DNA from: a virus
IMG/VR virus record: IMGVR_UViG_3300044641_009159
Location: 1 to 28,879 of that record
DNA: 28,879 bases
Strand: one strand, 5' to 3'
In this document: in pieces, positions 1 to 28,879 of the stretch
Numbering within the stretch: position 1 is the stretch's first letter
Layout: each line of letters begins with the position of its first letter
Made by a program: the position numbers and the translations under genes
The notes under the pieces: model-generated
The model's input: the letters and a program-made list of their open reading frames with translations, nothing else
What the model was told of the DNA's origin: nothing
The model's database searches: none

Positions 1-108
1 AAAAGCACCCCAGGCAGTTGGAAAGTATGTTGTTTTCGTTCCCGCCAAACTACAAGCCCATAAAGGTTCACCAAAAACTAACGTTGTTTTATGTAAATGA
101 GGTTTCAT
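1..108 (-). CDS. Partial small phage protein, N-terminal 36 residues
   Basis: An open frame starts with ATG at 108 and runs without a stop off the left edge of the window, so only the first 36 residues are visible. The start overlaps the stop of the preceding gene as ATGA, the same coupling used by the three genes before it, which supports it as the next cistron. The peptide begins MKPHLHKTTLVFGE and contains WAC and YFPTAWGAF. No signal peptide or membrane segment is seen. I do not recognise the family. Its neighbours are small early-type genes. Confidence 0.6.
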   Translation of the reverse strand, partial: MKPHLHKTTLVFGEPLWACSLAGTKTTYFPTAWGAF

Positions 109-362
109 TCTTCAACTCCGAAATGTTTCTTAATCTGTCTAGCAATTCTATCTGCGGTATTAGTACAACATGCATCTCCATCAGTGATATCATCTTCACT
201 AACTTGGGCACATTCTCTCACAATCAACTCGGCGAACTTTTCCAGTCCATCTAGTGGTTCTATAACTTGACCTTCTTTGTTGACAGCGACCATAAATTTG
301 GGCTCGTCGTGAAGTCTGCTGATGCCTGCTTCTAATCTCAGTTGATTAATTCGTTCGTTCAT
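105..362 (-). CDS. Small phage protein, tandem paralogue copy 3
   Basis: An 85-residue soluble acidic protein. It has the pattern MNERINQL at the N-terminus, FAELIVREC in the middle (about residues 43-51) and KKHFGVEE at the C-terminus. The same three blocks occur in the two genes immediately upstream (359-553 and 550-807), so this is the last of three tandem paralogues. It overlaps both neighbours by ATGA, which suggests translational coupling. This copy has a longer middle with an EDDITDGDACC stretch. Proteins with a FAELIVxEC block are common small hypotheticals in tailed phages, with no known function. The gene itself is very likely real. Confidence 0.85.
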   Translation of the reverse strand: MNERINQLRLEAGISRLHDEPKFMVAVNKEGQVIEPLDGLEKFAELIVRECAQVSEDDITDGDACCTNTADRIARQIKKHFGVEE

Positions 363-553
363 TCCTCAACTCCAAAGTGCTTTCGGATAGTCTTATCAAT
401 ACGCCGCTGATACTGTTCATCAGTGAATGTCAACGGAAATAGACTGGCACATTCTTCAATGATTAATTGAGCGAACTTCTTCTGGTCCAGTATGGGTACG
501 CCCAGTATCATGTCGGTGGCTTGGGTGGCCAGTTCTTTGTAGCGTTCGTTCAT
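359..553 (-). CDS. Small phage protein, tandem paralogue copy 2
   Basis: A 64-residue protein and the shortest of the three tandem paralogues. It starts MNERYKEL, carries FAQLIIEEC at about residues 27-35 and ends IRKHFGVEE, nearly identical at both ends to copy 3. The section between the blocks is shorter and different in sequence. It overlaps the genes on both sides by ATGA. No membrane segment or metal-binding cluster is visible. Its function is unknown. The conserved ends with a variable middle suggest duplication followed by divergence rather than two unrelated genes. Confidence 0.85.
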   Translation of the reverse strand: MNERYKELATQATDMILGVPILDQKKFAQLIIEECASLFPLTFTDEQYQRRIDKTIRKHFGVEE

Positions 554-807
554 TTGGGTATATTATACTCTCGGGTGTATTGGCTTGTGATTGATCCGTG
601 CACCGGCGGTGCGGAGTATTGCACATTGGACTCTACAGGCAGCCCGAATCGCCGGCGTATATTCTTTTTGTCGGCCTGCGATCCGCAACAAGCCGCGCAT
701 TCTTCGACGATCAACTCGGCGAACTTTTCTGCGTGATCCAGACCCAGCCATTTACCGCTGCAGTCCGTACCGGCCTGAGCTATGAGTTCTTTGATTCGTG
801 GGTTCAT
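550..807 (-). CDS. Small phage protein, tandem paralogue copy 1
   Basis: An 85-residue protein that is first in the tandem set. It begins MNPRIKELIAQAG, has FAELIVEECAACC at about residues 29-41, and then RRRFGL, which corresponds to the KHFGVEE end of the other copies. About 30 extra residues follow that block (VESNVQYSAPPVHG and on). The extra tail looks like read-through past the ancestral end. It overlaps the next gene (553) and the previous one (804-807) by 4 nt. Family function is unknown. Confidence 0.85.
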   Translation of the reverse strand: MNPRIKELIAQAGTDCSGKWLGLDHAEKFAELIVEECAACCGSQADKKNIRRRFGLPVESNVQYSAPPVHGSITSQYTREYNIPK

Positions 808-1181
808 CCGCGCCTCATGGTGGAAATTTCCTTGGCTTCTTGATCGCTAAAAATCGGCACCATGTTGCTTTTGTGCATGGTACCAATGCCCATCATCTTA
901 TCGCCGGTATAGACCTTGGTGGCGGCCGGCGCCGTGCTGCCCAGGCCAGTATCCACGCTGGGAATATGTCGAGTGGATCGTTCGGCATTGATGCTTTTAG
1001 GCATGACAAAGGTCTTGCGCTGTACTTTGCGCACCGGACGAGCCGGATACTTGCGCTGAAGTTCGGCCCAATCCGCAGCCAGCTGTTCAGCGCGCTGCTT
1101 TTCTTCGCTGCTGCGATACTTCTGCGGACCTTTCTTCTTGCCCTGCAGACTAAGCCACGGGCCTTCGAGATGCATGCTCAT
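804..1181 (-). CDS. Conserved phage hypothetical protein
   Basis: A 125-residue basic, soluble protein. The N-terminal part contains a charged helix (EEKQRAEQLAADWAELQRKY, about residues 26-45). The C-terminal part reads MHKSNMVPIFSDQEAKEIS, a block I recognise as conserved in many tailed-phage hypotheticals, though without an assigned function. The start is well supported by GGAGG four bases before ATG. The gene overlaps the end of the upstream gene by 32 nt and its own stop overlaps the next start by ATGA. An excellent sigma-70 promoter at 1247-1275, inside the upstream gene, could start a transcript just ahead of it. Confidence 0.85.
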   Translation of the reverse strand: MSMHLEGPWLSLQGKKKGPQKYRSSEEKQRAEQLAADWAELQRKYPARPVRKVQRKTFVMPKSINAERSTRHIPSVDTGLGSTAPAATKVYTGDKMMGIGTMHKSNMVPIFSDQEAKEISTMRRG

Positions 1182-1338
1182 CTTGCCTCCGTTGATAACG
1201 ATATTCTCGCTTGATCCAGTACTTGTAGCGATGCCAATACTCAGCCATTGTATAGGGAGTTTCAGAAAATGTCAAGTGTTCTTCGCAGTTCTCTATCCAG
1301 AGACAGCGCACCCAGTTCCGAAACTCCGAGGTTTTCAT
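1150..1338 (-). CDS. Small phage hypothetical protein (YTMAEYW type)
   Basis: A 62-residue protein starting MKTSEFRNWVRCLW. The frame is open further upstream, but this ATG overlaps the stop of the preceding gene as ATGA and everything before it reads like a shadow, so 1338 is chosen. It is rich in aromatic and basic residues (YWHRYKYWIKREYRYQRR). Small proteins of the form WxxxC followed by YTxxEYWxxYKYWLKR are frequent in T4-group phages and have no known role. A near-perfect sigma-70 promoter lies inside the coding sequence at 1247-1275. The 3' end overlaps the next gene by 32 nt. Confidence 0.75.
   Translation of the reverse strand: MKTSEFRNWVRCLWIENCEEHLTFSETPYTMAEYWHRYKYWIKREYRYQRRQDEHASRRPVA
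1247..1275 (-). promoter_or_regulatory. Sigma-70-type early promoter, intragenic
   Basis: On the minus strand TTGACA (1275-1270), a 17-nt spacer and TACAAT (1252-1247). It lies within the gene at 1150-1338 and points toward the gene starting at 1181. Transcription would begin near 1240. Confidence 0.7.
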
Positions 1339-1550
1339 TGCGAGGTGGTTATGGTGAATCGCGCAAAGGCATTCAAAATCCAAACCGCGCTCCAGGTTTC
1401 CAGAGTGAACGGTATGGCCAGCGCAGGGAACAGGGCGTTGAGGCCGGTGATCACAAACCAAGGCACTCCAATGCCCAAGGCCAATGCGATTAGAATGAAC
1501 ACCGCTACACCACCGGTGCTGCCAAAGTATTGTGTGAGATTAAGTTTCAT
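1335..1550 (-). CDS. Small membrane protein
   Basis: A 71-residue protein. After a short polar start (MKLNLTQYFGSTGG) it is hydrophobic from about residue 15 to 47, enough for one long or two short transmembrane helices with a GIGVPW turn between them. A less hydrophobic C-terminus contains WSAVWILNAFARF. It is likely in the inner membrane. It ends with an ATGA overlap into the next gene and lies 3 nt after the gene at 1554. A holin role cannot be excluded on topology alone, but there is no specific evidence and it sits among small early genes. Confidence 0.75.
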   Translation of the reverse strand: MKLNLTQYFGSTGGVAVFILIALALGIGVPWFVITGLNALFPALAIPFTLETWSAVWILNAFARFTITTSQ

Positions 1551-1553
1551 AGA

Positions 1554-1838
1554 TTATCCATTACAATAAAAATCGTTGACAATGAGTACGCCGTTGAGAT
1601 AATAGGGGGCACGTGGTACACATCGGCGTTGCGGTGAATGAAGATGTGCGGGCAATGGCATGCCATTGGGAGCATAGTGCATGGATCCGTCGGCCGGAGC
1701 AGGACGAACTTCTCGCTGCGATGGCGCCTGGGTGGCAGCCGCTGGTCGACCTGCGGGTTGTTCCGGCAGAGTTGCCTTGAGTGATACGCCAGCCTGCGCT
1801 GTGCTGCAGATCATTGCAGCCAAGATTAGTTTTCGCAT
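1554..1838 (-). CDS. Predicted secreted or periplasmic small protein
   Basis: A 94-residue protein with a clear signal peptide: MRKLILAAMICSTAQA, with cleavage probably after AQA at about residue 16. The mature part starts with a low-complexity Pro/Ala-rich stretch (about residues 26-50) and ends with a Cys/Tyr-containing block with two cysteines (RCVPRAPYYLNG and FYCNG), which may form a disulphide in the periplasm. GGAGG lies four bases before ATG. The start overlaps the end of the small gene at 1826-1954 by 13 nt. I do not recognise a family. Confidence 0.7.
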   Translation of the reverse strand: MRKLILAAMICSTAQAGVSLKATLPEQPAGRPAAATQAPSQREVRPAPADGSMHYAPNGMPLPAHLHSPQRRCVPRAPYYLNGVLIVNDFYCNG

Positions 1839-1954
1839 GCGACCTCCGCTGACTGCTGCAGCCAGGCCTCAAACTGCTGCTGTTCTAGCTCCATCTGAGC
1901 TACCCAGTCGTCGAAGCTGCCGACGAATTCTTCCCATTCAAGATTTCGTTCCAT
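1826..1954 (-). CDS. Small acidic helical protein, 42 aa
   Basis: A 42-residue frame beginning MERNLEWEEFVGSFDDW. A strong ribosome-binding site GGAGG stands 8 nt before the ATG, and the frame fills an otherwise empty space between genes. The peptide is acidic and Gln-rich (MELEQQQFEAWLQQ), likely one or two helices. It overlaps the next gene by 13 nt. Function is unknown. The ribosome-binding site and fit with neighbours are the main support. Confidence 0.6.
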   Translation of the reverse strand: MERNLEWEEFVGSFDDWVAQMELEQQQFEAWLQQSAEVACEN

Positions 1955-1968
1955 AACAAAGACCTCCA

Positions 1969-2166
1969 TCAAGCAAACAATGCTTCGTAGACATACTCTT
2001 TTACAGCGGTGTCGGTGGCCTCACCGAAGGCCTCGGCATCATACCAAGCCAGGTCCCGCAGATTCTGCTCCACCAGCTCCCACTCTGACCGGTGTTGGCG
2101 GTGATATGCAACAATAAACGCCACAGCCTGGTTACCACGATCAGTGAACATTCCGAAATTTGACAT
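1969..2166 (-). CDS. Small phage hypothetical protein
   Basis: A 65-residue protein MSNFGMFTDRGNQAV and on. The frame is open farther upstream, but the promoter at 2198-2225 and AAGGAG six bases before the ATG at 2166 fix the start (a second ATG at 2169 is possible). It is acidic, probably helical (EWELVEQNLRDLAWYDAEAF) and soluble. It is the first gene after its own sigma-70 promoter, so it is probably expressed early. The family is a common small-phage type but no function is known to me. Confidence 0.8.
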   Translation of the reverse strand: MSNFGMFTDRGNQAVAFIVAYHRQHRSEWELVEQNLRDLAWYDAEAFGEATDTAVKEYVYEALFA

Positions 2167-2197
2167 CATCTTCTCCTTATCATTTACCATACCATAT

Positions 2198-2225
2198 AGT
2201 ATAGCACCTTGATCCGAAATGTCAA
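2198..2225 (-). promoter_or_regulatory. Sigma-70-type early promoter
   Basis: TTGACA (2225-2220), 16-nt spacer, TATACT (2203-2198), followed by a leader ending in AAGGAG. It belongs to the conserved promoter-leader family also seen at 9793, 10890 and 11241. It drives the gene starting at 2166. Confidence 0.85.
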
Positions 2226-2246
2226 GCCCCGCAAAAGCCAGTGATA

Positions 2247-2714
2247 TCAAGCACTTTCCGCCGGTGTTTTCACTACATCTGGCAGAACGCCGGGAAAAGC
2301 CTGGCGCACCACAGCCGCAGTCACGCCGCGATAGCGACGATGCAGCTGCTTGTCTTTGAGCGCAATCAAGAGATCGGCTTCGATGGCATTGATGCCCTCC
2401 AGCATTTGGATGAAGAGTTGTTCAGTTCTCAGTCGAGCCACATTCTTAGGTCGGCGTGGATGATCTTTGATGAAGAGATATAGTCGGCGATTCTCTGAAT
2501 AAAGATTGGCTTCGGCCATGCCCACCGGTAGGTTGGTGCGTTTGAACGGCGGTGCACCTTCGGGCAGATCAAACGCTACCGTAGTGTCAAAATTCAATGC
2601 TAAGATATACATCAACAGCTTGTTATCGCTATGTCGTTTTAGAAATTCGATGCGTTCTTTTTCGTTCTTGATGTCGCTGGCCTGCTGTAAAATTTCCGGT
2701 ACCAGTAGTTTCAT
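2247..2714 (-). CDS. DUF6433-type conserved phage protein
   Basis: A 155-residue protein with the block order I associate with DUF6433 in cyanophage and T4-like genomes: an N-terminal helix MKLLVPEILQQASD, then LPEGAPPFKR (about residues 50-59), NLYSENRRLYLF (about 70-81), LFIQMLEGINAIEADLL (about 100-116), and a basic C-terminus with YRGVTAAVVRQAFPG. Function is unknown; it is usually found near replication genes. Its start overlaps the stop of the RNase H gene by one base (TAATG), indicating co-transcription and probable translational coupling. Confidence 0.85.
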   Translation of the reverse strand: MKLLVPEILQQASDIKNEKERIEFLKRHSDNKLLMYILALNFDTTVAFDLPEGAPPFKRTNLPVGMAEANLYSENRRLYLFIKDHPRRPKNVARLRTEQLFIQMLEGINAIEADLLIALKDKQLHRRYRGVTAAVVRQAFPGVLPDVVKTPAESA

Positions 2715-3613
2715 TAAAAGTCTCCGATGTGTTCCAGCATGTTTTTCATGCGGTTTTCTATAAAATAATTCAGCAGCTGGCTGCGATCCTTGCGAGGCTG
2801 TGTAGTCCAGGCCTCTACAATGCCGTTGCGTACGGCATCGGGTATGCAGTCAAAGTCGATGAGATAGCGATTGCGATTAAAGTTACGAGCCGTATCGACA
2901 TCTACGGCAGCCTCAAACTCGTCGGGCTGCAGGGTCACCCAGTCGGCCAAGCGTTTACTGCTCACCGGCTTCTGCCGACTCTCGGTAACAAAGCAGTCAT
3001 CGGGGCTAAGAATATTGGGAATGCCATCGCCTTTGTCGCCTTTGATGATGTGCTCCATCAAGTAGGCATTGATCGAACCCTCGGGTTTGATCCACTTCTT
3101 ATGAATAGGTGAATATTGACTGATGTTCTTATAGCGTTGCAGCTGTATAAAGTCGTGATCGCCGCTGAGAATCAGTACGGGCTCGGGTTCGGCTTCGCCG
3201 AACATTCCGTCCTGTACTAGATTATTGGTCTGTGTCCATACAGCCAGAGTGGCGATTACGTCGTCGGCTTCGGCACCTTCGACATCGATGACCTGATAGG
3301 GAAAGAACTGATGTAGCTCGGCGCGGATCTCCGCCAGGGTGTCGAAGATCAATTTCCAGTCAAAGCCGCTGTCGGCGCGAGCCTTTTTACGGCTGGCCTT
3401 GTAGTATGGGAATTTATCTTTGCGCCAGTATTTGCGATTGTCGCAGGCTATGACCATCTCGCCGTATTTTTCTCCGAACTTTACTCGGTAGGAACGTATG
3501 GCATTCACAATCATGTGGCGAATAAGATCTTTTCTTATCTCCACATCGGTGCGGCCTGCGAGTTCGGCCATGAGGGTGCTGATGGCAGTCTGATTGAAGT
3601 CAACTATGATCAT
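2714..3613 (-). CDS. rnh: RNase H / 5'-3' exonuclease, T4 Rnh type
   Basis: A 299-residue FEN-like nuclease of the T4 RNase H type, which removes RNA primers from lagging-strand fragments. Visible landmarks: MIIVDFNQ with the first metal Asp at residue 5, IACDNRKYWRK (Asp58) followed by a basic arch, VEGAEADDV (acidic cluster at residues 112-118), LSGDHDF (Asp152, Asp154), and a helix-hairpin-helix GDKGDGIPN (192-200) with Asp196. Length is close to T4 Rnh (305 residues). The start is supported by AAGGA before ATG and a perfect sigma-70 promoter at 3640-3668. It shares an operon with the DUF6433 gene downstream. Confidence 0.95.
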   Translation of the reverse strand: MIIVDFNQTAISTLMAELAGRTDVEIRKDLIRHMIVNAIRSYRVKFGEKYGEMVIACDNRKYWRKDKFPYYKASRKKARADSGFDWKLIFDTLAEIRAELHQFFPYQVIDVEGAEADDVIATLAVWTQTNNLVQDGMFGEAEPEPVLILSGDHDFIQLQRYKNISQYSPIHKKWIKPEGSINAYLMEHIIKGDKGDGIPNILSPDDCFVTESRQKPVSSKRLADWVTLQPDEFEAAVDVDTARNFNRNRYLIDFDCIPDAVRNGIVEAWTTQPRKDRSQLLNYFIENRMKNMLEHIGDF

Positions 3614-3639
3614 GATGATCCTTGAATTAATGGTACTCC

Positions 3640-3668
3640 ATTATATATGAAGTATGCAGAGATGTCAA
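3640..3668 (-). promoter_or_regulatory. Perfect consensus sigma-70 promoter for RNase H
   Basis: TTGACA (3668-3663), 17-nt spacer, TATAAT (3645-3640), both boxes exact consensus. It stands 27 nt before the RNase H start. The 15 bases around the -35 box (atgtcaagccccgca on the plus strand) are identical at 2219-2233. Confidence 0.9.
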
Positions 3669-3679
3669 GCCCCGCAGCA

Positions 3680-4825
3680 TCAGAATGCATCATAGCGAAA
3701 TGCGCGATAGCTTACGCGAGTCAAGACACATCGGTCGCCCTGTTCATTGACAAATTCGAAGCTGCCGTTGCTGGGATTAACCTTGACCAGATCGGCCTGC
3801 TTGAAGTCTGCGCTGTCGCGTTCCACTACGTCGCCGTCTTCGTCTACAACGTGTTCGGCCACTTCGGCTACTTCGCCTAACACTCGAGCTCGGCGGCGTG
3901 TCGTGACTCGATCCGCATAATCCTTGGGTCGGAAATGCAGTCGGAAGCCGTCGGGGTCCAGGGGATTGCCTTCGAAGGGCGAGGGATGATATACGGCATA
4001 TTCCACATTCTTGATCCAAATCTGCGCTGTGTACTGCGCACCATCGCCGAACTCTGGTTTGGCATTCAACATCTTCAGGGCATCCTGCGGCGACTCGTTG
4101 TAGCGATTCATCTCCTCCACCAGAGCCTTGAGCATGTCAAAGTTAAACTCAGAAAACAGCTGCGCTATGTTGCAGATTTTGTTGATGTGATGCTGTTTGT
4201 CGGCATCGAGATTGTCTACACAGTATTCACGAATGAACTCCTGATCCAGACCTTTGAAGTCCAGCATGTAGAAGATACGACCCGGACGATTACGCATGTG
4301 CTTGTCCACGCGCCATTTGTCGTTGCAGGTCAGCACGAACAGCTTCTGCGAAGGATATACACCGTCCAGCAGAGTGAGTATGCTTTCCTGTTCGTCGTTG
4401 TCGTAGACTTTTTCGAACTCGTCGAAAAGAATCATGCAGGGCTGATCAATGTCTTGAATCAACTTGTTGAAGGCATCGCCGCGCCAGGCTGAATTGATTA
4501 CAATGGTGGGTATGCCCCGGTCGGCGCAGTCCATGCTCAGCGTCTTGGCCAGCAGAGTTTTGCCGCTGCCTTTTTCGCCGGCCAGCATCACGCCCGTACT
4601 TTTGCCGGTGCGACTCAGGAAAGTTTCGATGATGCGATAGCTGTTGCGAGTAGTGTCGCCATAGACCTTGCCGATGCGTTCAAAGCCCGCAATCTGTTCC
4701 AAGAACATGGCGCCGAACATATCCTGCTTGATGATGTAGTTGCCCGCAGGCAGCTGGTTATGCAGGTCGATGCTGGCATTGTCGGCTACACGAAAGGTAT
4801 TACCATTGCGAATAAAATAGCTCAT
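3680..4825 (-). CDS. AAA family ATPase
   Basis: A 381-residue protein with a central AAA ATPase core. Walker A is GEKGSGKT (residues 83-90), Walker B is MILFDEFE (131-138), sensor-1 Asn is in LTCNDKW (Asn168), and arginine-finger candidates are in RNRPGR (178-183). Before it lies a 70-residue N-terminal region. After the small helical domain comes a C-terminal extension ending in an acidic section (EVAEHVVDEDGDVVERD) and a beta-like tail. Similar single-AAA proteins are common in T4-like marine phages, where their target is unknown; a role in DNA replication or protein remodelling is inference. It overlaps the preceding small gene by ATGA. Confidence 0.9.
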   Translation of the reverse strand: MSYFIRNGNTFRVADNASIDLHNQLPAGNYIIKQDMFGAMFLEQIAGFERIGKVYGDTTRNSYRIIETFLSRTGKSTGVMLAGEKGSGKTLLAKTLSMDCADRGIPTIVINSAWRGDAFNKLIQDIDQPCMILFDEFEKVYDNDEQESILTLLDGVYPSQKLFVLTCNDKWRVDKHMRNRPGRIFYMLDFKGLDQEFIREYCVDNLDADKQHHINKICNIAQLFSEFNFDMLKALVEEMNRYNESPQDALKMLNAKPEFGDGAQYTAQIWIKNVEYAVYHPSPFEGNPLDPDGFRLHFRPKDYADRVTTRRRARVLGEVAEVAEHVVDEDGDVVERDSADFKQADLVKVNPSNGSFEFVNEQGDRCVLTRVSYRAFRYDAF

Positions 4826-5028
4826 TCATATCCACCATTAAAATAATTGTTGACTCGTTGCTGTGCTTCTTCGAGAGTTACGGCCCAGACTCGCGCAGTT
4901 ACTACGCCGTCGCGCAGATGAATATCAAAGGGCAAGGGGCCGTTGAATTCAAATTCATCGGGAAGTTCTGTGACAATTTGAAACCGCTGCAGATTCTTCA
5001 TTCTGTATATTACGTCTTCAACCTTCAT
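4822..5028 (-). CDS. Small phage hypothetical protein before the AAA ATPase
   Basis: A 68-residue protein from ATG 5028 (MKVEDVIYRMKNLQRF); an in-frame GTG at 5034 would add two residues. It is mixed alpha/beta in appearance (FNGPLPFDIHL, VVTARVWAVTLEEAQQRV) and soluble. The -10 box of the promoter at 5040-5068 ends only 12 bases before this ATG, so a transcript from it would have a leader of about 5 nt. Translation would then be nearly leaderless unless longer read-through mRNA is used. It overlaps the ATPase gene by ATGA, suggesting coupled expression. Function is unknown. Confidence 0.75.
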   Translation of the reverse strand: MKVEDVIYRMKNLQRFQIVTELPDEFEFNGPLPFDIHLRDGVVTARVWAVTLEEAQQRVNNYFNGGYE

Positions 5029-5039
5029 ATTCACCGTCC

Positions 5040-5068
5040 ATTATAAGGTAATCAGTCCTCGATGTCAA
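5040..5068 (-). promoter_or_regulatory. Perfect consensus sigma-70 promoter over a gene end
   Basis: TTGACA (5068-5063), 17-nt spacer, TATAAT (5045-5040), both exact. The -35 box codes for the Phe-Asp-Ile near the end of the gene at 5052-5351 and the stop codon falls in the spacer. It would drive the small gene at 5028 and the AAA ATPase. Confidence 0.85.
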
Positions 5069-5351
5069 ATTTTTCTTCGTGCAGTTTCCGTTGTTCAAAC
5101 CGTTTTTCCTGCACAGTCTTTTCTTTGAAGAATTTGCGGGGATTGCCGCACATCGCACACTTTGGATCGCCGCAGTTGAAGATATTCTTTTTGTGATTAC
5201 GATGCGGTTCAGTCAAATATCTCCATCGCTCGTGTCCACTGCCGAGCTTATGATAGCCATAGTTTTTGGCCAACTGCAGCTGTCGTCGAATTCTATTTTC
5301 TTTTTGCTGCAGGCGTTCGCTGTGCTGCAGTTTGTCGATCTCGTCACTCAT
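5052..5351 (-). CDS. Conserved phage protein with a C-rich zinc-type motif
   Basis: A 99-residue basic protein. The N-terminal third is a helix rich in Gln and Arg. The middle contains HRNHKKNIFNCGDPKCAMCG (about residues 50-69) with Cys60, Cys65 and Cys68 plus nearby His, which could bind zinc. The end, RKFFKEKTVQEKRFEQRK, is strongly basic. Proteins with CGxxxCxMCxNPRKxxKEKTxQEKRF are widespread in phages and some bacteria as hypotheticals. The start overlaps the stop of the upstream small membrane gene by ATGA. Confidence 0.8.
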   Translation of the reverse strand: MSDEIDKLQHSERLQQKENRIRRQLQLAKNYGYHKLGSGHERWRYLTEPHRNHKKNIFNCGDPKCAMCGNPRKFFKEKTVQEKRFEQRKLHEEKFDIED

Positions 5352-5488
5352 GATTCACCGTCGCGTTCTTCGATCATAAAATGTAAAAATAAAAATCCCA
5401 CAATGCAAAGTCCCATGCCCAACACATCGGCATGACGCATGCTCCACATCAATGCCATGGTCCAGACGGCAAAGTTAATGTAGATCAT
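5348..5488 (-). CDS. Small membrane protein, 46 aa
   Basis: A 46-residue frame starting MIYINFAVWTMALMW. It is linked by ATGA overlaps to both neighbours: its ATG overlaps the stop of the S11 peptidase gene, and its stop overlaps the next start. It has two hydrophobic stretches (about residues 3-16 and 22-38) separated by SMRHADV and a charged tail EERDGES. That topology would suit a small inner-membrane protein. Given its position directly after a probable lysis-type peptidase and its size, a holin-like or pinholin-like role is possible but only inferred. Confidence 0.7.
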   Translation of the reverse strand: MIYINFAVWTMALMWSMRHADVLGMGLCIVGFLFLHFMIEERDGES

Positions 5489-6222
5489 ATGCGGATATGG
5501 TTATGAAATAAATCTTCCACAGCGCGTGTTCTTTGTTCCACGCTGCGAGTACCCAGCACCACTACGCTGTAGCGACGACCATCCTTTTCAATGATCATGG
5601 CTATGCAACGACCGGCAGCGCTGGTAAATCCAGTTTTGCTTACTACTGTACTTTGAAATTCGTAGAGCAGTTTAAAGTTAGTATTACGCAGCGTAACCTT
5701 CTGTGTGCGTTTACGTCCAGCGACTTCGATGCGAGTCTGCGGTCTTGGGCTGATGTCGGTTATGATGGGATAGTAGCTGGCAGCCTCCAGCATGCGATGA
5801 ATGTCGTGTGCTGTGCTGCGATTGTTGTTGCTAAGACCGCTGGGATCTTCGAACGTGGTGTGCAGCATGCCAATCTGTCGAGCGCGTCGATTCATGGCAG
5901 CAATGAACGCTGGTCTGCCACCAGGATAGTCTCGACTAATGAGTTCGGCCATGCCGTTATCACTGCGTATCAGCAGCAGATTAAAGGCATTGAAGCGTGA
6001 TATTTTACCACGCTTGCCGCGCGCCAGACTGCGTTTTAAATTGCGATCGTAGTCCAGGCTCACCATGGCGGTCATGAGTTTAGTGATGCTGGCCAAGGGG
6101 CGTGTTTCATAGATGTTCTGTCCGTGAACTAGCTCTTGCGCATCTAGATCGTAGAGCAAGAAACTTGGTTGAGCGACGGCAGCAGAACTGACCAGCAGAA
6201 GAAGGGCAAGAAGTCGTTTCAT
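5485..6222 (-). CDS. Secreted S11-family D-Ala-D-Ala peptidase (PBP7-like)
   Basis: A 245-residue exported serine peptidase of the penicillin-binding-protein S11 type, which cuts D-Ala-containing peptide bonds in peptidoglycan. A signal peptide ends near AVA (residue 17). All three catalytic motifs are present in order and spacing: SITK (Ser45-Lys48), SDN (87-89) and KTG (196-198). It is shorter than E. coli PBP7 (about 310 residues) and seems to be the catalytic domain alone. A T4-type late promoter motif at 6252-6259 lies 30 nt ahead, so late expression and a role in lysis or wall remodelling are likely (inference). It overlaps the small membrane protein gene after it by ATGA. Confidence 0.92.
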   Translation of the reverse strand: MKRLLALLLLVSSAAVAQPSFLLYDLDAQELVHGQNIYETRPLASITKLMTAMVSLDYDRNLKRSLARGKRGKISRFNAFNLLLIRSDNGMAELISRDYPGGRPAFIAAMNRRARQIGMLHTTFEDPSGLSNNNRSTAHDIHRMLEAASYYPIITDISPRPQTRIEVAGRKRTQKVTLRNTNFKLLYEFQSTVVSKTGFTSAAGRCIAMIIEKDGRRYSVVVLGTRSVEQRTRAVEDLFHNHIRI

Positions 6223-6250
6223 AGAGTCTGTGATGTGTGGTGGAGATCAT

Positions 6251-6670
6251 TTATTTATCAAGAGCGTGTTCTTGAAAAACATAGTGTCCGCCGCGTCGAC
6301 TACTTACCCAATTTAGATGCCACATCATGTCATTTTTCTGCATGGCTCGAATGATTGCTTCGTTGCCACTCCAGCCTGCGGTGCTAATGCTGTGTTCCTT
6401 GACTATTACAATTTTTTCGCCTCGATGCGGTTGTCTTACTTCGGCGGTGCTCCAGCCCCAGTCCCGCATGTACCACAGACCTCGAATGAAGTCGAACCAA
6501 CCCGGTATGTCATCCCAATGCCAGAGCTCAACAATCTCTAGAGCGTCTTCGGTAGGATAGCCATCGTCGTCTATGTAGTCCGCAGCCTCCATGAGCTCGG
6601 CAATTCGGGCCTGACGCTGCCGCAGTTGTATCTCAAATTTTTCTTGCCAGGCTTGGGATACGTCGCTCAT
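6251..6670 (-). CDS. Phage hypothetical protein, W-rich
   Basis: A 139-residue protein from ATG 6670 (MSDVSQAWQEKFEIQL). An earlier in-frame ATG at 6709 would lie inside the upstream gene, whereas 6670 overlaps its stop as ATGA. An N-terminal amphipathic helix is followed by an acidic segment (YIDDDGYPTEDALEIVELW) and many tryptophans (HWDDIPGWFDFIRGLWYMRDWGW). It is soluble. Its C-terminus (HALDK-stop) overlaps the late promoter of the next gene. I do not recognise a family with known function. Confidence 0.8.
   Translation of the reverse strand: MSDVSQAWQEKFEIQLRQRQARIAELMEAADYIDDDGYPTEDALEIVELWHWDDIPGWFDFIRGLWYMRDWGWSTAEVRQPHRGEKIVIVKEHSISTAGWSGNEAIIRAMQKNDMMWHLNWVSSRRGGHYVFQEHALDK
6252..6259 (-). 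promoter_or_regulatory. T4-type late promoter motif GATAAATA
   Basis: Exact NATAAATA on the minus strand. It overlaps the last codons and stop (GAT AAA TAA) of the upstream gene and stands 30 nt before the S11 peptidase start. Confidence 0.7.
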
Positions 6671-6789
6671 GATATAATAAACGCCAGAGTTAGTAGTATT
6701 GCCAGCCACTCAACTAAGGTGAAGTGTAGCCAAGCGTCCAATACACCTGGAAAGTGCTGATACATCCATGCTTGAAATCGCCACAGCAT
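6667..6789 (-). CDS. Small single-span membrane protein, 40 aa
   Basis: A 40-residue frame MLWRFQAWMYQHFPG with a C-terminal hydrophobic helix (LVEWLAILLTLAFIIS, about residues 25-40). AGGAG lies seven bases before the ATG and the stop overlaps the next start by ATGA. The frame is open much further upstream, but that part overlaps two other small genes and looks like shadow. It is a probable inner-membrane peptide of unknown role. Confidence 0.65.
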   Translation of the reverse strand: MLWRFQAWMYQHFPGVLDAWLHFTLVEWLAILLTLAFIIS

Positions 6790-6803
6790 CGTCGTCTCCT
6801 CAA

Positions 6804-6938
6804 TTAAGGTTCCTTCTTTTCCGCAGGCTGCACTATGGCCGGCGGTGGCTCCGGCGGCCATATCTTGTCCTTGATGTAACTTGCTCCGAACCATCCCCAG
6901 GCAGAGAAAAATCCCCACATGACGATTTCCGCAATCAT
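6804..6938 (-). CDS. Small membrane-anchored protein, 44 aa
   Basis: A 44-residue frame MIAEIVMWGFFSAWGWFGASY, followed by IKDKIWPPEPPP and a Lys/Glu tail. The first 22 residues form a hydrophobic membrane segment rich in Trp and Phe. The proline-rich soluble tail resembles small phage proteins of the form GFFSAxGWxGAxxIxDxxxPPEP seen in several T4-like and other phage genomes. Its ATG overlaps the stop of the gene before it. Function is unknown. Confidence 0.7.
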   Translation of the reverse strand: MIAEIVMWGFFSAWGWFGASYIKDKIWPPEPPPAIVQPAEKKEP

Positions 6939-7099
6939 CTACACACCGCCTGAATTTCAGCACTGGTCATGCCGCGCTGCATGGCCAGACTGCGACACTC
7001 CTGTCGGTGATTGCTGTCTATTACTGCGGTGATAAAAATCATGGCAAAAAGCAAAAGAATGCCGGCTATAAAAACTATGGGTCCTTTGATGTCATTCAT
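6935..7099 (-). CDS. Small membrane-anchored protein, 54 aa
   Basis: A 54-residue frame starting MNDIKGPIVFIAGILLLFAMIF. One transmembrane helix lies at about residues 7-26, followed by a soluble part with two cysteines (QECRSLAMQRGMTSAEIQAVCR). A C...AxxxGxxxxxIxxxC tail after an N-terminal anchor is a recurring design in small phage membrane proteins. Its ATG overlaps the stop of the large gene before it by one base (TAATG) and its stop overlaps the next start by ATGA. Function is unknown. Confidence 0.7.
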   Translation of the reverse strand: MNDIKGPIVFIAGILLLFAMIFITAVIDSNHRQECRSLAMQRGMTSAEIQAVCR

Positions 7100-8193
7100 T
7101 ACAATGTCCTTAAAAGAAGAGTGTCTTCGTTGATGCGACCGTTCAATGCTGTCTCGGTGGTGCTGAGATCGGTAAGTATGCGTCGCAGTGCAACCTTACC
7201 AGCAGACAAAACCTTGGGAATTACCTCAGCGGGTTTACGCAGAGTGCGTTGACGACTCTGTTCCGGATCCCAGCCCTGCAGGCTCGTGCCCTTGACACTA
7301 AATCCCGCGGGCCCGACAGCGTGATATACACCGAGCCGGCGAGTCTTGATGTTATAGACCCAGAGCTGTTGCGTACCTACGATGCTGGCCGGCAGCACAC
7401 TCTTGAGTCCGAGCTCGGCGAACTCCGCACAATGTTTGATCTTGGCCACCTGTTCGCCTGCGGGCTTGGCCTTCTTTACGCGAATCTTGCGATTGGCTTT
7501 CTTGAAGTTGGCATAGCGTTCCGCATCTTGAATGACCTGATCATACCATTTTGTCAAGGCCGTAATTTGTCGTTTCTTTAGGTGTCCGTATCCTTCTCGG
7601 AGTTGCTCGTCTGTGTCCATAGCATCAAGCTCAGCCAGACGACGACGGCAAAGGTCAATCGCCGCCGCCATGTACTGTCGAGCGACATTGCCAGCTTGAC
7701 AACGGCGAAAGAAATCAAAGCCGTTGTTAACGTAGCCGTTAAGGATAAAGTCATCGAGTTCTCCTTCGAGGTCGCCTAAAAATTCGGCCTGACGTTCGGC
7801 CATGCTGTCTTGAATGCTGCGCTTCACCACCGGCTCGGGTTCGACCTCGGCCTGTACCTGCACGGGACGACTCATGCAACGATCTAGATGTTCACGAAAC
7901 CGCTGCATGAAGTCTTCGGAAAAAGTCGATCCCTGCAGCAGCATGCGAGCCATCCAGCCATAGGTCAGCACAAACTCATTGGTGTTGATGGCATCCCATT
8001 CCTTGACGCGGCGCGCGTCGTTCTTCTTTAGCCAGGCTCGTACATAGGCCACCGCGTCCTTGCGATCCTTTTCATAGCTGTACCAATTAAAGGTCTGCAT
8101 CAAGATACCGCGTTCCGCATCGCCGGCATAGTCACGGGGCTTGGGTTCGGCTCCGCTAACCTTGGCCATGATGGCATCAACGCGTTCACTCAT
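7099..8193 (-). CDS. Conserved T4-like phage protein of unknown function
   Basis: A 364-residue soluble protein that I recognise as a conserved hypothetical type in T4-like cyanophages and relatives. It has an alpha-helical N-terminal half (SYEKDRKDAVAYVRAW, LTYGWMARMLLQGSTF), a proline/glutamate linker near residues 110-122, and a helical middle with a QAGNVARQY block. A beta-rich C-terminal domain contains LPASIVGTQQLWVYN, KTRRLGVYHAVG and VKGTSLQGWDP. The start is supported by GGAG six bases before ATG. It overlaps the upstream gene by 8 nt. The role is unknown; it is not obviously an enzyme. Confidence 0.85.
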   Translation of the reverse strand: MSERVDAIMAKVSGAEPKPRDYAGDAERGILMQTFNWYSYEKDRKDAVAYVRAWLKKNDARRVKEWDAINTNEFVLTYGWMARMLLQGSTFSEDFMQRFREHLDRCMSRPVQVQAEVEPEPVVKRSIQDSMAERQAEFLGDLEGELDDFILNGYVNNGFDFFRRCQAGNVARQYMAAAIDLCRRRLAELDAMDTDEQLREGYGHLKKRQITALTKWYDQVIQDAERYANFKKANRKIRVKKAKPAGEQVAKIKHCAEFAELGLKSVLPASIVGTQQLWVYNIKTRRLGVYHAVGPAGFSVKGTSLQGWDPEQSRQRTLRKPAEVIPKVLSAGKVALRRILTDLSTTETALNGRINEDTLLLRTL

Positions 8194-8515
8194 GCAGGTC
8201 TCCGAGACTGAAGCTGAATTGACGAATACTATCCCAGCGGAAACTGCGCCAGGCCTTCTTGTCTAGATCCCACACACTCTGTGCGGCTTCGCTGGTCTTG
8301 CGCTGCGGAGTCTCCGCACTTTCTACCACGGGAATGAGGTCTGGATGCAGGGTACAGTGCAGCCAGCGTTCCGAACCGTCGGCTTTGGTGAAGCAGACAT
8401 TGACTCGCTCCGTGCGGAGCACACCGCGAAACCATTCACGGAAATTAGTCTGTTCTTCGTCACTGGCTGTGCTGTACCAGTTAGGGTTCCAAATATCGAG
8501 AACTGGATTACTCAT
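8186..8515 (-). CDS. WYL_2/DUF2693-like SH3-fold protein
   Basis: A 109-residue protein. After an N-terminal helix (DEEQTNFREWFRGVLRTE) comes a small beta domain: VNVCFTKADGSERWLHCTLHPDLIPV, a charged loop, then SVWDLDKKAWRSFRWDSIRQFSF. That pattern (TFxKxDGxxRxxxCTLxPxLIP followed by VWDxxxxAWRSFRWDS) matches the small SH3-like beta-barrel proteins annotated in phages as DUF2693 or WYL_2. These are thought to bind nucleic acid or another protein, but no reaction is known. Overlaps with both neighbours (4 and 8 nt) suggest one operon. A perfect promoter at 8579-8607 sits inside the preceding gene and would feed this one. Confidence 0.75.
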   Translation of the reverse strand: MSNPVLDIWNPNWYSTASDEEQTNFREWFRGVLRTERVNVCFTKADGSERWLHCTLHPDLIPVVESAETPQRKTSEAAQSVWDLDKKAWRSFRWDSIRQFSFSLGDLHE

Positions 8516-8745
8516 CGTACAAACCTTTCACAAATATAGCGCTTGGCTTCGCGCACGCTTTTAAATTTTTCGTCGTTGATTATAATGGACTTTCCCTGCA
8601 GTGTCAAGTTAAATTTATCGGTGCGGAATACATAGACTTTTTTGCCCTGCACCGTATCCTTGCTGTACTGGTGATCAAAGCCCGCAAAATACAGCGTGTC
8701 CATCAACTCGTCGCGATTCTGCAGGGCAATAAATGCGTCGTTCAT
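8512..8745 (-). CDS. Small phage hypothetical protein with internal promoter
   Basis: A 77-residue soluble protein MNDAFIALQNRDELMDTLYFAGF. It appears mixed alpha/beta, with KVYVFRTDKFNLTLQGKSIIIND and a C-terminal helix VREAKRYICERF. The segment that codes for NLTLQGKSIII also carries an exact TTGACA-17-TATAAT promoter on the same strand. Its stop overlaps the next start by ATGA and its start coincides with the end of the upstream gene. No family recognised. Confidence 0.75.
   Translation of the reverse strand: MNDAFIALQNRDELMDTLYFAGFDHQYSKDTVQGKKVYVFRTDKFNLTLQGKSIIINDEKFKSVREAKRYICERFVR
8579..8607 (-). promoter_or_regulatory. Perfect consensus sigma-70 promoter, intragenic
   Basis: TTGACA (8607-8602), 17-nt spacer, TATAAT (8584-8579), both exact, inside the gene at 8512-8745. 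Transcription would start near 8572, ahead of the SH3-fold gene at 8515. Confidence 0.75.
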
Positions 8746-9029
8746 CAGTGTATCCTAAATTTTTGGAGGTAGTCAGTGGCCTGGCTGTAGTCATTGTCCA
8801 TGAGCAGCAGGCGATCAAATTGTTCCAATAAAACCAAGATGATCAGACTGTCAACCTGCTGGCTTAACCGCAGCGGCAAACTGTCCTGCCACTCGTGCAG
8901 ATCTTCTTCGGAGTCAAAACTCCACATGGCATCCAAGAGCTCAACCTGTTCCAAGGTAAGACCGTTAATTTCGATTCCGCGGTCACTGCGTTCATTGCTG
9001 GATAATTTCTTGCTGCGGTATCCGCTCAT
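8745..9029 (-). CDS. Small acidic helical phage protein
   Basis: A 94-residue protein from ATG 9029 (MSGYRSKKLSSNERSD). The frame is open upstream to 9188 but that part overlaps the previous gene. GGAG lies six bases before this ATG, which follows the previous stop after one base. The body is acidic and helical (LTLEQVELLDAMWSFDSEEDLHEW, LIILVLLEQFDRLLLMDND). The hydrophobic run LIILVLLEQF is short and broken by charge, so a soluble leucine-rich helix is more likely than a membrane span. Function unknown. Confidence 0.75.
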   Translation of the reverse strand: MSGYRSKKLSSNERSDRGIEINGLTLEQVELLDAMWSFDSEEDLHEWQDSLPLRLSQQVDSLIILVLLEQFDRLLLMDNDYSQATDYLQKFRIH

Positions 9030-9030
9030 C

Positions 9031-9357
9031 TTAGGCTCCGTAGATTTGTTCACGTGCACAGGCCATGACTTCTTCGACATCAACCTTGATGCTGCGACTA
9101 AAACGCACATCTTTGTCGTTGCGTTCCAGCATGCTAAATTTACCGAATTTGGTGGGCTTGAGCGCCTTGGCCTTGCCACCCTTGCCATAGGTCACCATGG
9201 TGCCGGTGGTTGAACAGAAATAATAGCTGTTATAGGCCATGTCTACACCACGACCCTCGACATTGACTCGCTTGAGCTTGTAGCCCAGCAGCGGTCCCAG
9301 CTTGCCTTCGACGAAAATAGTATCTGGATTGGTGTTAAATTCAGCATAGCGTTTCAT
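9031..9357 (-). CDS. Phage hypothetical protein, basic beta-type
   Basis: A 108-residue protein from ATG 9357 (MKRYAEFNTNPDTIF). The frame continues upstream to 9390, but that segment overlaps the small membrane gene 9359-9451 and the initiation region of the promoter at 9393-9421, so the inner ATG is preferred. AAAGG lies about 10 bases before it. The protein looks beta-rich (LLGYKLKRVNVEG, SYYFCSTTGTMVTYG) with a Lys/Gly section (GKGGKAKALKPTKFGKF). No family recognised. Confidence 0.75.
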   Translation of the reverse strand: MKRYAEFNTNPDTIFVEGKLGPLLGYKLKRVNVEGRGVDMAYNSYYFCSTTGTMVTYGKGGKAKALKPTKFGKFSMLERNDKDVRFSRSIKVDVEEVMACAREQIYGA

Positions 9358-9358
9358 A

Positions 9359-9451
9359 TCATCGACCCTTTCTATCTTGTTCAGCATCATAGATTATAAA
9401 CACTCCGCATATTACTGTCAAGACACAAAATACAATTTCTATGGTTTCCAT
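9359..9451 (-). CDS. Micro membrane protein, 30 aa
   Basis: A 30-residue frame METIEIVFCVLTVICGVFII followed by YDAEQDRKGR. It is a single hydrophobic helix (residues 5-20) with an acidic N-terminus and a charged tail. GGAG seven bases before the ATG supports translation, and the stop lies one base before the ATG of the next gene. The same DNA carries an exact TTGACA-17-TATAAT promoter. Too short for family recognition; likely an inner-membrane peptide. Confidence 0.6.
   Translation of the reverse strand: METIEIVFCVLTVICGVFIIYDAEQDRKGR
9393..9421 (-). promoter_or_regulatory. Perfect consensus sigma-70 promoter, inside a micro-gene
   Basis: TTGACA (9421-9416), 17-nt spacer, TATAAT (9398-9393), both exact. 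Transcription would start near 9386, about 29 nt before the gene at 9357. Confidence 0.8.
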
Positions 9452-9463
9452 GTCGTTCTCCAA

Positions 9464-9763
9464 TTACATTGACCAATAAGTTTCGCTCGATGGTGAGCAA
9501 TAATTCGGAGTGTCATAGCGTTCTTGGAACTCTCGACCACCGATCAGGTTCTTGCGGGTTACAAAGGTTTCAAAAACTTCTACAATGAAGCCTTGCTCAC
9601 GCTTAGCAGTCGCAACGGTGTTGATGTAGTCTCGGGTGCTGGGTGCAAAGTCTATGACTTCTACAAACCGCAGGCCCTTTTTGTTACGACCATAGCGTTC
9701 GTCTTTACGGATCCGGCGATCGGCTTTGAAAATTTCTAGGGTATAAGCTGTTAATTTCGACAT
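9464..9763 (-). CDS. Small basic phage hypothetical protein
   Basis: A 99-residue protein MSKLTAYTLEIFKADRRIRKDE. The N-terminal half is basic (RRIRKDERYGRNKKGLRF); the middle reads like beta-alpha-beta (VEVIDFAPSTRDYINTVATAKREQGFIVEVFETFV). The C-terminus is polar. AAGGAG about seven bases before the ATG and a sigma-70 promoter at 9793-9820 mark it as the first gene of an early unit. The basic start could fit nucleic-acid or host-factor binding, but that is only inference. Confidence 0.8.
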   Translation of the reverse strand: MSKLTAYTLEIFKADRRIRKDERYGRNKKGLRFVEVIDFAPSTRDYINTVATAKREQGFIVEVFETFVTRKNLIGGREFQERYDTPNYCSPSSETYWSM

Positions 9764-9792
9764 TTCGTTCTCTCCTTATTTACTATACCTCT

Positions 9793-9820
9793 ATTCTATA
9801 GGAACGAACCGAATTGTCAA
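9793..9820 (-). promoter_or_regulatory. Sigma-70-type early promoter overlapping a stop codon
   Basis: TTGACA (9820-9815), 16-nt spacer, TAGAAT (9798-9793). The TGA of TTGACA is the stop codon of the gene at 9817-10035. Leader ends in AAGGAG; member of the shared cassette family. Confidence 0.8.
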
Positions 9821-10035
9821 GCCTTTTCTGCCGCGTCGGAGGCATTGATCTGCTTGGCTTCTGCAACGGCTTTCTTGGGCTTGGGGTACTTTACGCACCA
9901 AAGACAGCGCGTACTGGGCCGACCTGAGAAGTATTCTTGTACATCGAAGCCCTGGAATCCACAGCCCAGACAAGTGAATTTCTTCATCTCGGGCTCTGCT
10001 GCGTGTTCTGCTGGCTTGCTTTTGCGTCTCGCCAT
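9817..10035 (-). CDS. Small zinc-ribbon-like protein
   Basis: A 72-residue basic protein with a CLGCGF pair (Cys22, Cys25) and a CLWC pair (Cys44, Cys47) about 18 residues later, the arrangement of a four-cysteine zinc ribbon. The N-terminus is Arg/Lys-rich (MARRKSKPAEH) and the C-terminus is Lys/Ala-rich. Small zinc ribbons in phages often bind DNA, RNA or host RNA polymerase, but which is unknown here. The stop codon TGA lies inside the -35 box of the next promoter. A 16-nt piece of its 3' region is repeated at 11282-11297. Confidence 0.75.
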   Translation of the reverse strand: MARRKSKPAEHAAEPEMKKFTCLGCGFQGFDVQEYFSGRPSTRCLWCVKYPKPKKAVAEAKQINASDAAEKA

Positions 10036-10044
10036 GTCGGACCC

Positions 10045-10173
10045 TTATTTCACGACTTCACGTGCGACCTTCTGCACCTTGTGTACTCCGCTGTCGGCCC
10101 AGTTAGCAAACCGCGATACGCCCACCGTAGCCACAACTATGCCGATGATGATGCCAACAAAGAGATTGGTCAT
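10045..10173 (-). CDS. Small membrane-anchored protein, 42 aa
   Basis: A 42-residue frame beginning MTNLFVGIIIGIVVATVGV, one N-terminal transmembrane helix (about residues 3-19), followed by an amphipathic tail SGVHKVQKVAREVVK. That design, helix plus DxGVxKVQxxxxE tail, is seen among small proteins of T4-like phages. The ATG overlaps the stop of the preceding gene by one base (TAATG). Function unknown. Confidence 0.7.
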   Translation of the reverse strand: MTNLFVGIIIGIVVATVGVSRFANWADSGVHKVQKVAREVVK

Positions 10174-10391
10174 TATACTACTCCGGCTGCCTCGGCAGCA
10201 AGTTTCTTAATGGCTCGACCCGCAGCTTCTCGGCTGTTGGTAAAGGCATAGTCGTCGCTGAGACTATTGAAGCCTTGGAACAACTCCCACTCATCGTTGA
10301 CCAGCCATTCAACTCGAACATCGTAGGCTACATCGAACGGCGAACCAGCGTGCACGATTCGCACCTTGCCCCAGTCATTTACTATACGCAT
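10173..10391 (-). CDS. Small phage hypothetical protein
   Basis: A 72-residue soluble protein MRIVNDWGKVRIVHAGSPFDVAYDV. It is beta-rich at first (VRVEWLVNDEWELFQGF), then helical (REAAGRAIKKLAAEAAGVV). The first half resembles small phage proteins that form a short beta sheet carrying conserved Trp. The start is about 27 nt after a TTGACA-17-TACAAT promoter (10412-10440), with GGAG nine bases ahead. It overlaps the 50-residue gene upstream by 10 nt. Function unknown. Confidence 0.75.
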   Translation of the reverse strand: MRIVNDWGKVRIVHAGSPFDVAYDVRVEWLVNDEWELFQGFNSLSDDYAFTNSREAAGRAIKKLAAEAAGVV

Positions 10392-10534
10392 GCTTCCATC
10401 TCCAAAATTAGATTGTAAACTTTACTACGCTGCATGTCAATTCGTGCATTGGTTTCTTCGTCAAAGCAGCCAGCCTGTTCATCTAGATTGATCAATTCTT
10501 CATACATTAAATCCAACAGAGTTTTGTCGCTCAT
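10382..10534 (-). CDS. Small acidic helical protein, 50 aa
   Basis: A 50-residue frame MSDKTLLDLMYEELINLDEQAG with an excellent ribosome-binding site AAGGAGG four bases before ATG. It is acidic and helical throughout (ARIDMQRSKVYNLILEMEA) and soluble. The second half carries a near-perfect promoter at 10412-10440. The stop lies inside the next gene (10-nt overlap). Function is unknown, but the ribosome-binding site makes translation likely. Confidence 0.7.
   Translation of the reverse strand: MSDKTLLDLMYEELINLDEQAGCFDEETNARIDMQRSKVYNLILEMEACV
10412..10440 (-). promoter_or_regulatory. Sigma-70-type early promoter, intragenic
   Basis: TTGACA (10440-10435), 17-nt spacer, TACAAT (10417-10412), within the 50-residue gene. 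It drives the gene at 10391. Confidence 0.8.
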
Positions 10535-10543
10535 AATGCCTCC

Positions 10544-10861
10544 TTAGGCCCAGACAAGTTCTTTTGCGGGGAACATGATGCTACCGTCGTACTCCAGCTG
10601 ACTTTTTTCAAATTCCGTGAGTTCTGCTTCGCCGATCAAATCCCAGCCAATTACGGATTCCATATAGCCATCGTTGGCGGTTTCAATCTCATCGCGCAGA
10701 GCCATTACAGCCATGGTGGCTTCTTCTTCGTTCTTAATGCCCCGCACAACATATTCGTCGCCACCCTTGGCCTTCCAATAGGCCTCGTCACCCACACCCA
10801 GGGTGCCGTCTTCCCGCCAAGCATAATTTTCCCAGACCTGAGTAAGAATAACTAATTTCAT
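10544..10861 (-). CDS. Small acidic phage hypothetical protein
   Basis: A 105-residue acidic protein MKLVILTQVWENYAWREDGTL. The start LTQVWENYAWxxDG followed by YWKAKGGDEYVVRG resembles small T4-group and other phage hypotheticals. The middle is helical (EEEATMAVMALRDEIETAND). GGAG and a sigma-70 promoter at 10890-10917 mark it as the first cistron of a unit. An acidic early protein could be a host-factor inhibitor or DNA mimic, but this is speculation. Confidence 0.8.
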   Translation of the reverse strand: MKLVILTQVWENYAWREDGTLGVGDEAYWKAKGGDEYVVRGIKNEEEATMAVMALRDEIETANDGYMESVIGWDLIGEAELTEFEKSQLEYDGSIMFPAKELVWA

Positions 10862-10889
10862 ATCATCTCCTTTTCTTTACTATAACGCC

Positions 10890-10917
10890 ATTCTAGCATC
10901 ACGATTCGAATTGTCAA
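10890..10917 (-). promoter_or_regulatory. Sigma-70-type early promoter overlapping a stop codon
   Basis: TTGACA (10917-10912), 16-nt spacer, TAGAAT (10895-10890). The TGA in TTGACA is the stop codon of the gene at 10914-11234. Member of the shared promoter-leader family. Confidence 0.8.
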
Positions 10918-11234
10918 GCACTTCTACGACCGGTGTGATTCAGCGCCGGATCATATACTGAGATCAATTCGCGTTCTAGGGCATGAGCAGCAGCCTTACC
11001 TCTGACAACCTGGTAGATACCGTAGCTGTGAGCCACAGTACCGTATTTGACGATGCTGTTGCACAGAGCCCAGCCCTTGTCTTCGTTGAACGCACGCCAG
11101 ACGTGCTTTTGTATTCTAACCCGCAGGTCTTTCTTGCTGCGACCCGCTGTGATACCCACGTAACGATCACCGGTAACATTATTGATGATGACATATACTA
11201 TGTGGCAGCGATCGGTTCTTTTCTTTCTCATCAT
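10914..11234 (-). CDS. GIY-YIG nuclease-like protein
   Basis: A 106-residue basic protein that looks like a single GIY-YIG domain: HIVYVIINNVTGDRYVG carries Tyr14 and Tyr25 in the spacing of the GIY...YIG pair. Basic residues follow (RVRIQKH), then acidic candidates Glu88 or Glu90 and a late Asn99 (YDPALN). There is no extra DNA-binding domain, so this is a stand-alone nuclease domain or a small homing-type enzyme. The ATG at 11234 falls at the predicted transcription start of the promoter at 11241-11268 and has no ribosome-binding site, so its mRNA may be leaderless. Confidence 0.75.
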   Translation of the reverse strand: MMRKKRTDRCHIVYVIINNVTGDRYVGITAGRSKKDLRVRIQKHVWRAFNEDKGWALCNSIVKYGTVAHSYGIYQVVRGKAAAHALERELISVYDPALNHTGRRSA

Positions 11235-11240
11235 ACTACC

Positions 11241-11268
11241 ATTATAGCACCTTGCACCGAAATGTCAA
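11241..11268 (-). promoter_or_regulatory. Perfect consensus sigma-70 promoter
   Basis: TTGACA (11268-11263), 16-nt spacer, TATAAT (11246-11241). Its sequence from the -35 box through the spacer closely matches the promoter at 2198-2225. It ends 7 nt before the ATG of the small GIY-YIG gene. Confidence 0.9.
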
Positions 11269-11304
11269 GCCGTAGGAGACCCATTGATCTGCTTGGCATT
11301 TGCG

Positions 11305-11703
11305 TTAGAGTTTGACGTGACTGCGGTGGATTCGGCACTGAATAATGCCGTTGTACCAGGCGTCGGGCTGTTCCAGCACCCTGAATGAGAATTGTTCGCG
11401 GGCTTCGATGTAGCTCAGCGTGCCCTTGGTGCCACAGAGATAAAGGATGTCGCGACGAAAATTGTCTGCTCCGAGCCGCTCTACGTCGGCCTGAAGTTCC
11501 GGGCTCGAACTCCAGTAGGTCGGCCAGTCGCTGGCTACCTTGGTGCGTTTCTTCTTGCCCTTGACTTGTCGCGTTTTGCTGAATTGAAATAGCTTCTTGC
11601 CGATGTAGCGTCGGCCGTCCACTAGATTGGTGATCATGTAGACGAAACCAACATTGCTGCCAATGTCGGCTTCGCTGAATTCCCGTCCATTATAAAACCA
11701 CAT
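11305..11703 (-). CDS. GIY-YIG-like nuclease, phage homing type
   Basis: A 132-residue protein whose N-terminus is a GIY-YIG core: GFVYMITNLVDGRRYIGKK (residues 19-37) with VYM and YIG motifs. A Lys-rich insertion follows, then SDWPTYWSSS, DNFRRDILYLC with Arg84, Glu100 (YIEAREQF) and Asn118 (WYNG), and a conserved C-terminus CRIHRSHV. The same layout is common in T4-like phages, where it is often labelled a homing endonuclease or segregation nuclease. It probably nicks or cuts DNA. A late promoter motif (11728-11735) stands 25 nt ahead and GGAG lies before the ATG, so late expression is likely. Confidence 0.82.
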   Translation of the reverse strand: MWFYNGREFSEADIGSNVGFVYMITNLVDGRRYIGKKLFQFSKTRQVKGKKKRTKVASDWPTYWSSSPELQADVERLGADNFRRDILYLCGTKGTLSYIEAREQFSFRVLEQPDAWYNGIIQCRIHRSHVKL

Positions 11704-11727
11704 GAATAAATCTCCGATGATGTCGGC

Positions 11728-11735
11728 TATTTATT
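11728..11735 (-). promoter_or_regulatory. T4-type late promoter motif AATAAATA
   Basis: Exact NATAAATA on the minus strand overlapping the stop codon of the zinc-ribbon gene (11731-11880) and lying 25 nt before the GIY-YIG gene at 11703. Confidence 0.65.
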
Positions 11736-11880
11736 CCTCTTCTATGTCATAGTTTTCTTCGGGATCTAATTCGGTGCCGCAGAACGGGCAATAACGAACC
11801 TCATAGTAGTGGTCGTCCATGTCATACTTTATTCTAAATACTGCATCACAGGCTTCGCATTCATGATGGGTTGTTGGCAT
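11731..11880 (-). CDS. Small acidic zinc-ribbon protein, 49 aa
   Basis: A 49-residue frame starting MPTTHHECEACDAVF with two cysteine pairs: CEAC (Cys8, Cys11) and CPFCG (Cys31, Cys34), a textbook zinc ribbon. The rest is acidic (YDMDDHYYEVRY and a Glu-rich tail). Such mini zinc ribbons are common in T4-like phage genomes, with unknown partners. The start lies inside the 3' end of the dCMP deaminase gene (20-nt overlap), suggesting co-expression. Confidence 0.75.
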   Translation of the reverse strand: MPTTHHECEACDAVFRIKYDMDDHYYEVRYCPFCGTELDPEENYDIEEE

Positions 11881-12397
11881 TATTGTTTTCTTTGTATTGT
11901 CGACACGACACTCCGTGATTGTTCAAATAGTTTACACCAAGATCGTTGCGATAATATTGGTCATACCAGACTTCGGCAATGCCGCTCTGTAAAATCATCT
12001 TGGCACATTGTTGACATGGAGCATGAGTAATGAACATTGTTGCTCCGTCGCCGCTTTCATGACTGCGCGCCAGCTTGGCTATGGCATTTTCTTCGGCATG
12101 AATAACTGTGTCTAGAGTTCGCAGCCTATAGGGCCATTGACCGTACTCCGGATGTTCACCGGTCAGCGGAAATAGTTGCTGCAGTTCTTCTGGGGCAAGC
12201 CAGCCGCCGGTGTTGCGCGGCATCCACTCTAGTTCTTCGCAGTTGTTGTCATCGCCCGGCGCGGTGCCATTATAGCCAATACTTATAATTCTATGCTCTT
12301 TGACTACTATGGCGCCAACCTTAAGCCTTTGGGCCGAGCTTAGACCGGCGTACCTCTGGGCAACATCCAGGTGCGCGCGAATTATTTTTGATTTCAT
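11861..12397 (-). CDS. dCMP deaminase
   Basis: A 178-residue zinc enzyme that converts dCMP to dUMP, the substrate for thymidylate synthase. The zinc and catalytic motifs are clear: HAEEN (His100, Glu102) and PCQQC (Cys128, Cys131). The N-terminal block LKVGAIVVK and GYNGTAPG substrate loop (41-48) match the T4 Cd/ComEB family, and length is close to the usual 150-190 residues. An insertion between about residues 50 and 95, including NNCEELEW, is typical of phage forms with an extra zinc or effector site. Together with ThyX and NrdAB it forms a deoxynucleotide pathway. Confidence 0.93.
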   Translation of the reverse strand: MKSKIIRAHLDVAQRYAGLSSAQRLKVGAIVVKEHRIISIGYNGTAPGDDNNCEELEWMPRNTGGWLAPEELQQLFPLTGEHPEYGQWPYRLRTLDTVIHAEENAIAKLARSHESGDGATMFITHAPCQQCAKMILQSGIAEVWYDQYYRNDLGVNYLNNHGVSCRQYKENNNANNPS

Positions 12398-12554
12398 TGA
12401 TTGCCGTCCATTTATTCAGCGGGCAGTGCTGGCCCTTTAATAAAACCTTGCCGGGCATGAAGCAACCACATTCGCGACATACCTTTACTATGCTGTTAAA
12501 GCTGTCGCAGTCTCGGCAGATTGCCATGCGTTGTTCAGCATACTCAGGTAGCAT
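12321..12554 (-). CDS. Small cysteine-rich zinc protein
   Basis: A 77-residue protein with cysteines CRDC (Cys13, Cys16) and CRECGC (Cys26, Cys29, Cys31), followed by KVLLKGQHCPLNKW with Cys44. The pattern CxxC...CxxCGCxMxxKxxLxxxxCPLxKW matches small zinc proteins common in T4-like phages. Relatives that I know end soon after the CPLxKW block. Here the frame continues for about 28 more residues, overlapping the dCMP deaminase start by 77 nt, so the tail may be read-through. It overlaps the upstream methyltransferase gene by 11 nt. Confidence 0.75.
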   Translation of the reverse strand: MLPEYAEQRMAICRDCDSFNSIVKVCRECGCFMPGKVLLKGQHCPLNKWTAINEIKNNSRAPGCCPEVRRSKLGPKA

Positions 12555-13758
12555 AACCCACCATTGGGAAGTACGTTAAGAATTTGTCGGGCTCACCACG
12601 AACCTGCTGTATGCGTTGCTTGATCTCAGCAAAGAAGTTCCAGGCCAAGGGTATAAACACCATGGGCACGCCCTCGTACTTCTTTAGTTCGTCGATGCTA
12701 ACAATGGGTGTTCGTACACCGGGCGCAAACTTGCCCTGCTTCAGCGGATTGTCGTCGATGATGAAGTCTAGTTCTAATTTAGCAAAATTCAGCACAGTCA
12801 TGCCCTTGGCAGCCGCACCATAGCCCACTACCTTGTAGCCCTGATCTCGAGCCTGAGTTACCGCTGTGCGCAGTTCATCCATGAGGCGATGTGCATTTTG
12901 CGCCCAGAGTTCATAGCGACGCAGATCGTTGAGGCCGTCGTTGCGATCCAGGTTCAGCAAATTGCCTATGCGGAAGGGCCGGCCCTGTGACTTGTGCATT
13001 ACTACAATGTAGCTGTTGCCGTGTATGGGCTGTTTAACGATGTCTTGAATGAACAGTCCGGCGCGATCCGCAATTTTAATCAGACTATGCACATTGAAAA
13101 AGTTTACGTGTTCATGGTAACAGGTGTCAAATTCGTTGCGACGAATCATATCAACCTGAGAAATCTGCATGAAAAAATAACCATCGTCGGGCATGATGGC
13201 GCGCACATTTTTAAGAAACTGCAGGGCATTGTAGTTATGTGCTACTACATTCTGCGCCACAATCACTTTTGGTTGAATTCTCGCCAGGCCTGGCAAAGCT
13301 CGCGCATCAAAATAACCACAAACAACATCGTGTCCTTTTTCTTTGGCCAGTGGCACGATGTTTTCTGCAGGATCGATTCCGTAGGTGGTCCAGCCCAGCT
13401 CTTTAAAATGTGTTAATTGTGTGCCGTCGTTGCAGCCGATGTCCAGCACACTGCCAACATATTGACCAGTGAACTCCTGTACAAATCCCGCAAACCAACG
13501 CATGTTCTCGTACAAGGTTTGTGTGGTACCGCTGACATAGAGATAATTTTTAAACATTAAATCCGGATCTACCGCATGGCTTAATTGTACATGCTGGCAT
13601 TTTTCACACACCAGAGCGCGCAGGGGAAAGGTTGGTTCTTCTTGATCTGGTGTATCGAGGTAGCTATTGGCCAGGGGTTGCTCACCCAGATCCAGTGCCA
13701 GCAGTAGGTTGTTGTGGCCGCAGGCGTTGCAGCTTCGAAGTTCTGTGGTTTGATTCAT
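12544..13758 (-). CDS. Sugar C-methyltransferase, zinc-binding, SAM-dependent
   Basis: A 404-residue three-domain protein of the type that methylates deoxy-sugar nucleotides at carbon. The N-terminal zinc domain has CNAC (Cys10, Cys13) and CEKC (Cys51, Cys54). The central SAM-binding Rossmann domain contains LDIGCNDG (residues 105-112) and GIDPAENI. The C-terminal domain contains VVGYGAAAKGMTVLN and IDDNPLKQGKFAPG, which match the C-methyltransferase C-terminal family. Length matches NovU/TylCIII-type enzymes (about 400-420). It overlaps the epimerase gene by ATGA and belongs to a glycan module with two glycosyltransferases. Confidence 0.9.
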   Translation of the reverse strand: MNQTTELRSCNACGHNNLLLALDLGEQPLANSYLDTPDQEEPTFPLRALVCEKCQHVQLSHAVDPDLMFKNYLYVSGTTQTLYENMRWFAGFVQEFTGQYVGSVLDIGCNDGTQLTHFKELGWTTYGIDPAENIVPLAKEKGHDVVCGYFDARALPGLARIQPKVIVAQNVVAHNYNALQFLKNVRAIMPDDGYFFMQISQVDMIRRNEFDTCYHEHVNFFNVHSLIKIADRAGLFIQDIVKQPIHGNSYIVVMHKSQGRPFRIGNLLNLDRNDGLNDLRRYELWAQNAHRLMDELRTAVTQARDQGYKVVGYGAAAKGMTVLNFAKLELDFIIDDNPLKQGKFAPGVRTPIVSIDELKKYEGVPMVFIPLAWNFFAEIKQRIQQVRGEPDKFLTYFPMVGYAT

Positions 13759-14645
13759 TGATATTCCTTGGGGGTAGTGCGATCAGTTATGATGCATTGA
13801 TCTAAATTTTTGGCTACGTGTTTAATTACGTCGGCACGTTGACTACGGAATTTAAATTTAAACTCTCGTTCGAATCGCGTATTGTCAATCACAAAGTCAT
13901 ACACACCGGCTCGGTCCGGTGTCTGTTTTAATTCAGCTCCGACATAATGACATACATCTTCCGCAATGTCAATAACTCTGTCGTTGAAACTGCAGAGGTC
14001 GTAGATGCCACTGCGAGGCACCGGCGTGTCCAGCATCTTGGCCATGGCTCGACACAGATCCTCCATGGCCAAGATTGGTCGTTTTACATACTGATTGTTC
14101 ACAGTAACAACGCCGGTGTTTACAGCATTGTTCACCATGGCATTGATCATCAACTCACCACGCAGGTTGGGGCTGAAGCCGTTCACAGTACCGAAACGAC
14201 AACCGATGATTTTATATCCTTCGTTGATGAAGCGCCGAGCTTCGAGATCTAAAACATACTTGGTGATGTCGTAGTTATTGATGGGCTGGAACACCGAAGC
14301 TCCGCCATTGCCGTACACTGAACCGGAGCTGGCATAGATCAACTGCTGCGACCGATTCATTTTCTTCACCAGGCCAACAAAGTTGCTGACATTGTTGATC
14401 CAGCTGCTTTGAATATCGCCGTCGCACATTTTAACGCCGCTGTGGCCGGCCAGCAGAATAATTGCCGCAGCTTCTTTGACTACGTCTTCCGGAAGATTGC
14501 GATAATCGTCCACCAGCACGCCGGCTTCGGGTGTGCTGTACCAACCTATGTCCACGCTGGCAACATCATGTCCTTCGGCTGCCAAATATTCATGCAGGCG
14601 TGTTCCGATGTAGCCTGCTCCACCAATCAATAATATCTTTTTCAT
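13755..14645 (-). CDS. NAD-dependent sugar epimerase/dehydratase
   Basis: A 296-residue extended short-chain dehydrogenase. It has the NAD-binding glycine motif GGAGYIG (8-14), LLAGHSG (64-70), a catalytic region IYASSGSVYG (103-112) and the active-site YxxxK (Tyr125, Lys129). These are typical of nucleotide-sugar 4-epimerases and dehydratases such as GalE or RmlB/WcaG relatives; the exact substrate cannot be read from the sequence. It overlaps both neighbours by ATGA and sits between the C-methyltransferase and the GT92-like glycosyltransferase, so it probably prepares the sugar those enzymes use. Confidence 0.9.
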   Translation of the reverse strand: MKKILLIGGAGYIGTRLHEYLAAEGHDVASVDIGWYSTPEAGVLVDDYRNLPEDVVKEAAAIILLAGHSGVKMCDGDIQSSWINNVSNFVGLVKKMNRSQQLIYASSGSVYGNGGASVFQPINNYDITKYVLDLEARRFINEGYKIIGCRFGTVNGFSPNLRGELMINAMVNNAVNTGVVTVNNQYVKRPILAMEDLCRAMAKMLDTPVPRSGIYDLCSFNDRVIDIAEDVCHYVGAELKQTPDRAGVYDFVIDNTRFEREFKFKFRSQRADVIKHVAKNLDQCIITDRTTPKEYQ

Positions 14646-15535
14646 CCAAGTCTCGAATACATGTTGGGTTCAATGGTTAATTTGCTACGCACTTCATCAA
14701 TCTTGCCTAGTAATTTATCACCCCAGCGATCCCACAGCAAGGTATCTTCTTCGTCGTTGAGGTTTTGTCGCCACCAGCTGTCCAGGGCTACTTCCTGACT
14801 AGGGTCTGTGGGTGGACGATCAAATCTATAACCGCGCGGTTGCTTGATGCGAGTAAACCATTCATAGCTCTTGCACCAATAGTGATTGATGCGCATCTTA
14901 TTCCAACTGGCCACGCCCCCGAGGTTCCAGCCCTTGTCTACGGGAATGATGCGACCTTCGAGATCCGTAGTACCAAATTCTGTGCTGTATACATGCGGAT
15001 TGGTGGCTCGAATCCAACCACCGCGGCCGCGACCACGCGCAATGCTCTTCATGTGATAGTGCAGGGGATAGTCCTGTGGGCCGCGGCGAGTATAGTTTTG
15101 AGTAATGAGGTCTGGACAGTCGCCGGGTTCGTTATGACCATTGCTGCCAAAATAGGTCCAGTACACACCGATGGCACTTACTGGATCGTCCCAATGATCC
15201 CACAGTACGTCCCGCACAGTCTTACCTTCTTCCATGGGCAACATAAACTCGTCGGTGTCGTTGTAGCTAATCCAATCACATTCCGGACGATAGGTATCCA
15301 GATAATGCTGCATCATGGGATAGCTGACATTGCAGCCTTCGACATCGTTGATGGTGATGTCATAGTGCCGACTCAGTTGCTCGTAGATTTCACGGGTATT
15401 GTCTTCGCTCTGGTGATTATAGATATAGAATTTGGTAAAGCCCTGCAGTAAATACCAGCTTAACCATTCAACAATCCATTTACTTTCATTCTTTTGAATA
15501 CTGGCTATGCCCAGTACCTGCTCATCTTTGGTCAT
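14642..15535 (-). CDS. GT92-type glycosyltransferase
   Basis: A 297-residue glycosyltransferase of GT-A fold. The N-terminal block NESKWIVEWLSWYLLQGFTK (16-35) and YIYNHQSEDNT are hallmarks of glycosyltransferase family 92 (DUF23). The metal-binding DxD is NDTDEF with Asp93 and Asp95. Later blocks include HYHMKSIARG and INHYWCKSYEWF. It transfers a sugar from a nucleotide donor to an unknown acceptor. An in-frame TTG at 15547 would add four residues, but ATG 15535 with GAGG six bases ahead is preferred. The stop overlaps the epimerase start (ATGA). Confidence 0.88.
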   Translation of the reverse strand: MTKDEQVLGIASIQKNESKWIVEWLSWYLLQGFTKFYIYNHQSEDNTREIYEQLSRHYDITINDVEGCNVSYPMMQHYLDTYRPECDWISYNDTDEFMLPMEEGKTVRDVLWDHWDDPVSAIGVYWTYFGSNGHNEPGDCPDLITQNYTRRGPQDYPLHYHMKSIARGRGRGGWIRATNPHVYSTEFGTTDLEGRIIPVDKGWNLGGVASWNKMRINHYWCKSYEWFTRIKQPRGYRFDRPPTDPSQEVALDSWWRQNLNDEEDTLLWDRWGDKLLGKIDEVRSKLTIEPNMYSRLG

Positions 15536-15536
15536 T

Positions 15537-16502
15537 TTATTCCTCAAAAAGAATTTCTTTTAATCGCTTTTGACAGGACGCCCAGCTCCAGTCCTGTTGC
15601 ATTTTTCTTACAGCCTCGCCGTGTTGGTTGATGGCTCCGGTGATGCTGCGATCCGGATAGGCTCGACAATATTGATGTATGTGTCGGAAGGTTTCGTTGC
15701 GACTCACCAGCAGGGGTCGACCCGATGCTATGGCCTGATCGGTGACTGCGGCCAGGCCCGGCATGTGACGGTCATACATGAACATATTCAAGGTATTGCG
15801 ACTGCACCAGCGAATCAAGTCTGCATCGTCAAAAAACTCTCGAGTAAATTCTACTTCGATGCCGGGACGTGCGTGCTTTAGACACTGCTGCCGAATCATC
15901 TCATACATGGTGTCCTGCGGATCGGCATAGGTAGCCCGGGGAATATTGATTCGTATGCGAGCCTGGTTCAATTCCTTGGCTGCGGCTTCGACAATGCGAT
16001 CAAAGTACTTGTCTTGAGTAGCAAATCCAAAGCTACCGATCACCGGAACATCCGACTCAATGTATGCATCAACTTCAGCCGGAGGTATGGGTCGGGGGAA
16101 AGCATGGAAGCGATCGTGATTGCTAACATAGGTAGGATCCATGACAAGATAGCCATCAAAGTCGTCGCTAAACAATCGACTATAAGGGTTGCCGGGCTCC
16201 ATTTCCAGTATGATGCTATACTTAACACCGGCCAGCCTATGTAGATGTTCACTGAGTATGTTTTCAGTGCCTCGCATAGTAATGTCATGATAATTGAAAA
16301 TATAGGCATCATAGGTCTCCTGTTCAACTTCGTCAATCACCACACGCCCTTGGTATAGAGCTGCTACATCGAAGTTGGGAATTTCCACGTAGTCCAGATC
16401 CCAGTGCTCGCTGCCTTCGAGAGCCTGGAAAATCTGGACGCCGCTTTTATAAATGCTGCAGTTTGCTGCTCGTGTATTAAGAAATAAAAATCGAGGTTTC
16501 AT
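15537..16502 (-). CDS. GT-B fold glycosyltransferase-like protein
   Basis: A 321-residue protein from ATG 16502 (MKPRFLFLNTRAANC); a TTG one codon upstream is less likely. The C-terminal half has the layout of GT-B glycosyltransferases: VIGSFGFATQDKYFDRIVEA, followed by IRINIPRATY and MFMYDRHMPGLAAVTDQAIASGRPLLVSR, where the donor-binding helix and conserved Gly/Pro usually lie. The N-terminal domain is less conserved. It probably adds a sugar in the same pathway as the GT92-type enzyme, with one base between the genes. It is distant from families with known acceptors. Confidence 0.75.
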   Translation of the reverse strand: MKPRFLFLNTRAANCSIYKSGVQIFQALEGSEHWDLDYVEIPNFDVAALYQGRVVIDEVEQETYDAYIFNYHDITMRGTENILSEHLHRLAGVKYSIILEMEPGNPYSRLFSDDFDGYLVMDPTYVSNHDRFHAFPRPIPPAEVDAYIESDVPVIGSFGFATQDKYFDRIVEAAAKELNQARIRINIPRATYADPQDTMYEMIRQQCLKHARPGIEVEFTREFFDDADLIRWCSRNTLNMFMYDRHMPGLAAVTDQAIASGRPLLVSRNETFRHIHQYCRAYPDRSITGAINQHGEAVRKMQQDWSWASCQKRLKEILFEE

Positions 16503-16514
16503 CAATCACCATAA

Positions 16515-17498
16515 TTAGCTTGCCCAGACGTCGTGCCAATCTCCGCTGAGTGCGCCCTTGGCATAATCCGTAGCGCGGTTTTCAAAAAAGTTCGTATGTG
16601 TTGGTGCGTTGATCATTTCTTCGACCCAAGGCAGGGGGTTCTTTTTAACCTTGAAGATACCCTTCATGCCCAGTGCAATAAGTCTGCGATCCGCGATGTA
16701 ACGTATATATTGTTTGACGTCGGCAGCGGTCAATCCTTCGATGCCACCCATGTCAAAACTTAGATCAATGAATCGATCTTCGAGCTCCACCATTTTTTCT
16801 GCGATGGTGTAAATACGGCTCTTAAGATCATCGTTCCAAATTTCCTTGTTCTCTTCCACATAGGTACGAAACAGTTTGATCATGCTTTCGCAGTGCTGAG
16901 TTTCGTCAACAATGCTCCAGGTCACAATCTGTCCCATGCCCTTCATTTTACCGGTGCGAGGGAAGTTAAGTAGCATGATAAAGGAACTGAATAGCTGCAT
17001 GCCTTCGGTGAAAGCACTGAATACTGCAATGTGAGCAGCAGTAGAAGCCCGATCGCCATTCTGTGAGCTAATACCAAGCAGGTAATCATGCTTGTCACGC
17101 ATTTCTGTGTATTCCAAGAACTCATTGTAGGTACTCTCCGGCATGCCCAGTGTTTCAATTAAATGACTATAGGCCGCAATGTGCAGAGCTTCGCGAGCCC
17201 CAAATCCCAGCAACATCATTCTTACTTCGGGCTGTGTAAAATACGGCAGATAATTCTTAACATAGCCGCCGGCAACATCGATATCGCCCTGTGTAAAGAA
17301 ACGAAAAATGTTGGTTAAAAATTTCTTTTCTGCTTCGGTGAGACGATTTTTCCAATCTTTGACATCTTCCAGCATGGGCACTTCGGTATGCAACCAATGA
17401 CTCTGTTCGTGCTTCAACCAACTCTCATAAGCCCAGGGATAATTAAAAGGTTTAAAATGATTGCGCTCATCGGTTAGTTTTAGTTTTATTTTGCTCAT
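16515..17498 (-). CDS. nrdB: Ribonucleotide reductase small subunit, class Ia
   Basis: A 327-residue di-iron subunit that generates the tyrosyl radical for ribonucleotide reduction. Iron ligands and the radical residue line up with E. coli NrdB: Asp72, Glu103 and His106 in REALH, radical Tyr110, Glu165, then Glu199 and His202 in DETQH. Length is slightly shorter than the E. coli protein (376). A C-terminal tail (KGALSGDWHDVWAS) should bind NrdA. It lies about 3.2 kb after nrdA in the direction of transcription, separated by small genes, a nuclease and an amidotransferase-like gene. Confidence 0.95.
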   Translation of the reverse strand: MSKIKLKLTDERNHFKPFNYPWAYESWLKHEQSHWLHTEVPMLEDVKDWKNRLTEAEKKFLTNIFRFFTQGDIDVAGGYVKNYLPYFTQPEVRMMLLGFGAREALHIAAYSHLIETLGMPESTYNEFLEYTEMRDKHDYLLGISSQNGDRASTAAHIAVFSAFTEGMQLFSSFIMLLNFPRTGKMKGMGQIVTWSIVDETQHCESMIKLFRTYVEENKEIWNDDLKSRIYTIAEKMVELEDRFIDLSFDMGGIEGLTAADVKQYIRYIADRRLIALGMKGIFKVKKNPLPWVEEMINAPTHTNFFENRATDYAKGALSGDWHDVWAS

Positions 17499-17499
17499 C

Positions 17500-18138
17500 T
17501 TACCTTTCCATTAATTTGTCTACGAATTCCAGCAGTAGTCTGCCGTGATTATTGTTGTGCCAGTGACGTTTTAAATAGGGACGATCGTACCAAAAGCTCT
17601 GACTTTCTAAGTGAGGGCCTATGAGTCCGATGCGTCCCTGAATAATGGCGGCTGGATCGCCGTTGTGATATCTTGCTATGACATCGAATTTTGATTCATC
17701 GCCGATGAACGCAGGTCCATCGTAAAAGAAGAATCGGTCTGTGTTACCGTTCCAATCACACTCCACTGCTTTACTGTAGTACCTTCGGGTACAGCTGTTG
17801 GGACGTTTAATGTACTGTTCAGTTTTGATATCTGTAAGCCCAAAATAGTGGTTATCAGCCCAATAGGCGCCCATGCAAATCCCCAGATAGCGTCCACCTC
17901 TAGCAACAAATTTCTGTATGCGGGATCGATGGTGCTTAAAAAGAAAATCCCAAGAATCGCTGTCGCCGACACCGCCAGGAAATACAACCATATCGACGTC
18001 ATCAAAAAAATCGTCTTCGAGTTCATGTTTAGTAAATATCTTGAATCGGTATCGGGGACTCAGGGCTTGTATGATGCCATTGGCACTTTGCACACTACAA
18101 CGCGGCTGATGTACAAATACTGCTATGGTTGGTGGCAT
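17500..18138 (-). CDS. BPL_N / class I glutamine-amidotransferase-like protein
   Basis: A 212-residue protein with the flavodoxin-like class I amidotransferase fold of the biotin-protein-ligase N-terminal (BPL_N) family. It has VVFPGGVGDS (oxyanion region, 52-60), a nucleophile elbow GICMGAYWAD with Cys88, and PHLES with His176 and Glu178, which can complete a Cys-His-Glu triad. No ligase domain is attached, so it is not a biotin ligase. The chemistry could be amide hydrolysis or ammonia transfer, with unknown substrate. It abuts the nuclease gene with no gap and stands one base before nrdB. Confidence 0.82.
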   Translation of the reverse strand: MPPTIAVFVHQPRCSVQSANGIIQALSPRYRFKIFTKHELEDDFFDDVDMVVFPGGVGDSDSWDFLFKHHRSRIQKFVARGGRYLGICMGAYWADNHYFGLTDIKTEQYIKRPNSCTRRYYSKAVECDWNGNTDRFFFYDGPAFIGDESKFDVIARYHNGDPAAIIQGRIGLIGPHLESQSFWYDRPYLKRHWHNNNHGRLLLEFVDKLMER

Positions 18139-18561
18139 TTAATCACACCAGCTCTTTTTTGCTTCTCCATGATAAGGGCGGGCCAGCTGATTGTCAATAA
18201 GCATTTTGCTTAAACTCTGACCATCGATGATGACATCGCCCAACACTCGACCGCCGAACTTATCCCAGTCTTTGATTTCAATCTGAATCTTTTTAGCTTC
18301 CGCTACCTTCTTCTTAGTGAAGTCTGTGGCTGCCTGACCACCCTTGGCTTCTTTGTCGCACTTGGCACGCGGAGCCTTTTCCGGAGTATCCACACCCAAT
18401 ACACGCAGACTCAGCAGTGGTTTGAGCGGCGGCGGCAACCATTTAGCTTCAAACTCTACGGTGTCGCCATCCTTGACTCGCGTTACTTTCCAATCATAAA
18501 CCTCGGCTTGTGCGAGGCCGGCGCTTGCCCAAAGTGTCAGTGCTAATAGTGCTTTTTTCAT
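18139..18561 (-). CDS. Secreted thermonuclease-like (SNase) endonuclease
   Basis: A 140-residue exported nuclease. The signal peptide is residues 1-19 (ending LAQA). The staphylococcal nuclease domain is recognisable: VKDGDTV (29-35), RVLGVDTPE with Arg53, Asp58 and Glu61, and GGRVLGDV with Arg105, matching the catalytic Arg/Asp/Glu/Arg set. AGGAG lies seven bases before ATG. It would act in the periplasm, cleaving DNA or RNA. The 5' 68 nt overlap the preceding gene. The activity against superinfecting phage DNA or free DNA is inference. Confidence 0.9.
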   Translation of the reverse strand: MKKALLALTLWASAGLAQAEVYDWKVTRVKDGDTVEFEAKWLPPPLKPLLSLRVLGVDTPEKAPRAKCDKEAKGGQAATDFTKKKVAEAKKIQIEIKDWDKFGGRVLGDVIIDGQSLSKMLIDNQLARPYHGEAKKSWCD

Positions 18562-19207
18562 CGATGTTCTCCTGTTCGTACATTACGGTATTTGTGTCGC
18601 CCAAGAACCACTTGGGCTTGGTTTCTACTATGTATTTCTTGGTGCAGACTCGGAAGTCCGGAAACAGCATTTCTCGGGGATTACTGGCTGCGTCCAAGAA
18701 CAGACAACGGTTATTGGGTTGTGCTGCGAACTGACCATTGTCTAACTGCATGAAGTTAAAACTCTTGTGATCCTCGGGCCATTCAGCATAGGTTGTGTCT
18801 AAAGTGTTGGGGTCGGGTGCGCTGTTGTCTACTGTGAATAGATATTCGCCTTCGTAGAAGTTTTTATCCTTGGCATAGAATTTACAGGTCAGGTTTCGTA
18901 GAAATGACTTCTGTACTACGGTAAAGTCATGACTAAAACAATCCCAGATCTGCAGAGTATCTAGAGGTAAAAACTTTTCAGGGTCAAGATTCTCTGTGCG
19001 AGAAACATACGCTGATAGAGGTAACTTGTCATAAAGTGCGCCATAATTGGGTAAATAACTTTCAATGCGAAATGCCTGTCCTCGAATGCTTTTAATCGAC
19101 ACCCAAATGCAGGGTTCGTATTCTCCATGACCAGTTTCAAAGTCGTAGAGAAATTCTTTTCTTATGTAACAATGTACTGGGGGAATGTTAGCTACCAGAT
19201 GCGCCAT
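18494..19207 (-). CDS. Conserved T4-like phage hypothetical protein
   Basis: A 237-residue soluble protein that begins MAHLVANIPPVHCYIRKEFLY and continues with HGEYEPCIWVSIKSI and LPNYGALYDKLPLSAYV. These blocks are highly conserved in many T4-like cyanophage and marine phage hypotheticals, but no function is known. The middle is beta-rich with LQIWDCFSHDFTVVQ, and the end is polar (EKSTISTDTLGKRRPRTSRGL). The last 22 codons overlap the SNase gene in another frame, an unusually long overlap. A tiny GTG-started frame precedes it and overlaps its start by 20 nt. Confidence 0.85.
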   Translation of the reverse strand: MAHLVANIPPVHCYIRKEFLYDFETGHGEYEPCIWVSIKSIRGQAFRIESYLPNYGALYDKLPLSAYVSRTENLDPEKFLPLDTLQIWDCFSHDFTVVQKSFLRNLTCKFYAKDKNFYEGEYLFTVDNSAPDPNTLDTTYAEWPEDHKSFNFMQLDNGQFAAQPNNRCLFLDAASNPREMLFPDFRVCTKKYIVETKPKWFLGDTNTVMYEQENIDEKSTISTDTLGKRRPRTSRGL

Positions 19208-19271
19208 GTAAATACATCCAAAGTAATAAAACGATTAAACAAAAAAGAATGAACCAGTCAAAGATATCCAC
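19188..19271 (-). CDS. Possible micro membrane peptide, 27 aa (GTG start)
   Basis: A 27-residue frame starting at GTG (translated MDIFDWFILFCLIVLLL) followed by WMYLHGASGS. It is one transmembrane helix. The GTG shares one base with the stop of the gene before it (TAGTG), and it fills the gap to the next gene, overlapping that start by 20 nt. The ribosome-binding site is weak, so expression would rely on coupling. Similar short hydrophobic peptides occur elsewhere in the window. Moderate support only. Confidence 0.45.
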   Translation of the reverse strand: MDIFDWFILFCLIVLLLWMYLHGASGS

Positions 19272-19501
19272 TATGCCACCTGAGCCAAGACATAGATCGC
19301 AGATACCAACATAGCCTTGGTGTGCATGTCGTCGGCTTCGGCGTCTAGACGATCGCTGCGCACCAAGTCCTCCAGCAGCTCTTTATATTCGTCTTTGGTG
19401 AGATCGCCACGAGCCAATTGGTCCTGTAGATCCAAGGCCAGCTGTGCGCGCTGCGCAGCCCAGGGTTTATTGCTTTTTGCTAGTTGGTTAAGATCGCTCA
19501 T
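19271..19501 (-). CDS. Small helical phage protein
   Basis: A 76-residue soluble, helical protein MSDLNQLAKSNKPWAAQRAQL. The block DEYKELLEDLVRSDRLDAEADDMHTKAMLVSAIY is a conserved pattern among small T4-like phage hypotheticals (EYxELLxDLVRxDxxDxEAD). It may form a coiled coil or helical hairpin. It is one base before the lipoprotein gene stop, in the same operon. No function known. Confidence 0.8.
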   Translation of the reverse strand: MSDLNQLAKSNKPWAAQRAQLALDLQDQLARGDLTKDEYKELLEDLVRSDRLDAEADDMHTKAMLVSAIYVLAQVA

Positions 19502-19885
19502 TTAAAATCTCCCTAATACAGCGTTGGCGACTGCGTTGCTCTGCGAGTCCAGTATTTTCTTTTTCATATTACAATAGGTCTCACTGCCTTGTCGTTCTGT
19601 GCTGCGTCGATAAAAATCAGCCACAGTTTCATTCATGGGCTGTGCTGCACGCAGCACATCGCGTGTATCCTTGGCTTGGCTATACAACACCAACCATTCT
19701 AGATTGGTCTTAATGACCGCTACCTGCGGAGCGTGTGGCTGAGTACAGTCCAGCGCCAGTACGGACTGTCGAAGGTCTATGACTACACGACTTTGATTGT
19801 CATCCCAGAAGCTCGGTATTTTGTCTTTAATGGTAGAACATCCCGCAAGCAATGCGAGTACGACGGCGAAGATTAATTTTTTCAT
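19502..19885 (-). CDS. Predicted lipoprotein
   Basis: A 127-residue protein from ATG 19885 (MKKLIFAVVLALLAGCST), with a typical lipobox LAGC and lipidated Cys16. The frame is open to 19921 but GGAG six bases before this ATG and the signal peptide fix the start. The mature part is helical (VVIDLRQSVLALDC, PQVAVIKTNLEWLVLYSQA, PMNETVADFYRRST) with two further cysteines. It would be anchored to the outer or inner membrane facing the periplasm. A spanin-like, superinfection-exclusion or envelope role is possible; it is unlike the o-spanin at 22547-22822 and no partner lies beside it. Confidence 0.75.
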   Translation of the reverse strand: MKKLIFAVVLALLAGCSTIKDKIPSFWDDNQSRVVIDLRQSVLALDCTQPHAPQVAVIKTNLEWLVLYSQAKDTRDVLRAAQPMNETVADFYRRSTERQGSETYCNMKKKILDSQSNAVANAVLGRF

Positions 19886-19896
19886 TGATTCTCCGG

Positions 19897-20220
19897 TTAT
19901 ACGGTAAATGACGAGCCACAACCACAGGTGGCTGTGACATTGGGATTGCGTATTTTGAACTCTGCACCCATCAGTGTTTCTTCATAATCTATGGTGGCTT
20001 CGTTCATGTACTGCATGCTCATGCTGTCCACCACTACACCCACACCATCACGATCGAAGGTATGATCATCTTCGGACGGTGCCTGATCTTCCAGAGTAAA
20101 CCCGTACTGAAATCCACTGCAGCCTCCGCCCTGTACAAAGATACGAAGTCGCAGATTGGGATCTTCTTCATTAATTATCTGGCGAATTTTTCGCACTGCG
20201 GCATCACTGATGGTCACCAT
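19897..20220 (-). CDS. A-type iron-sulfur cluster carrier (HesB/IscA/ErpA family)
   Basis: A 107-residue protein of the HesB/IscA/ErpA family, which hands Fe-S clusters to target proteins. All three conserved cysteines are present: Cys34 in GGGCSGFQ, and Cys99 and Cys101 in CGCGSSF. Overall length and order (ISDAAVRKI, LRIFVQGG, VVVDSMSM, IDYEETLMGAEFKIRNPN) match ErpA well. Such carriers are known as auxiliary metabolic genes in marine phages. In this window no obvious Fe-S client is visible, so it may support host Fe-S proteins or other phage enzymes during infection. AAGG lies before the ATG. Confidence 0.95.
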   Translation of the reverse strand: MVTISDAAVRKIRQIINEEDPNLRLRIFVQGGGCSGFQYGFTLEDQAPSEDDHTFDRDGVGVVVDSMSMQYMNEATIDYEETLMGAEFKIRNPNVTATCGCGSSFTV

Positions 20221-20232
20221 GTTGTACCTTTT

Positions 20233-20535
20233 TTACTTTAACTTGTTTTTAAACATTTTTATTAAAACTCGATACATTTCTCTGGACTCGGGTCGCATCG
20301 GAGGTTCACGATTCAAGGCTCCTCGATAATAATGATTCCATTCATAACTATAGCGAGGAAAGTTTATCATAGTACCATCGGGGTAAATCTCTGAAATGTC
20401 ATAGCTTGGTTCTTTGGTTATTGGATCTATGGACGGCACTATGTGAATTTTTGATATTTCATTCCAGTCCGCTATATCCTTTGCAAATCCCATCAACGGC
20501 ATCAATAACAGCAAAAATGATAAAATAATTTTCAT
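20233..20535 (-). CDS. Predicted secreted small protein
   Basis: A 100-residue protein with a clear signal peptide (MKIILSFLLLLMPLMGFA, cleavage near residue 18). The mature 82 residues are polar, with IHIVPSIDPITKEPSYDISEIYPDG, a Trp/Tyr-rich middle (RYSYEWNHYYRGALN) and a basic C-terminus. It lacks cysteines after the signal, so no disulphide. It would be periplasmic. No family recognised; its neighbours are two membrane peptides and the Fe-S carrier. Confidence 0.75.
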   Translation of the reverse strand: MKIILSFLLLLMPLMGFAKDIADWNEISKIHIVPSIDPITKEPSYDISEIYPDGTMINFPRYSYEWNHYYRGALNREPPMRPESREMYRVLIKMFKNKLK

Positions 20536-20540
20536 GATTT

Positions 20541-20594
20541 TTAACCTGCTATGGACATCAACACCAGCAGTACAACTACAATTGCTTGCAACAT
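20541..20594 (-). CDS. Possible 17-residue membrane peptide
   Basis: A tiny frame MLQAIVVVLLVLMSIAG with AAGGA six bases before the ATG. It is wholly hydrophobic, long enough to cross the membrane once. It lies in the 69-nt gap between the 39-residue membrane gene and the secreted protein gene, both in the same operon. The ribosome-binding site and clean position are the only evidence. Confidence 0.45.
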   Translation of the reverse strand: MLQAIVVVLLVLMSIAG

Positions 20595-20604
20595 GATTGT
20601 TCCT

Positions 20605-20724
20605 TTATGTGGTAAAATATTTTATGGCTTCTACCAAACCGCCATAGATCAATCCACACATGATAATGAACAACGGCGGCACGATGAAAATCAGATAAAA
20701 CCAAATTATCAGACGGCCTATCAT
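20605..20724 (-). CDS. Small membrane protein, 39 aa
   Basis: A 39-residue frame MIGRLIIWFYLIFIVPPLFI followed by IMCGLIYGGLVEAIKYFTT. It is hydrophobic over about residues 4-30, with a PP break that could make a hairpin in the membrane. The start overlaps the nrdA stop by ATGA, so it is probably translated by coupling after NrdA. Function unknown. Confidence 0.6.
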   Translation of the reverse strand: MIGRLIIWFYLIFIVPPLFIIMCGLIYGGLVEAIKYFTT

Positions 20725-22523
20725 CCTTCGCAGGCCAAACAGTCGTTGCCCTCGGCTAGTGCCTTGAGATCAATTTCCTGTATTACTTGTCGTTCGATTT
20801 TACGGGCAACCTTGTCGGCTTTGCCGATTTTCTCTGAGCGACAGTAGTAGAGCGTTTTGAGACCGGACTTCCAGGCTTGGAAATGTACTGCGTGAATGTA
20901 CTTGACATTTGCGTCGGGTCTGAAGAACAGATTGAGTGATTGAGCTTGATCAATATACTGCTGGCGGTCTGCGGCATGCTGTACAAGCCATCGTTGATCG
21001 ATTTCCATCGATGTTTTAAATACTTCTCTCTGCTGTTCATCGAGTACATCGGCAAGGTGTTGAACACTGCCGTCGTTGGCAATGATGCTGGCCCAGATTT
21101 CATTGTAGTCCAGTTTTGAATCAGTGTTGCATTTTTCCCGAATGATTGCGTCCAAGAATCGGTTTTTATTGAGCATGCTTCCCGATAGTGTGTCTTGTCG
21201 GTAAGCGTTAGCACGATAAGGCTCGATGCTAGGGCTAGTATTACCCATGAGAATGCTACTAGATGCGTTGGGAGCAATAGCCATGACATGACTGAAACGA
21301 CGACCAGTGCCGACAGCGTCGGGAGCTTCGCCGCGTTCCTTACCCAATTCAAGATTTGCATGATCCAATCCTTCTCGAATGTGTTTGAAGATTTTTATGT
21401 TGCGTCCCACGGCCATAGGAGTTTCCCAGGCGAGGCCGTTGCGCTGAAGATAAGCATGCCAGCCAAGAGCGCCAATGCCAATGCTGCGCTCGCGGGTAGC
21501 TGAATACTTAGCCCTAGCGATAGCGTTAGGAGCATGGTCAATGAAGTACTGGAGCACGTTATCCAGCATCTCAGCAACATCTTTAAGAAACTGCTCATTG
21601 TTTTTCCATTCATCGTAGTACTCCAGATTGAGACTGCTTAGACAGCACACCGCGGTGCGTTGCTTGTCCGTGGGTAATATGATTTCACTGCATAGATTGC
21701 TTTGCTGAATTTTTAGGCCAAGCTTCCGTTGAAACTCCGGCATGCCGCGATTGCTGGTGTCGATGAAGTGTAGGTACGGCTCGCCAGTCTGCATGCGCAT
21801 TTCTAAAATACGCTGCCAAAGTTCGCGGGCGCTCACAGTATCCTTGACTTCTTTGCTGTGCGGATCACGCAGTTCCCAGGTATCATCCACAGTTTTGTCC
21901 AGCATGCAGCGTTCGATGATCTGCATGAAGTCGTCGGTGATATTGATGCCGTGATGCAGATTCAGGCAACGCATATTTTGATCGCCGGTGGGCTTGCGCA
22001 TTTCCAGGAAGATTAAAATATCAGGATGGCTGATATCAAGATATGCAGCATAACTACCGCGACGAGTCCGACCTTGTCGGTAAGCGAGAGATGATGCGTC
22101 ATATGTGCGAAGGTGTGGCATGATTCCAACACTTTTATCATCCGCTGAACGTATTCCCAGACCAATGCCAACTCCTCCGCCCAGCATGCTGAGCCAATTT
22201 ACTTCACTGAGCGTATCCACCAATCCTTCTGCGCTATCGTCCAGATAAGGCAGAAAACAGCTGATAGGAAGCCCGCGCTTGCTACGACCAAAGCTAAGAA
22301 TAGGAGTACTATAAGATAGCCAATGACGGCTGCTGTACTCATACAAACGCTGAGCGTGCGCTGGATTGCTCCCAAAAGCCGAACTAACATAGGCGAACCT
22401 TTCCTGTGGTGATGCCTCATCGTCTCGCATGTAACTCTCCTGCAGACGTTTGATTCCCAATTCGTCAAACAGTGCGTCGCGAGAATAGTCTACCGTAATG
22501 CCATGTACCTTGCCTGGCGTCAT
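20721..22523 (-). CDS. nrdA: Ribonucleotide reductase large subunit, class Ia, short form
   Basis: A 600-residue catalytic subunit that reduces ribonucleoside diphosphates to deoxy forms. Key cysteines: Cys89 (LPISCFLP), Cys278 with Asn276 and Glu280 (NLCSE, the catalytic triad), Cys293/294 (AVCCLSSLN), and a C-terminal pair CLACEG. Loop-2 and phosphate-binding blocks such as GGGVGIGLGIR and NASSSILMGNTSPS are also present. E. coli NrdA has 761 residues. This one starts directly with the barrel region and lacks room for the N-terminal ATP-cone, so dATP feedback may be absent. The start is supported by GGAG six bases upstream. It pairs with nrdB at 16515-17498. Confidence 0.95.
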   Translation of the reverse strand: MTPGKVHGITVDYSRDALFDELGIKRLQESYMRDDEASPQERFAYVSSAFGSNPAHAQRLYEYSSRHWLSYSTPILSFGRSKRGLPISCFLPYLDDSAEGLVDTLSEVNWLSMLGGGVGIGLGIRSADDKSVGIMPHLRTYDASSLAYRQGRTRRGSYAAYLDISHPDILIFLEMRKPTGDQNMRCLNLHHGINITDDFMQIIERCMLDKTVDDTWELRDPHSKEVKDTVSARELWQRILEMRMQTGEPYLHFIDTSNRGMPEFQRKLGLKIQQSNLCSEIILPTDKQRTAVCCLSSLNLEYYDEWKNNEQFLKDVAEMLDNVLQYFIDHAPNAIARAKYSATRERSIGIGALGWHAYLQRNGLAWETPMAVGRNIKIFKHIREGLDHANLELGKERGEAPDAVGTGRRFSHVMAIAPNASSSILMGNTSPSIEPYRANAYRQDTLSGSMLNKNRFLDAIIREKCNTDSKLDYNEIWASIIANDGSVQHLADVLDEQQREVFKTSMEIDQRWLVQHAADRQQYIDQAQSLNLFFRPDANVKYIHAVHFQAWKSGLKTLYYCRSEKIGKADKVARKIERQVIQEIDLKALAEGNDCLACEG

Positions 22524-22546
22524 ACTTACTCCAATTAATTGTTATG

Positions 22547-22822
22547 TTATTTTACTTCGTCGAATATTTTCTTTTGCGCAGAATACCATTCAATCCAGGC
22601 ATCTTGGCGGGTGCGACATTGGTGATATGTGCTGTAGTTTTTGTTGACAACGGTTAATACTTCAGAAAGTTTTGCGCCCTGCGGCGTCTGCAGCAGCTCA
22701 GGACAGGCTTCCATTAATTCAGCAGGAGCTGCTGGAAACTTGCGTGCCACAGGTACGGTGGTGGAAAACATGGAACAACCAGCCAGAGTCAGACACAATG
22801 CTGCAGTAATTATTCTCATCAT
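22547..22822 (-). CDS. Outer-membrane spanin subunit (o-spanin, Rz1-like)
   Basis: A 91-residue lipoprotein: MMRIITAALCLTLAGCSMF, lipobox LAGC with lipidated Cys16. The mature part has conserved cysteines in ACPELLQTP and YHQCRTR and a C-terminal motif DAWIEWYSAQKKIFDEV, which I associate with phage o-spanins of this type. It should sit in the outer membrane and bind the i-spanin coming from the inner membrane to fuse the two during lysis. Its start overlaps the i-spanin stop by ATGA, the classic spanin arrangement. Longer than lambda Rz1 (60 residues). Confidence 0.83.
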   Translation of the reverse strand: MMRIITAALCLTLAGCSMFSTTVPVARKFPAAPAELMEACPELLQTPQGAKLSEVLTVVNKNYSTYHQCRTRQDAWIEWYSAQKKIFDEVK

Positions 22823-23277
22823 TGTTTATCTCCTTGAGTGGGGTCTTGTGCAGATTGATTTAATATATCTATGGCCTCGGCCGGCAATTCTGGGCAAGCA
22901 GCATCAATGACTTTTTCAACTTCCTTGATCTTTTCCTGCACAACGTATTCTTTTTCTTTGATGACTCGAGTCTTGTATACTACCTTTTCTTGGATGACTG
23001 TATTGACCTTGGCGCTTTTGGCCTCAGCCTCGCGTACCTTGGCTTCCAATTCAGCTACGCGTGCGCGCCAGCTCATTTCCACGCCTACGCCGCCTTCGAA
23101 ATACAGTCCGGCACACAACAATACAGTGCCGATGATGCGAACCACGCCGGCATATGATTTAATACCCGGTATCCACCCCGTAAGACTACCGATGACAAGC
23201 GCAACGGCTCCGGCCGCAGTAATGGCATGCACAGCCATTACTAGCCAGGCATCGGGGATAAAATTAAGCATCCACAT
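22819..23277 (-). CDS. Inner-membrane spanin subunit (i-spanin, Rz-like)
   Basis: A 152-residue protein with two predicted transmembrane helices (about residues 11-32 and 44-66), followed by a long charged coiled coil (about 70-125, ending KEVEKVIDAAC) and a short tail. The coiled coil would span the periplasm. The directly overlapping lipoprotein gene makes this a two-component spanin pair (Rz/Rz1-like). Two membrane helices rather than one is unusual for i-spanins. GGAGG lies about seven bases before the ATG and a late promoter motif at 23311-23318 is 34 nt upstream, as expected for a lysis gene. Confidence 0.8.
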   Translation of the reverse strand: MWMLNFIPDAWLVMAVHAITAAGAVALVIGSLTGWIPGIKSYAGVVRIIGTVLLCAGLYFEGGVGVEMSWRARVAELEAKVREAEAKSAKVNTVIQEKVVYKTRVIKEKEYVVQEKIKEVEKVIDAACPELPAEAIDILNQSAQDPTQGDKQ

Positions 23278-23309
23278 TTGAATTCCTCCGCATTGGTTTC
23301 ATGTATCAC

Positions 23310-24044
23310 CTATTTATTAATTTCCTGCGTTTGTACCGGCTCGGTTACGTGGTCGAAATTCATGATGCTGGGAAATAATTTTGCAATCTCCCAGGCGCAC
23401 TGATGAGCCAGTTCGCGATGTTCCTTCTGTGTGCCAGCTTCGGTGCGCACATCGATGTAGTGCAGCCAGCTGCGCAGGGTACCGTTGACATAGAGCCGAC
23501 TCAGGGTCAGTCCCTCGGGCAAAATGGCTCGAGCCTGTTCTTTGGCCATGCCGTTCTCTATGGCCCATTGATAGGTTGCATCCACCCAGTCAATGAGTTC
23601 CTTCTGTTTCTTTTCCCACTGATGCGCAAAATAGGCCTGTTCGATGTTGTCTTTGTCGATCTCTATGCTGTTTTGTCGATTGGCGGGATCCTGCAGGCGA
23701 GCTTTGCGAGTTTGAAAATTAAATCCCGAACCACCGAGTTCGCTGATGTTGGCATAGCGTTGACTGAACTCCTGGAAACTAAAGCTTCGATGTCTGAGCA
23801 GCTGGCGCGCAATGTCACGTGTAGTCTGTATCTCCAGACATACATTGACCATCTCAAACGGGCTCCAGTGTCGATGCTTCACCAGATAACGAATCAATCG
23901 CTCCGATGTTTCGGTGTTGTGTTGATTGCCGGGATTGCTGACTCTGGCACAATAGGCTACTAGCTCCTGCAGATCTTTTGTTATACCGCCGCCGGGAAAA
24001 TGCTGATGTTGATTACTATAACTTACAATCTGAACATTGGCCAT
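23310..24044 (-). CDS. thyX: Flavin-dependent thymidylate synthase
   Basis: A 244-residue FAD-dependent enzyme that methylates dUMP to dTMP using methylene-tetrahydrofolate. The family signature RHRx7S is present as RHRSFSFQEFS (Arg84-Ser94) followed by QRY. Earlier blocks ARVSNPGN (33-40) and HWSPFEM (59-65) also match ThyX. Near the C-terminus ARAILPEGLTLSRLYVNGTLRSW corresponds to the conserved dUMP-binding Arg/Leu region. The frame is open 69 nt further upstream, but ATG 24044, one base after the primase stop, gives the normal ThyX start. dCMP deaminase in the window makes its dUMP substrate. Confidence 0.95.
   Translation of the reverse strand: MANVQIVSYSNQHQHFPGGGITKDLQELVAYCARVSNPGNQHNTETSERLIRYLVKHRHWSPFEMVNVCLEIQTTRDIARQLLRHRSFSFQEFSQRYANISELGGSGFNFQTRKARLQDPANRQNSIEIDKDNIEQAYFAHQWEKKQKELIDWVDATYQWAIENGMAKEQARAILPEGLTLSRLYVNGTLRSWLHYIDVRTEAGTQKEHRELAHQCAWEIAKLFPSIMNFDHVTEPVQTQEINK
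23311..23318 (-). promoter_or_regulatory. T4-type late promoter motif AATAAATA before the spanins
   Basis: Exact NATAAATA on the minus strand, covering the last codons and stop of thyX (ATT AAT AAA TAG), 34 nt before the i-spanin start. Confidence 0.75.
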
Positions 24045-24045
24045 G

Positions 24046-25101
24046 CTATACTCGCTTCCATACATTAAACTGAGCCTGCGCTCGCAGACCCACAAAGGTG
24101 TTGTCGTCAACAATTTCTGCCAATCTACGCTGCGATAGATCTGGATTGGCCAGCACTACATCGTTGATGTCCTTGCAGCCTTGAAATCTGCTGGGCCAGA
24201 TGAACACCCTGTGCCCGGCTTCGATTATGCGTCGGTACACGGCCACTACTTCGCGGTTGCGGGGCTGGTTGTCAATGATGACGGTCAGTCTTCGATCATC
24301 AACTCCGAGATCAGCAAGCCGATGAAAGCCAGTGCCACCAACAGCAACAGCGTTAGGAAGAAATAGGCTATCAATGGGTCCTTCTACTGCATACACAGTG
24401 GTTAGGGGATTGACATGCTCCCAACCAAAAATCTGCGGAGCGTCTTCGTCGATGCGCACTGTTATATATCTTAAACTCTCACCCTGCAGGGCTCGACAGG
24501 TAACGCCTACTAATTTTCCCGCTTGGTCTCTGAAGGGCAGCACCAGGCGTGGCTCCGAAGTTTTTATCTTGTCACGCATCCGATCGCTGAGTTGTGCGAT
24601 GTTGCGCATGTCGTCGATGAAGTATAAACGATTCAGCTGATATTTCGGTATGCGACGATCTTCACAGAACTTTCGAGCCAGATGATCTTCGGGCAATGTA
24701 TCAACTCGGGGCAAGAGCTCGTCCAACAACGTGGGTGCAGGCTCTTCTTCGTCAAAGCTGAATTTGGGTTCAGTGAACATGGCCTTCAATTGGTCTTCGG
24801 GATTGCTGTGCGCTCGTCGATTTTCTCCGTTGGCATAGCGTTCCAGGGCATACTCTCGATAGAGGTTGCTGTTGAACTGTTTTAGAAATGTACCGAAGTG
24901 CTGACTGGCTTCGCAGTTGTGACATTTGTAGAACAGATCATTGGTTTGTCGATAGAAATAACCGCGAGCTCGATTCTTTTTGCGAGAACTGTCGCCGCAG
25001 ATCGGACAACGACAGTTCCAGAGATGCTGACTCTTTTGCCGAAACAGTTCGAGCTGATGACCGATCATGCCGAGATATTTGATATCGATGTATAAACTCA
25101 T
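24046..25101 (-). CDS. DNA primase, DnaG type (T4 gp61-like)
   Basis: A 351-residue primase that makes RNA primers at the replication fork. The N-terminal zinc domain has CPIC (Cys32, Cys35) and CHNC (Cys60, Cys63). The TOPRIM core has VYAVEGPID (236-244) with catalytic Glu240, and VIIDNQPRN with Asp277. A linker with EEEPAP separates them. Length is close to T4 gp61 (342). A promoter at 25132-25160 overlapping a terminator hairpin stands directly in front; the only likely ribosome-binding site GGAG lies in that hairpin 13 bases before ATG. Followed by thyX after one base. Confidence 0.92.
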   Translation of the reverse strand: MSLYIDIKYLGMIGHQLELFRQKSQHLWNCRCPICGDSSRKKNRARGYFYRQTNDLFYKCHNCEASQHFGTFLKQFNSNLYREYALERYANGENRRAHSNPEDQLKAMFTEPKFSFDEEEPAPTLLDELLPRVDTLPEDHLARKFCEDRRIPKYQLNRLYFIDDMRNIAQLSDRMRDKIKTSEPRLVLPFRDQAGKLVGVTCRALQGESLRYITVRIDEDAPQIFGWEHVNPLTTVYAVEGPIDSLFLPNAVAVGGTGFHRLADLGVDDRRLTVIIDNQPRNREVVAVYRRIIEAGHRVFIWPSRFQGCKDINDVVLANPDLSQRRLAEIVDDNTFVGLRAQAQFNVWKRV

Positions 25102-25106
25102 AGATT

Positions 25107-25131
25107 AAAAAAGGCTCCACTAAGAGCCTTT
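25107..25131 (-). terminator. Rho-independent terminator (bidirectional shape)
   Basis: On the minus strand AAAGGCTC, loop TTAGTG, GAGCCTTT (8-bp stem, 25131-25110), running into six T (25112-25107). It follows the coiled-coil membrane gene by about 30 nt and precedes primase. On the plus strand the stem is also followed by a T/A-rich stretch. Confidence 0.8.
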
Positions 25132-25160
25132 ATTATATAGATATTTTATGCTAGAGTCAA
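25132..25160 (-). promoter_or_regulatory. Sigma-70-type promoter before primase
   Basis: TTGACT (25160-25155), 17-nt spacer, TATAAT (25137-25132). Predicted start near 25125, which lies in the 5' arm of the hairpin at 25107-25131. Confidence 0.8.
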
Positions 25161-25162
25161 TA

Positions 25163-25648
25163 TTATTTTACGCTGATTTCTACTACCTGTAGTATCTTGT
25201 TCATCAAGAAGCCACCCACAATGCCGGCTCCCACCAACATGTAGCGCCAGCGTTCCAAGGCGGAAATTCGTTCGTCTAGTTTGCTCTGCTTGTCGTTGTG
25301 GTACTTCTGATCTTCTTTGAGTTCGTGTTTTAGGTCTTCGATGCCGGTTAAAACGGTTTTCTGCACTTCGCTGATTTCCTGACTGAGTTCGCGGGTAGTG
25401 GTGGTGATGCGACTATGCAGTTCTTTGATGTCTTCGTTCATTTCATGTCTGCGCTTTTCTAAAAGGTCAAGGATGTCGCTGGTGGCCTTTTCACCACGCT
25501 CCAGCCGCTGATCGTGCACCGCCAGTATCTTGCCGATGTCCGCAGTAACGTCGGTGATCTTTTCTATGGCTCGTTCCAGACGATCCACGACCTGGGCTGC
25601 TTGATCCAGTTCCTGTTCGATGACGGCTAGTTGTGTTTCCACGCTCAT
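25163..25648 (-). CDS. Coiled-coil protein with C-terminal membrane helix
   Basis: A 161-residue protein. Residues 1-130 are charged and heptad-like (LAVIEQELDQAAQVVDRLERAIEK and on), predicting a long coiled coil. Near the C-terminus WRYMLVGAGIVGGFLMNKIL (about 134-153) is a transmembrane helix with a short polar tail. It is a tail-anchored design common in T4-like marine phages, with unknown function; it lies at the end of the virion gene cluster. No ribosome-binding site is visible and the late promoter motif at 25656-25663 predicts a transcript start only 2 nt before the ATG. Confidence 0.8.
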   Translation of the reverse strand: MSVETQLAVIEQELDQAAQVVDRLERAIEKITDVTADIGKILAVHDQRLERGEKATSDILDLLEKRRHEMNEDIKELHSRITTTTRELSQEISEVQKTVLTGIEDLKHELKEDQKYHNDKQSKLDERISALERWRYMLVGAGIVGGFLMNKILQVVEISVK

Positions 25649-25655
25649 GGTTGTA

Positions 25656-25663
25656 TATTTATC
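25656..25663 (-). promoter_or_regulatory. T4-type late promoter motif GATAAATA
   Basis: Exact NATAAATA, directly after the structural gene stop (25666). With usual late-promoter spacing transcription would start near 25650, about 2 nt before the ATG at 25648. Confidence 0.55.
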
Positions 25664-25665
25664 GT

Positions 25666-26937
25666 TTACTTAACTTCAATCCATTTTAAACTGGCTCGAG
25701 CATTGACGCTGGCACCCAGGGGATAACCCACGATGACAAATATCTGACTGTCAGTGGCACTGTGATTCTGGAAAATTACACTGTTGCGGTTCTCCGATGG
25801 TTCGCTAATGGCCACACCAAACTTGTTGTTCTGTGCGCCAGTAACGAACTGATCGTCGATGATCATGGCCGTATTGGCCCAACTGGTGGTTAAAGCGAAA
25901 TCCTGGATATACTCACACCAACCCAGACCCGGTACTGCGGTCCAGGTTACCGTACTGCTGATGGATGATGAATTTTGCAGAACTGCAATCTTAAAATTCA
26001 TGTCTTGATCTGCACTGGCACTGTAGCGTTTCAATCGAGCCAAAGCATGCAGGGGTTTACCATTGACCACGGTATTTTTTAGTCTCACTGCCAACAAACC
26101 GCGGCCATACACAGCGTTCGACGAAGTTACACTGACGGTTGCTCCATCGGTGCTGACAGCGCGAATGAATCCAGTTTCAAAGTCTGCGCCCTCGGCCTGC
26201 ACGCTGCCGCAGATCGACGTCAGGGTATGACTAGTAGTCTGAGCTGTGGTGTTGCGAATTTCCCAGCGTAATGGTAGACTGGGCTGCGACATGTAGGGAA
26301 CATCGGCAGTACGATTGGCATGCTCAAAATGATGTACATTGATGGATATGCCGTCGATGACAAACCCCACACGAGCTCGACCCACACCCAACCATTGATA
26401 GTCAATGCTTAAAATCTGAGCCTTGGTCCAGTCTGCAGTAATGCCGCTCTGATTATATTCCGTCATGCTGCCGTCCAGCCGATCCGCATTCCAGGCTGAT
26501 TGAGGAACTATTTCACGATCCACGCCTCGATTGCGAATCACCATTTCTGCCACACCGTCGCGCCGACGGAAGAAAATGCCGTTGTCGGCGTCGAACAATC
26601 CTGCGCTCTGCGACACACCAACCACGCTGGTGTCCATGACAAATGTCATGAGCGCAAAATGACCGGTGCCAGGAATATAGGGATGGTACTGCTTGGTCTG
26701 CACAAACGCCAGACTGCCGCTGGTGGTGTTGACCGTGGAGACAATGCTGATGCTGGTGTAGTTCAGGGCAATGGTGGCACCGTTGCTGGTGACATAGTCC
26801 ATTTCATAGGTAGTGCCGCTGCCGTACATGATGCGATAGTCGCCCAGGATGCGGCTGTCGGCTGTGCGCAGTCGTCCAAAAGCTGAAATATTTTCACTGT
26901 CGTCGTAGCGTATTTTGTCGTCAAAAAGATAGGTCAT
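25666..26937 (-). CDS. Predicted virion structural protein, fibre-like
   Basis: A 423-residue Ser/Thr/Asn-rich, beta-rich protein. The N-terminus MTYLFDDKIRYDDSENISAFGRLRT is a block I recognise from structural proteins of T4-like marine phages. LSIDYQWLGVGRARVGFVIDG (about 190-210) is a second conserved block in this family, probably part of a lectin-like beta sandwich. The C-terminal half has repeated beta strands (AVRLKNTVVNGKPLHALARLKRYSA) and a final YPLGASVNARASLKWIEVK. It probably binds a surface or forms part of the virion fibre or baseplate. It overlaps the previous gene by ATGA. Confidence 0.8.
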   Translation of the reverse strand: MTYLFDDKIRYDDSENISAFGRLRTADSRILGDYRIMYGSGTTYEMDYVTSNGATIALNYTSISIVSTVNTTSGSLAFVQTKQYHPYIPGTGHFALMTFVMDTSVVGVSQSAGLFDADNGIFFRRRDGVAEMVIRNRGVDREIVPQSAWNADRLDGSMTEYNQSGITADWTKAQILSIDYQWLGVGRARVGFVIDGISINVHHFEHANRTADVPYMSQPSLPLRWEIRNTTAQTTSHTLTSICGSVQAEGADFETGFIRAVSTDGATVSVTSSNAVYGRGLLAVRLKNTVVNGKPLHALARLKRYSASADQDMNFKIAVLQNSSSISSTVTWTAVPGLGWCEYIQDFALTTSWANTAMIIDDQFVTGAQNNKFGVAISEPSENRNSVIFQNHSATDSQIFVIVGYPLGASVNARASLKWIEVK

Positions 26938-27668
26938 ATGATTCTCCAGCCATTGTTGTGGTAAACCAACTGCACGGCTCCGTTGTTGATGCGAATTTCT
27001 GCGCCATTGGGGTCATTGTCTATGTTGCCTACTATGGCTATGGGTGTGAGCTGTGCATGACCGCTTTCGTCTTTGATCACCACCACACGCCCTTCTTTGA
27101 CATTGCTACCAATAGCAGGTAAGGTAATGTAGGTCTTGACTGTGCTGCTGACGCCGATGTAGTAATCTTTACGCCCTATGGTGTAGTCACCAGTAACACT
27201 TTTAGCTGGTATGTCCAGATTGTAGATCTGCGCTGCGCCACCGCCTGGACCTGTGGCTGCTATGCGGCTTACCCATTCGCGCAGATATTTAATCTCCTGC
27301 AGCACATCCTTCTGTGGCTGAGCCAACACGGGCTCGGGCGCCACCACACCGCTCTCGGCAATTACTCGGGCGACTTTATGGGCAATGGATTCGGCAATGG
27401 GGGTCTGGACTGGCTGGGGATGGGGTTCGCTGGGCTGCTCGGTGGGCTCGGGTGGCGACTCGGGCGGTGACTGAACCAACTCATGTTGTTCTCCCCAGAT
27501 TTGTTGTAGGTCCTCGGCTATGCGCTGACGTATTTCTGCTTCACGAATTGTAATACAACGTTCCTCTTCTTCGAGGCGCGCAATCTCTTCAACCAGTCCT
27601 GGTGCAGGAGGCTGTCCAAATCGCTGGGCCAGTGCCAGCAGTGCTCGCTTCTCCTGCAGCTTGTTCAT
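26934..27668 (-). CDS. Predicted virion structural protein with fibre-like C-terminus
   Basis: A 244-residue protein in two parts. Residues 1-64 form a charged helix or coiled coil (RLEEEERCITIREAEIRQRI). Residues about 66-90 are a Pro/Glu/Gln linker (PPESPPEPTEQPSEP). The C-terminal half is beta-type with YYIGVSSTVKTYITLP, GRVVVIKDESG and a final VQLVYHNNGWRII. This C-terminal motif pattern is common in tail-fibre and neck-type structural proteins of marine T4-like phages, and may form a trimeric tip. It is linked to both neighbours by ATGA. Confidence 0.78.
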   Translation of the reverse strand: MNKLQEKRALLALAQRFGQPPAPGLVEEIARLEEEERCITIREAEIRQRIAEDLQQIWGEQHELVQSPPESPPEPTEQPSEPHPQPVQTPIAESIAHKVARVIAESGVVAPEPVLAQPQKDVLQEIKYLREWVSRIAATGPGGGAAQIYNLDIPAKSVTGDYTIGRKDYYIGVSSTVKTYITLPAIGSNVKEGRVVVIKDESGHAQLTPIAIVGNIDNDPNGAEIRINNGAVQLVYHNNGWRII

Positions 27669-27895
27669 TGTTTCTTGGCTGCACGTGTTTTCTTGACTGC
27701 GGGTTTCTTGGGCTGTGCTTTTTCTTTCTTGGGTGCAGTTACCTTGTTGGCCACAGCCTTGGCAATCTGTTCAGCCTGTGGGCTGGGTTCTACTGGTGCG
27801 GCACGCTCGGGTTGCGGCATGCTGTCTACCTTCTTGGCCAGCAGACTTTCATCTATGGGCTTGATGCGAAATAAATCAATGATGGCTTTAAACAT
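27665..27895 (-). CDS. Small K/A/P-tailed protein of the virion cluster
   Basis: A 76-residue protein from ATG 27895 (MFKAIIDLFRIKPIDESLL). The frame is open to 28000 but that part overlaps the upstream gene. The first 40 residues may be a helix. The last 30 are a low-complexity Lys/Ala/Pro tail (VTAPKKEKAQPKKPAVKKTRAAKKQ without long repeats), like a histone tail. It may bind DNA or the acidic surfaces of virion proteins. It overlaps the gene before by 8 nt and the next by ATGA. Confidence 0.72.
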   Translation of the reverse strand: MFKAIIDLFRIKPIDESLLAKKVDSMPQPERAAPVEPSPQAEQIAKAVANKVTAPKKEKAQPKKPAVKKTRAAKKQ

Positions 27896-28433
27896 TAGGC
27901 TTCTTCCTTCTTGCAAGTTTTTTACCAAGTCGCAGATCACGACCCGCCAGATTGGGATTGGGGTCCGGCACACCCTGTGCTGAGAATCCACCACCCACAC
28001 TATTTACCACAGTAAAATCTTCTAGATGCATTTTAAATGACTTCATGCCGCGAAAAAAGTTTTCTACTTCCTGCATTTCTACTGCATATTCTATGCCCTC
28101 GTTCAGTGATTTAAAACGAGCTTCGAATGCACTGGGCAGAGGTTCTGAATCTTTGTCATAGTGTTCTTTGATCAGTGCCAGAGCAGTGGCAAAGCTGGCC
28201 AGCTTGCTGTTCTCGAACGGCACCTTTTCTATGATGCGTTTCATGCGCCAGACTAAACGGTCCAGCAGGGTATAGGCATCACGTTCTTCTGGTGAGTTCA
28301 GTGTACCAAACTTGCGCAGGATCTTGCCTTTTTCGTCAATGATGCCCAGACGATAGGCCTCGGTTTCATTGAAAGGAGTTGCCAGCTTGCGCAGTATGCG
28401 ATAAACTATGACGGCATCAACAAATCGTGACAT
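27888..28433 (-). CDS. Conserved T4-like phage protein in the virion cluster
   Basis: A 181-residue protein MSRFVDAVIVYRILRKLATPF. The block TEAYRLGIIDEKGKILRK, followed by ERDAYTLLDRLVWRMKRIIEKVP, is conserved among T4-like phages. The C-terminal part contains EVENFFRGMKSF and a basic tail (GRDLRLGKKLARRKKPNV). It is mostly helical. Its function is unknown to me; location beside structural genes suggests a role in assembly. The start overlaps the upstream stop by one base (TAATG). Confidence 0.8.
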   Translation of the reverse strand: MSRFVDAVIVYRILRKLATPFNETEAYRLGIIDEKGKILRKFGTLNSPEERDAYTLLDRLVWRMKRIIEKVPFENSKLASFATALALIKEHYDKDSEPLPSAFEARFKSLNEGIEYAVEMQEVENFFRGMKSFKMHLEDFTVVNSVGGGFSAQGVPDPNPNLAGRDLRLGKKLARRKKPNV

Positions 28434-28819
28434 TAGATCTTCCTTAGCAGGTCCACTAGATTGCTGTCCAGTGGTATTTCACTTTCTGGCATACTCATAC
28501 CATTGCTGACTGTCACCGTACGTGGCATGTAGTTCAGGAACACCAGAAAAGTTTTTAGCTCGGGCCAGAGACTTTCCTGTATCTTGAAGAACAGCATTTT
28601 ACTGGCAGCGTCAACACCAAACACATTGTAAAAGACTATGAGATGGTTGATGATCAGACGTTCTTTGATGTCTCCGGTCTGACGATATCTACCCAACAAT
28701 CTTTTGATGTAGCGCAGACGTTTAAGGTCGTCCTGAAAGTCTCGCAAACCACGACAACCTGGATTGTCGTAGTTCTTGATGGCATACATCAAAAAGTTCT
28801 CATTAGTCAATTTGAACAT
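28433..28819 (-). CDS. Conserved T4-like phage protein (FKLTNENFLMYA type)
   Basis: A 128-residue protein from ATG 28819 (MFKLTNENFLMYAIKNYDNPG). The frame is open to the right edge, but the family start MxKLTNENFLMYA fits this ATG and an upstream partial gene ends two bases before it. The block RLRYIKRLLGRYRQTGDIKERLIINHLIVFYNVFG is strongly conserved in T4-like phages, followed by MLFFKIQESLWPELKTFLVFLN. It is helical and soluble. No function known. It belongs with the virion cluster. Confidence 0.8.
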   Translation of the reverse strand: MFKLTNENFLMYAIKNYDNPGCRGLRDFQDDLKRLRYIKRLLGRYRQTGDIKERLIINHLIVFYNVFGVDAASKMLFFKIQESLWPELKTFLVFLNYMPRTVTVSNGMSMPESEIPLDSNLVDLLRKI

Positions 28820-28820
28820 A

Positions 28821-28879
28821 TCAAATAGTAAATAGTCTGGCACTCCAACGCAGATGCACCGTGGTGCTGGTATCCTGTG
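28821..28879 (-). CDS. Partial 3' end of a phage gene
   Basis: The last 18 codons of a frame that enters from the right edge and stops (TGA) at 28821, one base before the next ATG. The visible tail QDTSTTVHLRWSARLFTI has the look of a beta-type structural protein end. The 1-nt gap to the following gene fits the junction style of the window. Too short to identify. Confidence 0.55.
   Translation of the reverse strand, partial: QDTSTTVHLRWSARLFTI

Follow-up and report, generated by a model that had tools for sequence, protein, structure and literature searches.

A predicted early promoter with its start inside a terminator-like hairpin, upstream of the primase gene of an uncultured T4-like phage

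The silencing of late genes on early RNA has its textbook example in phage T4. The insertion sequences IS10 and IS50 are protected from outside transcription, since the transposase ribosome site on read-through RNA is masked through pairing with a segment 5′ of the start point of the element's own promoter. The frd terminator/ampC attenuator of E. coli is a single hairpin that ends the upstream operon and sits in the control region of the next gene. In the T4 genes e, soc, 49, I-TevI and segB and in the mobE gene of phage Aeh1, a hairpin covers the ribosome site and a promoter is embedded in the 5′ portion of that hairpin (PMC3014915, PMC2988022). In T4, RNA without the 5′ part of the structure was translated well, and the structured gene e RNA was down 100-fold (PMC3014915). 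RNA polymerase can recycle to nearby promoters after intrinsic termination, which is a general property observed in vitro (PMC7957599). No described case of a promoter start inside a terminator was found in the literature searched, a coverage that most subscription journals lay outside.

The window (the whole stretch of DNA analysed here) spans 28.9 kb and is part of the genome of an uncultured T4-like phage; its large genes are all on the minus strand. A DNA similarity search of the window against cultured phages gave no match. The features around the primase gene are as follows:
25666–26937, minus strand: virion structural protein gene (phrog_1645, E 9.2e-67), the proposed source of upstream transcription
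25656–25663, minus strand: GATAAATA, a candidate T4-type late promoter directly 5′ of the DUF7201 gene, a weak match to the consensus only
25163–25648, minus strand: DUF7201 coiled-coil gene of 161 aa (PF23831, E 9.5e-20), the 5′ neighbour of primase
24046–25101, minus strand: gp61-like DNA primase gene of 351 aa (phrog_47, E 7.5e-66), with its ATG at 25101

The first-pass annotation had placed this locus at a border between structural and replication genes. The gene content fits a late/early border: upstream are the virion protein and DUF7201 genes, and downstream the genes for primase, Thy1, ribonucleotide reductase, dCMP deaminase and an exonuclease. The primase shares 37–38% identity with the primases of cultured Kyanoviridae. 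In cultured Kyanoviridae (S-RSM4, S-WAM2, P-TIM40, Mosig, Melnitz), structural or hypothetical genes are followed by primase and then by the ribonucleotide reductase gene. The cultured relatives Melnitz, Mosig and cyanophages have the gene order of the window together with a promoter-like site ahead of primase. No hairpin was found before primase in these cultured relatives, several of which have a gap of 3 nt or less. The family phrog_451 matched positions 24046–25648, its first part the DUF7201 protein and its second part primase, which suggests that the two genes are fused in some phages.

From 25132 towards lower coordinates, the minus strand carries early promoters with 11 or 12 of the 12 consensus bases. 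Eleven of these lie below 18.2 kb, and the primase promoter is the first of this early-promoter block within the window. Perfect sigma70 promoters are densely packed before small early genes at 1–15100 of the minus strand, five of them at 12/12. The strong late promoter TATAAATA was sought across the window and was absent; only ATAAATA matches occurred, at chance level. TATAAATA is strongly strand-biased in the relatives (for example, 24 vs 3, 32 vs 8, and 16 vs 1). The RNA entering from the upstream virion genes is likely late, judging from the gene content, the weak late-promoter match and the TATAAATA bias in the relatives.

The gap between the stop of the DUF7201 gene (25163) and the primase ATG (25101) is 61 bp on the minus strand, and it leaves no room for further elements because the upstream stop lies at 25163. 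It contains the following:
25155–25160, minus strand: −35 hexamer TTGACT
25132–25137, minus strand: −10 hexamer TATAAT after a 17-nt spacer; TATAAT is at the equivalent place in most relatives
25131–25110, minus strand: hairpin AAAGGCTCT-TAGT-GGAGCCTTT of 9 pairs with a loop of 4 nt, directly adjoining the −10
25123–25131, minus strand: 5′ arm of the hairpin, AAAGGCTCT, from folding; the arms covary in relatives
25110–25118, minus strand: 3′ arm of the hairpin, GGAGCCTTT, from folding
25121–25127, minus strand: predicted transcription start zone, with +1 at 25125 by the 7-nt rule, inside the 5′ arm
25115–25118, minus strand: GGAG, the candidate ribosome-binding site, within the 3′ arm
25107–25112, minus strand: T tract TTTTTT, three T of which are inside the stem, followed by AATCT and the ATG

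All elements of the promoter and hairpin were found on the minus strand where the first-pass annotation had put them, with the −10 ending at 25132 and the hairpin running from 25131. TTGACT-17-TATAAT has 11 of the 12 consensus bases, is tied with one other as the top promoter-like site in 15000–28879, and is of the sigma70 type (TTGACA/TATAAT, spacer of 16–18 nt). The stem of 9 pairs (−12.1 kcal/mol) followed by TTTTTT has the sequence of an intrinsic terminator, namely a G+C-rich stem and then at least five T. The window had no Rfam match at the gathering score, and the best match in the region was far below threshold. Promoter-like sites numbered 26 in the stretch vs 19.4 expected, and terminator-like sites 15 vs 13.2 expected. 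Since each kind of site is common by chance, what exceeds chance is the precise nesting and the fact that relatives repeat it, and the relatives are the main part of the evidence.

The start had been predicted at about 25125, in the 5′ arm, and the 7-nt rule leads to the same position; however, 25126–25122 are all pyrimidines, and the purines nearest to the predicted +1 are G25127 and A25121. The actual start could be G25127 or G25128, which would leave a stem of 4–5 bp, or A25121. GGAG had been named as the only candidate ribosome site of primase, and the sequence confirmed this, at a long spacing of 13 nt from the ATG.

The 39-nt hairpin had a folding energy of −13.5 kcal/mol (z −4.4), and none of 200 shuffles was equally stable; the hairpin is not a product of chance. 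The computed cost of opening the ribosome site and start codon was 16.7–16.8 kcal/mol on read-through RNA vs about 3.3 kcal/mol on promoter RNA. When the 40 nt upstream of +1 were shuffled, the mean opening cost was 9.1 kcal/mol (p 0.014 with 500 shuffles, 0.03 with 100 shuffles). The cost varied with the start, from 10.4 kcal/mol at G25128, where the ribosome site is still mostly closed, to 6.8 at G25127, 3.9 at 25126 and 2.4 at A25121. In the computed structures, GGAG is paired in read-through RNA and unpaired in RNA from starts at 25126 or later. The earlier claim that the hairpin is avoided, and GGAG exposed, solely in transcripts of the nested promoter is consistent with these energetics, but in the model the switch hinges on the position of a predicted start to within 2–3 nt.

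We propose that the 61-bp gap insulates the primase gene in one direction. Transcripts reading in from the virion genes would have both arms, would fold the hairpin once made, and would mostly terminate at the U tract. Any such RNA that passed the U tract would have GGAG locked in the stem and would be poorly translated. RNA from the host-sigma70-type early promoter, whose −10 lies directly before the hairpin, would begin in the 5′ arm, form no stem, and pass the U tract with its ribosome site open. Primase translation would thereby be tied to its own early promoter. We give a probability of about 0.66 to the reading that the nested sigma70 early promoter and hairpin stop and/or silence read-through RNA and spare promoter RNA. 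The basis of this reading is the anatomy, the computed folding, the recurrence and the covariation, combined with a predicted start and with presumed termination, silencing and late timing.

The closest described arrangement is the T4 gene e type, in which a long upstream RNA likewise folds over the Shine-Dalgarno sequence and RNA from the nested promoter, without the 5′ arm, is translatable. The T4 examples are late genes that are silent on early RNA and have late-type promoters (PMC3014915, PMC2988022), whereas the window has a sigma70-type early promoter, a replication gene (primase), a silenced RNA that is presumed to be late, and an added terminator. Compared feature by feature, the ribosome site in the window is paired on the computed upstream RNA and the predicted start is within or beyond the 5′ arm, as in the gene e type, but the nested promoter is TTGACT-17-TATAAT and not the T4 late TATAAATA. 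The device in the window would work like the T4 device but is outside the T4 late class. The arrangement in IS10 and IS50 guards a mobile element from random neighbours, whereas that in the window would guard primase from an upstream operon of the same phage and has an additional terminator. The ampC RNA carries the whole hairpin and is attenuated, whereas the primase RNA is proposed to lack the 5′ arm and to escape. Polymerase recycling (PMC7957599) shares a terminator near a promoter but has neither a nested hairpin nor a translational part. By analogy, the terminator in the window may also recycle polymerase to the primase promoter, an extra that the mechanism does not need.

Four scans of viral contigs yielded 161 distinct regions upstream of primase, and a promoter match that could be used was present in 130 of them. 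A sigma70-type promoter shortly before primase was nearly constant among the relatives. A stem of −7 kcal/mol or better straddling the predicted +1 was present at 38 of 130 distinct primase loci of T4-like viral contigs vs 5.9 expected from shuffled DNA upstream of +1, and such locus frequencies are not population estimates because the searches were centred on hairpin-bearing clades. The same layout had been expected before primase in relatives, and this excess is in line with it, but the closest relatives have no hairpin. A T tract was also present in 19 of the 38 hairpin loci, 17 flagged by script and two (the window and L251) by eye. The distance from the −10 to the start codon was bimodal, at 5–10 and 19–46. 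The loci showed three layouts:
Layout i, hairpin with T tract, GGAG-type arms as in the window: L020, L036, L037, L041, L244, L247, L251
Layout i, hairpin with T tract, AAACCTATAC-type arms and a T run up to the ATG: L042, L052, L053, L062, L088, L165, L167, L171, L174
Layout i, hairpin with T tract, other arms: L044, L306
Layout ii, hairpin without T tract: L006, L009, L011, L015, L043, L047, L049, L201, L271
Layout ii, unrelated long stems of 15–19 pairs, with the −10 in the 5′ arm and GGAGG and ATG in the 3′ arm: L048, L050, L054
Layout ii, unrelated long stem without T tract: L076
Layout ii, unrelated long stem of 15 pairs from the −10 to the start codon, with the −10 paired with the start codon: L087
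Layout ii, unrelated long stem with its 5′ arm within the spacer and AGAGG in the 3′ arm: L100
Layout iii, leaderless, with TATAAT 5–10 nt before the start codon: 44 loci (L001, L004, L027, L028, L029, L264 and 38 others)

The hairpin sequences vary between lineages, and AAACCTATAC..GTGTAGGTTTTTTTATG is an unrelated hairpin in another clade. A ribosome-site-like 4-mer was present in only 1 of the 44 leaderless loci. Leaderless relatives would reach the same outcome through the missing ribosome site, since only RNA beginning at the AUG would be read. Under the criteria used, another 48 of the 130 loci fit no layout and have neither a qualifying stem nor a start codon within 10 nt of the −10; among them, L055 and L288 have stems just below the cut-off or in a different register. 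Upstream of primase, L039 has the inverted repeat AGACTC-TATAAT-TAGAGTCT, with the −10 in the loop and GGAGG free just after it.

The first-pass annotation had described the locus as an insulator and switch. The energetics fit this idea and the recurrence supports it strongly, but the terminator part is not conserved, the T tract being absent from about half of the loci with a hairpin. For this reason, masking of the ribosome site may have come first or may be what the hairpin mainly does. In a stronger form, which we regard as unlikely though worth weighing, masking is what the hairpin is for and the T tract has no role of its own, so that read-through RNA is left untranslated as in T4 gene e, with an early promoter replacing the late one. 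The T tract is missing from all of the L006/L009/L011/L015 group and from L043 and L271, while GGAG or GAGG is kept in the 3′ arm and a ribosome-site-like 4-mer occurs in 16 of the 19 hairpin loci without a T tract. However, the stem in the window runs into a full T run, and T runs 5–8 long are found in L020, L036, L037, L041, L044, L052, L053 and L062. These T runs take up room before the ATG, and it is difficult to account for them unless termination occurs.

The arms were compared in the GGAG family. They were paired by hand; MAFFT misplaced the short 3′ arms. Across 12 distinct arm pairs, 83 of 84 positions pair (73 Watson-Crick, 10 G.U) and the remaining one is A.C, counts that lean towards structure because the register was chosen to pair. 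Shuffled partners equalled the observed pairing in 0 of 5000 trials. One pair position shows six types (A-T, C-G, G-C, G-T, T-A and T-G). These pairs bear on the possibility that a dimeric repressor binds the inverted repeat as a DNA operator and thereby switches off the early promoter, with RNA folding as a by-product. Palindromes over the −10 and +1 are typical of repressor sites, and the repeat is centred near the −10 in several relatives (L039, L067, L291). The operator reading is nevertheless disfavoured because a G.U pair can form in RNA but disrupts a DNA dyad, and G.U outnumbers A.C by 10 to 1 in the arms. Ribosome sites in the 3′ arm, T tracts after the stems, sequences unrelated between lineages, and the lack of the repeat at most other promoters of the same phages also speak against it, and we consider it very improbable.

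In a further test of opening cost, the promoter RNA was held fixed and only the 40 nt absent from it were shuffled. The cost was significant (p ≤ 0.05) at 21 of 72 dissimilar primase loci, where about 3.6 were expected (binomial 2.5e-11). Other early promoters in the relatives gave 7 significant cases of 57 (Fisher p 0.017 vs primase), and the excess opening cost was greater at primase than at these promoters (p 0.0004). The whole-region fold z-scores separated primase from other promoters only moderately (p 0.007), less sharply than this test. The idea that hairpins occur on all early promoters was rejected, as few of 122 exact promoters from 14 related contigs had a strong hairpin within 14 nt of the −10, and about half of these few were the primase ones. 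A plain terminator and a plain promoter squeezed into a short gap without regulatory meaning would suit compact phage genomes and the commonness of simple promoter and terminator matches, but this has little chance of being correct given +1-straddling stems 6 times as frequent as in shuffled upstream sequence, many of them without a T tract, the bimodal −10 to ATG distances and the larger sequestration excess at primase.

The distribution of the proposed insulator was followed on a primase tree. On this quick tree, where the window sits on a long branch (0.42) and is unusual in composition, at least 9 gains or losses on well-supported branches are needed for each of the two hairpin labels. Six leaderless loci form the sister group of the window, whose nearest relatives have no hairpin and a promoter 6–8 nt ahead of the ATG. 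L201, L251 and L271 are far from the window on the tree, with seven apical arm pairs identical to those of the window (AAGGCTC/GAGCCTT). The number of changes and the identical arms in distant loci indicate that the device was either gained or lost many times or is convergent, with GGAG forcing CTCC-like partners.

We tentatively advance, at somewhat under even odds, a wider claim for T4-like phages related to Kyanoviridae. Their primase would be translatable only from RNA of its own early promoter, and this wiring would have been repeatedly re-invented, whether as a terminator hairpin, as a hairpin that covers the ribosome site or the start codon, or as a leaderless start without a ribosome site. 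If this is true, the T4 logic is reversed, with an early replication gene silent on structural-operon RNA in many uncultured T4-like phages through sequence-unrelated devices. It would also point to selection against late primase production. The gap would then be a compact promoter-insulator design of about 60 bp that both stops the message from upstream and makes it unreadable.

Similar nesting was seen at other genes. A second early gene in the window (9763–9820, minus strand) has the promoter TTGACA-16-TAGAAT (9820–9793) with TTCGTTC in its spacer. The complementary GAACGAA lies directly before the ATG at 9763, so the logic resembles that at primase. The opening cost at this gene was 3.3 on promoter RNA vs 12.8 on read-through RNA (p 0.004). 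Two more early genes on the contig of L055, L125 (about 17201, minus strand) and L126 (about 8674, minus strand), showed a strong effect, the opening cost rising from 2.5 to 21.7 and from 5.5 to 23.3, respectively (p 0.01 each). By eye, the L125 gene looks like DNA polymerase gp43 and the L126 gene like a CobT-type protein. On the contig of L013, a small ORF is preceded by the promoter L107 (about 7725, minus strand), which is nested in the terminator-like hairpin TATAATatgtGTATAGTAAT-taat-ATTACTATGTtttttt. Upstream of L107 is a gene that by eye resembles the one for the RNA polymerase omega subunit (RpoZ) and that comes after a tRNA-like sequence.
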